Source: Hyphomicrobiales bacterium | GTDB lineage: Bacteria; Pseudomonadota; Alphaproteobacteria; Rhizobiales; Beijerinckiaceae | Length of the DNA: 64,000 nucleotides | Assembly: GCA_028869185.1 (NCBI GenBank) | Contig: JAGWTA010000005.1 | Span: 1 to 64,000, forward strand | Direction: 5' to 3' | Shown: positions 1 through 64,000 of the stretch, piece by piece | How the letters are laid out: each line of letters opens with the position of its first letter | How positions within the stretch are numbered: the first letter of the stretch is position 1 | Position numbers and translations under genes: made by a program | Notes under the pieces: generated by a model | Seen by the model: only the letters and a program-made list of their open reading frames with translations | Told to the model about the DNA's origin: nothing | Databases searched by the model: none

Positions 1-37
1 TGATATGAACTTTCATGCTTAGCGTCAAGGATAAAGT

Positions 38-1087
38 TCAGAGCAAGGAGGCGAGATATTCCAATTCCTTCCTGTATTTCTTATTTGCATCATAGACCTC
101 AAGCCGCTTTTTCGGCTCGATAGTGTAGCTTTTCCCAATTTGAAGTTTTGGGATCGGTATACCTAGCGCTCCACTAATCCTTCCAGACGATGTGAAATCG
201 TCTGTTATCGCGAATGCCTCGTCAGGCTCTTTGTCGAACAGGTGGCGATACTTGTTCGCGACGGCGTAGGCTCGCTCGATGAAGGATAGAGACGCCCTAT
301 CTTTTGACTTCTTCACGTTGCTGCGCGCGCCGACCATGGTCATGGCGATGGCCGCCACTTTCGGCGGCTTCATGTCGCCCCCACGCTTGAGCCACTGATT
401 GAAGTCACTATTCTGATTTCCAAGCATATCGAGCGTAAGCTCAAGCGATCGAATCGAATGTTCATCGACGCGCACCGGAATAATCAGAGCTTCGCTTGCG
501 CACCATGCAAGGTGCGTAGCACCAGAATAAAAGGGACTACAGTCAATAAGTTGCAACTCGCATTTCTTCAGATCAGCTTCTTGATCTAATGTAGTCTTGA
601 TTGTGTAAAGTATATTTCTAACTTTTTTCGCAGAATCCGCCTGCGTCGATGCCAATTGCAATTGCTGATACAACGAGCTTGAAAATGCAAACAGATTAGG
701 ACTGCTTGGCACAAAGTATGATGCTTTTATCCCCTTAAATTCGTCATTCTTACCGCTAATTAGATATGAAATATCCTCCGGTATATCTCCGAACGCAGGG
801 CCGAGCAATCTTGGCTGAATAGCATCATAGATGTTCACAGACAGGTCGTCCTTTCTGTTATTGAGGCTATCTGTCAAATTTCCTTGTGCGCATAGATCAG
901 AGACGAGTGTGCTTTTTACGCAGGCCATAAGATAAGCAAGATTAAAACTCAGAGTTGATTTGCCAATTCCTCCACGAAGATTTGTAACACAATATCTTTT
1001 ATAGCTAAATTTCGGCACATATGCGTGATTGTTGTCAGTCAGTGACGCTTCATGATTTGATATAATCTTTTCGATTCCAGATGCCAT
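38..1087 (-). CDS. ParA/MinD-like partition ATPase
   Basis: A 349-residue P-loop ATPase of the ParA/MinD superfamily, which moves plasmids, chromosomes or protein cargo. A deviant Walker A (RGGIGKST, residues 38-45) has Arg where the usual KGG has the signature Lys. It is followed by a SDLCAQGN switch-like motif near residue 65 and a Walker-B-like LQLIDCSP near 178. The protein is rich in Lys, Asn, Ser and Ile and its codons are visibly AT-richer than ffh next door, which suggests a plasmid or phage origin. The gene is complete (TGA at 38-40). A possible downstream minus-strand start at position 16 runs off the window and could be a ParB partner, but only five codons are visible. Family assignment is good; the cargo is unknown. 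Confidence 0.8.
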   Translation of the reverse strand: MASGIEKIISNHEASLTDNNHAYVPKFSYKRYCVTNLRGGIGKSTLSFNLAYLMACVKSTLVSDLCAQGNLTDSLNNRKDDLSVNIYDAIQPRLLGPAFGDIPEDISYLISGKNDEFKGIKASYFVPSSPNLFAFSSSLYQQLQLASTQADSAKKVRNILYTIKTTLDQEADLKKCELQLIDCSPFYSGATHLAWCASEALIIPVRVDEHSIRSLELTLDMLGNQNSDFNQWLKRGGDMKPPKVAAIAMTMVGARSNVKKSKDRASLSFIERAYAVANKYRHLFDKEPDEAFAITDDFTSSGRISGALGIPIPKLQIGKSYTIEPKKRLEVYDANKKYRKELEYLASLL

Positions 1088-1153
1088 GACGAAACCCTCG
1101 CTTTGGGAGACGAGGCGTCAAGCTACGGCACCGCAGAGGTGCGGGTCAACGTA

Positions 1154-1187
1154 AAAAGTGTGGGTAACGCCGAAAAGTGTGGGTAAC
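1154..1187. repeat. Two 15-bp direct repeats, iteron- or operator-like
   Basis: The word AAAAGTGTGGGTAAC occurs at 1154-1168 and again at 1173-1187, a 19-bp period, upstream of the parA-like gene. Read on the minus strand each copy contains TTACCCACA, one mismatch from the DnaA box TTATCCACA. They could be plasmid-type iterons, a partition-complex site or the operator of the ATPase gene. Two copies are few for a replication origin, and no replication initiator gene is visible. Confidence 0.5.
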
Positions 1188-1277
1188 AAAAAATCGAGCG
1201 GCTACGTCTCATATGCGCGGTTAATGATCCTGTGTGCGGGTGTATGGAAAAAGTGCGGTTTAGATGATGTTGCGCTC

Positions 1278-1514
1278 TTAAGGCTTACCCCACCGCTTCG
1301 CCGCCGCCTTCTTTGCGATTTCCGCGCGCCGCTCGGGCGTCATGCTCTCGGCGCGCTTCTTCCCGCCAGCGCGGCCAAGCTCGGCTGCGGCTTGGTTCTT
1401 TTCGGGCGCGTCACCGTAATCCTCGGGCTCTTCACCTGTGAGGATACGCATAACTTTAACGGCATTGCCGATCACGTCAGCGGGGCGCTTCTCGTCTTTA
1501 GGTCCGGTGGGCAT
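1278..1514 (-). CDS. Small basic protein of unknown function
   Basis: A 78-residue protein with an acidic N-terminal half and a strongly basic C-terminus rich in Ala, Lys and Arg (AEIAKKAAAKRWGK). Tails like this occur in small plasmid- or phage-encoded nucleic-acid-binding proteins. The start overlaps the stop of the 94-residue gene upstream (1514), so the two are probably co-transcribed. No catalytic motif is visible; nucleic-acid binding is inferred only from composition. Confidence 0.5.
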   Translation of the reverse strand: MPTGPKDEKRPADVIGNAVKVMRILTGEEPEDYGDAPEKNQAAAELGRAGGKKRAESMTPERRAEIAKKAAAKRWGKP

Positions 1515-1798
1515 TAAGGCTTGGCCTTCAGCATGGCATGCATGACCGCTACGATCTGGGCGTGGTTTGGATTGGAAGACGCGTCGTTGGCGGCCCGGTG
1601 AAAGATTGCCGTCATCTCTTGGTCTGTAAATATTTTCTTGTCGCGAAGCGCCTGCAAGAGGCTCCCCAGCAGAACCATTGCCGCGTCCAAAACATCCTGC
1701 GCGTTGTGAGATTGTTGCATTCCAGCCTCCTGCTTTGCGCCAAGCATAGCACGGGAGATCGGGGCGGACGACAGATTGTCAACGGTCTCAGATTTCAA
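1514..1798 (-). CDS. Hypothetical protein, 94 residues
   Basis: A soluble, mostly helical-looking protein (segments such as VLDAAMVLLGSLLQAL and MTAIFHRAANDA). There is no signal peptide, transmembrane segment or motif I recognise. It precedes the small basic protein with a 1-base overlap, forming a two-gene unit between the ParA-like gene and ffh. The true start may be the Met at residue 27, which would give a protein of about 68 residues. Probably part of the same foreign segment as the ATPase. Confidence 0.45.
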   Translation of the reverse strand: MKSETVDNLSSAPISRAMLGAKQEAGMQQSHNAQDVLDAAMVLLGSLLQALRDKKIFTDQEMTAIFHRAANDASSNPNHAQIVAVMHAMLKAKP

Positions 1799-1970
1799 AC
1801 TGAGACACTACCCGCCGGCCGTGCGGATTGACGAAACGCGCCCGCGCGCCTAAAAACGCCGCTTCTCGTCAGAGAAGACATTTTTGGACACGCCGACCCG
1901 TCCCTGAGGCGGGAGGTCAACGCCCGGCAGCGCGACGCGCCCCCGGGCGCGTTCTGGTTTGGAGCAAGAC

Positions 1971-3497
1971 ATGTTCGAGGGCCTTTCCGAAAAGCTCTCC
2001 GGCATATTCGACACGCTGACGCGCCGCGGCGCGCTGAGCGAGGCCGACGTTTCGACAGCGCTGCGCGAAGTGCGCCGCGCGCTGCTCGAGGCCGACGTCT
2101 CGCTCGATGTCGTGCGCTCCTTTGTCGACGCCTGCCGCGATCGCGCGGTCGGCGCCAATGTCATCAAGTCGGTCTCGCCGGGCCAGATGGTCGTCAAGAT
2201 CGTCAACGACGTGCTGGTGGAAACGCTCGGCGAGACGGCGCAGCCGATCGATCTCGACGCGCCGCCGCCCGTCGCCATCATGATGGTCGGTCTGCAGGGC
2301 GCGGGCAAAACCACGAGCTCGGCGAAAATCGCGCTGCGCCTGAAGGATCGCTACAAGAAGCGCGTGCTGATGGCCTCGCTCGACGTCAAGCGTCCGGCCG
2401 CGCAGGAACAGCTTGCTGTGCTGGGGCGCCAGGTCGGCGTCGAGACGCTGCCGATCGTGCCCGGCCAGACGCCGGTGCAGATTGCGCAACGCGCGGAGGA
2501 GGCGGCGCGCCTGCAGGGTTACGACGTCGTCATCCTCGACACCGCCGGCCGCACGCATATCGACGAGCCGTTGATGGCGGAGATGGCCGAAATCAAAGCC
2601 GCCGCCCGCCCGCACGAAATCCTGCTCGTCGCCGATGCGTTGACGGGCCAGGACGCGGTCAATCTCGCCAAGAGCTTCGATGAGCGCGTGGGCGTCACCG
2701 GCATCGTGCTGACGCGTGTGGACGGCGATGGGCGCGGCGGCGCTGCGCTCTCGATGCGCGCTGTCACCGGCAAGCCGATCAAGCTGATCGGCGTTGGCGA
2801 AAAGATGGACGCGCTCGACGAATTCGATCCGCGCCGCATCGCCAATCGCATTCTCGGCATGGGCGACATTGTTGCGCTGGTGGAAAAGGCCGCGCAAACC
2901 ATCGACGCCGAAAAGGCCCAGCGCATCGCCGACAAGATGCGCAAGGGCAAGTTCGACCTGGACGATCTCGCCGACCAGCTTGCGCAGGTGGAAAAGCTCG
3001 GCGGTCTTGGCGGCGTGATGGGTCTGCTGCCCGGCGTCGGCAAGATCAAGGAGCAGATGGCCGCAGCCAAGATCGACGACAAGATCATCAAGCGCCAGCG
3101 CGCGATCATCCTGTCGATGACGCCTGAGGAGCGGCGCAATCCCGACATTCTCAAAGCCTCGCGCAAGAAGCGCATCGCCGCCGGCGCCGGCATGAAGGTT
3201 GAAGACGTCAACCGCCTGCTCAAGCAGCATCGCGGCATGGCCGACATGATGAAGATGATGGGCGGCTCCAAGCGCGGCCCGCTCGGCAAGATGGCGCAGG
3301 CCTTCGGTCTGGGCGGCGGCATGCCGCAGCCGACGCCCGAACAACTCGAACAATTGCAAAAGCAGATGGGCGGACAATTGCCGCCCGGCATGCCGAAATT
3401 GCCCGATACGCCGCCCGCCGGCGCCTTCGGGCCGAAGCCGACGCTCCCCGGGCTCGGCGGCGGATTCAATCCGTTCCAGTTCGGGAAGAAGAAATGA
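1971..3497 (+). CDS. ffh: Signal recognition particle protein Ffh
   Basis: The SRP54-type GTPase that, with 4.5S RNA, binds signal sequences of nascent membrane and secreted proteins and docks at FtsY. It has 508 residues. An N-terminal helical bundle is followed by a GTPase domain with P-loop GLQGAGKTT, DTAGR and TRVDGD. The methionine-rich M domain ends in a Gly/Pro-rich tail (GMPKLPDTPPAGAF). The ATG at 1971 is chosen over the in-frame one at 1959 because a GGAG at 1961-1964 is well spaced for it and family members begin MFEGLS. It leads the ffh-rpsP-rimM-trmD cluster. Confidence 0.97.
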   Translation: MFEGLSEKLSGIFDTLTRRGALSEADVSTALREVRRALLEADVSLDVVRSFVDACRDRAVGANVIKSVSPGQMVVKIVNDVLVETLGETAQPIDLDAPPPVAIMMVGLQGAGKTTSSAKIALRLKDRYKKRVLMASLDVKRPAAQEQLAVLGRQVGVETLPIVPGQTPVQIAQRAEEAARLQGYDVVILDTAGRTHIDEPLMAEMAEIKAAARPHEILLVADALTGQDAVNLAKSFDERVGVTGIVLTRVDGDGRGGAALSMRAVTGKPIKLIGVGEKMDALDEFDPRRIANRILGMGDIVALVEKAAQTIDAEKAQRIADKMRKGKFDLDDLADQLAQVEKLGGLGGVMGLLPGVGKIKEQMAAAKIDDKIIKRQRAIILSMTPEERRNPDILKASRKKRIAAGAGMKVEDVNRLLKQHRGMADMMKMMGGSKRGPLGKMAQAFGLGGGMPQPTPEQLEQLQKQMGGQLPPGMPKLPDTPPAGAFGPKPTLPGLGGGFNPFQFGKKK

Positions 3498-3502
3498 GTT
3501 CG

Positions 3503-3530
3503 CCCTTCCGTTCTCAAACGGGCGGAAGGG
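3503..3530 (+). terminator. Hairpin between ffh and rpsP
   Basis: CCCTTCCG at 3503-3510 pairs perfectly with CGGAAGGG at 3523-3530 across a 12-base loop, immediately after the ffh stop. No U-tract follows, so it is not a convincing terminator. A role as processing site or attenuator between ffh and rpsP is equally possible. Confidence 0.4.
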
Positions 3531-3554
3531 TTAAACGAAGCAAGGAAGCAAACA

Positions 3555-3923
3555 ATGTCGCTTAAAATTCGTCTGTCCCGCGGCGGCGCCAAGAAGCGCC
3601 CGTTCTACCGCATCGTTGTCGCCGACTCGCGTTATCCGCGCGATGGTCGCTTCATCGAGCGTCTCGGCACTTTCGATCCGCTGAAGGCCAAGGACGCGGC
3701 CGACCGTCTCGTCGTCGACGCCGAAAAGGCCAAGACCTGGATCGCCAAGGGCGCCCAGCCGACGGATCGCGTCGCGCGCCTTCTGGAAACGGTTGGCGTC
3801 GGCAAGCGCGAGGCGCGCAACAATCCGCAGAAGTCCCAGCCCAAGAAGAAGGCGCAGGAACGCGCCGCCGCCGCCGCTGCTGCGGCGGAGAAGGCAGCCG
3901 GCGCTGAAGCGCCGGCCGCGTAA
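3555..3923 (+). CDS. rpsP: 30S ribosomal protein S16
   Basis: A small-subunit ribosomal protein that binds 16S rRNA. It has 122 residues. The first 80 or so are the conserved S16 fold ([20 protein letters not shown]). The remainder is a Lys- and Ala-rich tail ([20 protein letters not shown]), an extension common in alphaproteobacterial S16. It sits between ffh and rimM in the usual order. Confidence 0.98.
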
Positions 3924-3937
3924 GGCCAGCGCGCTTC

Positions 3938-4028
3938 CGTCATTGCGAGGAGCAAAGCGACGAAGCAATCCATCCAGTGCGCCTTGCAAGGGTACAGGAT
4001 GGATCGCTGCGGTTTGCTCGCAATGACG
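3938..4028. repeat. Palindromic repeat element, copy 1
   Basis: A 91-bp imperfect inverted repeat whose ends are CGTCATTGCGAG on the left and the complementary CTCGCAATGACGG on the right. Inner arms carry GAAGCAATCCATCC and a matching GGATGGATCGCTGC. It lies between rpsP and rimM and the transcript would fold into a long hairpin. A second full copy lies between rimM and trmD and a half copy lies at 8151-8183, so this is a dispersed genomic family rather than a gene-specific terminator. Confidence 0.85.
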
Positions 4029-4046
4029 GCGGCGCAGGACGGGATT

Positions 4047-4556
4047 ATGCCGCACCCTCCCCGCCTTATCCTTCTTGCGCGTTTCGGCGCGGCGCAGGGC
4101 GTGCGCGGGGAGGTGCGCGTGAAATGTTTCACGGAAGATCCGTTGGCGCTGTCGTCCTATGGCGCGCTCAGCGACGAAAGCGGCAAGCGCAGTTTCGACA
4201 TCGAAAAACTGCGGCTGTTGCGCGACGATATGGCGGTCGCCAAGGTGAAGGGCGTCGAGACGCGCGATCAGGCGCAGGCGCTGACCGGCCTCGCGCTCTA
4301 CATTGCCCGTGAGAAGCTGCCGCCGCCCGACGACGACGAGTTCTATATTGTCGATCTCATCGGCCTGCGCGCTGTTTCGCCCGAAGGGGCGGACCTCGGC
4401 AGCGTGAAAAACGTGCTGAATTACGGCGCAGGCGATATTCTCGAAATCGCCGCGCCCGGCGACAGCTTTCTGGCGCCCTTCACCAAAGCGGTCGCGCCCA
4501 AAGTCGATTTCGCCGCAGGGCGCATCACGATCGTGCGACCGGACGAGATTGAATGA
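4047..4556 (+). CDS. rimM: 16S rRNA processing protein RimM
   Basis: A 30S maturation factor that binds S19 and helps mature the 16S head domain. It has 169 residues. An N-terminal RimM barrel (LLARFGAAQGVRGEVRVK) is followed by a PRC-barrel-like C-terminal domain (DDDEFYIVDLIGLRAV). The ATG at 4047 is chosen because the homologous N-terminus begins there; the longer frame from 3984 would translate the palindromic repeat. It follows rpsP and precedes trmD. Confidence 0.95.
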   Translation: MPHPPRLILLARFGAAQGVRGEVRVKCFTEDPLALSSYGALSDESGKRSFDIEKLRLLRDDMAVAKVKGVETRDQAQALTGLALYIAREKLPPPDDDEFYIVDLIGLRAVSPEGADLGSVKNVLNYGAGDILEIAAPGDSFLAPFTKAVAPKVDFAAGRITIVRPDEIE

Positions 4557-4570
4557 CATGACCCGCGCGC

Positions 4571-4656
4571 CGTCATTGCGAGCGAAGCGAAGCAATCCAT
4601 CCCCGCGCCGATCGGACTGGATGGATTGCTTCGTCGCTTCGCTCCTCGCAATGACG
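4571..4656. repeat. Palindromic repeat element, copy 2
   Basis: An 86-bp inverted repeat of the same family as 3938-4028, with near-perfect arms: CGTCATTGCGAGCGAAGCGA at the left and its counterpart TCGCTTCGCTCCTCGCAATG toward the right, around a short GC-rich centre. It occupies almost the whole rimM-trmD gap, so the trmD ribosome site follows the hairpin directly. Confidence 0.88.
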
Positions 4657-4676
4657 GCGATCGTCTGGAGCGCATG

Positions 4677-5360
4677 ATGTTCCGCGCCACCGTGCTCACG
4701 CTCTTTCCCGAAATGTTTCCGGGCCCGCTCGGCCTGTCGTTGTCGGGCGATGCGCTGGCGCGCGGCCTGTGGTCATGCGAGGCGCAGAACATCCGCGCCC
4801 ACGGACTCGGCCGGCATCGCGCGGTCGACGACACGCCGGCCGGCGGCGGCGCCGGCATGGTGTTGCGCGCCGATGTGCTTGCCGCCGCGCTCGACGCGAC
4901 CGCTGCGCCCGACGATATGCGTCCGCGCCTTTTGATGAGCCCGCGCGGGGCGCCGCTGACGCAACAGCGCGTGCGCGCACTGGCGGCGGGCCCCGGCGCG
5001 ATCATCGTCTGCGGGCGTTTCGAAGGCGTCGACGAGCGGATCATCGCAGCCCGCGCGCTCGAGGAAGTGTCGATCGGCGATTACGTGCTCTCGGGCGGCG
5101 AAATGGCGGCGCTGACGCTGCTCGACGCCTGCGTGCGGTTGCTGCCGGGCGTGATGGGCAAGCAGGAATCAGGGCAGGACGAGAGTTTCGAGAACGGCCT
5201 GCTGGAATATCCCCATTACACGCGCCCGCGCGAATTCGAGGGGCGGGCAATTCCCGATGTGCTGCTCTCGGGCGATCACGGAAAGATCGCGGACTGGCGC
5301 CGCGCCGAGGCCGAAAAGCTGACGCGCGCGCGGCGGCCGGACCTCTTGCGCAAATCTTGA
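4677..5360 (+). CDS. trmD: tRNA (guanine-N1)-methyltransferase TrmD
   Basis: Methylates G37 next to the anticodon, using S-adenosylmethionine, which prevents +1 frameshifting. It has 227 residues. N-terminal [14 protein letters not shown] and the knotted SPOUT core are visible ([38 protein letters not shown]). Two adjacent ATGs exist (4674 and 4677); a GGAG at 4667-4670 is better spaced for 4677. Last gene of the ffh cluster; it ends just before the terminator of the convergent porin gene. Confidence 0.96.
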
Positions 5361-5364
5361 AGGC

Positions 5365-5399
5365 AAAAAAAAAATCGCCCGGCGCGAAGGCCGGGCGAT
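5365..5399 (-). terminator. Intrinsic terminator of the porin gene
   Basis: ATCGCCCGGC (5374-5383) pairs perfectly with GCCGGGCGAT (5390-5399) over a 6-base loop. A run of ten A on the plus strand (5365-5374) gives the U-tract for minus-strand transcription. It stops the porin transcript and lies 4 bases beyond the trmD stop. Confidence 0.92.
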
Positions 5400-5425
5400 C
5401 ATCGGTCCGATGGACCTGAAAGCGA

Positions 5426-6172
5426 TCAGTACTTGGCGACAACCGGAGCGCCGCCCCAGCCGAAGCGATAGTTGAGGCCCGCGCGCACCGTGTGCATGCG
5501 CGTGTCGTGATTGACGACCGCCCAGCCCGGCGCCGTCGACAGCAGGTAGGACTGCTGCTTGGAGCCGAGATCGGCGTAGAGATATTCGGCCTTGACCGAC
5601 CAGTTCTGGTCGAGCGCGGCTTCGACGCCGACGCCAGCCGTCCAGCCGACGCTGAGCGGCGAGTTGCCGACGCGCGCGCCGAAGGCGTTGGCGCCGAAAA
5701 TCGCCGCCGGGGCGAAGAACGTGTTCGGAGCCGTCGGCGTGCCATAGGCGAGACCGCCCGTGCCGTAGATCATGAAATTGTTGAACGCGAGACCGGCGCG
5801 GCCGCGCAGCGTGCCGAACAGGCCATCGCGCGTCTGCGTCGGCCAGAAGGAGCCGACGTTCGACTTCGTGCGGTAGTCGAGATCGGTTTCGACGCCGAAC
5901 ACGAAGTTGTTCATCTGCCAGTTGTAGCCGAGCGTGCCGCCGATCAGCGCGCCGCCGCCCTGATTGTAGCCGCCGAGCGCGAAGCGCGAGCTGTTGAGCC
6001 AGCCGCCGCCGTTGAGGCCGACATAGGCGCCCGTCCAGGTGAACACCGGCGCGACCGCGACCGGCATATACGGAGCAACCGCCGTGCGGCGCGAGGGAAG
6101 GTCGGCGGCGAAGGCCGAACCGGCGAGCGTCGAAACGGCGAGCGCCGCAGCGAGGGATTTCACGAGTTTCAT
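5426..6172 (-). CDS. Outer-membrane beta-barrel protein, Omp25/Omp31-like
   Basis: A 248-residue outer-membrane protein. A cleavable signal peptide (MKLVKSLAAALAVSTLAG...AFA) is followed by AADLPSR, typical of alphaproteobacterial Omp25/31-type porins. Alternating Gly- and aromatic-rich beta strands follow (FTWTGAYVGLNGGGW, IGGTLGYNW, WTAGVGVEAAL), ending in LNYRFGW. The start at 6172 is preceded by an AAGGAAAG ribosome site. It is transcribed alone toward trmD and has its own terminator. Exact substrate or role is not visible. Confidence 0.88.
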   Translation of the reverse strand: MKLVKSLAAALAVSTLAGSAFAADLPSRRTAVAPYMPVAVAPVFTWTGAYVGLNGGGWLNSSRFALGGYNQGGGALIGGTLGYNWQMNNFVFGVETDLDYRTKSNVGSFWPTQTRDGLFGTLRGRAGLAFNNFMIYGTGGLAYGTPTAPNTFFAPAAIFGANAFGARVGNSPLSVGWTAGVGVEAALDQNWSVKAEYLYADLGSKQQSYLLSTAPGWAVVNHDTRMHTVRAGLNYRFGWGGAPVVAKY

Positions 6173-6404
6173 CACACTTTCCTTAAGTTGTGGCCTTGCG
6201 GCCAAATTCACGCGACGTTCGCATCAGCTTCCCGAAATGGGGACAGCGAACCGTTCCTGAATTCGGCGGCGACAATGCGGCCGAACCCGTAAATTGAAAC
6301 TTAACAAAAACGCCTTGGTAACGGCCTCGAACACACTGGCCGCACGCCATGAATCATTATGGTTAATAGCGCCAACGCGCGCGTCCGTCGAGCAGGCAAA
6401 AAGC
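6173..6404. other. Intergenic region upstream of the porin gene
   Basis: No gene is supported here. It must hold the minus-strand porin promoter and 5' leader (ribosome site AAGGAAAG just before 6172) and the far side of the rpmB terminator. The stretch around 6290-6370 is AT-richer than its surroundings, as expected for a promoter, but I see no clear -35/-10 pair. Confidence 0.5.
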
Positions 6405-6429
6405 AAAAAGCCGGCGCTGTGGCCGGCTT
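6405..6429 (-). terminator. Intrinsic terminator of rpmB
   Basis: AAGCCGGC (6408-6415) pairs with GCCGGCTT (6422-6429). On the minus strand it is followed by TTTTTGCTTTTTGC, a U-rich tract, and it sits 63 bases after the rpmB stop. Confidence 0.82.
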
Positions 6430-6492
6430 GCATCGGTTTTATCGAACCGAATCAATATCGTGAAATGCGCGACGGTTTTTCGAGCGCGCGAA

Positions 6493-6783
6493 TTACTTCG
6501 CAGCCGCCTGCTTTTTCGCGATCTCGCGCTTGATGGTGCGCGCGTTTTGCGAAAGCTCTTCGTCGCGCGCCTTGGCGAGAAAGGCGTCGAGGCCGCCGCG
6601 ATGCTCGACCGAACGCAGCGTCGCCGCCGCAACGCGCAGGCGCACCGGGCGCTGCAAAGTGTCGGAAATCAGCGTGACGTTGCACAGGTTCGGCAGGAAA
6701 CGCGTGCGCGTCTTGCGGTTGGAATGGCTGACGAGATTGCCCGTCTGGACGGCTTTGCCGGTCAGTTCGCAGCGGCGGGACAT
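6493..6783 (-). CDS. rpmB: 50S ribosomal protein L28
   Basis: Large-subunit ribosomal protein of 96 residues. It starts [16 protein letters not shown] and contains the conserved [13 protein letters not shown] segment; the C-terminus is Lys- and Ala-rich. It is transcribed alone on the minus strand and ends at its own terminator. Confidence 0.97.
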
Positions 6784-6979
6784 GGGGTCTACTCCGATAA
6801 GCCCCTTCCGGGACTAGTAAAATTCAATTCCAGGGCGACCCGGCGGGGCGCGGACAGACATGCGGACAAAGGCATGGAAAGTCCGGCGCGGCCCGAGGGC
6901 CGGCGCGAAGGATGGGGGGTCTATAAGGGCGGACAGGGTGAGACGTCAAGGAAAATGAGCGAAACAGCGGCCCGGCCTC

Positions 6980-8050
6980 TCACGTCCCCTCCGCCGCCAT
7001 CAGCTTCGCCTGATGGTCCGTTACCAGCGCGTCGATGATTTCGTCCAGCTCGCCCTCCATCACGCGGTCGAGCTTGTAGAGCGTCAGGTTGATGCGGTGA
7101 TCGGTGACGCGCCCTTGCGGGAAATTATAGGTGCGGATGCGTTCGGACCGGTCGCCGGAGCCGACCATCGCCTTGCGGTCGGCGGCGCGCGCGCTGTCGG
7201 CGCGCATGCGCTCCTGATCGTGCAGGCGCGCTGCGAGCAGGCTCATCGCCTTGGCGCGGTTGCGATGCTGCGAACGCTCCTCCTGCATCATCACGACGAT
7301 GCCTGATGGAACATGCGTGATGCGGATCGCCGATTCGGTCTTGTTGACGTGCTGCCCGCCCGCGCCCCCCGCGCGCATCGTTTCGATGCGCAGGTCGCCC
7401 TCGTCGATATCAACGTCCACCGCCTCCACTTCCGGCAGAACGGCGACGGTGGCGGCCGATGTATGAATGCGCCCCTGCGTCTCGGTCGCCGGAACGCGCT
7501 GCACGCGGTGAACGCCCGATTCGAATTTCAGCCGCGCAAACACGCCGCGGCCCGAAACCTGCGCGATGATTTCCTTGTAACCGCCCATCACGCCTTCGCT
7601 CATCGAGGCGATCTCGACCTTCCAGCCGCGCCCGGCGGCGTATTTGTCATACATGCGGAACAGATCGCCGGCGAACAGCGACGCTTCGTCGCCGCCCGTG
7701 CCTGCGCGAATTTCGACGATCGCGCTTTTCTCGTCGTCGGCGTCCTTTGGCAAAAGCGCGATGCGCAACGCCTGTTCGCTGGCGGCGAGGCGCTCGCGCG
7801 CGTCGCGCTCTTCCTCCTGCGCCAGTTCGCGCATGTCCGCATCGAGCGATGATTCTTTCAACATCGCCTCGACGCCGGCAAGCTCCTGCTCGATGGCGCG
7901 ATGGGCGCGAATGGCGCCGGCGACCGGATCGAGTTCCGCCAGTTCACGCGACAGCGCAACAAAGGTTTGCCCGTCTGCGCCCGTTGACAGGCGCGCGGAA
8001 ACTTCCTCGTGCCGGCGCAGGATAATGTCGAGGCGTTCTGCGGGGATCAT
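6980..8050 (-). CDS. prfA: Peptide chain release factor 1
   Basis: Recognises UAA and UAG stop codons and triggers peptide release. It has 356 residues. It carries the GGQ catalytic motif ([16 protein letters not shown]) and, in the preceding part, the codon-recognition domain ([18 protein letters not shown]). A C-terminal [15 protein letters not shown] is also present. The ATG at 8050 is chosen because it gives the usual family length and N-terminus; the frame is open to 8107. The methyltransferase prmC that often follows prfA in related genomes is not here. Confidence 0.96.
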
Positions 8051-8150
8051 GCGGGCGCGTCCATCGCCTTGCGCCTCAGCGACATGCATTGAAAGAGGGT
8101 CGCCCATCGCGCGGGCGCTGCGTGAAGCGCGCGCACGCAGAGCCGCCCGT

Positions 8151-8183
8151 TGGATGGATTGCTTCGCTTCGCTCGCAATGACG
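8151..8183. repeat. Palindromic repeat element, half copy
   Basis: TGGATGGATTGCTTCGCTTC followed by GCTCGCAATGACG matches the right arm of the repeats at 3938-4028 and 4571-4656; the left arm is absent. It sits between apt and prfA and looks like a decayed or truncated member. Confidence 0.75.
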
Positions 8184-8191
8184 GGCCGCCT

Positions 8192-8737
8192 TCAATGCCC
8201 GCCAAAGGCGATCAGCGTGCGCACCGGAACGCCGAGCGCCTCGATTTTTTTCGCCCCGCCAAGATCGGGCAGGTCGATCACGAAACAGGCGGCGACCACG
8301 ACGGCGCCGATTTTCTGCAGCAGCTTGACGGCGCCTTCCGCGGTGCCGCCCGTGGCGATGAGATCGTCGACAAGAATGACGCGCTCGCCCGGCTTTACCG
8401 CATCCACATGCATTTCCATTTCGTCGACGCCGTATTCCAGCGAATAGGCGATGGAAACGGTGGCGTGCGGCAGCTTGCCTTTCTTGCGGATCGGCACGAA
8501 GCCGGCGGAAAGCTGATGGGCCACCGCGCCGCCGAGAATAAAGCCGCGCGCTTCCATGCCCGCAACCTTCTCGATGCGCTGCCCTGCCCAGGGCTGCACC
8601 AGTTCGTCCACGGCGCGGCGAAAGGCGCGCGCATCGCCCAGCAGCGTCGTGATGTCGCGAAACATGATGCCGGGTTTGGGATAGTCGGGAATGCTGCGAA
8701 TGGAATCGTGCAGGGTCTGCTGAAGTCCGGCGTTCAT
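8192..8737 (-). CDS. apt: Adenine phosphoribosyltransferase
   Basis: Salvages adenine to AMP using PRPP. It has 181 residues, starts with the APT-type [20 protein letters not shown] and carries the PRPP-binding loop [17 protein letters not shown]. It lies beside mtnP, which releases adenine from methylthioadenosine, so the two could feed one salvage route; a small plus-strand gene separates them, so they are not one operon. Confidence 0.96.
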
Positions 8738-8825
8738 ATTGGCCCCGTTTCTGGCTCTCTCGTCTTCAAAGGCGCGTCACGCTAGTCTCTAGCCATCATA
8801 AACCGCGCGAAAAGGAAAGCGCCCC

Positions 8826-9017
8826 ATGAACGACCAACGCATCACGCTGAGCGACATCGACATTCCCTTCACGCGACTGGTGGCGATTTTCGTCAAATGG
8901 GGCATCGCCGCGATACCGGCCGCGATCATCATTTCGGTCATCATGAGCCTCATCTTTTCGCTCATGTTCGGGCTGCTGGGCTTTGGCTCCATGCATATGC
9001 CCACGACTCACCTTTAA
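8826..9017 (+). CDS. Small membrane protein, 63 residues
   Basis: A single-pass membrane protein. A short polar N-terminus (MNDQRITLSDIDIPF) precedes a hydrophobic stretch from about residue 17 to 53 (AAIPAAIIISVIMSLIFSLM). A GGAAAG ribosome site precedes the ATG. Its stop overlaps the stop of the convergent mtnP (9014-9017). Function is unknown; coding is supported by the ribosome site and the clean membrane-protein composition. Confidence 0.68.
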   Translation: MNDQRITLSDIDIPFTRLVAIFVKWGIAAIPAAIIISVIMSLIFSLMFGLLGFGSMHMPTTHL

Positions 9018-9889
9018 GCTTTGTTCAGCCGCGCCATCACCGCATCGAGTTTTGAGAGCAGCGCAGGATCGCGCGCCGCCTCGGCGGTGATGAGCGCGGT
9101 TTCGAGCGCGCGGTCCGAGCCAACAGGGCAAGGCTCGTGCTCGGCCGGAAAGTCGCGCAACAGCCGGGCGACCAGCCGCGCGGCGTTGGCGGCGTTTTCG
9201 TGCAGGATCTTGATGATGGCTGCGACATCCACCGCGTCGTGATCGGCGTGCCAGCAATCGTAATCGGTCACCATGGCGACGGTCGCGTAGGAAATTTCCG
9301 CCTCGCGCGCCAGCTTGACCTCCGGACAGGCGGTCATGCCGATGACATCGTAGCCGGCGCCCTTGTAGCTCAGCGATTCGGCATAGGACGAAAACTGCGG
9401 CCCTTCCATGCAGACATAGGTTCCGCCTTTTCGAAAGGCGATCTTTTCCGCCTCGGCGGCGGCGGCGATGCGGCCCGACAGTTTCGGCGCGACAGGATGG
9501 GCCATCGACACATGCGCGACGCAGCCGTTGCCGAAAAACGAACTTTCCCGCCCATGGGTGCGGTCGACGAATTGATCGACCAGCACGAAAAGGCCGGGAT
9601 AAAGCTCCTCGCGAAACGAGCCGCAAGCTGAAACCGAAACGATGTCGGTCACGCCGACGCGTTTCATGGCGTCGATATTGGCCCGGTAATTGATTCCGGA
9701 AGGCGAGAGGCGATGCCCACGGCCGTGGCGCGGGAGGAAAACCGCCTCCGTCGTTCCGATCCGTCCGAACCGCAACGCGTCGGAGGGCTCGCCCCAGGGG
9801 GTCGAAACGCGCTCCTCGCGCATATCCGCCAGTCCCGGCAGGTCGTAAACCCCGGACCCGCCAATCACGCCGACAATAGCCTTGGTCAT
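9014..9889 (-). CDS. mtnP: S-methyl-5'-thioadenosine phosphorylase
   Basis: Cleaves methylthioadenosine, a by-product of polyamine synthesis and SAM use, to adenine and methylthioribose-1-phosphate. It has 291 residues with the family motifs GVIGGSGVYDL, FLPRHGRGHRLSP and NYRANIDAMKRVGV. The substrate-binding MEGPQFSSYAES and IGMTACPE are present, as is TDYDCWH. It reads divergently from trxB across a 364-bp gap. Confidence 0.95.
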   Translation of the reverse strand: MTKAIVGVIGGSGVYDLPGLADMREERVSTPWGEPSDALRFGRIGTTEAVFLPRHGRGHRLSPSGINYRANIDAMKRVGVTDIVSVSACGSFREELYPGLFVLVDQFVDRTHGRESSFFGNGCVAHVSMAHPVAPKLSGRIAAAAEAEKIAFRKGGTYVCMEGPQFSSYAESLSYKGAGYDVIGMTACPEVKLAREAEISYATVAMVTDYDCWHADHDAVDVAAIIKILHENAANAARLVARLLRDFPAEHEPCPVGSDRALETALITAEAARDPALLSKLDAVMARLNKA

Positions 9890-10253
9890 GCAATGCTCCG
9901 CTCGCGCCGTCTTTAAGCCAGACCGGGCGGCGCGCGCAACGCGCGGGCGGGGCGATCGCCGGCGGCGCGGGCGCGATCGCCGCCCGTATTTCCGGAAAAA
10001 TTTTGGCGCGGCCGAATTTGCGCGATTTTCGTTCGCGCAGCGCGAAAGCCGCGCGTTTTGGGTTGCGACGGCGTAATTTTTCTCCTTTTCGCGCTCTTTT
10101 GGGTTTGAATATGCCGTCCGCCGCGTTTTATCGGCCCCAGCCGCCGCCGCAGCAGCGCTCCAATTGCCCCGACACCCGCGCGTTGCGCTTGCGCATGCCT
10201 TTCAGGCATTCATAATTTGCATAAGTGAAGCGCAAAGCGCGCAAGGAGAATGC
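9890..10253. other. Divergent intergenic region mtnP/trxB
   Basis: No gene is supported in these 364 bases; the short open frames are low-complexity GC-rich shadows. It contains short T-rich runs (around 10000 and 10078-10105) and must hold the outward promoters. An AAGGAG ribosome site at 10243-10248 serves trxB. I see no riboswitch or RNA structure I can name. Confidence 0.5.
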
Positions 10254-11213
10254 ATGAGCGAACATGCCCGCGTCATTGTCATCGGCTCCGGACCGGCAGG
10301 ATATACGGCCGCCATCTATACGGCGCGCGCCATGCTGAGCCCCGTGCTGATTTCCGGCTTCGAGCCGGGCGGCCAGCTGATGATCACCACCGATGTCGAG
10401 AACTACCCCGGCTTTGCCGAGCCCATTCAGGGCCCCTGGCTGATGGACCAGATGCGTCTGCAGGCTGAACATGTCGGCGCAAGGCTCGTCTCCGATTTCG
10501 TGACGAAAGCGGAGCTGGGCCAACACCCGTTCAGGCTGCACTGCGATTCGGGGGCTGTCTGGACATGCGATGCGCTCGTCATCGCGACAGGCGCCAAGGC
10601 GAAATGGCTGGGAACGCCCAGCGAGGAAAAGTTCAAGGGATACGGCGTTTCGGCCTGCGCAACCTGCGACGGGTTTTTCTATCGCGGCAAGAATGTCATC
10701 GTCGTCGGCGGCGGCAATTCGGCGGTGGAAGAGGCGCTCTATCTCGCCAATCTCGCCGCAAAGGTGACCGTCGTACACCGGCGTCGCGAATTCCGCGCCG
10801 AACGCATCCTGCAGGAGCGCCTGTTCGCCAATCCCAGGATCGAGGTGGTCTGGGACAGCGCGATCGACGAAATTCTCGGCGCGGAAAATCCGCCGGCGGT
10901 CAACGCCGTCCGCCTGAAGAATGTTGTCACCGGCGCGACCGAGACGCGAGCGATCGACGGCGTTTTCGTCGCCATCGGCCACGCACCGGTCACCGATCTT
11001 TTCGCCGGCCAGATCGCGCTGAAGCCCAATGGCTACATCCTGACGACGCCCGGCTCCACCGCCACCAACATCCCCGGCGTTTTCGCCGCCGGCGATGTCG
11101 CGGACGATGTTTTTCGTCAGGCCGTCACCGCCGCTGGCCTCGGCTGCATGGCTGCGCTCGAAGCCGAGAAGTTTCTGGCCGGGCGCGCGGCGCACAAAGT
11201 CGCTGCGCAATAA
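10254..11213 (+). CDS. trxB: Thioredoxin-disulfide reductase
   Basis: NADPH- and FAD-dependent flavoenzyme that keeps thioredoxins reduced. It has 319 residues: N-terminal FAD site (VIGSGPAGYTAAIYTARA), redox-active CATC (SACATCDGFFYRG) and the NADPH-binding VVGGGNSAVEEALYL. The C-terminal GVFAAGDVADDVFRQAV closes the FAD site. Start set by the AAGGAG six bases upstream. A likely client, the thioredoxin gene at 18328, lies in the same window. Followed by a LysR gene on the same strand. Confidence 0.97.
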   Translation: MSEHARVIVIGSGPAGYTAAIYTARAMLSPVLISGFEPGGQLMITTDVENYPGFAEPIQGPWLMDQMRLQAEHVGARLVSDFVTKAELGQHPFRLHCDSGAVWTCDALVIATGAKAKWLGTPSEEKFKGYGVSACATCDGFFYRGKNVIVVGGGNSAVEEALYLANLAAKVTVVHRRREFRAERILQERLFANPRIEVVWDSAIDEILGAENPPAVNAVRLKNVVTGATETRAIDGVFVAIGHAPVTDLFAGQIALKPNGYILTTPGSTATNIPGVFAAGDVADDVFRQAVTAAGLGCMAALEAEKFLAGRAAHKVAAQ

Positions 11214-11307
11214 AAAGACTGGCCCACGCCGGGCAGGCCGATGGCGCGCCCGGCGCGCAAATCGCTCAAGAGGCCGCAAAGGCCCTGAATGAAAGAGGGA
11301 GGCGCCT

Positions 11308-12198
11308 TTGGACTGGGACAAGCTGCGCGTTTTTTATGCGGCGGCGGAAGCTGGCTCGTTCACGCACGCTGGCGACGCGCTCGGCCTCAGCCAGTCCGCC
11401 GTTTCGCGTCAGGTCGGCGCGCTCGAATCCGATCTCGACACGCCCCTTTTCCACCGGCATGCGCGCGGACTGATTCTGACCGAGCCGGGCGAAATCCTGC
11501 TGCGCACCGTCAAGGAAGTGATGGGCAAACTCGAGGCTGCGCGCCTGCGCCTTGGCGAACAGCGCGACAAGCCGCAGGGCGAATTGCGCATCACGACGAC
11601 GCTCGGTCTCGGCACCAACTGGCTGACCCCGCAGCTCGGCGCCTTCATGGAGCTTTATCCGGACGTGCGGATCCATGTGATCCTGTCGGACGACGAGCTT
11701 GACCTTGGCATGCGCGAGGCCGATGTCGCGCTGCGACTGCGCGCGCCGTCTCAGCCCGATCTCGTGCGGCGCAGGCTGTTCACGGTGCACTACCACCTTT
11801 ACGCCTCGCCCGACTACATCAAGCGCCACGGCCAGCCGCGCACCCTCTCCGATCTCGACGGACATCGCCTGCTCGCCTACGGCGTCGCCAATGCGAACTT
11901 TCTCAACACGCTGAATTCGCTTTTGACGGCCGGACGCGATCCGAAAAACCCGCGCTCGCCCGCGCTCGTCGTCAACAACATCACCGCGCTGCGCAAGGCC
12001 GTGGACGCCGGCGTCGGCGTTGCGATCCTGCCCGAGTATCTGATTCAGGCCGATTCCACGCTCGTGCGTCTCCTCCCTTCGGCGGATATGCCGGAACTGG
12101 AATGCTACCTTGTCTACCCGGAAGAAATGAAGAATGTCGCGCGAGTTCAAGTGTTTCGAGACTTTCTCGTTTCGAATGCGCAGCGCTGGAAGTATTGA
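11308..12198 (+). CDS. LysR-family transcriptional regulator
   Basis: A 296-residue LysR regulator. The winged HTH occupies residues 1-60 or so (FTHAGDALGLSQSAVSRQV) and is followed by the effector-binding domain. The start is a TTG after GAAAGAGGGAGG. It lies 94 bases downstream of trxB on the same strand, so it may be co-transcribed or may control trxB. The effector cannot be read from sequence. A terminator lies about 150 bases beyond its stop. Confidence 0.9.
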   Translation: MDWDKLRVFYAAAEAGSFTHAGDALGLSQSAVSRQVGALESDLDTPLFHRHARGLILTEPGEILLRTVKEVMGKLEAARLRLGEQRDKPQGELRITTTLGLGTNWLTPQLGAFMELYPDVRIHVILSDDELDLGMREADVALRLRAPSQPDLVRRRLFTVHYHLYASPDYIKRHGQPRTLSDLDGHRLLAYGVANANFLNTLNSLLTAGRDPKNPRSPALVVNNITALRKAVDAGVGVAILPEYLIQADSTLVRLLPSADMPELECYLVYPEEMKNVARVQVFRDFLVSNAQRWKY

Positions 12199-12350
12199 CC
12201 GTCATAAAACGCATGGCGCCCATGCGCGCGCGTGCATTGGCGCCGTTCAGACACACGCCATAATCGATTCGTCGGTTGCAAACGCCAACTCTCTCCCCGG
12301 CGCGAGCGACCGATCATTCCCTCTTGAAGTCCTCCGGCCGTTGGCCGGAC

Positions 12351-12379
12351 GCCGGGCGGCGACGCCCGGCTCTTTTTTT
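12351..12379 (+). terminator. Intrinsic terminator after trxB-lysR
   Basis: GCCGGGCG (12351-12358) pairs with CGCCCGGC (12363-12370) over a GGCGA-type loop and is followed by TCTTTTTTT. The U-tract is on the plus strand, so it ends the trxB-lysR transcript just before the convergent ptsP stop. Confidence 0.92.
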
Positions 12380-12383
12380 GCGC

Positions 12384-14660
12384 TCAGTTCAGTGCAACGC
12401 CGCATTCCGTGAGATAGCGGCGCAAATCCTCGCGCAACGGCTGGCGATCGTCGCCGCTCTCCAGCATAGGCGCAAGGAATGCGGCGATCGCGCCGATATC
12501 GGCCGACAGGATCGCCGCCTTGACCGGTCCGATCGACGAGGGCGACATCGAAAGGCCGCGATAGCCAACCGCTGCAAGCGCCAGAGCATCGAGCGGTTTG
12601 CCGCCGATCTCGCCGCACAGCGTCACCGGCTTGCCGGCGCGCGCGCCCGCTTCCGCGACAGCGCGCAGCGCGCGCAGCGCGGGCGGCGAGAGCGGATCGA
12701 ACCGGCTGGCGACGCGCTTGTTGTCGCGATCTGCGGCGAAAAGATATTGAATGAGATCGTTGGAGCCCACCGAGAGAAAATCGGCGCGCGCGCAAATCGT
12801 CTCGAGCTCCCACAGCAACGAGGGCACTTCCACCATAACGCCGAGATGCAGCGCGCTCGGCGGTTGGTACCCGTGCTTTTCGAGGTAGCGCATTTCGCGC
12901 ATGGTGATCTCGCGCGCCGCCTCGAATTCGCCGACCGTCGCCACCATCGGGAACATGATGCGCAGCAGACGGCCCGCGCCCGCCTTCAGCATGGCGCGCA
13001 GTTGCAGGCGCAGCAGGCCAGGCCGGTCGAGGCCGATGCGCAACGCGCGCCAGCCGAGCGCCGGATTTTCCTCTTCCACCTTCGCCATATACGGCAGCAC
13101 CTTGTCGCTGCCGATGTCGAGCGTGCGGAACGTGACCGGTTTATCCCCTGTCATGTCGAGCACGGTGCGATACAGCGCCTCCTGCTCGCTGGCGCGCGGA
13201 AAGCGCGAGGCGAGCATGAATTGCAATTCGGTGCGAAACAGGCCGATCGATTGCGCGCCCGTCTCCTCGACATGCTGCACGTCGACGATCAGCCCCGCAT
13301 TCATGCCGATTTTAACCTCGACGCCGTCGCGCGAGACCGCCGGCGTGTTGCGCAGGGCGCGATATTGTTCCTGCCGCTTGGCCCGCAGCTTGGCCTTTTC
13401 GCCATAAGCGATTTCAACGTCCGGCTGCGGCCGCAACTGCACTTCGCCAGCGCCGCCGTCGACGATGACCGCGTCGCCCGTATCGACGAGATCGGTGACA
13501 TTGGCGACATCGCCGACGACCGGAATGCCGATCGCGCGCGCGACAATGGCGACATGGCTCGAAACGCCGCCATGCTCGAGAACGAGGCCGCGCAATTTGT
13601 GGCGCGGATAGTCGAGCAAGGCCGCCGGCCCCATCGTGCGCGCAACCAGGATCGCATTGTCCGGAAGAATTTCGCGCGCGGTGACGAAGGATTGTCCGGT
13701 CAGCTGATGCAGGAGCCTGTGCGCGAGATCGTCGAGATCGTGCAGCCGCTCGCGCAGATAAGGATCCGTCTGACGCTGCAATTTTGCGCGCGTGTCGTTC
13801 TGCACGCGCTCAACAGCCGCCTCCGCCGTCAGACCCGTGGCGACGGCTTCATGCAACTTGCGGATCCAGCCGCGATCATTGGCGAACATGCGCACTGTTT
13901 CCAGCACGTCGCGATGTTCGCCCGCCCCCAGCCGCTCGCCACCCTCGATCAGCGCGTCGATCTCGTTGCGCAACGCCTCGATGGCCGCATCGAGGCGCGC
14001 GTTCTCGGCCGCCAGATCCTCGGCGATGATCTGTTTGATGACGATGCGCGGCTCGTGCAACACGGCGTGGCCGAGGCCCACGCCATCCGACACCGCCTGC
14101 CCGCGCAGGCCGATCGGGCGGCGCAGCGCGGTCGAATCGCCAGGCCGGACGAGCGCCTGCAGCGCGCCGGACGCCACCATCTCGGCCAGCAGCATGGCTG
14201 TGGTCTGCAGCGCCTCGATTTCTTCCTCGAGATAAACGCGCCGCGCGCGGTTCTGCACGACCAGAACGCCGAGCGTGGTCCCACCGCGCAGGATCGGCAC
14301 GCCGAGAAACGAATGATAGATTTCTTCGCCCGTTTCCGGCTTGTAGGAGAAGGCCGGGTGCGATTGCGCGTCCGAAAGCGCCAAAGGCTCCGCGCTCTCG
14401 GCAATGGCGCCGACAAGCCCTTCGCCCGCGTGCATCGTGGTCAGATGCACCGCCTCGCGATTAAGACCTTCGGTTGCATAAAGTTCGAGCGCGCCATCGC
14501 CGCGCAGCACGTAAACCGAGCAGACTTCCGCCACCATGTTGGAGGCGATCTGCGTGACGATCTTGTCGAGGCGCGTCTGCGGGCTGACCGGCTCCGCCAT
14601 GATCTCGCGGAGACGGCGCAGCAACAGGCGAGGTCCGCCAAGTCCGCTCCGCACAGTCAT
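12384..14660 (-). CDS. ptsP: Nitrogen-PTS enzyme I (PtsP)
   Basis: First phosphotransferase of the nitrogen-related PTS: it autophosphorylates from phosphoenolpyruvate and passes phosphate to NPr. It has 758 residues. A GAF sensor domain occupies about residues 20-170, and the enzyme I body follows with the phosphohistidine segment GGVSSHVAIVARAIGIPVV. The PEP-binding C-terminal barrel shows FRTELQFM and VTLCGEIGGKPLDAL. The ATG at 14660 is preferred to the longer frame. A 1018-residue antisense frame here is a GC shadow. Confidence 0.95.
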   Translation of the reverse strand: MTVRSGLGGPRLLLRRLREIMAEPVSPQTRLDKIVTQIASNMVAEVCSVYVLRGDGALELYATEGLNREAVHLTTMHAGEGLVGAIAESAEPLALSDAQSHPAFSYKPETGEEIYHSFLGVPILRGGTTLGVLVVQNRARRVYLEEEIEALQTTAMLLAEMVASGALQALVRPGDSTALRRPIGLRGQAVSDGVGLGHAVLHEPRIVIKQIIAEDLAAENARLDAAIEALRNEIDALIEGGERLGAGEHRDVLETVRMFANDRGWIRKLHEAVATGLTAEAAVERVQNDTRAKLQRQTDPYLRERLHDLDDLAHRLLHQLTGQSFVTAREILPDNAILVARTMGPAALLDYPRHKLRGLVLEHGGVSSHVAIVARAIGIPVVGDVANVTDLVDTGDAVIVDGGAGEVQLRPQPDVEIAYGEKAKLRAKRQEQYRALRNTPAVSRDGVEVKIGMNAGLIVDVQHVEETGAQSIGLFRTELQFMLASRFPRASEQEALYRTVLDMTGDKPVTFRTLDIGSDKVLPYMAKVEEENPALGWRALRIGLDRPGLLRLQLRAMLKAGAGRLLRIMFPMVATVGEFEAAREITMREMRYLEKHGYQPPSALHLGVMVEVPSLLWELETICARADFLSVGSNDLIQYLFAADRDNKRVASRFDPLSPPALRALRAVAEAGARAGKPVTLCGEIGGKPLDALALAAVGYRGLSMSPSSIGPVKAAILSADIGAIAAFLAPMLESGDDRQPLREDLRRYLTECGVALN

Positions 14661-14738
14661 CGTTTTATCCGGTCCGCGCGCCGCCTGGCGCTCTTTCGCC
14701 CGTATAGCGATGCAATCTGCGGACCACAAGCAAACCGC

Positions 14739-16190
14739 TCACTGAAGCCGATAAAGCGTCCATTTAGCGCCGGAAATCTCCGCAGAAGGGAAGAATTGCC
14801 GCTTTTCGTAGGTTTTTGCGCAATCGGGCGCGCCCAGAGCGAGGATAGGGGGCGAAGGCGCGCGGTCTTCGGGATCCTGCGCGCGAACGAACCATTGGGG
14901 CGGCGCGGCGCACCAGGCGGCGGGACTGGAAAAATCGGCAGGCCGCAGATCGGCGCCGGCGAGGCCAGCATAATAGCGCACGACGCGGATCGTCTCCGGC
15001 CGCCCGTTCGAATCATAGAGCGCCGGCCCGGCTGCGCTCATGGCGGCGACGGCGGCGGCCGGCTGCCCACGCCCAAAAAGCAAAAGATGGCGCAGCTGCG
15101 CGCCATCCCCCGCCAGACAGGCGGCCAGGACAGCAAGGGCGCCGACGCGCGCCGCTGGCCTGGAACGCGCGAAAAGCGCTCCAAGGCCCTCGGCGACGGC
15201 GAGCGCGGCGGCGACCGCGCTGACGAGGTGAAAGCGCGGGATGTGCAAATTGGGCAATTGCAGAAAGACGGCGAGCGACGGCGCGGCGAGGATGGCGACG
15301 GCGAAAAAAACGCGGCGCGGCGCTGGCAGTAGAGCAAGCGCCGCGGCGATGACAATGAGGGCGAGGATCAGCGCCGTCGCATCGGACCAGACGAAGGGCA
15401 GCCCAAAAACAATGCGCGCCGCGCTCGCCAGTCCCGCCGCCAGCCGCTCGAAGGCGAAAGCGTGCTGATCGCCGGTCTGCATCTTGTGTGTGTAGAGGAT
15501 GCTCGCCACAACGCAGGCGCCAGCCGGCGCAAGACCAAGCGTCCCTGCGCCCGCCAACGGCAGGGCGAACCGCATCGCCGCGCGAGCATCGCGCGTTTGC
15601 GCATGAAAGCGCGCGAATGCGGCGAGCGACAAGGCGAAGACAGCGAAAACCATCGTCAGATGAAACAGCGCGCCAAGGAACGCCGCCGCGCCAAACATCA
15701 CGAGCGGCCGCCGATCGCGCGGGTTTTCCGCATGCCTGTCCAGCGCAAAAATCGCGACCAGGGCTGCGAGAATAAGCCCCGCATAACCCCGCGCCTCCGA
15801 CCCGTAGAGGACAAACGCATAGCCGAAAGCAAAGAGCAGCGCGGCGCAAACGCCGGCGGCGGCGCCTCCCGCGCGCCGCGCGATTTCGGCTGCGAGCGGG
15901 ATGGCCGCAGCGCCAAGCGCAACCGACAGGATGCGCGCAACGAGTGGCGCCGGCTGCGGGCCGACGCACCACAGCCACAGCGAATTCAGGAAGTGATTGT
16001 TGTCCTGCGAGACGCCGTAAAAAATTTCATCTGCGCGGCTCAGCTTTTCGAGCGTCTGCAACGACCAGATTTCGTCGAGCCACAAATCGCCGCGCGCGGC
16101 AGCCACGCGCACGAGGATTCCCGCCGCCGTTATCAGGGCGAGCGCGGCGACGTAGAAGCGCGCGGGACGGTCTGAAAGGGCGGCGTCCAT
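14739..16190 (-). CDS. GT-C family glycosyltransferase (ArnT/PMT-like)
   Basis: A 483-residue polytopic inner-membrane protein. An N-terminal TM is followed by the periplasmic-loop acidic motif LWLDEIWSLQ, and a further loop with QDNNHFLNSLWLW, typical of dolichyl/undecaprenyl-phosphate-sugar transferases. About ten more TM segments follow, then a short soluble C-terminal domain. It would transfer a sugar from a lipid carrier to an envelope acceptor; donor and acceptor are unknown. It lies between lysC and ptsP on the same strand. Confidence 0.8.
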   Translation of the reverse strand: MDAALSDRPARFYVAALALITAAGILVRVAAARGDLWLDEIWSLQTLEKLSRADEIFYGVSQDNNHFLNSLWLWCVGPQPAPLVARILSVALGAAAIPLAAEIARRAGGAAAGVCAALLFAFGYAFVLYGSEARGYAGLILAALVAIFALDRHAENPRDRRPLVMFGAAAFLGALFHLTMVFAVFALSLAAFARFHAQTRDARAAMRFALPLAGAGTLGLAPAGACVVASILYTHKMQTGDQHAFAFERLAAGLASAARIVFGLPFVWSDATALILALIVIAAALALLPAPRRVFFAVAILAAPSLAVFLQLPNLHIPRFHLVSAVAAALAVAEGLGALFARSRPAARVGALAVLAACLAGDGAQLRHLLLFGRGQPAAAVAAMSAAGPALYDSNGRPETIRVVRYYAGLAGADLRPADFSSPAAWCAAPPQWFVRAQDPEDRAPSPPILALGAPDCAKTYEKRQFFPSAEISGAKWTLYRLQ

Positions 16191-16235
16191 GCGCCCATTG
16201 TGGACGCAAAGATTTAAATGCCCATGAACGGGCGC

Positions 16236-17474
16236 TTACGCCTTGTCGAGCCCGTAGAGCGTGTGAAGCGTGCGCACCGCCAGCTCGGTATAGGCGGCGT
16301 CGATCAGCACCGAGAATTTGATTTCCGAAGTCGTGATGGCGCGGATGTTGACGCCCTTTTCCGACAGCGCCTTGAAGGCGCGGGCGGCGACGCCGGCGTG
16401 GCTGCGCATGCCAATGCCGATGGCGGACACTTTCACCACATCGGTCGCGCCGGAAATCTGCGCGGCCCCGATCACGTCCCTGTTCTTGTCGAGCAACGCG
16501 AGCGCGCGCTCGTAATCGGCGGACGGCACGGTGAAGGTGATGTCGGTGGTCGCCGCATCGTCCGAGACCACCTGAATGATCATGTCGACATTGATGTTGG
16601 CGTCCGCCAGCGGCACGAAAATCGCGGCGGCGACGCCCGGCTTGTCGGCCACGCGGCGCAGCGTGATCTGCGCCTCGTCGCGCGAAAAGGCGATGCCGGT
16701 GACAACCTGGGCTTCCATAATGTCCTCCTCGGCGCAGATCAGCGTGCCGGACTGGGGATTGTTCGGATCGTCGAAGGACGAGCGCACATAGGTCGGAACC
16801 TTGTGCACCATCGCCACCTCGACCGAGCGCACTTGCAGAACCTTGGCGCCGAGCGAGGCCATTTCGAGCATTTCCTCGAAGGCGACGCGATCGAGCCGGC
16901 GGGCCTTGGGAACGATCCGCGGGTCGGTCGTATAGACGCCGTCGACGTCGGTGTAGATGTCGCAGCGGTCGGCGCCGATGGCGGCGGCCAGCGCAACCGC
17001 GCTCGTGTCCGAACCGCCGCGCCCGAGCGTGGTGATGCGGCCCGTTTCGCGATGCACGCCCTGAAACCCGGCGACGACCGCGACTTCCTTGCGCTCCTTG
17101 AACCGCTTGACGATTTCATCGCCCTCGATCCCGGCGATGCGCGCCGAACCATGCGCGTCGCTCGTCAGGATCGGGATTTGCCAGCCCTGCCAGGACCGGG
17201 CCTGAATGCCCATGCTCTGCAGCACGATGGCCAAAAGGCCGGATGTCACCTGCTCGCCCGAGGCGACGACAGCGTCATATTCGCGGGCGTCGTGCAGCGG
17301 AGAGGCCTCCTTGCACCAGCCGACCAGTTCGTTGGTCTTGCCCGACATGGCCGAGACCACCACCGCGACGTCGTAGCCCGCGTCAACCTCGCGCTTCACA
17401 TGCTGGGCCACATTGCGGATGCGCTCGATATTGGCGACCGACGTGCCGCCGAATTTCATGACCAGACGAGGCAT
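16236..17474 (-). CDS. lysC: Aspartate kinase
   Basis: Phosphorylates aspartate, the first step toward lysine, threonine, methionine and diaminopimelate. It has 412 residues. The N-terminal kinase domain starts MPRLVMKFGGTSVAN and contains TTLGRGGSDTSAVAL and DIYTDVDGVYTTDPR. Two C-terminal ACT domains follow (about residues 265-410) for feedback control. The ATG at 17474 fits the conserved N-terminus; the frame stays open upstream to 17594, overlapping divergent ubiG. Confidence 0.97.
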   Translation of the reverse strand: MPRLVMKFGGTSVANIERIRNVAQHVKREVDAGYDVAVVVSAMSGKTNELVGWCKEASPLHDAREYDAVVASGEQVTSGLLAIVLQSMGIQARSWQGWQIPILTSDAHGSARIAGIEGDEIVKRFKERKEVAVVAGFQGVHRETGRITTLGRGGSDTSAVALAAAIGADRCDIYTDVDGVYTTDPRIVPKARRLDRVAFEEMLEMASLGAKVLQVRSVEVAMVHKVPTYVRSSFDDPNNPQSGTLICAEEDIMEAQVVTGIAFSRDEAQITLRRVADKPGVAAAIFVPLADANINVDMIIQVVSDDAATTDITFTVPSADYERALALLDKNRDVIGAAQISGATDVVKVSAIGIGMRSHAGVAARAFKALSEKGVNIRAITTSEIKFSVLIDAAYTELAVRTLHTLYGLDKA

Positions 17475-17581
17475 GGAGCATCCAGTTGGAGGGGCGGCTC
17501 GCGCCGCAGGCGTTGCGGGCGTATAGAGAGAGGCCGCGCGCCCTGTCAACGCGCCTGCCAGCCAAGAGAGCCGGAGCACCC

Positions 17582-18331
17582 ATGCAAGCCGCAAGAGCCG
17601 CCAGCGTCGATCAGGACGATGTCGCCCGTTTCGAGCGCCTCGGCGACAGATGGTGGGACGAGTGGGGGCCGATGCGCGCGCTTCACAAAATGAACCCGCT
17701 GCGGGTCGATTACATCGCCGGAACGCTGAAGCGGGAGCTGAAACCGGCGGGCGCCACCCCCGTCCGCCCCCTCGCCGGGCTGCGTATTCTCGATATCGGC
17801 TGCGGGGCGGGCATCTTGTCCGAGCCGCTCGCCCGGCTTGGCGCGCAAATGACGTCGATAGATCCGGGCGCGGAAAATATCGGCGTCGCCCGCGCCCATG
17901 CGGAAAAGGGCGGCCTGCCGATCGACTATCGCGCCGTGACGGCGGAAGAACTGGCCGCGCAGGGCGCTTCCTTCGATGCTGTTTGCGCGATGGAAGTGGT
18001 CGAACATGTGTTGGACCGGCCTGCTTTCGTCAAAACGGCGGCGAGCCTTGTGCGACCTGGCGGCTTCTTCTTCGCCGCAACGCTCAATCGCACCAAACGC
18101 TCCTATGCGCTGGCGATTCTGGGCGCTGAATATATCCTGCGCTGGGTCGAACGCGGCACGCACGACTGGTCGCAATTCGTCACGCCGGAAGAATTGACTG
18201 CGGACATGCGCGCCGCCGGCCTCTCCGTTTATGATCGCACCGGCGTCGTCTACAATCCATTGTTCGGGGAATGGCGCACCAGCGAGGATTGCGCGGTCAA
18301 CTACATGATGACGGCGGAGAAAATTGCATGA
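17582..18331 (+). CDS. ubiG: Ubiquinone biosynthesis O-methyltransferase UbiG
   Basis: SAM-dependent methyltransferase that carries out both O-methylations of the ubiquinone head group. It has 249 residues. It has the N-terminal FERLGDRWWDEWGPMRALHK, the SAM motif LRILDIGCGAGILSEPLA and FDAVCAMEVVEHV. C-terminal VYNPLFGEWRTSEDCAVNYM is also present. Divergent from lysC with about 107 bases between starts. Its stop overlaps the start of the downstream thioredoxin gene (ATGA), so they are translationally coupled. Confidence 0.96.
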   Translation: MQAARAASVDQDDVARFERLGDRWWDEWGPMRALHKMNPLRVDYIAGTLKRELKPAGATPVRPLAGLRILDIGCGAGILSEPLARLGAQMTSIDPGAENIGVARAHAEKGGLPIDYRAVTAEELAAQGASFDAVCAMEVVEHVLDRPAFVKTAASLVRPGGFFFAATLNRTKRSYALAILGAEYILRWVERGTHDWSQFVTPEELTADMRAAGLSVYDRTGVVYNPLFGEWRTSEDCAVNYMMTAEKIA

Positions 18332-18768
18332 CCGAGGACAAACGCGTGATCGTGTGCGCCCATTGCGGCGCGCTGAACAGGGCGCCCATGGCGCGGCTGG
18401 CGGCCGGCGAGCGGCCCGATTGCGGCCAGTGCCACAAGCCGCTGTTCAGCGGTCACCCGATCGAACTGAAAGACGCCGCCGCCTTCGACAGGATGATCGG
18501 CAAGAGCGAAATTCCGGTGCTGGTCGATTTCTGGGCGGCATGGTGCGGGCCCTGCCGGGCGATGGCGCCAGAATTCGCCGCAGCAGCCCAGCAGGTGGAG
18601 CCGCTCGCCCTTCTGGCCAAACTCGACACGGAAGCCGCGCCCGAGGTCGCCGGGCGGTTCGACATCCGCGGCATTCCCACGATGATCCTGTTCAAGAACG
18701 GCCGCGAAGCCAAACGGCAGAGCGGCGCCGTCGGCCGCGCAGCCATTGCGGCGCTGGCGAAAAGCTGA
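18328..18768 (+). CDS. trxC: Thioredoxin 2 (zinc-ribbon thioredoxin)
   Basis: Cytoplasmic protein-disulfide reductase of the TrxC type. It has 146 residues. An N-terminal zinc ribbon with CAHC (residues 10-13) and CGQC (residues 32-35) is followed by a thioredoxin fold with WCGPC and the cis-proline GIPTMILF. The gene overlaps ubiG by four bases. It would be reduced by the TrxB encoded at 10254. Confidence 0.95.
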   Translation: MTEDKRVIVCAHCGALNRAPMARLAAGERPDCGQCHKPLFSGHPIELKDAAAFDRMIGKSEIPVLVDFWAAWCGPCRAMAPEFAAAAQQVEPLALLAKLDTEAAPEVAGRFDIRGIPTMILFKNGREAKRQSGAVGRAAIAALAKS

Positions 18769-18809
18769 GTTCGCAGCCGCACAGCAACAGAAACGGCGTT
18801 CAACCGCCA

Positions 18810-19055
18810 TTATCGCACGCGCAGGCCGAAAAATCCCTGGTCGACGTAATAGGGCTTCGGCTGCATGGTGACGCGCATTTCGCGCTCTTCCACCAGCGAC
18901 CCGCGCTGAGCATAACCGGGAGCCGGCGGCGCGCCGCGCAGATCATACAGGGCCGCGCGCGATTCCGGCCGGTTGTAGATCGTGTCGAAATCGTCGGCCA
19001 GAGAAGGCGCAACCAGCGCCGCGGCGGCGCACAGAGACAGGAAAAGACGGTTCAT
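18810..19055 (-). CDS. Small exported protein, 81 residues
   Basis: A signal peptide (MNRLFLSLCAAAALVAPSLA) is followed by about 60 polar residues including YNRPESRAALYDLRG and VTMQPKPYYVDQGFFGLRV. No lipobox or cysteines appear in the mature part. A periplasmic or envelope location is likely. It is convergent with trxC. Function unknown. Confidence 0.65.
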   Translation of the reverse strand: MNRLFLSLCAAAALVAPSLADDFDTIYNRPESRAALYDLRGAPPAPGYAQRGSLVEEREMRVTMQPKPYYVDQGFFGLRVR

Positions 19056-19175
19056 CGCGGGCTCCGCGCAATATCTGCGCCGAAGATGCGCGATGGCGGT
19101 TAATTTTCGATTTCGCGCGGCGCTACGCCCCGATCTCCCGGCACATGCGCGCGGTTCCAGACGACATTATGGGCG

Positions 19176-19541
19176 CTATGGACCAAATCGTCCCTCGGAG
19201 TCGAGCGTGATTTCATATTGGAATGAATCTCGATCTCCTTTGAGTTCGTCGAAGAACACAACCGTCCAGTCCGGCAAGGCTTCCTTGATGCGGCGCGCGA
19301 TGAAAAGACCGAAGGCGTTGTGAGCGGCATGATCGAATTGCCCGACGCGCGCCGAAGGCGGCGCTGGGTCATGCCAGTCGAACCACGCCTGCCAGCCGAG
19401 AAGCATGTTGCGAATGTCCTGCGAGACCGGCAGATTCTGCGCCGAGCAGGCGCGACCCGCCGCGTCCCAGACGCCCTCCGCATAATAGTCGCACATCACG
19501 CGAACCCATTTTTCGCGATTGAGAATGTCTTCGTCGTTCAT
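19176..19541 (-). CDS. Conserved-looking hypothetical protein, 121 residues
   Basis: A soluble protein rich in Trp and Asp (WVRVMCDYYAEGVWDAAG, LLGWQAWFDWHDPAPP). It has no signal peptide; the C-terminal half reads like an alpha/beta domain (TVVFFDELKGDRDSFQYEIT). The ATG at 19541 is preferred; the frame is open further upstream. It is the last chromosomal gene before the island. No family recognised. Confidence 0.55.
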   Translation of the reverse strand: MNDEDILNREKWVRVMCDYYAEGVWDAAGRACSAQNLPVSQDIRNMLLGWQAWFDWHDPAPPSARVGQFDHAAHNAFGLFIARRIKEALPDWTVVFFDELKGDRDSFQYEITLDSEGRFGP

Positions 19542-19751
19542 GTGCGTATGCTTTTGCGGTTGACCCGGCGGCGCCCGGTTGAACCACACGCGCAGCAGGC
19601 TGGCCGGCGCGAAGGAGCGCATCCACCAATTCTGCCACAAAAGCCTCTGGCCTCAAATCCAGCGCCTGCACCGCCATCGAGGCCAGAATGAAGCAGATCG
19701 GCGGGCCCCCGGCGACGGGACTTAAAAAAGCGGGGATGAAAGCGGGATGGA

Positions 19752-19804
19752 TGGTGCCCCTGGCCGGGATCGAACCAGCACTCCTTGCGGAACTCGATTT
19801 TGAG
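19752..19804 (-). pseudogene. 3' half of split host tRNA-Leu(CAA)
   Basis: On the minus strand this reads, from the anticodon loop (19798-19804) to the encoded CCA (19752-19754), a variable arm (TTCC-GCAA-GGAG), a T-arm (GCTGG-TTCGATC-CCGGC) and the 3' acceptor strand CAGGGGC. The bases expected 5' of the loop (anticodon stem, D-arm, acceptor 5' strand) are not here: the sequence beyond 19804 is unrelated island DNA. The missing half lies at 58449-58487. As arranged, this half cannot make a tRNA. Confidence 0.93.
19798..19804. other. Left attachment core (7-bp tRNA anticodon-loop repeat)
   Basis: TTTTGAG, the complement of the tRNA anticodon loop CTCAAAA. The identical heptamer is at 58449-58455, and the bases on both sides differ between the two sites. 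It defines the crossover region and the left edge of the island. Seven-base overlaps in anticodon loops are the classic target of tRNA-directed tyrosine integrases. Confidence 0.88.
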
Positions 19805-19937
19805 AGGCCCCAGATGCCCTATCCTTTGTTTATCCGGGGGTATCCAATTTCCCGATAACCGACTATCAGCACTATCTTTTTTCGGTTCTCGATCCAACCA
19901 TACCTAACCGGATGTACGCGACGGTTGGCTTTCTAGG

Positions 19938-19955
19938 TGCACCTATGTTGCACCT
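19938..19955. repeat. Possible integrase arm sites
   Basis: The heptamer TGCACCT occurs at 19938-19944 and 19949-19955 (11-bp spacing), between the left core site and the integrase ribosome site. The first copy is part of the palindrome AGGTGCACCT. Paired short repeats beside a core site are compatible with arm-type integrase or excisionase sites or with an int operator; nothing proves either. Confidence 0.3.
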
Positions 19956-19982
19956 GAAATCCGACCTCAACGGAGGTTAGGA

Positions 19983-21395
19983 ATGTCCAAAATCAAACTC
20001 ACCAAGACTGCTGTCGACGCCGCGACCCCGAAGGAGCGCGATTACGAACTACGGGACACGACGATACCCGGCTTCCTCGTCAAGGTCACGCCGGCTGGCC
20101 GTAAGATCTTCATGGTGGCCTATGTCGCTCACAACGGTCAGCGTCGGAAGCCAGCGATCGGCCGGTATGGAGAGATCACGGTCGAGCAGGCGCGTGGAAT
20201 CGCCCAGGATTGGCTCGCCGAAGTTCGACGCGGTGCGGACCCCAGCGCCGAGCGCGCGGCAGCCCGCCAGGCGCCGACGGTCAAGGAGCTGTTCGATCAG
20301 TTCATGACCGACTATTCCGAAAGCCGGAACAAGCCATCGACCGTCTCGTCGAACCGCGGCTACGGAAAGCGCTACATCATTCCGATCCTTGGGCATCTCA
20401 AGGCGCCTGACGTGACGCGCGCCGACATCTCGCATCTTATGAAGAAGATGGGTCACAGCCCGACCAACGCGAACCGTGTTCTCGCCGCCGTCCGCAAGAT
20501 GTTCAACATGGCCGAAGTCTGGGGCATGCGTCCTGATGGCTCGAATCCCTGTCGCCATGTTCCGAAATATCCCGAGCGCGGCAAGACCCGTCTCATCACC
20601 GATACGGAGTTGCGCAAACTCTTCGAGTATCTCGATCGGGCTGAAGCTGAAGGGCTCGAACACCCCTTCATCCTTCTCGCAATCAGGCTTCAGTTCGAAT
20701 TCGCCGCACGCATGTCGGAGATCCTTGAACTCGAATGGGCCTGGATCGATTTCGACAATCGGCGTGTCGTCTGGCCCGACAGCAAGACCGGCGGCATGTC
20801 GAAGCCGATGAGTGCGGAGGCGCTCCGGCTGTTCGAGACCGCTCCCCACCTTGAAGAGTCGCCCTTCGTCTGCCCGTCCGTATTCGACCCGAACCTCCCG
20901 ATGTCGAAGCACACCTATTATCAGGGCTGGCGGCGTATCCTTGAACGTGCCGGTCTGCCGCATATCGGCACGCATGGCATCCGGCATCGCGCCGCAACTG
21001 ACATCGCCAATTCTGGCGTGCCGGTGAAAGTCGGCATGGCGCTCACGGCCCATAAGACCGTCACGATGTTCATGCGCTACGTCCACACCGAGGACGATCC
21101 CGTGCGGGCGGCGGCCGAGACCGTCACGCAGCGACGTCTGTCCCTCGTTGGGGGCGCGCAACCGCCCGCGCCTGCACCTGTGCCGCAAGCGCCAGAGCCA
21201 CCGACCGTCGCGCCCGTCGTCACAGCGGCGGCTGCCCTGACAACGGAAGGCAAGCCCCTCGGTTTCGAGGACGGCAAATACACCTCCCGGACGAAGCTCG
21301 GAAACTATCGCCCCTTCCGTCACCGCGGCGGCGAGAACCGGACCACGCCGCCCGGCAGCAAGCGGGCCGAAGAACAGGGGGCAAGCCATGCGTGA
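19983..21395 (+). CDS. int: Tyrosine recombinase (DUF4102-type integrase)
   Basis: Site-specific integrase of 470 residues that would integrate and excise the island at tRNA-Leu. The N-terminal DUF4102 arm-binding domain spans about residues 1-90, the core-binding domain about 98-190 and the catalytic domain about 205-385. The catalytic set is complete: R243 (AARMSEI), K268, H331 and R334 (HGIRH), H357 and the nucleophile Y366 (FMRYVH). An unusual Pro/Ala-rich extension of about 85 residues follows. The start at 19983 has a GGAGG ribosome site. Only 178 bp separate it from the left core site. Confidence 0.96.
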   Translation: MSKIKLTKTAVDAATPKERDYELRDTTIPGFLVKVTPAGRKIFMVAYVAHNGQRRKPAIGRYGEITVEQARGIAQDWLAEVRRGADPSAERAAARQAPTVKELFDQFMTDYSESRNKPSTVSSNRGYGKRYIIPILGHLKAPDVTRADISHLMKKMGHSPTNANRVLAAVRKMFNMAEVWGMRPDGSNPCRHVPKYPERGKTRLITDTELRKLFEYLDRAEAEGLEHPFILLAIRLQFEFAARMSEILELEWAWIDFDNRRVVWPDSKTGGMSKPMSAEALRLFETAPHLEESPFVCPSVFDPNLPMSKHTYYQGWRRILERAGLPHIGTHGIRHRAATDIANSGVPVKVGMALTAHKTVTMFMRYVHTEDDPVRAAAETVTQRRLSLVGGAQPPAPAPVPQAPEPPTVAPVVTAAAALTTEGKPLGFEDGKYTSRTKLGNYRPFRHRGGENRTTPPGSKRAEEQGASHA

Positions 21396-21690
21396 GGAAG
21401 GCAAAGCCCAACGCCGCTGGCCGACGCCCGACATCCTGCGACGCGCCAAGTTCGTCGCGGACGCCGGACCGATCCGGTTCGTCGATACCGAAGCCGCAGC
21501 GCGATACCTCGCGCTGGAGGCCCACACGCTCGAATGCTACCGCTCGCTCGGCGGCGGTCCCGCCTACCATAAGTTCGGCAAGTGGGTCCGCTATGCGGTG
21601 GACGATCTCGACGCCTGGGCCGCGAGCTGCCGCCGGTCGACGGCAGCCTCGCCCGAAGCACCGCGCGTCCTTCCTGTTGACCTGACATAG
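21388..21690 (+). CDS. Excisionase-like HTH DNA-binding protein
   Basis: A 100-residue protein overlapping the integrase end by 8 bases. Residues about 33-78 form a MerR-type/excisionase HTH (FVDTEAAARYLALEAHTLEC...FGKWVRYAVDDLDAW), as in AlpA- and Xis-like directionality factors. Position directly after int in the same transcript supports a role in excision or int control. Start could also be a little downstream. Confidence 0.75.
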   Translation: MREEGKAQRRWPTPDILRRAKFVADAGPIRFVDTEAAARYLALEAHTLECYRSLGGGPAYHKFGKWVRYAVDDLDAWAASCRRSTAASPEAPRVLPVDLT

Positions 21691-21702
21691 CTTGGAGGCT
21701 AT

Positions 21703-22071
21703 ATGGAGTGGGAGGTCCAATTCCATGCAGCCTTCGAGGCCGAGGTTCTGGCCTTTGAGCGCGAGGTCCGTATCGCATTGATCGCAGCCACCCGGCTGCT
21801 GTCGGACTACGGACCTCAGCTTGGTCGGCCCCATGCCGACACGCTCAAAGGGTCAAAGCACGCCAATATGAAAGAGCTGCGATTCGAAGCGGCCGACGGC
21901 GAATGGCGTGCAGCCTTCGCCTTCGACCCTGAACGGCGGGCCATCGTGCTCGTGGCGGGCGATAAATCCGGCGGGAGCCAGAAGCGCTTCTACCGGCAGC
22001 TTATCGCAAAAGCGGATCTCCGGTTTTCCGAGCATCTGGAAAGCCTGAAACCCGCAAAGAAGGGACGTTGA
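21703..22071 (+). CDS. HigB/Gp49-type toxin (RelE superfamily)
   Basis: A 122-residue predicted ribosome-dependent mRNA interferase. N-terminal WEVQFHAAFEAEV, the central DTLKGSKHANMKELRFEA and WRAAFAFDPERRAIVLVAGDK match Gp49-like HigB proteins. It precedes its antitoxin by one base, the toxin-first order of higBA modules. It would stabilise the island against loss. Confidence 0.85.
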   Translation: MEWEVQFHAAFEAEVLAFEREVRIALIAATRLLSDYGPQLGRPHADTLKGSKHANMKELRFEAADGEWRAAFAFDPERRAIVLVAGDKSGGSQKRFYRQLIAKADLRFSEHLESLKPAKKGR

Positions 22072-22072
22072 G

Positions 22073-22453
22073 ATGGCACGGAGCCTGAACGACATCATTG
22101 CCGCGCTTCCCCTGGACGAGCAGGAAGCCATCGAAGCGCGGTATCAGGAGCTGAAGCAGGAGGTCGAGAGCCTGCGCGAGCTTCGCCATATCGCGGGCAA
22201 GGCTCAGGAGGACATCGCTGCGGCCCTCAACATCAAGCAGCCGTCGGTCTCCAAGATCGAGAAGCAGGCGGATATGTATCTGTCCACCCTGCGCGGCTAT
22301 GTCGAAGCCATCGGCGGCGAACTGGAACTGACCGTGAAATTGCCGTCCCGTCCTGTGCTGCATCTGCGCAGCCTCGGTGACTTAGAAATTGGGCAGGCAA
22401 GATCGTCGGCGGCGCGGCGCGGCAAGCGCTCAGCCGCGGCGGGTCGTGTGTAA
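22073..22453 (+). CDS. XRE-family antitoxin (HigA-like)
   Basis: A 126-residue protein with an HTH_XRE domain (about residues 40-95: GKAQEDIAAALNIKQPSVSK) that would neutralise the upstream toxin and repress the pair. The C-terminal stretch after residue 100 is basic (SSAARRGKRSAAAGR) and may be an extension unrelated to the fold. Start is one base after the toxin stop. Confidence 0.85.
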   Translation: MARSLNDIIAALPLDEQEAIEARYQELKQEVESLRELRHIAGKAQEDIAAALNIKQPSVSKIEKQADMYLSTLRGYVEAIGGELELTVKLPSRPVLHLRSLGDLEIGQARSSAARRGKRSAAAGRV

Positions 22454-22486
22454 CGGATTCCGGGCCGGGGGATGCGTTACAGATAT

Positions 22487-22554
22487 GGGGGAAAGCCTTC
22501 CCCCTAGTCGGCACTTTGTTGCCGACACACCCCCATCTGCGGGGAGACCCCGCA
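22487..22554. repeat. Three tandem perfect hairpins
   Basis: Three inverted repeats, each with perfect 7-base arms, follow in 68 bases: GGGGGAA/TTCCCCC (22487-22504, 4-base loop), GTCGGCA/TGCCGAC (22507-22526, 6-base loop) and TGCGGGG/CCCCGCA (22538-22554, 3-base loop). They fill the gap between the antitoxin gene and the chimeric ArdC gene. No U-tract follows any. They may be an oriT-like or single-strand-active structure of the transfer region or an RNA leader. Confidence 0.65.
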
Positions 22555-22647
22555 ACGCCCCCTTTAGAGTAAGAGTGCGGACGGGTTTTGCCGTGACGGG
22601 TTGAGGACCGGAGGAGAGGCTTCCGGCGCCCGTCGCGGAGAACCGCG

Positions 22648-24348
22648 ATGTCCAGATACGATCGCAGCCCTCGCGCCGGTTCCGACCGGGCGAACCTCTA
22701 TGACGAGATCACCAACAAAATCATCGCCGAGCTGGAAGCCGGCCGGGTGCCGTGGGTGCAGCCCTGGGGCACGTCGGCGGCGAAAGCTCCGCTCGGCTTG
22801 CCGAAGAACGCCAGTACCGGCCGGAGCTACAGCGGCATCAACGTGCTTATCCTCTGGGGCGCCGTCATCGAGCACGGTTTTCCTGGCCAAGGCTGGCTCA
22901 CATTTCGCCAGGCCCTCTCGCTCGGCGGCAATGTCCGCAAGGGCGAACGCGGCACCACGGTCGTCTATGCCGACCGCTTCACGCCCGAGGACGAAAAACG
23001 CCGCGCCCGCGAGGCCGGCGAGGATGCTCGCGCCATCCCATTCCTCAAACGCTTCACCGTCTTCAATACAGCGCAATGCGAGGGCCTGCCCGACGACATC
23101 GCGACCGTTGTTCCGCCGCCTCCGCCCCGCCTGATCGAGCCGAGGGTCGAGGCGCTCATCAAGGCCACCGGCGTCGATGAGACCGGCGCCGATCTCGTGA
23201 TCTCGCGCGACTATATCAGCCGGGGCCTTCGCTCCCGCGCCGTGGACCTGGTCGACATCGAACTCGGCCCGAAGCCCGAACACGAAATCCGCAGCGCCCT
23301 GGAAAAGGAAATCACCGCCGAACGCTGGACCCGCATCGATGGCGAGATTCAGCGCACCGCCGACGAGACAGGCTTCATCGATCTGCGCCCCGATCAGCCT
23401 GGGCCTTCCGATCCCGAACTGCGCCGCCTCATGGTCGGCCGTCTTCAGCATCTTGAGAAGATGGAGCTCGCGTTCGAGGGCAATCCCGGCCAGTGGACGG
23501 TCGAGCTCGGAACTGAGCGCACGCTGCGCGATCTCGCTATCCGCGGCGACATCATCAAGACCATGCACCGCGCCTTCGCCGGGCACGGCCAGGATCGCGG
23601 TTTCTCCGATTTCGTGATCGACGGCGCTGCATCCGAGGCGCCGATCATCGGCCGTCTCGTCGATCGCGGCATGTATGACGAGCTGAGCGGTGAGGCCTAC
23701 GCGGTCATCGATGGCGTCGACGGGCGCGCGCATCACGTCCGCTTTCGCGACATCGACGCCTTCGAACGCGCCCCGCCTAATGGCGGCATCATCGAGGTTC
23801 GCCGCTTCGGTGGCCCCGAGGACGAACGTCCGACCCTCGTGCTTGCGACGCGCTCCGATCTCGATCTTCAGGCGCAGGTCACGGCGCCCGGCGCGACCTG
23901 GCTCGACCATCGCCTCGTCGAGCGCGAGGCGATGCCGCTCGCACAATCAGGCTTCGGGCAGGAGGTGCGCGACGCCATCCATGCGCGGGCCGATCATCTC
24001 GCCGATCAGGGACTGGCGCGCCGGGACGGCCAACGCATCGTGATGCAGCGCGATCTTCTTACGACGCTGCGACGGCGCGAACTCGATGCCGTCGGCGAAA
24101 AGCTCGCGGCCGAGACCGGCCTGCCGCATGTGAAGGCGCAAGCAGGCGAATACGTCGCCGGCACCGTGCGCCAGCGCCTCACGCTCTCCTCCGGCCGCTT
24201 CGCGATGATCGATGACGGGCTCGGCTTCCAGCTCGTGCCGTGGTCCCGCGACCTCGAACGCAAACTCGGCCAGCACGTCGCCGGCGTCGCCAAGGATGGG
24301 GGCGGCATCGAATGGGCGATCGGCCGCAAGCGCGATCTCGGCATCTGA
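22648..24348 (+). CDS. Chimera: ArdC N-terminus fused to relaxase C-terminal half
   Basis: A 566-residue open frame made of two unrelated parts. Residues 1-175 are the ArdC-type single-strand-DNA-binding domain (NLYDEITNKIIAELEAGRVP, GINVLILWG, VRKGERGTTVVYADRF, RFTVFNTAQCEGLP). From about residue 178 it is the C-terminal half of a DUF3363 (RlxS-type) relaxase (TGADLVISRDYISRGLRSRA, FIDLRPDQP, MVGRLQHLEKMEL). The ArdC metallopeptidase domain (no HExxH) and the relaxase catalytic domain (no HxH or catalytic Tyr region) are both gone. The likely origin is a deletion joining ardC to rlxS near 23173-23187. The frame is intact, so the protein may be made, but it cannot nick DNA. It lies 23 bases upstream of traG. 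Confidence 0.85.
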   Translation: MSRYDRSPRAGSDRANLYDEITNKIIAELEAGRVPWVQPWGTSAAKAPLGLPKNASTGRSYSGINVLILWGAVIEHGFPGQGWLTFRQALSLGGNVRKGERGTTVVYADRFTPEDEKRRAREAGEDARAIPFLKRFTVFNTAQCEGLPDDIATVVPPPPPRLIEPRVEALIKATGVDETGADLVISRDYISRGLRSRAVDLVDIELGPKPEHEIRSALEKEITAERWTRIDGEIQRTADETGFIDLRPDQPGPSDPELRRLMVGRLQHLEKMELAFEGNPGQWTVELGTERTLRDLAIRGDIIKTMHRAFAGHGQDRGFSDFVIDGAASEAPIIGRLVDRGMYDELSGEAYAVIDGVDGRAHHVRFRDIDAFERAPPNGGIIEVRRFGGPEDERPTLVLATRSDLDLQAQVTAPGATWLDHRLVEREAMPLAQSGFGQEVRDAIHARADHLADQGLARRDGQRIVMQRDLLTTLRRRELDAVGEKLAAETGLPHVKAQAGEYVAGTVRQRLTLSSGRFAMIDDGLGFQLVPWSRDLERKLGQHVAGVAKDGGGIEWAIGRKRDLGI

Positions 24349-24371
24349 CAACCGCACATAAGGACCTCGCC

Positions 24372-26354
24372 ATGTCCGCGACCAAAATCCTCTGGGGGCA
24401 GATTCTCGTCGTCACCCTCATCGTGCTCGCCACCACCTGGGGCGCCACGCAATATGTCGCCTGGCAGCTCGGGTTTCAGGCGCAGCTCGGAACGCCCTGG
24501 TTCAAGCTCGGCGGCATTTCGATCTACTATCCGCCAGCCTTCTTTTGGTGGTGGTATTTCTACGATGCCTATGCGCCAGGCATCTTCACCACAGGCGCCT
24601 TCGTCGCCGCCTCCGGCGGCTTCATTGCGATCGCCGTCGCCATTGGCATGTCGGTCTGGCGGGCGCGTGAGGCCAAGAATGTCCAGACCTACGGCTCGGC
24701 GAGATGGGCCGAGAAGAAGGAGGTGGTGGCAGCGGGCCTGCTCGGCGCCGATGGCGTGGTGCTGGGACGGCTGGAACAGGACTACCTGCGCCATGACGGG
24801 CCGGAGCATGTCCTGTGCTTCGCGCCCACGCGCTCCGGCAAGGGCGTCGGCCTGGTCGTACCCTCGCTGCTGACCTGGCCAGGTTCAGCCATTGTCCATG
24901 ACATCAAGGGAGAAAACTGGCAGCTCACCGCCGGCTTTCGCTCCCGGCACGGCCGCGTGCTGCTATTCGATCCGACCAATCCGAAATCGGCCGCCTACAA
25001 TCCGCTGCTCGAGGTCAGGCGCGGCGAATGGGAGGTCCGCGACGTGCAGAATGTCGCCGACGTCCTCGTCGATCCCGAAGGCTCGCTCGACAAACGCAAC
25101 CATTGGGAGAAAACCAGCCACTCGCTTCTCGTCGGCGCGATCCTGCATGTCCTTTATGCCGAGGAGAACAAGACGCTCGCCGGCGTCGCCGCCTTCCTCT
25201 CCGATCCGAAGCGGTCGATCGAGGCGACGCTGTCCGCGATGATGGCGACGAAGCATCTCGGCGAAGCCGGTCCGCACCCCGTCGTCGCCTCGACCGCGCG
25301 CGAGCTCTTCAATAAATCCGATAACGAGCGCTCCGGCGTGCTCTCGACCGCCATGTCCTTCCTCGGCCTCTATCGCGATCCCGTCGTCGCGGAGGTGACG
25401 AGCCGATGTGACTGGCGCATCGCCGATCTCACGACAGAAGCAAAGCCCGCGACGCTCTACATGGTGGTGCCGCCGTCCGACATCTCGCGGACAAAGCCGC
25501 TGATCCGCCTTGTCCTCAACCAGATCGGCCGGCGCCTCACCGAGGATTTGCACGCCAAAGAGCGCAAGCACCGCATCCTGATGATGCTCGACGAATTCCC
25601 CGCGCTCGGCCGCCTCGATTTCTTCGAGAGTGCGCTGGCTTTCATGGCCGGCTACGGCATCAAAAGCTTCCTCATCGCCCAGTCGCTCAACCAGATCGAG
25701 AAAGCCTACGGAGCCAACAATTCGATCCTCGACAACTGCCATGTCCGCGTCAGCTTCGCCACCAATGACGAACGGACCGCCAAACGCGTCTCGGATGCGC
25801 TGGGCACCGCGACCGAGATGAAGGCGATGAAGAACTATGCCGGCCACAGGCTCTCCCCCTGGCTCGGTCACCTGATGGTGTCACGCTCGGAAACCGCCCG
25901 GCCGCTGCTCACCCCCGGCGAGATCATGCAGCTCCCGCCGACCGACGAAATCGTCATGGCCGCCGGCACGCCGCCCGTGCGAGCGAAAAAGGCACGCTAC
26001 TACGAGGATGTGCGGTTCCGCGAGCGCGTGCTTCCGCCCCCCGATCCGACGAAATCCGGGCGCACCCGTCATAAGGCTGGCTGGTCGACGCTTCAGCCGC
26101 AAAAGCCTGATCCCGCGCTGGTAGCCGCCCACAAGCCCGACAAGGCCAATGCGGGCCTGCGCCGCGAACCCGAGCTTCCCGACCATGTTGCCATCGTCAA
26201 GGAGACGACCGAGATGCGTCCCGCCGAGGAGTTCACGCGCATCCTCGACGACGAGCCGGAAGATGTGGCGCGTCAGCGCCAGGCGCTGCGCCGTCAAATG
26301 ACCGGCATCGCCCGCCAGGTCTCGCTTGATCCCGGCGACGGCATGGAGCTTTGA
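24372..26354 (+). CDS. traG: Type IV coupling protein TraG (VirD4 family)
   Basis: Hexameric inner-membrane ATPase that brings the relaxase-DNA complex to the secretion channel. It has 660 residues. Two N-terminal TM segments lie within about residues 10-95, followed by Walker A (APTRSGKGVGLVVPSL), Walker B (HRILMMLDEFPALGRLDF) and the conserved FLIAQSLNQIEKAYG. A Lys-rich C-terminus follows. The ATG at 24372 gives the normal N-terminal TM. It directly precedes the CopG-type gene, the usual order in this ICE class. Confidence 0.95.
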   Translation: MSATKILWGQILVVTLIVLATTWGATQYVAWQLGFQAQLGTPWFKLGGISIYYPPAFFWWWYFYDAYAPGIFTTGAFVAASGGFIAIAVAIGMSVWRAREAKNVQTYGSARWAEKKEVVAAGLLGADGVVLGRLEQDYLRHDGPEHVLCFAPTRSGKGVGLVVPSLLTWPGSAIVHDIKGENWQLTAGFRSRHGRVLLFDPTNPKSAAYNPLLEVRRGEWEVRDVQNVADVLVDPEGSLDKRNHWEKTSHSLLVGAILHVLYAEENKTLAGVAAFLSDPKRSIEATLSAMMATKHLGEAGPHPVVASTARELFNKSDNERSGVLSTAMSFLGLYRDPVVAEVTSRCDWRIADLTTEAKPATLYMVVPPSDISRTKPLIRLVLNQIGRRLTEDLHAKERKHRILMMLDEFPALGRLDFFESALAFMAGYGIKSFLIAQSLNQIEKAYGANNSILDNCHVRVSFATNDERTAKRVSDALGTATEMKAMKNYAGHRLSPWLGHLMVSRSETARPLLTPGEIMQLPPTDEIVMAAGTPPVRAKKARYYEDVRFRERVLPPPDPTKSGRTRHKAGWSTLQPQKPDPALVAAHKPDKANAGLRREPELPDHVAIVKETTEMRPAEEFTRILDDEPEDVARQRQALRRQMTGIARQVSLDPGDGMEL

Positions 26355-26358
26355 CACC

Positions 26359-26787
26359 ATGCGCGACCGTCTCAATCTCACTTTGCCTGTTGAGCTGATC
26401 GGGCGCATCAACGAGCTTGCCGATCGCAAGAAGCTGCCCCGGTCCGCGATCGTCGAGGCGGCGGTCAGCTCGTTCCTGTCGCCCGACCATGCCGATGCGC
26501 GGGAAGCCGCCTTCGCACGCCGGCTCGACCGATTGTCCAGACAGGTGCAGCGGATGGAACGCGATCTCGGCGTCACCGCGGAAACGCTGGCGCTCTATGT
26601 ACGCTTCTGGCTGTCGACAACACCACCCGTGCCGCCGGACGCCCATGCCGCCGCACAGGCCAAAGGCCGCGAGCGGTTCGACGGCTTCGTGGAAATGCTC
26701 GGCAAGCGGCTCCAGAAGGGCCAGAGCTTTCTTCGGGAAATCCCGGACGATGTGCCGGGCGTCGCGTCGAACGAAGTATCTGAATGA
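26359..26787 (+). CDS. CopG/ribbon-helix-helix regulator
   Basis: A 142-residue DNA-binding protein with an N-terminal ribbon-helix-helix (RLNLTLPVELIGRINELADR...RSAIVEAAVSSFL) and a basic, helical C-terminal part. It starts 4 bases after traG and sits between traG and trbB, a place usually held by such a protein in Tn4371-like ICEs, where it is thought to control the transfer genes. Target site not identified. Confidence 0.82.
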   Translation: MRDRLNLTLPVELIGRINELADRKKLPRSAIVEAAVSSFLSPDHADAREAAFARRLDRLSRQVQRMERDLGVTAETLALYVRFWLSTTPPVPPDAHAAAQAKGRERFDGFVEMLGKRLQKGQSFLREIPDDVPGVASNEVSE

Positions 26788-27104
26788 CCGCACTGCTTTT
26801 GCCGCAGTCGACCATGGTGTCGCGCTGAAACCCAATCCCGATCTTCGCCCAGCGAGCGACGGCAGCCGGCAAGAAACAAATGGCACAGCATCAATGCCGA
26901 ATCTGTCCGCCGATCATCATCAAATCCTCCCTTCCGCAGCCCTTATCCTCACGCATCCCGGACACTTGATTCCGCCGATCTCCTGTATTTGCGCGCTACA
27001 CTACTACGACGCTTGTTTCTTGTTGAAGTAGCCTCAAATCTCGCTCTTTTAATCAGCCCCGCATGGGGATGCATCTGTCAGTCCCGGCTGGAAATCGGGG
27101 CGAC

Positions 27105-28085
27105 ATGGCGGCTGCACATCATCATTCGGAACGTAACGCACGCGGCGCGCGCATGCTGCGCACCGCGCTCGGGCCCGCCATCGCGCGGTTTCTGGAAGAT
27201 GCTTCCGTCGTCGAGGTGATGCTGAATCCGGACGGGCGCATCTGGATCGACCGCCTCTCCGAAGGGCTGGCCGATACGGGCGAGCGACTGTCCGCCGCCG
27301 ATGGCGAACGCATCGTGCGCCTTGTCGCCCATCATGTCGGCGCGGAGGTTCATGCACGAAGCCCGCGCGTCTCTGCCGAACTGCCGGAAACCGGCGAGCG
27401 CTTTGAAGGACTGCTACCGCCCGTAGTCCTGGCCCCAGCCTTCGCCATCCGCAAACCCGCTGTCGCCGTCTTCACGCTCGACGATTATGTCGCAGCCGGC
27501 ATCATGACCGCCGATCAGGCGGCGACGTTGCGTGCCGCCGTCGCATCTCGCGCTAATATCCTGGTCGCTGGCGGCACCTCGACCGGCAAGACGACGCTGA
27601 CCAACGCACTGCTCGCCGAAGTCGCGAAGAGCACGGATCGCGTCGTCATCATCGAGGACACGCGCGAACTGCAATGTGCGGCGCCCAACCTCGTCGCCAT
27701 GCGGACCAAGGATGGCGTCGCTACGCTCTCCGATCTTGTCCGCTCCTCGCTGCGCCTGCGACCCGATCGTATCCCGATCGGCGAGGTGCGCGGCTCCGAA
27801 GCGCTTGATCTGCTGAAAGCGTGGGGCACCGGGCACCCCGGCGGCATCGGCACCATCCATGCCGGAACTGGCATCGGTGCGCTCCGCCGACTTGAACAGC
27901 TCATTCAGGAGGCGGTCGTCACGGTCCCACGCGCGTTGATCGCCGAGACCATCGACCTTGTTGCCGTCCTCTCCGGCCGCGGCTCCGCGCGCCGGCTCGC
28001 CGAACTCGCCCGCGTCGAAGGGCTCGGTCCTGACGGCGACTACCGCATCACCCCAGCCACTTCGAACTCCATGGAGCCCGCATGA
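27105..28085 (+). CDS. trbB: Conjugal transfer ATPase TrbB (VirB11 family)
   Basis: Hexameric cytoplasmic traffic ATPase of the mating-pair-formation system. It has 326 residues with Walker [17 protein letters not shown], an Asp box (VIIEDTREL), Walker B ([16 protein letters not shown]) and the His box ([15 protein letters not shown]). The ATG at 27105, after GGGGCGAC, matches the N-terminus expected for the family; the frame is open to 27063. It begins the trb operon after a 317-bp gap from the CopG gene in which I see no other gene. It overlaps trbC by 4 bases. Confidence 0.95.
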
Positions 28086-28414
28086 TCCGTACAGCAATCC
28101 GTATTCACCGCACTATCTCGACGGCTGCTGCTGTCGCCACCATCAATCTCATCCTGCTCCCGGCCGCCCATGCCTCCGGCTCGTCCATGCCGTGGGAGCA
28201 GCCACTGCAGAAAATCCTCCAGTCGATCGAAGGGCCGGTCGCCAAGATCGTCGCCGTCATCATCATCATTGCGACGGGCCTGGCGCTCGCATTCGGCGAC
28301 ACCTCCGGCGGCTTCCGCCGGCTGATCCAGATCGTGTTCGGTCTGTCGATCGCCTTCGCGGCGTCGAGCTTCTTCCTGTCGTTCTTTTCGTTCGGCGGCG
28401 GGGCGCTCATCTGA
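28082..28414 (+). CDS. trbC: Prepilin TrbC (VirB2 family)
   Basis: Major conjugative pilus subunit precursor of 110 residues. A long signal region ends near AAHASGSSMPWEQPL, then two hydrophobic segments follow (VAKIVAVIIIIATGLALAFG and the C-terminal FGLSIAFAASSFFLSFFS). In this family TrbC is cyclised by the TraF peptidase, which I do not find on the island. It overlaps trbB and trbD at ATGA-type junctions. Confidence 0.92.
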   Translation: MIRTAIRIHRTISTAAAVATINLILLPAAHASGSSMPWEQPLQKILQSIEGPVAKIVAVIIIIATGLALAFGDTSGGFRRLIQIVFGLSIAFAASSFFLSFFSFGGGALI

Positions 28415-28695
28415 TGGCGACGGCCTTCGAGCAACTGGACGCCGTGCCGGGATACGTGGTCCCGGTCCATCGCGCGTTGACCGAGCACATCCTGCTCGGC
28501 GGCGCGCCGCGCTCCATCGCGATCCTGAATGGGACGCTCGCGGGGGCCGTGGGCCTCGGCCTGCGGCTATGGCTCGTCGGCCTCGCCATCTGGGCCATCG
28601 GGCACCTGACGGCGGTGTGGGCCGCCAAGCGCGATCCGCTCTTCGTGGAGGTCGGCCGTCGGCATCTGCGTATCCCCGGTCATCTGTCGGTGTGA
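28414..28695 (+). CDS. trbD: Mating-pair protein TrbD (VirB3 family)
   Basis: A 93-residue inner-membrane protein: N-terminal VPVHRALTEHILLGGAPRS, two adjacent membrane segments (about residues 35-70) and a C-terminal RRHLRIPGHL tail. VirB3-type proteins work with the TrbE/VirB4 ATPase encoded directly downstream. The start shares a base with the trbC stop. Confidence 0.92.
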   Translation: MATAFEQLDAVPGYVVPVHRALTEHILLGGAPRSIAILNGTLAGAVGLGLRLWLVGLAIWAIGHLTAVWAAKRDPLFVEVGRRHLRIPGHLSV

Positions 28696-28705
28696 GGGCG
28701 CGGCC

Positions 28706-31162
28706 ATGATGAACCTCGCCGAATATCGCCGCGCCGGCGCGTGCCTCGCCGACTACCTGCCTTGGGCTGCTCTCGTCGCCGAAGGTGTCGTGCTGAACAA
28801 GGATGGCAGCTTCCAGCGCACGGCGCGCTTTCGCGGGCCTGATCTTGATTCCGCCGTCGCCGCCGAGCTGGTTGCCGTCGCCGGCCGCATCAACAACGCC
28901 TTCCGCCGTCTCGGCTCGGGCTGGAGCATTTTCGTCGAAGCGCAGCGCCATGAGGCCGCCACTTATCCCGATAGCACGTTTCCCGATCCGGCCTCCGGCC
29001 TGCTCGACGCCGAACGCAAGGCTGACTTCGAGGAAGCCGGCAGCCATTTCGTATCCAGCTATTTTCTGACTTTCCTCTATCTGCCGCCGGCCGAGGAAGC
29101 GGCGCGCACCGAAGCCTGGCTATACGAAGGCCGCGAGCGCAGCGGCGCCGATCCGCACGAGATCCTGCGCGCTTTCACCGATCGCACCGACCGCGTGCTG
29201 GCGCTGCTCGACGGCTTCATGCCGGAATGCGCCTGGCTCGATGATAGCGAAACGCTGACCTATCTGCATTCCACCATCTCGACCAACCGGCATCGCGTTC
29301 GTGTGCCGGAAACGCCGATCTATCTCGACGCGCTGCTCGCCGATCAGCCGCTGACCGGCGGGCTGGAGCCGAAATTGGGCGCGTCGCATCTGCGCGTTCT
29401 CACCATCGTCGGCTTTCCGACCGCGACCACGCCTGGTCTGCTCGACGATCTCAACCGGCTGGCGTTTCCCTACCGCTGGTCGACGCGGGCGATCCTGATC
29501 GACAAGACCGACGCGACGAAGTTGCTGACGAAGATCAGACGGCAATGGTTCGCCAAGCGCAAGTCGATCGCGGCGATCCTCAAGGAGGTGATGACCAACG
29601 AGCAATCCGTGCTGGTCGATACCGATGCGTCGAACAAGGCGGCTGACGCCGATATGGCCTTGCAGGAACTTGGGCAAGATGTGGCCGGCATGGCCTATGT
29701 CACCGCGACCATTGCCGTCTGGGACGCCGATCCGCGTCTCGCCGACGAGAAGCTGCGCCTCGTCGAGAAGGTCATTCAGGGCCGCGATTTCACGGCCATG
29801 GTGGAAACGGTCAACGCGGTCGATGCCTGGCTCGGCAGCTTGCCCGGACACGCCTACGCCAATGTCCGGCAGCCGCCGATCAGCACCTTGAATCTCGCCC
29901 ACATGATCCCCCTCTCTGCCGTGTGGGCGGGCGAGGGGTGGGACGAGCACTTCGCTGCGCCCCCGCTGCTATACGGCAGAACGGAAGGCTCGACCCCGTT
30001 CCGGCTATCCCTTCACGTCGGCGATGTCGGCCACACGCTGGTCGTTGGTCCGACCGGCGCCGGCAAGTCCGTGCTGCTCGCGCTGATGGCCTTGCAGTTC
30101 CGGCGCTACGAGAATTCGCAGGTCTTCGCCTTCGATTTCGGCGGCTCGATCCGTGCGGCAGCGCTCGCCATGAGCGGCGACTGGCACGATCTCGGCGGTG
30201 GTCTGACCGAAGGCTCGGACGCTTCCGTCTCGCTGCAACCGCTGGCGCGCATCGACGACACCTATGAACGCGCCTGGGCCGCCGATTGGATCGTCGCGAT
30301 CCTAATGCGCGAGAACATCGCGATCACGCCGGAGGTAAAAGAACATCTCTGGACAGCGCTGACCTCGCTCAGCAGCGCGCCGGTCGATGAACGCACCATC
30401 ACCGGCCTCTGCGTCCTGCTCCAGTCCAACGACCTGAAACAGGCCCTTCGACCCTATTGCGTCGGCGGTCCCTATGGCCGGCTGCTCGATGCCGAGAGCG
30501 AGCATCTAGGCTCTGCCGACGTGCAGGCCTTCGAGATCGAGGGACTCGTCGGCACCGGGGCCGCGCCCGCCGTGCTCGCCTATCTCTTCCACCGCATCGG
30601 CGATTGTCTTGATGGCCGCCCGACCTTGCTCATCATCGACGAAGGCTGGCTGGCGCTGGACGATGAAGGCTTCGCCGGCCAGCTCCGCGAATGGCTGAAG
30701 ACGCTGCGCAAGAAGAACGCCTCCGTCATCTTCGCTACGCAGTCCCTCTCTGACATCGACGGCAGCAACATCGCGCCGGCCATCATCGAAAGCTGCCCGA
30801 CACGGCTGCTGCTGCCGAACGAGCGCGCGATCGAGCCGCAGATCACCGCGATCTATCGCCGTTTCGGCCTCAACGACCGTCAGATCGAAATCCTCGCGCG
30901 GGCGACGCCCAAGCGCGACTATTACTGCCAGTCCCGGCGCGGCAATCGCCTGTTCGAGCTGGGCCTCAGCGAAGTCGGTCTCGCGCTCTGCGCCGCATCC
31001 TCCAAATCCGATCAGACCTTGATCGCGAACCTTGTCGCCGAACACGGCCGCGACGGCTTTCTCGCGGCCTGGCTGCGCGCCCGCGACGCCGGTTGGGCCG
31101 CCGATCTCATCCCGACTTTCCCGTCCCTCATCCCCCAAGCCGACAAGGAGATCCGATCATGA
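28706..31162 (+). CDS. trbE: Conjugal transfer ATPase TrbE (VirB4 family)
   Basis: The largest ATPase of the system, 818 residues, at the base of the T4SS, required for pilus assembly. Walker A (VVGPTGAGKSVLLALMAL) lies near residue 450 and Walker B (RPTLLIIDEGWLALDD) near 640. A C-terminal ATQSLSDIDGS and NERAIEPQI follow. Start MMNLAEYRRAG. It overlaps trbJ by 4 bases. Full family length, no breaks. Confidence 0.96.
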   Translation: MMNLAEYRRAGACLADYLPWAALVAEGVVLNKDGSFQRTARFRGPDLDSAVAAELVAVAGRINNAFRRLGSGWSIFVEAQRHEAATYPDSTFPDPASGLLDAERKADFEEAGSHFVSSYFLTFLYLPPAEEAARTEAWLYEGRERSGADPHEILRAFTDRTDRVLALLDGFMPECAWLDDSETLTYLHSTISTNRHRVRVPETPIYLDALLADQPLTGGLEPKLGASHLRVLTIVGFPTATTPGLLDDLNRLAFPYRWSTRAILIDKTDATKLLTKIRRQWFAKRKSIAAILKEVMTNEQSVLVDTDASNKAADADMALQELGQDVAGMAYVTATIAVWDADPRLADEKLRLVEKVIQGRDFTAMVETVNAVDAWLGSLPGHAYANVRQPPISTLNLAHMIPLSAVWAGEGWDEHFAAPPLLYGRTEGSTPFRLSLHVGDVGHTLVVGPTGAGKSVLLALMALQFRRYENSQVFAFDFGGSIRAAALAMSGDWHDLGGGLTEGSDASVSLQPLARIDDTYERAWAADWIVAILMRENIAITPEVKEHLWTALTSLSSAPVDERTITGLCVLLQSNDLKQALRPYCVGGPYGRLLDAESEHLGSADVQAFEIEGLVGTGAAPAVLAYLFHRIGDCLDGRPTLLIIDEGWLALDDEGFAGQLREWLKTLRKKNASVIFATQSLSDIDGSNIAPAIIESCPTRLLLPNERAIEPQITAIYRRFGLNDRQIEILARATPKRDYYCQSRRGNRLFELGLSEVGLALCAASSKSDQTLIANLVAEHGRDGFLAAWLRARDAGWAADLIPTFPSLIPQADKEIRS

Positions 31163-31923
31163 AGACCCGTTTTGTCCGCTCGCGCGCCGCAATCCTGGTC
31201 GTGACCATGCTTGCCGCGCCGATCGCGGTGTCGCCGATGCTCATCGCGCCGGCGCAGGCGCTCATCGTGTTCGATCCGTCGAACTATGCGCAGAACGTGC
31301 TGACGGCCGCGCGCTCGCTCCAGCAGATCACCAATCAGATCACCTCGCTGCAGAACCAGGCGCAGATGCTGATCAATCAGGCGCGCAATCTCGCGAACCT
31401 GCCGTTCTCTGCGCTGCAGCAGATTCAGCAGTCGGTGCAAAAAACGCAACAGCTTCTGAACCAGGCGCAGAATATCGCCTTCAACGTCCAGCAAATCGAT
31501 CAGATGTTCCAGCAGAAGTATGCGAACGTCTCGCTGTCAGCATCAGACCAGCAGCTCGTCGCCGAAGCCCGCTCGCGCTGGCAGAACACGGTCGGCGGCT
31601 TGCAGGATGCGATGCGCGTGCAAGCCGGCGTCGTCGGCAATATCGACACCAACCGCACGCAGATGTCGTCGTTGGTCAACCAGAGCCAGAGCGCGACGGG
31701 CGCATTGCAGGCGGCGCAGGCCGGCAACCAGCTTCTCGCCCTCCAGTCGCAGCAGCTCTCGGACCTCGTTGCGCTCATCTCAGCGAACGGCCGTGCGGGC
31801 GCGCTGACAGAGGCCGAACGCTCCGCCGCCGCGGAACAGGGCCGCGAGCAGCGCCGCCGCTTCCTGACGCCGGGCGCGGGCTACCAGCCCGGCAACGCGC
31901 AGATGTTCAACAACGGCAATTGA
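31159..31923 (+). CDS. trbJ: Mating-pair protein TrbJ (VirB5 family)
   Basis: Exported minor pilus/adhesin-like component of 254 residues. A signal peptide of about 34 residues ends AQALIVFDPSNYAQN, followed by long Gln-rich amphipathic helices (LQQITNQITSLQNQAQMLIN), the hallmark of TrbJ. The ATG at 31159 overlaps the trbE stop. The C-terminus is Gln/Arg-rich and ends in NNGN. Confidence 0.93.
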   Translation: MKTRFVRSRAAILVVTMLAAPIAVSPMLIAPAQALIVFDPSNYAQNVLTAARSLQQITNQITSLQNQAQMLINQARNLANLPFSALQQIQQSVQKTQQLLNQAQNIAFNVQQIDQMFQQKYANVSLSASDQQLVAEARSRWQNTVGGLQDAMRVQAGVVGNIDTNRTQMSSLVNQSQSATGALQAAQAGNQLLALQSQQLSDLVALISANGRAGALTEAERSAAAEQGREQRRRFLTPGAGYQPGNAQMFNNGN

Positions 31924-31933
31924 GGGCGGGAAT

Positions 31934-32212
31934 ATGGACGGCAAGCTGCTGGCCCGGATCGGCGCAATCATGTTCGTGGCAGTCGCGATCACCGCGACGG
32001 TGATCGAACTGACACGCAAGGATGAACCGGCGACAATACCGTCGGTGCGCATCGTTCAGCCCGAACGAGATCCCCTGCGTGAAGAACAGCGCCGCTGCCA
32101 GCAGCTCGGCCAGAAAGCAGCCGACGATGCCGAATGCCTGCGCACCTGGGCGGAAACCCGCGACCGCTTTCTTGGTCGTGCTTCCTCTCCGTTCTCCAGC
32201 GAAGGGTGGTGA
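31934..32212 (+). CDS. trbK: TrbK-like entry-exclusion lipoprotein candidate
   Basis: A 92-residue protein with one N-terminal membrane segment (ARIGAIMFVAVAITATVIEL) and a periplasmic tail with two Cys (RRCQQLGQ and DAECLRTWAE). The size, two-Cys pattern and position between trbJ and trbL match the alternative TrbK proteins of Rhizobiales ICEs, proposed to exclude a second copy of the element. No lipobox is clear, so lipidation is doubtful. Exclusion activity is inferred from position. Confidence 0.75.
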   Translation: MDGKLLARIGAIMFVAVAITATVIELTRKDEPATIPSVRIVQPERDPLREEQRRCQQLGQKAADDAECLRTWAETRDRFLGRASSPFSSEGW

Positions 32213-32215
32213 CGC

Positions 32216-33583
32216 ATGGGTAGCGGCGTCATCGACAATTTCCTCGGGGTTTTTACCCGCTACATCGATTCCGGCTTCGGGCTTCTGTCCGGCGAGGTCG
32301 GCTTCATCGCGACCACGCTCATCGTCATCGACCTGACGCTGGCGGCTTTGTTTTGGAGCTGGGGCGCCGATGACGACATCATTGCTCGCCTCGTCAAGAA
32401 AACGCTGTTCGTCGGCGTCTTCGCCTATCTGATTTCCAACTGGAACAACCTCGCAAAAATCGTCTTCGACAGTTTTGCCGGCCTCGGCCTGAAGGCGAGC
32501 GGCACGAGTTTTTCGACCGCCGACCTGATGCGCCCTGGCAAGGTCGCGCAGACCGGCCTCGACGCCGCCCGGCCGCTGCTCGAAGCGATCTCGCCCCTGA
32601 TGGGCTGGATCTCGGTGTTCGAGAACCTGATCCAGATCGTCTGCCTGCTCTTCGCCTGGGCGCTGGTGATCCTCGCCTTCTTCATTCTGGCGATCCAGCT
32701 TCTCGTGACGTTGATCGAGTTCAAGCTCTCGACGCTGGCAGGCTTCGTGCTGATTCCCTTCGGCCTGTTCGGCAAGACCGCCTTCATGGCCGAACGGGTG
32801 CTCGGCAACGTCATCTCGTCGGGCATCAAGGTGCTGGTGCTCGCCGTCATTATCGGCATCGGCTCGACGCTGTTCAGCCAGTTCACGCAAAGCGCCAATG
32901 GGCAGACGTTGACCGTCGATCAGGCCATGGCCGTCGTGCTGGCCGCGCTGTCGCTGCTCGGTCTCGGCATCTTCGGTCCCGGCATCGCCAATGGTCTCGT
33001 TTCCGGCGGTCCCCAGCTCGGCGCGGGCGCTGCTGTCGGAACCGGCCTTGCTGTCGGGGGTGCGGCAGTGGCCGCCGCCGGAGCTGCGGGCCTGGCCGCC
33101 AAGGGAGGAGCAGCAGCCATCTCGGGCGGCGCGGCAGCCGTTCGTGGTGGCGCCACGGCCGCAGGTAGCGCTTCGTCGGCCTACACCCTCGGTTCTCTCG
33201 GCCAGTCCGGCGCATCCGGTGTGGCGTCCGGCCTTGGCGGCGTCGCGCGCGCCGCCGGCTCTGCCGTCGCATCCCCGCTGCGCCGTGTCGCCGCCCGCGC
33301 CGCCGAGAGCGTCAAATCAAGCAACGCCGATGGCGCGAAAGCCGGCTTCAGCATGACAGGCGGCTCCTCGACCATGGGAACGGTCGGGCAAGCCCCGGCG
33401 GGCGGCCCATCATCCGCCGAAAGCCCGGCAACGGCAGGCGGCGGGGCGCCCAATTGGGCCAAGCGCATGAAACGCAATCAGGCGGTGAGCCATGGCGTCA
33501 GCGCCGCCGCGCATGCCGTCCGCTCCGGCGACAGCCACGGCTCCGGCTCCTCCGTCAACCTCTCCGAAAGCGACCGCTCATGA
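32216..33583 (+). CDS. trbL: Mating-pair protein TrbL (VirB6 family)
   Basis: Polytopic inner-membrane channel component of 455 residues. Around six TM segments lie within residues 20-290 (for example VILAFFILAIQLLVTLIEF). A long Gly/Ala/Ser-rich low-complexity cytoplasmic or periplasmic tail follows (GAAAVRGGATAAGSASSAY) and is typical of TrbL. It begins 3 bases after trbK and overlaps trbF at an ATGA. Confidence 0.94.
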   Translation: MGSGVIDNFLGVFTRYIDSGFGLLSGEVGFIATTLIVIDLTLAALFWSWGADDDIIARLVKKTLFVGVFAYLISNWNNLAKIVFDSFAGLGLKASGTSFSTADLMRPGKVAQTGLDAARPLLEAISPLMGWISVFENLIQIVCLLFAWALVILAFFILAIQLLVTLIEFKLSTLAGFVLIPFGLFGKTAFMAERVLGNVISSGIKVLVLAVIIGIGSTLFSQFTQSANGQTLTVDQAMAVVLAALSLLGLGIFGPGIANGLVSGGPQLGAGAAVGTGLAVGGAAVAAAGAAGLAAKGGAAAISGGAAAVRGGATAAGSASSAYTLGSLGQSGASGVASGLGGVARAAGSAVASPLRRVAARAAESVKSSNADGAKAGFSMTGGSSTMGTVGQAPAGGPSSAESPATAGGGAPNWAKRMKRNQAVSHGVSAAAHAVRSGDSHGSGSSVNLSESDRS

Positions 33584-34269
33584 ACCCCTTCAGACGACCC
33601 GCCACGCATTACGGCAAGACACCGCAACCTGAAACGCCCTATCAGAAGGCCGCGCAAGTCTGGGACGAACGCATCGGTTCGGCCCGCGTGCAGGCCAGGA
33701 ACTGGCGCATCATGGCCTTCGGATCACTGATCCTGTCGGCCGGTTTTGCCGCTGCGCTCGTCTGGCAATCCGCGCGCGGGACCGTCGTGCCGTGGGTCGT
33801 GCAGGTCGATCGGCTCGGCGAGGCGCGGACGATCGCAGCGGCAAGCGCCGACTATCGCCCGACCGATCCGCAGATCGCATGGCATCTCGCCCGCTTCGTC
33901 GAGCAGGTGCGCTCGATCCCGGCCGATCCCATCATCGTCCGCCAGAACTGGCTGCGCGCCTATGAATGGACGACCGATCGCGGCGCCGCGGCGCTCAACG
34001 ACTATGCCCGCGCCAATGATCCTTTCGCGAAGGTCGGCAAGCAGCAGGTCGCGGTCGAGGTGTCGTCCGTCATCCGTGCTTCGCCGGAGTCCTTCCGCGT
34101 CGCCTGGACGGAACGCCGCTACGAAGACGGCAAGCTCTCCGCAACAGAACGCTGGACCGCGATCCTGACCATCGTGCTCCAGCCGTCACGCGATGCCGAC
34201 CGGCTCAAGGCCAATCCGCTCGGCATCTACATCAACGCAATCTCATGGTCGCGGGAGATGAGCCAATGA
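33580..34269 (+). CDS. trbF: Mating-pair protein TrbF (VirB8 family)
   Basis: Bitopic inner-membrane assembly factor of 229 residues. An N-terminal cytoplasmic stretch with TPYQKAAQVWDERIGSA precedes one TM (about residues 45-65) and a periplasmic VirB8 domain (FVEQVRSIPADPIIVRQNWL). It ends NPLGIYINAISWSREM. The ATG at 33580 overlaps the trbL stop and sets the normal length; the open frame upstream is a trbL shadow. Confidence 0.94.
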   Translation: MNPFRRPATHYGKTPQPETPYQKAAQVWDERIGSARVQARNWRIMAFGSLILSAGFAAALVWQSARGTVVPWVVQVDRLGEARTIAAASADYRPTDPQIAWHLARFVEQVRSIPADPIIVRQNWLRAYEWTTDRGAAALNDYARANDPFAKVGKQQVAVEVSSVIRASPESFRVAWTERRYEDGKLSATERWTAILTIVLQPSRDADRLKANPLGIYINAISWSREMSQ

Positions 34270-35246
34270 CCGGGCCGACGATCCGCAAAGGCGGGACGCC
34301 GTCTTTCCGTAAATCTGCAATCGCGGCTTTGTTGCTTTCCGCAAGCGCGCTTGCGGGCTGCGCCAGCAAGCCGCCGGAGATCAGCTACGACGCCGACGTA
34401 CCGCCTCTACCTTCCGTACCGGCCGCTATCACTGACAACAGGCCCAAACCGTTGCATGTCCCCCCAAGCTGGACGCCGGCGCGCGGCGGAGGAGGCGTCG
34501 CGGCCACGCCGACCGCTCGCGTCGAGAATGCCAATGCCGCCGCCCGCGTCCAGCCACGCCGCGAGGGCTATTACAACGCCATCCAGATCTACCCCTGGTC
34601 GGAAGGCGCCCTCTATCAGGTCTATGCGGCGCCGGGGCAGATCACCAACATCGCGCTCGAGCCCGGCGAGAGCCTGACCGGAGCAGGTCCGATCGCGGCC
34701 GGCGATACTGCGCGCTGGATCATCGGCGACACCGAGAGCGGATCGGGCGTGACCCGGCGCGTCCATGTGCTGGTGAAACCCTCGCGCGCCGACATCACCA
34801 CCAATCTCGTCGTCACCACCGACCGGCGCACCTACATGCTCGAACTGCGCTCTGGCCAGAAGCCCTATATGCCCGCCGTCGCCTGGGCCTATCCGCAAGT
34901 CCCCGGCCAGCGCCAGGCCGTGCCCGCGACGCCGATCATTCCGGCCGTTGCCGCGCGCAACTACCGCTATGGCCTCACCGGCGGCAATCCGCCGTGGAAG
35001 CCGGTCGCGGTCTATGACGATGGCCGCCGCGTCTATGTCGAATTCCCGCGCGGCATCGTGCAGGGCGAGATGCCGCCGATCTTCGTGATCGGCCCGGAGG
35101 GCGAAGCGCAGATTGCCAATACGCGTATCCATCAGCACATCCTGATCGTCGACCGCCTGTTCGGCGCGGCCGAGCTGCGCCTCGGTAGCGGCGACCGGCA
35201 GCAGACCGTCCGCATCGTCCGAACCGATGGGAGGCCGTCATCATGA
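34266..35246 (+). CDS. trbG: Mating-pair lipoprotein TrbG (VirB9 family)
   Basis: Outer-membrane core subunit of 326 residues. The signal peptide ends in the lipobox LAGC (Cys near residue 34), which is unusual for VirB9 proteins but common for TrbG-type ones. A Pro-rich linker and the CagX/VirB9 beta domain follow (GYYNAIQIYPWSEGALYQVY, RWIIGDTESG, NLVVTTDRRTYMLEL). Start overlaps the trbF stop. Confidence 0.93.
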   Translation: MTGPTIRKGGTPSFRKSAIAALLLSASALAGCASKPPEISYDADVPPLPSVPAAITDNRPKPLHVPPSWTPARGGGGVAATPTARVENANAAARVQPRREGYYNAIQIYPWSEGALYQVYAAPGQITNIALEPGESLTGAGPIAAGDTARWIIGDTESGSGVTRRVHVLVKPSRADITTNLVVTTDRRTYMLELRSGQKPYMPAVAWAYPQVPGQRQAVPATPIIPAVAARNYRYGLTGGNPPWKPVAVYDDGRRVYVEFPRGIVQGEMPPIFVIGPEGEAQIANTRIHQHILIVDRLFGAAELRLGSGDRQQTVRIVRTDGRPSS

Positions 35247-36397
35247 GCGACAACCCAACCGACACCGCCGCCCCGATGCGGCTGCGCGCCGAACAGCCGC
35301 GCGTCACCCGCCTGTCGCGCAAGGTGCTTGCGAGCGTCGCGGCCGTCGCGCTGGTCAGCATCGGCGGATCGCTGATCTACGCCCTCCAGATGCGTCATGG
35401 TGGCAAGGATGGCGAGGAGCTGTATTCGACCGGCAACCGCCAGCCCGCCGACGGTCTCGCCGGCCTGCCGCGCGACTATACCGGCCCCGTTCTCGGGCCG
35501 CCGCTGCCGGGCGATCTCGGTCGGCCGATCCTCGACGCGCAGAACAAGGGCCAGCCTGTCGTACCGCCGACCATCGCGGCGCCGGCCGTTGACGAGGCGG
35601 AGCAGCGACGCCGCGCCGAGGAAGAGGCCGCACGCACCAGCACCGTGTTTTTCCAGTCGCGTGCAGGCTCGCCAGCCGCGGCCGGAACGCCCGGCGGCAC
35701 GACGATGCCGAACCTTTCCAGTCTCGACTTTACCGGCCAGCCCGGTCAGCAGACCGCTCAGGACAGGCAGCTCGCTTTCCTCAACGCGCCCGTCGATCGC
35801 CGCACGACCTCATCGGATCGCGTCATGGCGCCGGCATCGCCCTTCGTGCTCCAGGCTGGCGCCGTCATTCCCGCCGCGCTCATCACCGGCATCCGCTCGG
35901 ATCTGCCCGGCCAGATCACGGCGCAGGTGACGGAGAACATCTACGACAGTCCCACGGGACGCATCCTGCTCGTGCCCCAGGGCACGCGCATCATCGGACA
36001 ATACGACAACAACGTACAGTTCGGGCAGCGGCGCGTGCTGCTCGTCTGGAACCGGCTCATCCTCCCCAACGGCCGTTCCATTGTGCTGGAGCGTCAGCCC
36101 GGTGCCGACACGCAGGGCTATGCCGGGCTGGAAGATGGCGTCGATTATCACTGGTGGGATCTTGCCAAGGCCGCCGGTCTCTCCACCTTGCTCGCGGTCG
36201 GCTCGGAACTCGCCGTCAGCGACGAAAATCGCCTGCTGCGCGCCATCCGCAATGGCGGCCAGGACACCATCAACGACGCCGGTCAGCAGATCATCCGTCG
36301 TCAGCTCAATGTCGCGCCGACGCTGACGATCCGGCCAGGTTTCCCGGTCAGGATTGTTGTCACGCGAGATTTAGTGCTCGAAGCCTACAGGGGATGA
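35243..36397 (+). CDS. trbI: Mating-pair protein TrbI (VirB10 family)
   Basis: Scaffold spanning both membranes, 384 residues. One TM lies at about residues 25-50, followed by a long Pro-rich periplasmic region and the C-terminal beta-barrel domain (VIPAALITGIRSDLPGQITA, GRILLVPQGTRIIGQYDN). It ends PGFPVRIVVTRDLVLEAY. It overlaps trbG and the DUF2274 gene by 4 bases each. Confidence 0.95.
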   Translation: MSDNPTDTAAPMRLRAEQPRVTRLSRKVLASVAAVALVSIGGSLIYALQMRHGGKDGEELYSTGNRQPADGLAGLPRDYTGPVLGPPLPGDLGRPILDAQNKGQPVVPPTIAAPAVDEAEQRRRAEEEAARTSTVFFQSRAGSPAAAGTPGGTTMPNLSSLDFTGQPGQQTAQDRQLAFLNAPVDRRTTSSDRVMAPASPFVLQAGAVIPAALITGIRSDLPGQITAQVTENIYDSPTGRILLVPQGTRIIGQYDNNVQFGQRRVLLVWNRLILPNGRSIVLERQPGADTQGYAGLEDGVDYHWWDLAKAAGLSTLLAVGSELAVSDENRLLRAIRNGGQDTINDAGQQIIRRQLNVAPTLTIRPGFPVRIVVTRDLVLEAYRG

Positions 36398-36627
36398 CAA
36401 TGACCAAGCTAAAACTCGGTCCCATCGCCGACGACAAGCCAGTGAAAGTCACAGTGGAGTTGCCGGCGGCGCTGCATCGCGATCTCACAGAATACGGTCG
36501 CTTGCTCGCCGAAGACGGGAAGCCGGTAGAACCTGCAAAACTAATCGTGCCGATGCTGGAGCGATTCATCGCCACGGATCGCGGCTTTGCGAAGGCACGG
36601 CGCACCTCCAGTTCCGAGAAGCTTTGA
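36394..36627 (+). CDS. DUF2274 protein
   Basis: A 77-residue protein starting MTMTKLKLGPIADDKPVKV with a short RHH-like beta strand plus helices (VTVELPAALHRDLTEYGRLL). DUF2274 genes routinely end trb operons in alphaproteobacterial ICEs. Ribbon-helix-helix DNA binding is plausible but unproven. The start overlaps the trbI stop, so it is the last gene of the transfer operon. Confidence 0.82.
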   Translation: MTMTKLKLGPIADDKPVKVTVELPAALHRDLTEYGRLLAEDGKPVEPAKLIVPMLERFIATDRGFAKARRTSSSEKL

Positions 36628-36701
36628 CCTGGATTGATGCCGGATTTCCTGATCCCTCGACCGCTCTCACTCCCCCGATCGTGTCGCCATTGGCGCGGGT
36701 T

Positions 36702-37667
36702 CTATGTCCCTGTCTTCGAGACCATCGAACGCGCGAGCTTCAACAGCCGGTCGGCAGCCGGATTGTTGTTCTTCGGCGACCACACGGCGCTGAACGGCAG
36801 GATTTCGTTGCGCATCGGCCTATAGCTGATCCCTGGAATCTGCATCGCCGTCGTCGCCTCGCTGGTCAGTGTTAATCCTCGCTCGGAAGAGACGAATGCG
36901 AGGAGATTGTCCCGCCCGACGAATTGCGCATTGATCTCCGGATGCTGGCCCAGGTCCGCCAGGTGCTGGACCAGATAGTCGCGGATCTCCTCGCCGGGCG
37001 CCGTATCGCTGACGATGAACTTTTCTCCCGTTAGGTCCGCCCATTTCAGCTCGTTGCGTTTGCAGAGCGGATGTTCATTCGGCAGCACCAGAAACACACG
37101 TTCGGACCAGAGTTGCTCGGTCTCGCATTCCGGCCAATGGGTCGTTCCGGTAATGAAGGCTACGTCGAGTCGAAGCTGCCGGATTGACGCGATATGTTCG
37201 GAAGGATTGCCGTCGATCAGTTCGACATGGACTCCAGGGTGCTCCTTCTCGAAAGCATGCAGAAGTTCGCGCAGAAAGCCGGAGGCGATCGAGGAGAAAA
37301 TGCCGGTTCTGATCCTTCCTTCTCGCCCGCGCCCGACGACGGCGGCGTCTCCAACTCCTTCCTGAACATGGCGAAGCGCGCGTTTCGCTCGCGGCAGAAA
37401 TCGTTCGCCGGCGCTTGTGAGCCGGACGCCCCAACTGCATCGCTGGAAAACGGCGACGCCGAGATGGCCCTCGAGATCGCGAATGCGGCGGCTGATCGCC
37501 GATTCCTGGACGCGCAGCGCAACGCTGGCCTTGCGGAAGCTGCCATGCTCGACCGCCGCTACAAAATAGCGCAGGTGCCGAAGTTCAATCGCCGAAATCT
37601 GTCTGCTATTCGCACAATCTCCGCACAGGGAGGCGGCAACAGCACTCCCTGCGCGGAACGTTGTCAT
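36702..37667 (-). CDS. LysR-family regulator at the trb/cargo boundary
   Basis: A 321-residue LysR protein. The winged HTH is at about residues 28-88 (LRHLRYFVAAVEHGSF, ESAISRRIRDLEGHLG) and the effector domain follows. It converges with the trb operon, a position where ICEs of this class often keep a LysR gene. Its ATG overlaps the stop of the CusF-like gene (ATGA at 37664-37667), so here it is translationally coupled to the metal operon. An N-terminal extension of about 27 residues contains two Cys. Effector unknown. Confidence 0.85.
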   Translation of the reverse strand: MTTFRAGSAVAASLCGDCANSRQISAIELRHLRYFVAAVEHGSFRKASVALRVQESAISRRIRDLEGHLGVAVFQRCSWGVRLTSAGERFLPRAKRALRHVQEGVGDAAVVGRGREGRIRTGIFSSIASGFLRELLHAFEKEHPGVHVELIDGNPSEHIASIRQLRLDVAFITGTTHWPECETEQLWSERVFLVLPNEHPLCKRNELKWADLTGEKFIVSDTAPGEEIRDYLVQHLADLGQHPEINAQFVGRDNLLAFVSSERGLTLTSEATTAMQIPGISYRPMRNEILPFSAVWSPKNNNPAADRLLKLARSMVSKTGT

Positions 37668-37897
37668 TTTGCCTTTTCTATTTTCGTGACAGTGAGACGA
37701 CCGTTGACCCTATCCGCCTCGAACTTCACCTTGTCTCTAACCTTTACCGCTTTCAGTATTTCCGGGTCGGCGACAACGAACATCTTGGTCATGCCATCCA
37801 TATCCAGATTCTTGATCGGCCCGTGCTTGAGCGTCACCTTGTTCTGGCATTGATCGATTTTGGTCACTTGACCTTCGGACAGCATGACAGCGTTCAC
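37664..37897 (-). CDS. CusF-like periplasmic metal-binding protein
   Basis: A 77-residue small beta-barrel of the CusF/DUF family that in Cus systems hands Cu(I)/Ag(I) to the RND pump. The ligand segment is KHGPIKNLDMDGMTKMF: H25, M33, M36 and M39 are candidate ligands. The Trp that caps the CusF site is replaced by Met and the second CusF Met is a Lys with Met one place on. No signal peptide is visible from this start, so export is uncertain unless translation begins upstream. It overlaps the genes on both sides at ATGA junctions. Confidence 0.8.
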   Translation of the reverse strand: MNAVMLSEGQVTKIDQCQNKVTLKHGPIKNLDMDGMTKMFVVADPEILKAVKVRDKVKFEADRVNGRLTVTKIEKAK

Positions 37898-38361
37898 GTC
37901 TTGCCCTCCTCACGCAGCCGCTTGTAGAGGGCTTCGACGGCATCGGAAAAATCCAGCGACGTATTTTTCGCGCAGTGATCTTCCAGAAACTGCAGTTGAT
38001 TGACGAGGCCGAAGGTTGCGGGATTGAGATCCAACTCCTCATCGATGCCGGGAGGCCTGCTCAGGATGATTCCGCTCATGTAGCCTTGAGCCCACGCCAG
38101 ATAGTCTCTCCGAACCAACGGCTTCGATCTGACGTCATCGTTGAACTGGCGACATGTCGCAGCGCCCAAGCCGACAATTTTTGCCTTTGGCGCTTCCGCC
38201 CGCAGGTCCCGCCCTGCGTCGACTGCAAGCAACGCAATCGACGACAGGGTCAGTACACGGAGCAAGCGGCCGACGCTCCGGCCGGCGAGCCGTGCGAATT
38301 TGGTCGCAGTGCGGATGCGGCAGCACGATGCTGCGTTTCCAATCACCATTCGATCCACCAC
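37894..38361 (-). CDS. Hypothetical exported protein in the czc operon
   Basis: A 155-residue protein with a basic N-terminus and a hydrophobic stretch near residues 33-46 (LLRVLTLSSIALLAVDA) that may be a signal peptide. The mature part has two Cys (GLGAATCRQF and FLEDHCAKN) that could form a disulfide, and helical segments (YLAWAQGYMSGIIL). Its stop overlaps the start of the CusF-like gene. Family not recognised; a periplasmic accessory role is inferred from context only. Confidence 0.6.
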   Translation of the reverse strand: MVDRMVIGNAASCCRIRTATKFARLAGRSVGRLLRVLTLSSIALLAVDAGRDLRAEAPKAKIVGLGAATCRQFNDDVRSKPLVRRDYLAWAQGYMSGIILSRPPGIDEELDLNPATFGLVNQLQFLEDHCAKNTSLDFSDAVEALYKRLREEGKT

Positions 38362-38386
38362 GGGATTCGGCTCACGATCGGCGCTC

Positions 38387-42314
<3,928 letters not shown>

Positions 42315-42322
<8 letters not shown>

Positions 42323-43262
42323 TGTCTCCCGATCCTTTCCCAAGTTCAGCCTTGATGATGAAACTGTTCTGCGCGGCATAGACGTCGCCTTCCAGCACGC
42401 CGAAGGTGATTTCGACGAACTGCGGATCCCGCTCGCCGACCTCGACATCCCGTGCTTCGAATTTCCCTCCGTTGCGGACGAACACGACCGTGCGATTCTC
42501 CCAGGTCTGTAGCGCCGACGACTTCACTGCTACGCTTACCTGCTTCGCAGACAGGGTCAGCCGGCCCGTGATGAACAACCCGGGACGCAACCGCTGTTTC
42601 GAATTCATCACCACAGCTCTGGCAATCGCGCTCTGGGTGTCGCTGCTGCCAACCGGCGACAAATACGAAACCTTGGCCTCGATCGCGGGGCCGCCGTCGG
42701 CGGGATCGATGAACACCTGGTCGCCGATGCTGACCCGCTTCAGGTCGCGGCGGTAGACGGAGAAGTCCACCCACACGTTCGATAGGTCTGCGACGACGAA
42801 GGCCGGTTTCTGCTCGGAGACGTACTCGCCCAAGGTCGTCTGGCGATCGATCACCGTACCGCCGAGCGACGCCTTCAATTCATACAGCGTTAGGCTCTGA
42901 TTGCTCTCGATGACAGCTAGGACATCGCCCTTTTGGACCACGTCGCCGATGCGTTTGCGCACGTCGCGAACGATCCCCGGAAATCGGGGCGTGACTTGCA
43001 CCAGCGATTCCTGGTTGGGCTGGACCATTCCGTTCAGTAATAGGCTGTCGCGCAGCACGCCGGACGATGCTTTCGCAAGCTCTATTCCTGCCGTCTCGAT
43101 CTTGGCATCGCTCAGTGTGACGCTGTCGGCATGCTCTTCCTTTTCGGTCTTTTCTGTTGGGGTTGGTTTCGGCGCCGCGGGCGTCAGCATCTGATAGCCG
43201 CCGTAAACAAGCGCGGCGGCGATCAGAATGAACATGGAATAGCGGACAATAGCCTTCATCAT
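42315..43262 (-). CDS. czcB: CzcB-type membrane-fusion protein
   Basis: Periplasmic adaptor of 315 residues linking CzcA to CzcC. An N-terminal membrane anchor (residues 5-27), a short His/Glu-containing linker (KEEHADSVTLSD), a barrel-sandwich hybrid domain (VTPRFPGIVRDVRKRIGDVV, ASLGGTVIDRQTTLGEYV) and a beta-barrel domain are seen. The alpha-hairpin is very short, as in many HME-type adaptors. It overlaps czcC and the PII-like gene. Confidence 0.93.
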
Positions 43263-44530
43263 CGGGAACTCTGGTGCGTGAGCGAAAACGGATTGCCGAC
43301 GAGACCTTCGATCGTGGCCACGGCGATATGGAAATTCTGCAGGGCCTCCTGTTCGCGCAGCAGCGCCTGCAACAGCGATCCCCGAACGTCGAGCAATTCG
43401 AGCAGGGTGAAGCGGCCCTGCGAGTAGCCGTTGAGGATCGTCTCGGCGGCGCTGCGGGCGTTGGGAATGACCGACGACCGCAACAGCTTGAGCTCGGCCA
43501 GGGCACCAGTCAGAGTATCGTAGGCGCGGCCGGCGATGCTGAGCAGCACCAGCTTGTTGATCGCCCGCTCCGCATCCGTCTTCGCGAGCGCCTCATGTGC
43601 CGCGATGATGTTACCGGTGTTTTGGTCGAAGACCGGAAGCGGGATCGAAACGCCAAGTCGCACCGCGTTGTCGTTCGTGTCCTGGTAATGCCGCCAGCCG
43701 GCCGAAATGCGCAGGTCCGGAATGGCCTTCAGCCGGGCGATAAGGAGTTCGGCATTGCGCTGCGCGGTGACAGCGGTCCAGCGCGCCAATTGCGGATTGG
43801 CGTCGATCGCCTGGAGTACGGCGTTGAACGGTGGCGGCTGACCGGTACTTGCCAGCCGTCCCACGGCTTTGCCGAACTGCGGGCTGGCATCCCCCATTAG
43901 GACCGCGAGATCGCGACGCGCCGTGGCCAGCAGCGCTTTGGCGCGTTCCCGTTCGACCCGGAATAGGTCGGCGGCGACCTGCGCCCGCAGCGTTTCGGCA
44001 GGCGAGGACGCGCCCTCCTGGACGCGTTTTTGCAATAATGGAATCAGCGGATCGAAGCTCGCGATCTGCTCATCGAAGATCTCGATGCGCCGCTGCGCGC
44101 TGATGATCGTGATGAAGGCAATCGCTGTTTCGGACAGGACTTCCAGCCGCGTCGCTCGCCGCTGCCAGACGGCCATGCCGATGCCGGCCTCGCCGGCCGC
44201 AACGCGTGCTTCCCGCTTGCCGCCCAGTTCGACGAGTTGGCTAAGCTGCAGGGTCGTCTCGGCCGACCGAACCCCTTTGTACGGCCCCGTTCCGAGCGCG
44301 TTGTCGAGTTCGAACGAGGCCTCTGGGTTGGGAAGCGCGCCGGCTTGAACGCGGAGGCCGCCCGCGATGCCGATATCACGCTCGGCCGCGGTCAATCGCG
44401 GATTCGCAGCCAACGCACGCTGTAATGCCTGCGGCAGCGAGATGGCGCGCGAAGAACGTTCGGCAGCCTCGACGGGAACTATTATGAGCAGTGCGCACGT
44501 CAGGCGCACGGCCACTCGAACCAAAAGCAT
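43259..44530 (-). CDS. czcC: CzcC-type outer-membrane efflux protein
   Basis: TolC-like outer-membrane channel, 423 residues. Signal peptide (VAVRLTCALLIIVPVEAAE), then paired OEP repeats with long helices (SLPQALQRALAANPRLTAAE; RTQL-type periplasmic helices). First gene of the czcC-czcB-PII-czcA-accessory run; the stop overlaps czcB. No separate promoter is obvious in the 62 bases upstream. Confidence 0.93.
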   Translation of the reverse strand: MLLVRVAVRLTCALLIIVPVEAAERSSRAISLPQALQRALAANPRLTAAERDIGIAGGLRVQAGALPNPEASFELDNALGTGPYKGVRSAETTLQLSQLVELGGKREARVAAGEAGIGMAVWQRRATRLEVLSETAIAFITIISAQRRIEIFDEQIASFDPLIPLLQKRVQEGASSPAETLRAQVAADLFRVERERAKALLATARRDLAVLMGDASPQFGKAVGRLASTGQPPPFNAVLQAIDANPQLARWTAVTAQRNAELLIARLKAIPDLRISAGWRHYQDTNDNAVRLGVSIPLPVFDQNTGNIIAAHEALAKTDAERAINKLVLLSIAGRAYDTLTGALAELKLLRSSVIPNARSAAETILNGYSQGRFTLLELLDVRGSLLQALLREQEALQNFHIAVATIEGLVGNPFSLTHQSSR

Positions 44531-44592
44531 ATTACCGACCTGAATAGCGAAAAGACTACAACGCGACTGAGTTGCGCGCTGCGGCTAAGGCT

Positions 44593-44949
44593 TCAGATCA
44601 GATGTTTGGGGGGTGGCAACTCCGGCAGGCGCGCTTCAAGGTCAACAGCAGTGTCGCTTGAGAACGACATTTGCAGGGACATGCTGGCCGGTATGTAGAC
44701 TAACGCGGCTACGGGCACGGTGATGGGGGCGCAAGTGGGACAATGCTCGACCACCGTCGGGGCCTTTTTCGAGCCTTCGTCGGCCTTGTCAGAAGCGGCA
44801 CTTATGCTGGTCGAGACGAGGGTTTCCTCCGCGCACGCAATCTCGCCCGCAAATCCAACCACCAGATATACCGCAGCAAGGAACGCCATCAGCACCCGGC
44901 GAAAAGCCGATGCCCGGGTCGTCCCTCTCTGGGTAGATGTTCGCTTCAT
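44593..44949 (-). CDS. CzcI-like small protein upstream of czcC
   Basis: A 118-residue protein with one N-terminal hydrophobic segment (LMAFLAAVYLVVGFAGEIAC), a periplasmic EHCPTC motif and a hydrophobic patch (ITVPVAALVYIPASMSL), ending in ELPPPKHLI. Small proteins of this shape, with a His/Cys motif and Pro-rich end, precede czcC in many operons (CzcI or DUF2946 type) and are suspected regulators or sensors. Assignment is by pattern and place only. Confidence 0.55.
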   Translation of the reverse strand: MKRTSTQRGTTRASAFRRVLMAFLAAVYLVVGFAGEIACAEETLVSTSISAASDKADEGSKKAPTVVEHCPTCAPITVPVAALVYIPASMSLQMSFSSDTAVDLEARLPELPPPKHLI

Positions 44950-45027
44950 CGAGGCCTGCAATATCAAGTTTCAGGGCGCAACACTACCACGATTTTAGGG
45001 CACGAAGCGCCGCCCTTCACATCGGCG

Positions 45028-45918
45028 TCATTGGTGTCGGGCCCGAGCCGCCGGCGCAAACACTGCCAATGCTAGCGGCAGCAATGTGAACCTGGCGGGC
45101 GTGAAGGTCGTAATTTCACCGTCGGTATTGACTGGGAGCGGAGGGTCCGTGTGGACTTCAAGAGGCCCTGAGCTGCAGAAAGCCCGCATGCCGCCCAAAT
45201 TTCGGTTACGCCCGCGTCGAAAGGCAGCCAGGAAGAGCGGCCATTGCCAAAATTGTCGCGGCGCAACACTGTAGAAATCCAAGCATTGGTCGTCGATTGC
45301 CGCTGCCTCGTAGACGGCCATGCCGCCGCCGTAATACACGCCATTGCCGACAGCGATCTGCAAGCTTCGAAGTTGAATGGTGCTGTCAGTAGTAACGACT
45401 TCAGCTGCAAAGGGCCTCATATAGATTGCGGTTTTAACCGCCGCTAGCGGGTAGCTAAGCCGCCCCAAATGCCGTTTGAGGTTACCAGTCATCCTACGCG
45501 CAAGTTCAACGCTTAGCCCCATGCTCGCAACGTTGAGGAAGAACTGGTCATTGACTTGGCCGACATCAATCCGGCGCTTGTAACCTGCGGTGATAATTGT
45601 AGCCGCCGCTACTGGGTCAATCGGAATGCAAAGTGTCCGAGCAAGGTCATTTGTCGTGCCGAGTGGCAATATGCCAAGCGGCAGTCCAGTATTCACCAAG
45701 CTGGAGAGAGCCGCGTTAACTGTTCCGTCGCCGCCGCCGACGATCACACAATCGACTTCTTGTGCTCTGCGGGCGATCTCGTGCCTCATCTCTTCCGGTT
45801 TGTGGCACAGGCTTGGTGTGAGCGTGATCCCGCCGACCTCAAGTTGTCGAACGGCGTCATTCGCCGCGCGACCGCTCCCGTTGCGACTCCGCGGATTCAA
45901 GAACAAGAGCGCACGCAT
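45028..45918 (-). CDS. Diacylglycerol/lipid kinase family protein
   Basis: A 296-residue ATP-dependent lipid kinase of the DagK/YegS type. Core motifs: MRALLFLNPRSRNGSGRA, VIVGGGDGTVNAALSS and ILPLGTTNDLARTL. The C-terminal domain has VGNGVYYGGGMAVYEAA. The start at 45918 is the conserved Met; the frame is open to 45996. On a metal island it may remodel lipids or undecaprenol, but no link is shown. Confidence 0.88.
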   Translation of the reverse strand: MRALLFLNPRSRNGSGRAANDAVRQLEVGGITLTPSLCHKPEEMRHEIARRAQEVDCVIVGGGDGTVNAALSSLVNTGLPLGILPLGTTNDLARTLCIPIDPVAAATIITAGYKRRIDVGQVNDQFFLNVASMGLSVELARRMTGNLKRHLGRLSYPLAAVKTAIYMRPFAAEVVTTDSTIQLRSLQIAVGNGVYYGGGMAVYEAAAIDDQCLDFYSVAPRQFWQWPLFLAAFRRGRNRNLGGMRAFCSSGPLEVHTDPPLPVNTDGEITTFTPARFTLLPLALAVFAPAARARHQ

Positions 45919-46023
45919 TTTATCTGGGCGATGGTCCACCGTTACTTCCTCGAAGGTCAAATTGCAGTAAGCTAACGTGCAGAGATTCGACCACACCGCC
46001 CATCAAATGCGGCCGCGTGCGCA

Positions 46024-46728
46024 TCAACCAATCGCTCCCAGCGCCGGAAACGTCGTCAGCATCCAAATTGCGATTTCCTGCAATCTGCCGGTCATCAGCA
46101 GGACGCCAACACCGATCATAATGGCTCCCCCGCCGATATTCAGTGCGACACCGAAGCGGCGCATGCGCTTTAGTGCGGCGGCGGCGTTTCCCATGAGAAT
46201 GGCCGTGAGAAGAAACGGCACGCCGAGTCCGAGACCGTAAGTTCCGAGAAGAATCGCGCCATTGCCCGACGAGGTCGCGGTCACCGTGAGGATCGAGCCT
46301 AACACCGGGCCAATGCATGGCGTCCAACCGAAGGCAAAGGCCACGCCCAGCAGGAAGGCACCGACCGGTCCGTTGACCTGGCGCGGCCCATTCCATCGGT
46401 GGTCGGCCATCAGCATCGGGAGGCGGAGGAGCCCGGTCATCGCCAATCCGAAGACGATGACCAGAGCCCCACCGATCAAGTTGGTTTCCGTCTGGAAGCG
46501 TTGGAGAACGCCGCCAAGGGCCATCGCGCTGATTCCAAGCAGCACGAAGATGGTCGTGAACCCAAGCACGAACAGGAGCGCCGGGCGGAAGATGTGAAGC
46601 CGGGATACCGCACCGCCGCTGCCGGTCGCGCCGGCTCCACCAGCAACATAGGACAGGTAGCCCGGCACGAGGGGCAGGACGCAGGGAGAAAGAAAGGAGA
46701 TAGCGCCAGCGGCCGCCGCTGTCGCCAA
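46024..46728 (-). CDS. ccdA: CcdA-type thiol-disulfide transporter
   Basis: Inner-membrane protein that passes reducing equivalents from thioredoxin to the periplasm. It has about 234 residues with the reactive Cys in SFLSPCVLPLVPGYLS and TPCIGPVLGSI and six or so TM segments. The only usual start in this frame is a TTG at 46728; similarity would continue about ten codons further, to the lspA stop at 46761, so the true start may be non-standard or the 5' end is worn. It follows lspA directly. Confidence 0.85.
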   Translation of the reverse strand: MATAAAAGAISFLSPCVLPLVPGYLSYVAGGAGATGSGGAVSRLHIFRPALLFVLGFTTIFVLLGISAMALGGVLQRFQTETNLIGGALVIVFGLAMTGLLRLPMLMADHRWNGPRQVNGPVGAFLLGVAFAFGWTPCIGPVLGSILTVTATSSGNGAILLGTYGLGLGVPFLLTAILMGNAAAALKRMRRFGVALNIGGGAIMIGVGVLLMTGRLQEIAIWMLTTFPALGAIG

Positions 46729-46760
46729 GCCGAGCAGGGATATATCCGGCGCGACCGTCC

Positions 46761-47285
46761 TCAGCGCTTTCCGTTACTGGACCCTTCCTGCGCGCGGAGC
46801 GCCGATCGGGATGAAGAAAGTGATCCCGCCAAGAGGAGCGCGACGCCAGTGCTGATCGCAACGTCCGCCATGTTGAAGGCAGGCCAATGCCAGTTGCCGA
46901 CGTGAAAATCGAGAAAGTCGGTCACCACGCCTTGATGCACGCGGTCAACGATGTTGCCGGCGCCGCCGCCGGCTATCAAACCGAGAGCCGTGGCTTCAAC
47001 AATCCTGTGGGTCCGCATTGCCCAAACGAGAAGACCGACCGTGATCGCCACTTTGATCCCGGCAAGAACCAGCGGACGCTCGAGAAAAATATCTTGGAAC
47101 ATGCCGAAGCTGACGCCAGTGTTGAAGCCGAGCGTCAGGTTCAAAAAGGGCGTAACCTCGATCGTGCGCGGCGAGACCATGGCGACATTTAGGATCAACC
47201 ACTTTGTAGCGACATCGAGCAGAAGCGCGGCGGCAAGTCCGCCACCAACCCATATCGCGCGATCTCGACGGGAGCTTCCGGCCAC
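46761..47285 (-). CDS. lspA: Lipoprotein signal peptidase (PbrC-like)
   Basis: Aspartic peptidase that cleaves prolipoproteins, 174 residues, four TM segments. Conserved motifs are FNTGVSFGMF, IAGGGAGNIVDRV (first catalytic Asp) and FNMADVAIS (second). Mobile metal islands often carry an LspA next to a lead/zinc ATPase, where it is called PbrC; here it is 83 bases after the P-type ATPase. The host surely has its own essential lspA, so this one is an accessory copy. Confidence 0.9.
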   Translation of the reverse strand: MAGSSRRDRAIWVGGGLAAALLLDVATKWLILNVAMVSPRTIEVTPFLNLTLGFNTGVSFGMFQDIFLERPLVLAGIKVAITVGLLVWAMRTHRIVEATALGLIAGGGAGNIVDRVHQGVVTDFLDFHVGNWHWPAFNMADVAISTGVALLLAGSLSSSRSALRAQEGSSNGKR

Positions 47286-47368
47286 GACAATTCCTCATAT
47301 TATTGGAGTTCAGGTCGGCATTTCTCTGCCGGCAGCGGCCGCCCCAACACAAGGCGACTGCTGTTAAT

Positions 47369-50300
47369 TCAATGCGCGGGTGCGGGGCTAGCCGCAGCAG
47401 AATGCCCGCGCTCATCTGTCCGAACCTTTGCGCCGCCGGTTGGGCCACCTTCCGTCTGGCGCTGTCCACGATTGAGAAGGCGCAACCCGTTGGACACGAC
47501 CAGCAGAGATGCGCCGACATCGGCGGCGATCGCGCCCCAAAGCGACGCGAGACCGATTATGGTCAGTACAGTGAACAATAGCTTCACCGCGATCGAGAAG
47601 GCGATATTTTGTCGAATAACGGTGAGCGTGGCTCGTGAATGACGCACCAGCCAGGGCAACCTCGAAAGATCATCCGACATCAGCGCAACGTCGGCGGTTT
47701 CAATGGCCGCATCGCTACCCATCGCGCCCATGGCAATGCCGAGATTGGCGCGGCCCATGGCAGGAGCGTCGTTGACTCCGTCGCCCACCATCGCGACCGC
47801 GCCATAGCGCCGAACCAGGTCTTCGACGGCGGCGACCTTATCACCGGGCAAAAGTTCCGCGCGAACCTCGTCGATGCCTGTCTGCTTGGCAATCGCCTCG
47901 GCGGTGGCCCGATTGTCGCCTGTCAGCATCACGACCTTTTCGATGCCAGCACGATGGAGTGCGGTTACGATGTCCTTGGCTTCAGCCCTCACAGCGTCGG
48001 CGACGGCGATCAGTCCCCAGACCTCCTGGCTGTCGCCGACCGCGACAATGGTACGGCCAGCCCAGGAAAGAGCGTCGGCCCGCTCCAGAATGGCCGTCGA
48101 GCTGATCGCGCGTTCATCGAGGTAGCGACGCGACCCGAGCCAGACTTCGCGACCGGAAACGCGGCCGGTCATGCCGCGCCCCGTGATGGCCTGGACCGCC
48201 TCAGCCGGTTGCGTGGCGATCCCACCTTCAGTTGCCCTTGCTAGAATAGCGCGCGCTATCGGATGCTCGCTGCGGGCCTCGAGGGCCGCGGCCAGCCTAA
48301 GAACGTCCCCTTCGCTGCGATTACCGAGCGCCACGATCTCCACAACCCGCGGACGCCCTTCGGTGAGCGTTCCAGTCTTGTCCATGGCGATTGCCTTCAG
48401 GCGCGCCGGCGTTTCGAGATGGACACCACCTTTCACCAGGACGCCCTGCTTTGCCGCTCCGGCGAGGGCGGCCACGATCGTCACCGGTGTCGAGATTACA
48501 AGGGCGCACGGGCAAGCGATCACCAGCAGCACGAGGGCGCGATAGAACCAAACCTCCCAGCCACCGCCAAGCAACAGCGGCGGCACCAGAAAAATGGCGA
48601 TCGCCAGTGCCATCACGACCGGGGTGTAGATCCTGGCGAACTTCTCGACCCACTGCTCGCTGGGTGCGCGTCGGCCCTGCGCGGAGCCGACCATGCGGAT
48701 GATCTGCGCGAGCGTGGTGTCGTTTGCGGCCTTGGTGGTCACGACATCGAGCGCGCCTTCACCGTTGATGGTGCCGGCAAAGACCTCGTCCCCCTCGGAC
48801 TTGAAAACGGGAACGCTTTCGCCGGTGATCGGCGCCTGGTTGACCTCGCTCTCGCCAGCGGCCACCCGGCCGTCGAGAGGAACCTTGTCGCCGGGTCGAA
48901 TGATGATGTGAGCGCCGACACGGACCTCGGCGGCCGGAATGTCACGCTCGGTCCCGTCTTCGAGCTTGATGCGCGCTGTCGGCGGCGCGAGCTCCATGAG
49001 AGCCGCGACCGCACGCCGCGCCCGGCCGAGGCTCCAAGCTTCGAGCGCCAGAGCCAGCGCGAAGAAGAACGAGACGGTTGCAGCTTCGAACCAGGCGCCG
49101 ATGCCGATCGCGCCCGCGACGGCAATCACCATCAGGAGATTCATGTCAGGGCGCAGTCTTCGCGCCGCAAACCATGCCTTGGGAGCGACGTAGCGCACGG
49201 CACAGAGCACCGCGAGCGAATAGAGGATGATGCTCGGCAGCGGCGTCGCGCCTACAGCGTGTTCGCCGGCCTCGAAGGCAGCGATAATCCCGCCTGCGAG
49301 CCAGGCATGCACCGCAAAGCCGAGCGCGGCGAAAACGCCGCTTGCGCCTGTCAGCCACGACTGAATACGCCGCCGGCGTTCTTCTGCCTGCGCGGCTTCG
49401 CTGGTCACGCCTTCGGTCCATGGCTCTGCGCGCAGACCTGCGCGAGAGACGGCTTTCTCGATGCGAGCTTCCAACGCCGCGTCGGGTGTAATGTCGATCG
49501 ACATGCGGCCGTTGAGGAGGTCAAAGGCGAGCCTGTCTTCGCCGACGAGCGGACCGACTTCACGCTTCAGCGCGGCGATCTCATCGGCACAATCCATGCC
49601 GTGGATTCGATAGACGACGCCGCCAGGCAGATTGGTTGGGAGCGGCAGGCTAAGGGCTTCTTGCACCTCGGCCGTGCAACTGCACGCGGAGCCTGCGGCA
49701 TCGCAAGTTGCCGGCTCAGCAACGGATGGCGACGACCACGGCTCAGCTCGCATCCCCGTTCGCGCGACGGCCTGCTCGATCTGCTGGAGTGTTGCCCGGT
49801 TCTGGGGTGCAACGGTCATTGCGCCCTGCGCAGTGTCGAATGCGAGGTTGTCTTCGCCGACGAGCGGTCCCAGTTCCCTGGTTAGAGCAGCCACCTCGTT
49901 CTTGCAGTCGAGGCCGTGCACGCGCAGAAACACGGCTTCATCGGAACCATCTCCGACGAGAGAGCCGGACATTCCGGTCTTTGAGAGGCCGCGCAAGAAT
50001 TCGTCGATCGAAGTACGCTGTCGAGGCGCGACCGTCATCAACCCCTTTGTCGTGTCGAAGGCAAGCCGGTCCTCGCCGCCCACCAGTGGACCGATTTCGC
50101 GCTTGAGGATCGCGACCTCGTTCTTGCAATCGAGCCCTTCGACCTTGAACAGCCACGCAGATGCCGTCGGCTTGTCCGACTGCGGCAACAGCTTGGCTTG
50201 CATCCCGGTGGAGGCGACCGCCTGTTCGATTGCGCCGAGAGCCGGGGCGCTCTGACCCACCACCTCCATGACGCCGCCCTTGGTGTCGAACGACAACTTG

Positions 50301-50425
50301 TCCTCGCCACCCACGACCGGACCGACCGCGGCACGAAGCATCCGAACTTCGTTCTGGCAATCCAAGCCGTCGACCTTGAAGCGTAACGGGCCTGAAGTGC
50401 TCCTTGTCCCGGCATCTGCGGTCAT
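47369..50425 (-). CDS. P1B-type Zn/Cd/Pb-exporting ATPase with four HMA domains
   Basis: ATP-driven efflux pump, 1018 residues. The N-terminus holds four tandem metal-binding-like domains, each with DC(Q/K/A)(N/D)E instead of CxxC: Cys at 23, 100, 174 and 279, separated by repeats of EVxxLKRExGPLVGGED. A Cys cluster C241/C248/C250 lies before the fourth. The transport core has the TM motif CPC (VLLVIACPCALVIS), TGE (APITGESVP), DKTGT, SEHP and GDGVNDAP. Most relatives have one or two such domains. It is divergent from merR and is the first gene of the minus-strand cargo run. Confidence 0.94.
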   Translation of the reverse strand: MTADAGTRSTSGPLRFKVDGLDCQNEVRMLRAAVGPVVGGEDKLSFDTKGGVMEVVGQSAPALGAIEQAVASTGMQAKLLPQSDKPTASAWLFKVEGLDCKNEVAILKREIGPLVGGEDRLAFDTTKGLMTVAPRQRTSIDEFLRGLSKTGMSGSLVGDGSDEAVFLRVHGLDCKNEVAALTRELGPLVGEDNLAFDTAQGAMTVAPQNRATLQQIEQAVARTGMRAEPWSSPSVAEPATCDAAGSACSCTAEVQEALSLPLPTNLPGGVVYRIHGMDCADEIAALKREVGPLVGEDRLAFDLLNGRMSIDITPDAALEARIEKAVSRAGLRAEPWTEGVTSEAAQAEERRRRIQSWLTGASGVFAALGFAVHAWLAGGIIAAFEAGEHAVGATPLPSIILYSLAVLCAVRYVAPKAWFAARRLRPDMNLLMVIAVAGAIGIGAWFEAATVSFFFALALALEAWSLGRARRAVAALMELAPPTARIKLEDGTERDIPAAEVRVGAHIIIRPGDKVPLDGRVAAGESEVNQAPITGESVPVFKSEGDEVFAGTINGEGALDVVTTKAANDTTLAQIIRMVGSAQGRRAPSEQWVEKFARIYTPVVMALAIAIFLVPPLLLGGGWEVWFYRALVLLVIACPCALVISTPVTIVAALAGAAKQGVLVKGGVHLETPARLKAIAMDKTGTLTEGRPRVVEIVALGNRSEGDVLRLAAALEARSEHPIARAILARATEGGIATQPAEAVQAITGRGMTGRVSGREVWLGSRRYLDERAISSTAILERADALSWAGRTIVAVGDSQEVWGLIAVADAVRAEAKDIVTALHRAGIEKVVMLTGDNRATAEAIAKQTGIDEVRAELLPGDKVAAVEDLVRRYGAVAMVGDGVNDAPAMGRANLGIAMGAMGSDAAIETADVALMSDDLSRLPWLVRHSRATLTVIRQNIAFSIAVKLLFTVLTIIGLASLWGAIAADVGASLLVVSNGLRLLNRGQRQTEGGPTGGAKVRTDERGHSAAASPAPAH

Positions 50426-50575
50426 CGCGACCTCCTGAATAGCTTAACTGTCTTGAGCGTGGCTCGACTCCTGAGCGTACCCAACATTCTGTAGTCGCTG
50501 CAAAATCAAGGAGCCCAAGCCAAGTTTGCTGTTGGCTGCCATTGGGGTCACCTCGACAAGTTCGACATGACGACC

Positions 50576-50606
50576 CATATGGACCCTGTAGCAACTATAG
50601 GGTCAA
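50576..50606 (-). promoter_or_regulatory. MerR-type operator/promoter of the P1B ATPase
   Basis: On the minus strand a -35 TTGACC (50601-50606) and a -10 CATATG (50576-50581) are 19 bp apart, the over-long spacer of MerR-activated promoters. An imperfect dyad at 50582-50604, GACCCTGTAGC-A-ACTATAGGGTC, fills the spacer. It lies 5 bases before the merR ATG and about 150 bases before the ATPase start. Confidence 0.9.
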
Positions 50607-50610
50607 GGCC

Positions 50611-51033
50611 ATGACAGGCGACTTCCTGGCGATCGGGGAACTGGGGCGCAGAACCGACACCAAGGTCGAGACCATCCGCTATTACGAGCGGATCGGTCTG
50701 CTGGCCGCGCCGCGCCGGACGGCCGGCAATTATCGCGCCTATGGAGCGGAGCACCTGATTCGCCTCAGCTTCATCCGACGCTCGCGAGACCTTGGATTTT
50801 CGCTCGACCAGGTGCGCGCATTGCTCGATCTGGCCGATCAGCGCGACCGGTCTTGCGACGCCGTCGATGCGATCGCAAAAGAACACCGGGCCGAGGTTGA
50901 CCGAAAGATCGCCGACTTGCGCGCGTTGCGTCGCGAATTGGATAGTATGATCGATCAATGCCGCTGCGGCACCGTTGCCGATTGTCGGATCATCGAAGCT
51001 CTATCGCCCCAAGCTCAACTGCGACCAAGATAA
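50611..51033 (+). CDS. MerR-family divalent-metal regulator (PbrR/CadR/ZntR-type)
   Basis: A 140-residue activator. The N-terminal winged HTH (LAIGELGRRTDTKVETIRYY) is followed by a dimerisation helix and C-terminal metal loop. Cys at 82, 117, 119 and 125 (DQCRCGTVADC) suit Pb, Cd or Zn sensing better than Hg or Cu. The ATG at 50611 lies 5 bases from the operator; the frame is open to 50542 but would cross it. Divergent from the ATPase it should control. No canonical ribosome site is visible. Confidence 0.92.
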   Translation: MTGDFLAIGELGRRTDTKVETIRYYERIGLLAAPRRTAGNYRAYGAEHLIRLSFIRRSRDLGFSLDQVRALLDLADQRDRSCDAVDAIAKEHRAEVDRKIADLRALRRELDSMIDQCRCGTVADCRIIEALSPQAQLRPR

Positions 51034-51137
51034 CTGGGGCGTCTTCTTCTCTGGCTTGCCGCAGGTTTTACGACGGCTCATCGACCATCTTAATGCGGCT
51101 CACGAAATAGCTGGACGTCGCCACTATCACACTGGCG

Positions 51138-51734
51138 CTAAAGAATGCTGGTGATCAGCCGATCGGCCCGCGTTCCTTCCCGATAGAGTGAGCGGACCAG
51201 AATGGCAGCGACAATCCCGGTCGAGGCCCCGCCGAGAATGTCGCCGACATAGTGCGTTCCGACATAGACCCGGGAGATCGTCACAAGCACGGCGACGGCT
51301 AGGAACCACCGACCAAGTCGCCGCATGCCGTGTAGCAGGAAGGCTGCCGCGACGGCGAAGGTCGCAGTGGCGTGATCGGAGGGGAATGACGGATCGACGC
51401 TACGGTCGATCAGAAGATGCGTGATGCCGCCATCATATGGCCGTATCCGATGGACGAACAACAGTATGATCTGGTTGATCGCAAGGCCAAGGAGAAAGGA
51501 AAACCCAGCGGCGACGAGAACGTGCCTGTTATGCGATCTGTCCGGACCTCGCCACCATTGTCCGGCGACAGCCAGGACAAGAAGCGGGATGCCGACCGCC
51601 GAGACCCAGATCATCAGGAAATCGATCGTGGCGCTCGCTCCGGCGAGGCAGTTGATGGCGCGAGTCGTTGCGGCGTCGACGTCGTATAGCTGCAAAGCTA
51701 AATCCTCATCTCGTTGTCGGCACCTTACGGACAT
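51138..51734 (-). CDS. PAP2 membrane phosphatase (PbrB-like)
   Basis: A 198-residue PAP2/undecaprenyl-pyrophosphatase-type enzyme. The three phosphatase motifs are present in order: VHRIRP, PSFPSDHATATF and SRVYVGTHYVGDILGG. In pbr systems PbrB releases phosphate in the periplasm to precipitate lead pumped out by the ATPase. That role is inferred here from the neighbours. It is downstream of the MFS gene on the same strand with 29 bases between. Confidence 0.85.
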   Translation of the reverse strand: MSVRCRQRDEDLALQLYDVDAATTRAINCLAGASATIDFLMIWVSAVGIPLLVLAVAGQWWRGPDRSHNRHVLVAAGFSFLLGLAINQIILLFVHRIRPYDGGITHLLIDRSVDPSFPSDHATATFAVAAAFLLHGMRRLGRWFLAVAVLVTISRVYVGTHYVGDILGGASTGIVAAILVRSLYREGTRADRLITSIL

Positions 51735-51763
51735 GTCGGTGCATAGCGTGAATGATGTTCTTG

Positions 51764-52987
51764 TCAGACTTGGCGTAGACCTTTCAGCCGGCCGCGAACA
51801 AGCAGCAGACCCAACGTGGTCAGCACGGCGAAAGCAACGCCTGCGAGGAAGGTCGCTTGCGGTCCGATCGCATCCCAGAGTGTTCCGGCTATCACGCTGG
51901 CGGCCAGCAGCATCAGACCGGTGACGAGATTGAACATGCCATAGGCGGTACCTCGAAGCTCGCCGGGAGCAGCCTCAGCGATCAGTGTCGCGAAAAGCCC
52001 TTGGGTGAAGCCCATATGCAGGCCCCAGAGCACGACACCGAAGCCGATTCCCAAAAGGGAGGTGGCGAAAGCGAGTGTGAGATCGGCGAGGACAAGTAAG
52101 ACCATGCCGAGGATCAGGATTGTCATCCGGTCCATCCGGTCGGACAGAATGCCGATCGGATAGGCCGAGAGCGAATAGGCAAGGCTCATCAGCACTAGCA
52201 CGATCGGGACGAGCGCCAGCGGCAGGCCGATCGACTGGGCGCGCAGGACGAGAAAGGCTTCGCTGAAGCGCGCGAGCGTGAACACCGCCGCGACTGCTAC
52301 GACCCACCAATAGGCCGAGCCGAGGCGGCGCAGTTCCGCGCGATGCAGCGGCATACGGACTTTGCGCAGCTCCTTCGACCGCTCCGGCTCCTTCACGGCG
52401 ACGAGAATGAGCGCGACCGATAGGAAAGCCGGAATGACGGCGATCCAGAACACGGTCTGGAAATGGTCCGCCGTCAGCCACATCAGACCGATGGCGAGAA
52501 GCGGGCCGATGAAGGCGCCCACCGTGTCGAGCGACTGGCGCAGGCCGAAACTGGCGCCGCGCAGTTCGGGCGGCGCGATGTCGGCAACGAGTGCATCGCG
52601 CGGCGCGCCACGGATGCCCTTGCCCACGCGATCGATAAAGCGCGCGGCGACGAGCCAATCGAGTGAGGAAGCGAGCGGAAAGATCGGCTTGGTGAAAGCG
52701 GCGAGCCCGTAGCCAAGGGCGGCGAGAAACTTGCGCTTGCCGAGCCAGTCGCTGAGAGCGCCCGAAAAAACCTTTGTAATCGAGGCGGTCGCTTCGGCGA
52801 TGCCCTCGATGATGCCGACGGCCAGCGTCGAAGTCCCGAGCACCGTCACCATGTAGATGGGCAACAACGCGTGGATCATCTCCGAGGAGATGTCCATCAG
52901 CATCGAGACGAAGCCCAGAGCCCACACGCCGGCTGGAATGCTCTGCCGCTCTCCGGAGACCAGGGTCTTCTCCGTAATCTTATCCAT
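51764..52987 (-). CDS. MFS transporter
   Basis: A 407-residue inner-membrane transporter with twelve predicted TM segments. The loop-2/3 motif GALSDWLGKRKFLA and the loop 8/9 motif GILSDRMDRMTI are present, as is RGAPRDALVADIAPPELRG. Genes like this follow ChrB-N genes on metal islands; chromate or another anion/metal substrate is plausible but unproven. The ATG at 52987 is preferred; the frame is open to 53050. Confidence 0.82.
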   Translation of the reverse strand: MDKITEKTLVSGERQSIPAGVWALGFVSMLMDISSEMIHALLPIYMVTVLGTSTLAVGIIEGIAEATASITKVFSGALSDWLGKRKFLAALGYGLAAFTKPIFPLASSLDWLVAARFIDRVGKGIRGAPRDALVADIAPPELRGASFGLRQSLDTVGAFIGPLLAIGLMWLTADHFQTVFWIAVIPAFLSVALILVAVKEPERSKELRKVRMPLHRAELRRLGSAYWWVVAVAAVFTLARFSEAFLVLRAQSIGLPLALVPIVLVLMSLAYSLSAYPIGILSDRMDRMTILILGMVLLVLADLTLAFATSLLGIGFGVVLWGLHMGFTQGLFATLIAEAAPGELRGTAYGMFNLVTGLMLLAASVIAGTLWDAIGPQATFLAGVAFAVLTTLGLLLVRGRLKGLRQV

Positions 52988-53071
52988 CTCATCGGTTCTC
53001 TTCGTGAGCGTTGAAGGCGCGCCGGGCATAGTTGTCGAGAAGGGCTTCACAGCTGTAGGCGGCCAACTGCT

Positions 53072-53737
53072 TCAGGTGGAATTGGTGCTTGAGCTGCTTG
53101 AGCGGTTTTCGTCCTGCGCCTCAAATACTTCGCGCGCATAGTCATCCAACAGGGTTGCGCAACGAGCGAGTCGTTCCTCAGCTTCGGAGCGGAGGGAGGC
53201 ATTGTAGAAGTCGAGACGGATGATTTTCTCGATCCACGCGCGCAGCTTCGTCAGATCCTCTTCGTTTTCTTCAACCTCGGCATAGGTGAACTTCCCGTTT
53301 CCGCGCTCCTTCGCTATTTCGCCGTCAAAGTCGTCGCAGCGGCTGATGAATTCGCGATAGGCCTCATCCCGCTCGGCTGAAAATCGAGCGATCACCTTCT
53401 GCTCCTGCGTGTGGTCAAGCCCCACGGTTTCGAGAAGCACTGCGTCGCCATCCATCTCGGAGATCTCGTTCTGCAGGACCTTCAAACGCCGCTCATGTGT
53501 GTCAATCTTGGGTAACAAGCACACGCCATTTTGCAGATAGATGGCCCCCATAGCCTTTAATTTGCGCCATAACGCGATGCGTCGCTTTGCCGGTTCAGCG
53601 GGCACCTTGTACGTCAGAAGCAGCCAGGACCGAGAACCGCCTTGGCGGGCTTTTTCGGATTTCAACCTGACGGTCTGCGGCCCTTGTTTGATCTCCGGGC
53701 GGCGCACTCTTTTTGCGCGGCTGTGTTCTGTTGTCAT
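53072..53737 (-). CDS. ChrB N-terminal-domain protein
   Basis: A 221-residue protein with the ChrB-N fold (SWLLLTYKVPAEPAKRRIAL, LKAMGAIYLQNGVCLLP), a helical middle rich in Glu/Arg and a Ser-rich end (ENRSSSSSTNST). The C-terminal catalytic part of full ChrB is absent. ChrB-type proteins regulate chromate resistance. A longer frame from 53809 would end 6 bases from the palindrome at 53815-53832, so the ATG at 53737 is preferred. It precedes the MFS gene on the same strand. Confidence 0.78.
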   Translation of the reverse strand: MTTEHSRAKRVRRPEIKQGPQTVRLKSEKARQGGSRSWLLLTYKVPAEPAKRRIALWRKLKAMGAIYLQNGVCLLPKIDTHERRLKVLQNEISEMDGDAVLLETVGLDHTQEQKVIARFSAERDEAYREFISRCDDFDGEIAKERGNGKFTYAEVEENEEDLTKLRAWIEKIIRLDFYNASLRSEAEERLARCATLLDDYAREVFEAQDENRSSSSSTNST

Positions 53738-53814
53738 GATTTTTGATTCGACTTCGGAAACCTTGGCCGGTCCCCTGACAGTCGCTCCTTGAACCGATTC
53801 AATATCCACGATAG

Positions 53815-53832
53815 ATGTTACGGCCGTAACAT
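53815..53832. promoter_or_regulatory. 18-bp perfect palindrome in the divergent promoter
   Basis: ATGTTACGGCCGTAACAT is perfectly self-complementary. It lies between the ChrB-N gene (minus) and the MFP-RND pair (plus, first ATG at 53875), so one dimeric regulator could control both directions. The ChrB-N protein is the nearest candidate binder. Confidence 0.8.
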
Positions 53833-53874
53833 TTTATCTGTCCATATATTCCAAAAAATCGAGGCTGGCCATAT

Positions 53875-54909
53875 ATGTCTTGCCAACAAATGCGCGCCGT
53901 GGCCGCACTCCGCGTAGCGCTGCTTGTGCTGACCATTTGGGGCGGCGCCGTCCAAATCGGGCAGGCTCAGCCCGCCGCTCGGTCGCAGCCGACCGATTCC
54001 GCCGCAGGCGACCCGACAATGGTCAAGCTTTCTCCGGAACAGCAGAAGCAGGTTGGGCTTCAGACCACAGAGCTGATCGTGGAACCCCATCCCGAGCAGT
54101 TCCGTGCCTACGGCGCCGTCCTGGATATCGCCCGCGTAACTGAACTCACGAACAGTTATGCCAATGCCCAAGCGCAGCTCCAGATGGCGCAGGCAAGATT
54201 CGACGTCGCAAGGAGCGCATTCGAGCGCGCGAAGAATCTGGCGCAGTCCGCAGCGCTTCCCAGGAAGGATGCCGAAGCCGCCGAGGGAACGTTCCGTGCT
54301 GAACAGGCCGCGCTGACGGCCGCTGAATCGCAGGTGAGGACCTTGGCGGCGACGGCGCAACAGGAGTGGGGTCCGCTGATCGGCAAAGCAATCGTCGAGC
54401 GCTCGCCAACCGTTGTCCGGCTGATTGAGCGTGAAAGGTTTCTGGTTCAGGTGACGCTACAGCCCGGCGTCACCTTGGCGGACCCTCCTCGGACGGCCCT
54501 CGCACAGGCACCCGCGCGCGACGCCAACATCGACCTTCAGTACCTCTCCCCGGCAACCCGGACGGATGCGCGCATTCAGGGCGTGAGCTACTTCTTCACG
54601 GCGCAGGGGGACAGCGGCCTGCTGCCAGGAATGAACACGACGGTGTATGTGCCGTCTGGCAAGACCTACGACGGAGTGTTCGTCGAGGACACAGCCATCG
54701 TGCGCTGGCAGGGACGCTCCTGGGTGTACCTGCGCGTCGGTCCCGAGGCGTTCAAGCGGCACCCGATCAGCACTGACCAACCGGTCTCCGACGACGATTA
54801 TGTCGTGCGAGACCTTCCAGCCGGCGCGGAAATCGTGACCCGTGGCGCGCAGGTCCTCCTTTCCGAGGAGGCCAAGAGCGAGCTTCGAGGCAACGCCGAC
54901 AATGACTGA
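53875..54909 (+). CDS. RND membrane-fusion protein
   Basis: Periplasmic adaptor of 344 residues. A signal sequence ends near GQAQPAARSQ, followed by a lipoyl/HlyD-like barrel, a helical hairpin (QAQLQMAQARFDVARSAF...AAEGTFRAEQAALTAAESQV) and a beta-barrel (DSGLLPGMNTTVYVPSGK). It overlaps the downstream permease by 8 bases. No OMF gene is present, so it may use another outer-membrane channel such as CzcC. Confidence 0.85.
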   Translation: MSCQQMRAVAALRVALLVLTIWGGAVQIGQAQPAARSQPTDSAAGDPTMVKLSPEQQKQVGLQTTELIVEPHPEQFRAYGAVLDIARVTELTNSYANAQAQLQMAQARFDVARSAFERAKNLAQSAALPRKDAEAAEGTFRAEQAALTAAESQVRTLAATAQQEWGPLIGKAIVERSPTVVRLIERERFLVQVTLQPGVTLADPPRTALAQAPARDANIDLQYLSPATRTDARIQGVSYFFTAQGDSGLLPGMNTTVYVPSGKTYDGVFVEDTAIVRWQGRSWVYLRVGPEAFKRHPISTDQPVSDDDYVVRDLPAGAEIVTRGAQVLLSEEAKSELRGNADND

Positions 54910-57900
54910 CGGCGATCTCGGCACCCACGCGGGGCCCCAAGCAGCTCTGGTCTCGTCTGCCATTCGCTTCCGTGGAATCGTGCTCGCTTTGGCGTGCGCG
55001 CTGTTGGGCTACGGATTGTATTCGCTTGCGAGCGCCAAGTATGGCGTCTTCCCCGAATTCGCGCCACCGCAAGTCGCGATTCAGACGGAAGCGCCCGGGC
55101 TGAGCCCGGAGCAAGTCGAGATTCTTGTCACCCAGCCGATCGAAACGTCCATCAACGGATTGGCGGGCGTCGAAAGTATGCGTTCGTCCTCGATTCAGGG
55201 CTTGTCGGTCATCACGGTTGTATTCCGCCCCGGCAGCGAGATTTACCGCGCGCGCCAACTCGTGAACGAGCGCGTCGCGGTGATCGCCACCCGGCTCCCG
55301 CAGGGCGTCCAACCTCCCGCGATGACCCCGTTGACCCCAACCGCCGGCACGGTTCTGGTCATCGGTCTGACGTCCGATCAGCGCTCGTTAATGGATTTGC
55401 GCACCATCGCGGACTGGACCGTGGCGAGGCGCCTGTTGGCCGTGCCAGGTGTCGCGCAAGTTTCGACCTACGGCAGAGACGTGAGATCCCTACAGGTGCA
55501 GGTCCGCCCGGACGATCTGATCCGGTTTCGGGTTGGCATGAATGACGTCCTGGCCGCCGCGCGCAAGGCCACAGGGGTGCGGGGCGCCGGTTTCGTAGAC
55601 ACGGTCAATCAGCGCATTACGCTCCAGACCTTTGGCCAGTCGTTGACACCGGAGCAAGTCGCCCGCACCGTTCTGATGCATGAAGGCGGCGCAAGCGTGG
55701 TGCTCGGGGACGTCGCGAACGTCGTTGTGGCTCCCGAACCGCCGATCGGCGCTGCTCTCATCAATGGCAGGCCAGGCATCGTGCTGATGTTAAGCCAGCA
55801 ATACGGAGCCAACACGCGGGAAGTCACAACGCGGGTGGAAGTTGCGCTGCAAGAACTGCGACCGGCGCTTGAGCGTGAAAAGGTTCAACTTCATGCCGAT
55901 TTGTTTCGGCCGGCCAATTTCATCGACACGGCAACCCAAAACGTGCTGCACGCCCTCCTGATCGGGGGCGCGCTGGTGATCATCATTCTGTTCCTTTTCC
56001 TGTTCGACTGGCGTACCTCGATCATCAGTTGTACCGCGATCCCGCTCTCGCTGGTCGCGGCGGTGCTTGCCCTGCAATGGATGGGTGAGACCCTCAATAC
56101 CATGACACTCGGTGGGCTCGCCATTGCCATCGGCGAGGTGGTCGATGACGCGGTGATCGGCGTCGAGAACGTCGTGCGCCGATTGCGCGAGAATCGCCGA
56201 TTGGCTGAACCGAGAGCCGAGGGCCGCGTCGTGTTCGACGCGATCCTCGAGGTCCGCAGCGCCGTCGTGTACGCGACCTTCGCTGTCTTGCTGGTGTTCT
56301 TTCCTGTCCTCACGCTCTCAGGCGTCGGTGGACGTCTGTTCGGGCCTTTGGGTATCGCCTACATCCTTGCGGTGCTCGCCTCCCTCGCGGTCGCGCTGAC
56401 CGTTACGCCCGCGCTTTCGATGTTGCTACTCGTCGGAAAGAACCGAAGGGAGCATCGGGACCCGCCAGTGGTTCGCTGGTCGCGCGGCTATTATGAAAAG
56501 CTGCTCCGGCGCATTGAGCGCTTTCCGAGGCTCGTCGTCGCAACAGCCTTTGCCCTTACCATCGCGGGCGCGGCGATGTTGCCGTTCTTTGGCGGTACTT
56601 TCCTGCCCGACTTGCGAGAAGGACATCTCATCCTCCACGTCTCGGCGATACCGGGCACTTCGCTCGACGAGTCACTTCGGATCGGAGGCCTGATCACTGA
56701 AGCCCTCCGAAAGGTTCCGGGCGTGCGCAGCGTCGCACAGCACGCAGGGCGTGCCGAAGCCGGCGTGGATACCGTAGGTCCGCACTACAGCGAGTTCGAG
56801 GTTGACCTACAGCCGGGGCTTTCCGGCCACGATCAAACCGTGGCCGAAGCGCACATGCGAGAAGCCCTTGCGAAGTTCGCCGGCATCAGTTTCTCGCTCA
56901 AGACCTATTTGGCGGAGCGGGTGGAGGAAACGGTATCGGGCTTTACCGCCGCGCTGGCCGTGAACGTGTACGGGGCCGATCTCGATTCACTGGAGAGAGC
57001 CGCGCGAGACGTAGCGCGCGAGTTGAGCGAGGTTCCAGGCGCCGTGGATGTCCAGCAACAATCTCCGCGAGGGATGCCGCAGATCAACGTGACGCTACGT
57101 CCCGCCGACCTGCAGCGATGGGGACTCGATGCCGTCGAAGTGCTCGATCTGATCCGCACAGCTTATCAGGGTGATGTCGTCGGGCAGGCATATGAAGGCA
57201 ATGCGGTCTTCAATGTGACCGTGATCCTCGACGCACAGGCGCGCGTCAGGCTCACGCAGATTGGCGATCTCCCTCTGCGGACGTCGGGCGGAGCCTACGT
57301 TCTTCTGAAGCAGGTGGCCGATGTCTACGAAACATCCGGTCGGTATCAGGTCTTGCATCGAGGCGCGCAGCGCGTTCAGACGGTGACCGCGAACGTAAGC
57401 GGACGTGATCTCGCGTCCTTTGTCAGTGACGCCAAGCGCAAGATCGCCAAAGAAGTCGTGTTGCCACCCGGAGCACACGTGGAGTTCGCCGGCGCTGCCG
57501 AGGCACAAGCTCAGTCGCAGCGTGATCTGCTTGTGAATACACTGCTGGCTGCATTCGGCATCGTTCTTCTGCTTTCGATTGTCACCGGCCACTGGCGCAA
57601 CCTTGTTCTGATTCTGGTCAACCTGCCATTCGCGTTCGTGGGCGGGGTCTTTGCGGTCGCTTTGACCGGCGGACTGCTCTCGCTCGGATCTCTGGTCGGC
57701 TTCGTAACCCTGTTCGGCATCACATTGCGCAATTCCATCCTGATGATTTCGCACTACGAACATCTCGTTATGGTCGAAGGCCGCGCGTGGGTTCTCGAAA
57801 CTGCCGTCGAGGGTGCGGCGGATCGACTCGTTCCGATCCTCATGACATCTCTGGTGACAGGCCTCGGCTTGCTTCCGCTCGCGCTTGGTGCGGGCGAGCC

Positions 57901-58057
57901 GGGGCGAGAAATTGAAGGCCCGATGGCGATCGCTATTCTGGGCGGCCTCATGACGTCGATGGCGCTCAACCTGCTGGTCCTGCCGACACTGGCTCTTCGA
58001 TACGCTCGCTTCGATCGTGGAAAGACAGGTGCGGTCCGAGGGAAGGAGATGGCCTGA
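54902..58057 (+). CDS. Second heavy-metal-type RND permease
   Basis: A 1051-residue RND pump. TM4 reads GLAIAIGEVVDDAVIGVENVV: D415, D416 and E422 remain, but the first Asp of the CzcA DFG...D set is replaced by a small residue, closer to the CusA or uncharacterised HME groups. Two periplasmic porter regions and twelve TM segments are seen. The substrate differs from czcA but cannot be named. The ATG at 54902 overlaps the MFP stop region. Confidence 0.88.
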   Translation: MTDGDLGTHAGPQAALVSSAIRFRGIVLALACALLGYGLYSLASAKYGVFPEFAPPQVAIQTEAPGLSPEQVEILVTQPIETSINGLAGVESMRSSSIQGLSVITVVFRPGSEIYRARQLVNERVAVIATRLPQGVQPPAMTPLTPTAGTVLVIGLTSDQRSLMDLRTIADWTVARRLLAVPGVAQVSTYGRDVRSLQVQVRPDDLIRFRVGMNDVLAAARKATGVRGAGFVDTVNQRITLQTFGQSLTPEQVARTVLMHEGGASVVLGDVANVVVAPEPPIGAALINGRPGIVLMLSQQYGANTREVTTRVEVALQELRPALEREKVQLHADLFRPANFIDTATQNVLHALLIGGALVIIILFLFLFDWRTSIISCTAIPLSLVAAVLALQWMGETLNTMTLGGLAIAIGEVVDDAVIGVENVVRRLRENRRLAEPRAEGRVVFDAILEVRSAVVYATFAVLLVFFPVLTLSGVGGRLFGPLGIAYILAVLASLAVALTVTPALSMLLLVGKNRREHRDPPVVRWSRGYYEKLLRRIERFPRLVVATAFALTIAGAAMLPFFGGTFLPDLREGHLILHVSAIPGTSLDESLRIGGLITEALRKVPGVRSVAQHAGRAEAGVDTVGPHYSEFEVDLQPGLSGHDQTVAEAHMREALAKFAGISFSLKTYLAERVEETVSGFTAALAVNVYGADLDSLERAARDVARELSEVPGAVDVQQQSPRGMPQINVTLRPADLQRWGLDAVEVLDLIRTAYQGDVVGQAYEGNAVFNVTVILDAQARVRLTQIGDLPLRTSGGAYVLLKQVADVYETSGRYQVLHRGAQRVQTVTANVSGRDLASFVSDAKRKIAKEVVLPPGAHVEFAGAAEAQAQSQRDLLVNTLLAAFGIVLLLSIVTGHWRNLVLILVNLPFAFVGGVFAVALTGGLLSLGSLVGFVTLFGITLRNSILMISHYEHLVMVEGRAWVLETAVEGAADRLVPILMTSLVTGLGLLPLALGAGEPGREIEGPMAIAILGGLMTSMALNLLVLPTLALRYARFDRGKTGAVRGKEMA

Positions 58058-58204
58058 TGGTCGGCGCTGTTTTCAGGCCACGGCCTGGACGCGACGAGGT
58101 GGCAAAACGGATCGTGGTGGGCTTGAAAGCAGGTGATGAGGGAAAGCTTCGAGTTCAACGGATGCAACTATCCGAAATCAACTCGCAACCCGGCGAAGAG
58201 AGAC

Positions 58205-58291
58205 TGGTGCGGGCGGTCGGACTCGAACCGACATATTGTTGCCAACGGTGGATTTTGAATCCACTGCGTCTACCAATTCCGCCACGCCCGC
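58205..58291 (-). tRNA. tRNA-Leu(CAA), complete, carried by the island
   Basis: An 87-base tRNA on the minus strand. The acceptor GCGGGCG/CGCCCGC pairs perfectly; the D-arm has GGAATTGGTAGAC; the anticodon stem-loop is GTGGA-TTCAAAA-TCCAC (anticodon CAA, decoding UUG); there is a long variable arm; the T-arm is GTCGG-TTCGAGT-CCGAC; CCA is encoded. The body differs from the host tRNA-Leu(CAA) whose halves flank the island. It is inside the right end, 157 bases from the right core. Confidence 0.96.
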
Positions 58292-58396
58292 ACTTTGCCG
58301 CCGATTCCAGCCAAGGCTCACAGCTCCTATGCTGCACCTAGCGCCGTTCCGGCGATTTGAACACCCTACACTCCCACCCCATCAGCCCCTTGAAAA

Positions 58397-58419
58397 CACG
58401 ACGATTTCAACTCGTCGTG
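58397..58419. repeat. Hairpin near the right island end
   Basis: CACGACGA (58397-58404) pairs perfectly with TCGTCGTG (58412-58419) over a 7-base loop. No U-tract follows. It is 30 bases inside the right core and could be an integrase or accessory-protein site rather than a terminator. Confidence 0.5.
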
Positions 58420-58423
58420 ATTT

Positions 58424-58484
58424 CCTGTGGATTGGTAGACAAACCCCTTTTTGAGTCGAGCGCGTCTACCAATTCCGCCACAGG
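58424..58484. repeat. Inverted copy of the tRNA-Leu 5' region at the right junction
   Basis: CCTGTGGATTGGTAGAC at 58424-58440 (island side) is the reverse complement, less 4 bases, of GTCTACCAAT...CCACAGG at 58464-58484 (tRNA acceptor and D-arm, host side). The arms flank the right core symmetrically. The island thus carries, in inverted orientation, a fragment resembling the tRNA gene it entered. Confidence 0.7.
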
Positions 58485-58487
58485 GGC
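58449..58487 (-). pseudogene. 5' half of split host tRNA-Leu(CAA), with right core site
   Basis: On the minus strand, from 58487, this reads acceptor GCCCCTG, the D-arm with GGAATTGGTAGAC, anticodon-stem CTCGA and loop CTCAAAA (58449-58455 is the right core, identical to 19798-19804). Joined to 19752-19797 it gives an 85-base tRNA-Leu(CAA) with fully paired acceptor and anticodon stems. After the loop, the sequence runs into island DNA with no 3' half. Confidence 0.93.
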
Positions 58488-58607
58488 CTTGCCGGCCGGG
58501 GGCCGAAAAGCGCGCGGATCATAGCCGCCGAAGGCCGCGCGTCAACCGGGCTGGCGCGGGCCGGCGCGCGGTGCTATGCGGGCCGCGATTCCAAAAGCGG
58601 CGCCCTC

Positions 58608-59204
58608 ATGTTCAAACGACTTTATCAATGGACCCTGTCGCTGGCCGACAGCCCGCGCGCGACATGGGCGCTAGCGGCGATCGCCTTTGCGGAAAGCTCG
58701 TTTTTTCCGTTGCCGCCCGACATCATTCTGGCGCCGATGTCTCTGGCCAGGCCTCAAAAAGCCTGGTTCTACGCTATCGTCTGCACCATCGCCTCCGTCA
58801 CCGGCGGCGCGCTCGGCTATTTCATCGGCTCGGGCCTCTACGACACCGTCGGCCAGTGGCTGATTCACTTTTACGGCTATGATTCGAAAGCGGACGTGCT
58901 GCGCGGCTGCTACGACAAATACGGCTGGATCATCATCCTGCTGAAGGGACTGACGCCAATTCCCTACAAGCTTGTCACCATCATTTCGGGTTTTGCGGGC
59001 TATAATTTTGCGCTGTTCATCCTTCTGTCGCTCATTACGCGCGGCGCACGGTTTTTCATTCTCGCCGGCATCCTCAACCGCTTCGGCGAGCCGATCAAAG
59101 CTGCGCTCGACCGCCATTTCGCCGTTTTCATGGGGCTCATCCTCTTCATGATCGTTTTCGGCTTCTGGCTGGTTTCGCGCATGGGCGGCAGCGGCGCATG
59201 TTGA
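58608..59204 (+). CDS. yqaA: DedA/YqaA-family membrane protein
   Basis: A 198-residue inner-membrane protein of the DedA/SNARE-associated superfamily (ATWALAAIAFAESSFFPLPP, LLKGLTPIPYKLVTIISG), thought to aid lipid-carrier or membrane-lipid handling. Four or five TM segments. First chromosomal gene after the island. Its stop overlaps the dsbB start. Confidence 0.88.
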   Translation: MFKRLYQWTLSLADSPRATWALAAIAFAESSFFPLPPDIILAPMSLARPQKAWFYAIVCTIASVTGGALGYFIGSGLYDTVGQWLIHFYGYDSKADVLRGCYDKYGWIIILLKGLTPIPYKLVTIISGFAGYNFALFILLSLITRGARFFILAGILNRFGEPIKAALDRHFAVFMGLILFMIVFGFWLVSRMGGSGAC

Positions 59205-59686
59205 CGAGGCTCGACCCCCAGCGCGCTGCAACGGCGATTTTCGTCGTCGCGCTCCTGTCCATCGCCGGCGCGCTGATCATCGAAAGTCTCGGGTACAAGC
59301 CCTGCGAACTCTGTCTGTTGCAGCGATGGGCCTATTACATCGGCGTTCCGCTGGCGGGCGCAGCGGCGCTGACGGCGCGCGGCGGCAAAACGAACGCAGC
59401 CAGCGCGCTGCTGGCTGCGTTCGCGCTGTTGTTTTTCGCCAACGGGTTGCTCGGCCTCTATCACACCGGCGTCGAACTGCATTACTGGCGTGGTCCGGAA
59501 GCCTGCACAGGCGCCTATCAAGCCGCGCGCGACGCCGGCGATTTTCTCAAACAGATGCAGGAAACGAAAGTCGTGCGTTGCGACGAAGTGGCGCTGCGGC
59601 TTCTTGGCCTGTCCATGTCGACATGGCAGGCGATCGCCGCCTTCTTCCTGTCGACGGTCGCCTTTTTCGGCTGGCGAAAAAGCTGA
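59198..59686 (+). CDS. dsbB: Disulfide bond formation protein B
   Basis: Quinone-linked inner-membrane oxidase that re-oxidises DsbA. It has 162 residues and four TM. Cys pairs: C36/C39 (KPCELCLLQR) and C103/C128 (EACTGAYQ; VVRCDEV). Overlaps yqaA, so they are co-translated. Confidence 0.93.
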   Translation: MLTRLDPQRAATAIFVVALLSIAGALIIESLGYKPCELCLLQRWAYYIGVPLAGAAALTARGGKTNAASALLAAFALLFFANGLLGLYHTGVELHYWRGPEACTGAYQAARDAGDFLKQMQETKVVRCDEVALRLLGLSMSTWQAIAAFFLSTVAFFGWRKS

Positions 59687-59695
59687 AACCACCCC

Positions 59696-60487
59696 TCAGA
59701 ACGAGCGATAGCCCAGCATGCTCGTCATCAGGCGCATGTCGTTGAGACCAGCGCCAGCGCCTTGCGAGAAGCTCAGCGACAGCGCATTGGCCGGCGCGCT
59801 GCCGGACCCCGCATTGGGATTGTTGGAATCATACATCGCGGCAAAGCGCGAAATGAATTTCTGCAGTTTCGCCGGATCCTGAAAATCGGCAAAATTGATC
59901 TTCGCGGCGAGCATCTTTGCCTGCGTGTCGATCGGCTCGACGGAAGTCATCGACGAAATGCCGAGCGCGGTCTGCGCGACCTGCAGCAATTGCTTGTCCG
60001 CCAGCAGACCATAGGCGCTGGTGACCTTGGGCGCATTGCGCTGAAAATAGAGCGCGAGCTGAACGCCCGGATTGCTCTGGCCCTGATCGGTCTCGAGCTG
60101 GTTTTCGGTATAGGCGGCGACGACATTGCTGACGAGCGTCGATGAAGATGTCGTCTGCGCGCCATTGCTCGCAAAATTGAACGCCTTCGCGAAAGCAAGA
60201 ATTTTCGGGTCGTTCAGCTTGTTGGCGAGCGCTGTCGAACTGGACACGCCCTGTTGCAGCACCTGGCTCATCAGCGCCTTCGCATAGGTGCGGTCGCCAA
60301 GCCCGTAAGCTGTCATGGCGTAATTGAACAGCCGCGGATTCTTCACCAGATCGGCCGCCGATTTCACGGAACCGATATTGGCCTGAAAATATTTCGTCTG
60401 CGTCGTCACCGCCGCCGATTTCGCAGTGATCTGCTGCCACTTCGCCAGATTGTTGGCGACGGTGAGATAGGATGAAAGCGTTGTCAT
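59696..60487 (-). CDS. DUF1217 protein, flagellum-associated family
   Basis: A 263-residue secreted or cytoplasmic helical protein: DVVKN-type repeats are recognisable as SAADLVKNPRLFNYAMTAYG and LNDPKILAFAKAFNF. It ends LMTSMLGYRSF. DUF1217 proteins occur in flagellar regions of alphaproteobacteria, but no other flagellar gene is visible here. Convergent with dsbB. Confidence 0.78.
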   Translation of the reverse strand: MTTLSSYLTVANNLAKWQQITAKSAAVTTQTKYFQANIGSVKSAADLVKNPRLFNYAMTAYGLGDRTYAKALMSQVLQQGVSSSTALANKLNDPKILAFAKAFNFASNGAQTTSSSTLVSNVVAAYTENQLETDQGQSNPGVQLALYFQRNAPKVTSAYGLLADKQLLQVAQTALGISSMTSVEPIDTQAKMLAAKINFADFQDPAKLQKFISRFAAMYDSNNPNAGSGSAPANALSLSFSQGAGAGLNDMRLMTSMLGYRSF

Positions 60488-60536
60488 GCGCGCCTCGCAG
60501 TTGGCGTGAGGCTAGCTGCGAGGCCTTTCGCAAGCC

Positions 60537-61361
60537 TTACGATCGATTCGCTGCGTCAGCCGGCGCCGCAGCGGAACGCGGCGCAATGGAGGGATCGGCG
60601 GCGACCGCTTCTGCGATCAGCGCATTCGTTTTCGTTTCGAGCCGCTCTTGCAGCGCGCTCAGAAACGCTTCCTTCTCAAGGCCGCGCGGCATCGCCGGCA
60701 GCACCTCTATCACGGCGGTTCCGGGCCGGCGCAAAAAGGTGCGACGCGGCCAGAAAAGGCCGGTGTCCAGCGCGACCGGCACGACGGTTGCATCGAGCTC
60801 GCTGTAAAGATGAGCGACGCCGTATTTATATTTCGGCGCGCCGAACACCGGGCGGCGCGTGCCTTCGGGAAAAATGAAGATGACGCGCCCTTCCTTCATG
60901 GCGGCGCCGGTTTTCTCGGTGATCTGTTTCAGCGCGGAAGAACCGCTGCTGCGGTTGATGCCGATCTGATCGGCCGCTTTCAGGTACCAGCCGAAAAACG
61001 GAATCCACATCAGTTCGTGTTTGAGAATATAGGAAAAATCGCGCGCGAGCAGCGTGATCGCGAAAGTTTCAAGAACCGACTGATGCTTGGGCGCGAGGAT
61101 GTAGCCGCCTTCCGGCAGGTTCTCCAGCCCCCTGAATTCCACATTCATTTTGCAGACGACGCGGAGCAGCCAGATGGAAATGCGCGCCCAAAGACGGGCG
61201 AGATCAAGCACCGCGATGCGCCCCATGACCATGCGCGGAAAATTCGTCACGCATAAAACGACGAGCACGATGTAGAACAAAATATTGAAGACCGCCGAGC
61301 GCACGATCACGCTGAAAGATGCGGGCGGCTGCGGCGTTGCGTCTTGCTCTCGATCGGTCAC
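60537..61361 (-). CDS. plsC: 1-acyl-sn-glycerol-3-phosphate acyltransferase
   Basis: Makes phosphatidic acid in phospholipid synthesis. It has 274 residues, one or two N-terminal TM, and the acyltransferase motifs KHQSVLE (H-x4-E form), GINRSSGSSAL and FPEGTRRPVFG. The start is a GTG at 61361 that overlaps the ftsX stop (GTGA). The longer frame to 61805 would run through ftsX. Confidence 0.92.
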   Translation of the reverse strand: MTDREQDATPQPPASFSVIVRSAVFNILFYIVLVVLCVTNFPRMVMGRIAVLDLARLWARISIWLLRVVCKMNVEFRGLENLPEGGYILAPKHQSVLETFAITLLARDFSYILKHELMWIPFFGWYLKAADQIGINRSSGSSALKQITEKTGAAMKEGRVIFIFPEGTRRPVFGAPKYKYGVAHLYSELDATVVPVALDTGLFWPRRTFLRRPGTAVIEVLPAMPRGLEKEAFLSALQERLETKTNALIAEAVAADPSIAPRSAAAPADAANRS

Positions 61362-62338
61362 GACAGGTTTCTCAAACGGTGGAAAACGACGATTCGCGAG
61401 GTCAGACCCGCGATGGCGGCGCTGGCGAGCGCGATAATGGCGATCGCGAAATAGCCGAGCCAGCCAATGGAAAACGAGCCAAACAGCGCCTCCACCTGCC
61501 CGCCGGGCGAAGCGGTCAGACGGCGCGAAAAAAGGCCCGCCAGATAGAAGAACGCGCCGGCGAGCCCGCCGCCGATCATCGCGCCGCGCGTGGAAAGCCC
61601 CAGCACATGCCGCTGGAATTCGCGCGAAATATAGCCGTCGGTGGCGCCGGTGAAATGCAGCACCTCGATAATGTCCTTTGCGCCCGCCATCGCGCCGCGC
61701 GTTGCAAAATACACCGCCACCGTCATCGCCGTCAGCACCAGCGCAAGCAACAGGATGGCGACCATCACCAGCGCATTGGCCATGCGCGCAAGCCGCTCCG
61801 ACCACATGCGGTGATCGTCCAGCGTCGCTGTCGGCGCAACCCGCGACAGCCGCGCCTGAATGTCGACGAGATCGATCGGCGCGCCGGACAGTTTGACGAC
61901 GATCATGCGCGGCACCGCCAGGTCGTCGAGATTGAGGCCGCCGCCGAGCCAGGGTTCGAGCAGCTTCTCCGATTCGGCTTTAGACATGGCGCGCGCTTCG
62001 GCCACGCCGGGCGTGTCGGCGAGCAGCTCCTGCGCAGCGCCCACGTCCGTTTCGATGTTGCGCCCGGGCGCCGGCATCACCTGCACTGTCGTTTCGCGCG
62101 AAACCGCCGAGCGCCAGTCCGCGCTCGCCTGCGAGACAAGAATGGCGCCGCCCATGGCGAGCGCGGCCAGAAACGTCATGATCGCGACGACGAACACCAG
62201 CGCCCGGCCTGCAATCGTCTCTGGCGGCACAAGCGGCGTTTCGGCCGGGCGCGCGCCCAGCAGGCTGACGCGCGTTTCGGCTGGCGGAAAATCCGCGTTC
62301 ATGGCGTCGCGCTGCATATCGTCGGTCATGTCATTCAT
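61358..62338 (-). CDS. ftsX: Cell-division protein FtsX
   Basis: Membrane half of the FtsEX complex that regulates septal peptidoglycan hydrolases. It has 326 residues: N-terminal TM near 50-75, a periplasmic loop (SADWRSAVSRETTVQVM) and three C-terminal TM. The ATG at 62338 overlaps the ftsE stop. Confidence 0.9.
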   Translation of the reverse strand: MNDMTDDMQRDAMNADFPPAETRVSLLGARPAETPLVPPETIAGRALVFVVAIMTFLAALAMGGAILVSQASADWRSAVSRETTVQVMPAPGRNIETDVGAAQELLADTPGVAEARAMSKAESEKLLEPWLGGGLNLDDLAVPRMIVVKLSGAPIDLVDIQARLSRVAPTATLDDHRMWSERLARMANALVMVAILLLALVLTAMTVAVYFATRGAMAGAKDIIEVLHFTGATDGYISREFQRHVLGLSTRGAMIGGGLAGAFFYLAGLFSRRLTASPGGQVEALFGSFSIGWLGYFAIAIIALASAAIAGLTSRIVVFHRLRNLS

Positions 62339-62993
62339 AGATGTGCAACCGCCCCTCGCCGAGCACAAGCCGACGCGCGTCGTCGAACTGATCCATGAGA
62401 CTGAGGTCATGCGTCGCCACGATCACGGAAGTGCCGCTGCGCTGCAACTCGACGAACAGGCGAATGAGGCGGCGCGCCATCGTCGGATCGACGTTGCCGG
62501 TCGGCTCGTCCGCAAGCAAAAGCTCCGGCTGCATGATGAGCGCGCGCGCTATGGCGACGCGCTGCTGTTCGCCGCCCGACAACACCGGCGGATAGGCGTG
62601 CATCCTGTCGCCGAGCCCGACCCATTTCAGAAGTTCGACCACTTCGGCGCGATAGACCGCCTCTTCCTTCCCGCGCACACGCAGCGGAAGGCCGACATTC
62701 TCGTAAGTGGTCAGATGATCGAGCAGCCGGAAGTCCTGAAACACGACGCCGATGCGGCGACGCAACGCCGTCATCCGGTCCTGATCGAGCTGCGTCGCCT
62801 CCTGTCCGAACAGGCTGATGAGGCCGCGCGTCGGTTTCAGCGACAGCAGCATCAGCCGCATCAGAGACGTTTTGCCCGCGCCCGACGGGCCCGTCAGAAA
62901 TTGAAACGTGCCGGGCTCAATGGAAAACGAAAGGTCCTGAAGCACTTCAGGACCCATGCCATAGCGCAGACCGACATTCTCGAACCGAACCAA
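62331..62993 (-). CDS. ftsE: Cell-division ATP-binding protein FtsE
   Basis: ABC ATPase partner of FtsX, about 220 residues. Walker [10 protein letters not shown], signature [15 protein letters not shown] and Walker [11 protein letters not shown] are all visible. The start is taken as the TTG at 62993, where the family N-terminus ([11 protein letters not shown]) begins; a TTG at 63041 is the alternative. First gene of ftsE-ftsX-plsC. Confidence 0.94.
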
Positions 62994-63093
62994 ATCGCGT
63001 GCCTCCAGGCCGCAGAATCCGTCCCCGCCCTTAACGCGCAATTAACCATAAAGCGGCCATCTATCAACGAAGACTGAAAAGGCGCGCCGAGCT

Positions 63094-63678
63094 TTGCATT
63101 CCACACTTTATGCGCAGGACGACCATGCGCTCGCTGCGGCGGCGGCAAGGCGCACGCCCTGGGTGGCGCTGGGCGCGGCGCTGATGCTTGGCATGGCGCT
63201 TGTCGGCCTGCGCAATCCCGTTACGCGCCTCGTCCCGCGCGCCGCCGGCGTTTACGCAGCGGTCGGCCTGCCGGTCAATCTGGTTGGCTTTGCGCTGTCG
63301 CATGTCGGCGCGCGCATCGTCATGGATGAATCGCGCCGCATCCTCATCGTCGATGGCGACATGGCCAACGCCGGCGCTGTCACGCTCACCGCCCCGCTCG
63401 TCAAGGTTTCTGTGCGCGGCCCCGATGGCGCGCAAATCTACACATGGTCGGCCCGCCCGCCCAAGCAGCAGTTCGGACCCGGCGAGAAAGCGGCTTTTAT
63501 CGCTCGCCTCGCCGCTCCTCCTGTCGACGGCGCCGATGTCGTGGTTGAATTCGACCAGCCAAGGCACAATGCATCCGCGACGCCAAAAACGCCCGCGCGC
63601 GCCAGGGCGCATGCGCTGAAGCTGGAATCGCACAGCGCAAGTCTTGCGCCTCACGGCTCGAGTTCGGAATCCCAGTAA
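63094..63678 (+). CDS. DUF3426-like membrane-anchored protein
   Basis: A 194-residue protein, divergent from ftsE: a TTG start, a short cytoplasmic N-terminus, one TM (VALGAALMLGMALVG), then a beta-rich domain (RILIVDGDMANAGAV...VKVSVRGPDGAQIY). In relatives a gene at this place has an N-terminal zinc ribbon before the TM; the ribbon is missing here. The C-terminal tail is Ala/Arg/Ser-rich. Confidence 0.6.
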   Translation: MHSTLYAQDDHALAAAAARRTPWVALGAALMLGMALVGLRNPVTRLVPRAAGVYAAVGLPVNLVGFALSHVGARIVMDESRRILIVDGDMANAGAVTLTAPLVKVSVRGPDGAQIYTWSARPPKQQFGPGEKAAFIARLAAPPVDGADVVVEFDQPRHNASATPKTPARARAHALKLESHSASLAPHGSSSESQ

Positions 63679-64000
63679 AGGTAATCCATCCAGCTTTCAT
63701 GCAGGTAATTGGGCGGAAACGACCGTCCGTTGCGATGCAGATCGCTGATCTCGGGTTGATAGGGCTTGGTCGCAGGCCACATATGCGCTTCGTCGGGCAG
63801 ACGATCGGCCTTGCGCAGATTGCAGGGCGAACAGGCGGCGACGACATTTTCCCAGATAGTCGTGCCGCCCTTCGAGCGCGGAATCACATGATCGAACGTG
63901 AGATCGTCGCGCCCGCCGCAATACTGACAGGTAAACCGGTCGCGCAGGAAAACGTTGAAGCGCGTGAAAGCGGGATGGCGCACCGGCTTTATGTAGGTCT
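63651..64000 (-). CDS. HNH endonuclease family protein, partial
   Basis: The visible 116 codons contain the HNH domain: RFNVFLRDRFTCQYCGG (zinc CxxC), DHVIPRSKGGTTIWEN and CSPCNLRKAD (second CxxC). The frame continues past 64000 without a stop (PTYIKP precedes RHPAFTR), so the N-terminus lies off the window. It overlaps the tail of the convergent gene at 63651-63678. Confidence 0.88.
   Translation of the reverse strand, partial: TYIKPVRHPAFTRFNVFLRDRFTCQYCGGRDDLTFDHVIPRSKGGTTIWENVVAACSPCNLRKADRLPDEAHMWPATKPYQPEISDLHRNGRSFPPNYLHESWMDYLYWDSELEP

Follow-up and report, generated by a model that had tools for sequence, protein, structure and literature searches.

An ICE-derived island that splits the tRNA-Leu(CAA) gene of an alphaproteobacterium and carries a replacement with a change suggestive of self-immunity

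Results

The 64,000 nucleotides analysed here (the window) are the start of contig 47 of a draft genome of 2.9 Mb, which consists of 63 contigs and is 95.9% complete. They contain an island of 38.6 kb, which is inserted in the anticodon loop of the host tRNA-Leu(CAA) gene and is bounded at both ends by a copy of the heptamer CTCAAAA (Table 1). Read from its left end, the island carries an integrase, a toxin-antitoxin-like pair, a TraG and TrbB-I module and a metal-efflux cargo, so that integrase, coupling protein and type IV secretion genes, by which an ICE is recognized, are all found on one integrated unit. A complete relaxase is absent from the island according to the Pfam and NCBIfam searches, as positions 1–189 of RlxS are missing and an ArdC_N domain is fused in their place. 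Because of this missing N-terminal part the window copy is best called an ICE-derived island, and it may need help to transfer or may be transfer-defective. We also considered a temperate phage and rejected it, as the island has Trb/TraG conjugation genes, only two distant integrase matches were found in phage records and the pattern of its right end is absent from viral contigs. Integrases about 63–64% identical to that of the island are found on 120 plasmids, mostly conjugative and mostly from Gammaproteobacteria. The window also holds a dispersed repeat, CGTCATTGCGAGCGAAGCGAAGCAATCCATCC, in both orientations at 3997–4031, 4568–4602 and 8152–8189.

Table 1: Features of the island and of its junctions with the host gene (window positions).
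Feature	Position	Strand	Evidence
Orphaned 3' half of host tRNA-Leu(CAA)	19752..19797	-	exact match to same-genus relatives
Left copy of 7-bp core CTCAAAA	19798..19804	-	same place relative to integrase in 30/30 left ends examined
Tyrosine integrase (Arm-DNA-bind_3 + Phage_integrase)	19983..21395	+	Pfam; homologues in 32/38 element genomes
Toxin-antitoxin-like pair (Gp49 / HTH_37)	21703..22453	+	Pfam
ArdC_N fused to C-terminal part of relaxase RlxS, relaxase N-terminus absent	22648..24348	+	Pfam; NCBIfam NF041267 matched from position 190
TraG coupling protein	24240..26354	+	Pfam and NCBIfam searches
Conjugation genes TrbB, TrbC, TrbE, TrbJ, TrbL, TrbG, TrbI	27063..36397	+	Pfam and NCBIfam searches
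Cargo region: RND efflux pump, heavy-metal P-type ATPase, ChrB-like regulator, MFS, PAP2 and DAGK-like proteins	38755..58057	.	Pfam
RND efflux pump (cargo)	38755-42006		Pfam
Second long cargo ORF, read as CusA/CzcA-like pump	54842-58057		judged from its sequence
Replacement tRNA-Leu(CAA), complete, CCA encoded, anticodon loop TTCAAAA (T32)	58205..58291	-	ARAGORN; Rfam RF00005
Conserved right-end module: arm, paired TAGGTGCA-like repeats, GC-rich run before tRNA	58292..58448	-	12/397 family genomes; consensus; 42 loci by pattern; constant spacing to tRNA
Element right arm with GTCTACCAATCCACAGG, inverted complement of host 5' half; long hairpin possible	58424..58448	-	fold; 22/23 distinct integrated members
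Right copy of 7-bp core CTCAAAA (anticodon loop)	58449..58455	-	sequence comparison
Orphaned 5' half of host tRNA-Leu(CAA), ends at anticodon loop, right core copy included	58449..58487	-	exact match to intact genes of same-genus relatives; VTT-gene synteny
Host tRNA promoter-like site TTGACG-16-TATGAT, faces orphan half and replacement tRNA	58518..58545	-	pattern scan: 1 found, 0.1 expected; promoter function inferred

A preliminary description of this DNA had proposed that the element broke the host tRNA-Leu(CAA), and this is borne out by the two halves, both of which match intact genes of same-genus relatives exactly and are single-copy in the genome. In these relatives the intact tRNA-Leu(CAA) adjoins the same VTT-domain gene. 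A search for the host 3' half with a generic T-arm motif gave nothing above chance, and this half was located with the exact sequence taken from the relatives. A truncated tRNA is found at both island junctions and a tRNA is formed at neither. The host tRNA is not rebuilt on integration because the attachment sites have only the 7-bp loop in common, and a classical tRNA-restoring genomic island was rejected on these grounds. Since this core is present at both ends, precise excision would restore the host gene.

The complete tRNA-Leu(CAA) that the preliminary description had placed just inside the right end was called by ARAGORN as the sole tRNA of the window and was also matched by Rfam RF00005 (59.4 bits, E 2.6e-10). 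It lies 157 bp inward from the island right end. Leu tRNAs with the anticodons UAA, GAG, CAG, UAG and CAA were detected in the genome and the only CAA gene is that of the island. Thus no second chromosomal CAA gene, the finding that would have spoken against a replacement, turned up in the genome search, and with a draft assembly at 95.9% completeness the case for a single CAA gene is strong, although not absolute. Dependence of the cell on the island would concern integration itself and imprecise loss, and addiction in the strict sense the latter only, but not precise excision, after which the shared core would restore the host gene. The tRNA-Leu(UAA) that is intact in the genome of the island may decode UUG as well, through wobble, and this could limit how essential tRNA-Leu(CAA) is.

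Upstream of the orphaned 5' half the host promoter-like site is intact. Other members of the island family show a conserved TAGAAT, a putative −10 element of their own, and a GC-rich run directly before the tRNA; the putative −10 element in the window copy reads TGGAAT. Judged from these motifs, the replacement tRNA would be transcribed from the captured host promoter, from a promoter of the element or from both. The arm next to the core contains GTCTACCA and CCACAG, which are the inverted complement of the host 5' half, and the pair of arm and 5' half in the window copy folds at −30.3 kcal/mol (z −4.0). When the arms were compared with shuffled versions, 22 of the 23 distinct members paired better, with a margin above 2 sd. 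The search pattern itself accounts for some of this pairing, but the pairing is also present in members that were identified by similarity. Such a hairpin may keep the orphan transcript and the replacement tRNA apart, or it may serve the integrase. Only the complement GTCTACC..CCACAG is general across the members. The acceptor-strand pairing seen in the fold of the window copy was rejected as a general feature, as there are hosts with GCGGG acceptors without matching arms, and so was a conserved terminator hairpin in the arm, whose pairing, judged by eye, is not kept across members.

The right-end module is found in 12 of 397 genomes of the family, some of these matches being short or partial, and its exact pattern, which required C32 at the right junction as well as a section of the arm, matched 42 genome contigs, nearly all of them alphaproteobacterial. 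By combining the family search with the pattern scan we found the host tRNA-Leu(CAA) 5' half at the junction in 33 genomes from several alphaproteobacterial genera, a recurrence which supports a tRNA swap rather than a repair. In most of these genomes tRNA-Leu(CAA) follows the core at a constant spacing, the distance from the first base of the core being 163–166 nt in the 23 distinct integrated members that were measured. At the other end, the core lies upstream of the integrase gene at a fixed distance (within 11 nt) in 30 integrase loci, and the 3' half of a tRNA-Leu adjoins the left end in 29 of these 30, four of them being UAA targets. When both are on one contig, integrase and replacement tRNA are about 17 to 141 kb apart.

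The swap is a one-for-one exchange. The search for intact CAA genes took in 32 of the 33 broken-gene genomes, and all 32 have a CAA gene with T at position 32 (T32), which is the only CAA gene in 31 of them; the exception, a MAG (G445), has a T32 and a C32 gene. This co-occurrence supports the idea that the element compensates for its own damage. The genomes G404 and G202 and those of loci L141 and L144 had seemed to have no replacement, which was rejected when the T32 gene was found away from the junction. G404 (G404:C1:2824100-2973954) and G202 hold variant islands, possibly composite elements, whose upstream region is different and whose replacement tRNA lies a long way from the junction. 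Genomes with an element outside a tRNA have mostly kept the C32 host gene. One such element, identical in several genomes, carries a tRNA that has lost its CCA and in which the anticodon stem is broken and the T loop changed; the host of this element keeps the C32 gene, and the decayed copy fits a replacement that is constrained only as long as the host gene is broken. In a further genome (locus L105) two intact tRNA-Leu(CAA) genes lie about 11.7 kb apart (G018:C1:4094534 and 4106212), as if another island had duplicated the whole gene.

The anticodon loop of every replacement reads TTCAAAA, in contrast to CTCAAAA in the targets and the core, and the change of C32 to T falls inside the 7-bp core and therefore inside the presumed crossover. 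Among the 397 family genomes a C32 gene is present in 347 and a T32 gene in 11, none having both; the latter are eight swap genomes and three with native genes, which gives a native T32 rate of 3/350. Two replacements (L127 and L145) are identical to a native gene except for base 32. A tRNA tree built with base 32 masked, which resolves poorly with its 86 columns, needs 11 changes between the C and T labels, 8 of them forced by well-supported branches. Read from this tree, T32 arose repeatedly, and its repeated origin at exactly this base indicates selection. Tyrosine integrases are strongly impeded when the overlap contains mismatches, as stated in the accessible part of PMC10865867, and immunity to the own integrase would therefore be the simplest reason for T32.

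Sister elements sit in tRNA-Leu(UAA), with integrases more than 80% identical to those of the CAA elements. In four genomes (G125, G120, G246 and G224) their replacement tRNA-Leu(UAA) is interrupted in the loop. Two of the inserts were tested against the group I intron model RF00028 and matched it over its full length with 37.8 and 32.0 bits (E 4.3e-7 and 2.4e-5), which is below the gathering score of 50 bits. The genome search found no intact uninterrupted UAA gene in any of the four, so that the interrupted gene must presumably work; by standard wobble rules UUA has no other reader. From its position the insert would break the crossover site at the DNA level, and splicing would give back the unchanged loop CUUAAAA. 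The targets of these very similar integrases are cleanly divided between CTCAAAA and CTTAAAA, which suggests that one base of the overlap sets the target, and such a single-base choice would make the T32 change sufficient for immunity. Taken together, T32 and the loop intron suggest that the replacement is immune to the integrase of its own island. Group I-like introns also interrupt native tRNA-Leu(UAA) genes in many family genomes (L225-L254), others being in a different tRNA, and the intron of the UAA elements may thus be inherited.

Discussion

We regard the island as probably an ICE-derived conjugative member of a widespread alphaproteobacterial family that combines a tRNA swap with self-immunity. 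The elements of this family have a related tyrosine integrase and occupy a tRNA-Leu anticodon loop, with the 7-bp loop as the sole shared core. The host tRNA-Leu is split without being rebuilt, and the complete tRNA-Leu of the same isoacceptor that the element brings, usually near its right end, is then normally the only copy of the cell. This replacement differs systematically from a target within the core, by C32 to T in the CAA elements and by a group I-like intron in the UAA elements. In the mechanism that we propose, the replacement would be transcribed and would support decoding. With its core changed, the own tRNA of the element would no longer serve the integrase as a recombination partner, nor would a second element be able to destroy the replacement. 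By pairing with the orphan 5' half, the inverted complement of the arm may sequester this half and prevent it from misfolding with the replacement. As precise excision would give the host gene back, dependence on the island would come from integration itself and from imprecise loss. For the family as a whole it is likely that site immunity is reached by recoding or interrupting the own replacement tRNA, through one crossover base or a self-splicing intron, the host tRNA being destroyed and replaced and sister elements excluded.

The swap could also be real and the two core changes be unrelated to the integrase. U32 would then serve to evade anticodon nucleases or to tune decoding, and the intron would simply have come from a native gene by inheritance. 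Anticodon-loop mutations reportedly allow phage tRNAs to escape defences that cut tRNA (a paper among the references of PMC11476347), and native intron-bearing tRNA-Leu(UAA) genes are common in the family. Against this, the change lies inside the 7-bp core in every lineage, the intron is of no help at the RNA level yet breaks the site in the DNA, and the rarity of native T32 genes shows that decoding alone does not favour this base; we therefore consider this explanation unlikely. It is still more improbable that the tRNA is a passenger picked up with host DNA and that the loss of tRNA-Leu(CAA) is tolerated through wobble reading by tRNA-Leu(UAA). The intact tRNA-Leu(UAA) of the genome would allow this, but the replacement is kept in every broken-gene genome that was searched, distinct tRNA lineages have been recruited at equal distance from the core, and the UAA elements replace UAA too, although no other tRNA reads UUA by standard wobble. 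As most islands in tRNA genes restore the gene (accessible part of PMC4383910), an ordinary integration that restores its target, accompanied by an unrelated extra tRNA, might have been expected, but with 7 bp shared and truncated tRNAs at both junctions it is refuted by the sequence and hardly deserves any credence.

With this family, tRNA-dependent integration is extended from phages to conjugative islands, where it is recurrent in Alphaproteobacteria. The family is a natural repeated experiment on what the overlap of an integrase tolerates and offers a direct test for the old proposal of tRNA introns as a protection of genes against integration. It also shows one route by which foreign tRNA genes replace native ones, and T32 can be used as a simple sequence test for swapped genomes.

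Trb-type ICEs such as Tn4371 have a tyrosine integrase, TraG, the TrbB-I genes and an RlxS-type relaxase. The island resembles Tn4371 in all of these, with a remnant of the relaxase, and differs from it in its target and its tRNA cargo and in the relaxase N-terminus that is missing from the window copy. In the literature searched, with most subscription papers outside reach, we found no report of conjugative elements that swap a tRNA or of a marked replacement, and compared with this literature the T32 mark in every replacement and the intron-split replacement of the UAA islands are new. For prophages of Sinorhizobium meliloti it has been described that a host tRNA gene is swapped for a foreign one, prophages in Leu(UAG) carrying a Leu(UAG) gene; these are prophages that use other isoacceptors, and the accessible part of that paper reports neither a conjugative family nor a mark in the core (PMC11476347). 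Randau and Soll proposed that tRNA introns protect tRNA genes from integration (cited in the accessible part of PMC4390854), and as in the UAA islands an interrupted tRNA gene is then no longer a target. Their idea concerns host tRNA genes, whereas here the integrating element carries the interrupted gene.

The closest known system is the tRNA-dependent lysogeny of actinobacteriophages such as Fionnbharth and Gaia (Guerrero-Bustamante and Hatfull 2024, PMC10865867), and the island works like it but is not a phage. As far as the accessible text of that paper goes, both have a tyrosine integrase, an attB in a tRNA gene and an element tRNA of the same isotype, the tRNA is not rebuilt in either, with a core of about 8–10 bp in the phages and 7 bp in the island, and Gaia uses the same tRNA-Leu-CAA. 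A discussion of how the phage tRNA escapes the integrase was not found in this text. Measured against what it describes, the island is set apart by being conjugative and alphaproteobacterial, by a replacement that usually lies beside the attachment site at a fixed spacing, by the systematic core mismatch or intron and by the inverted complement of the orphan half.
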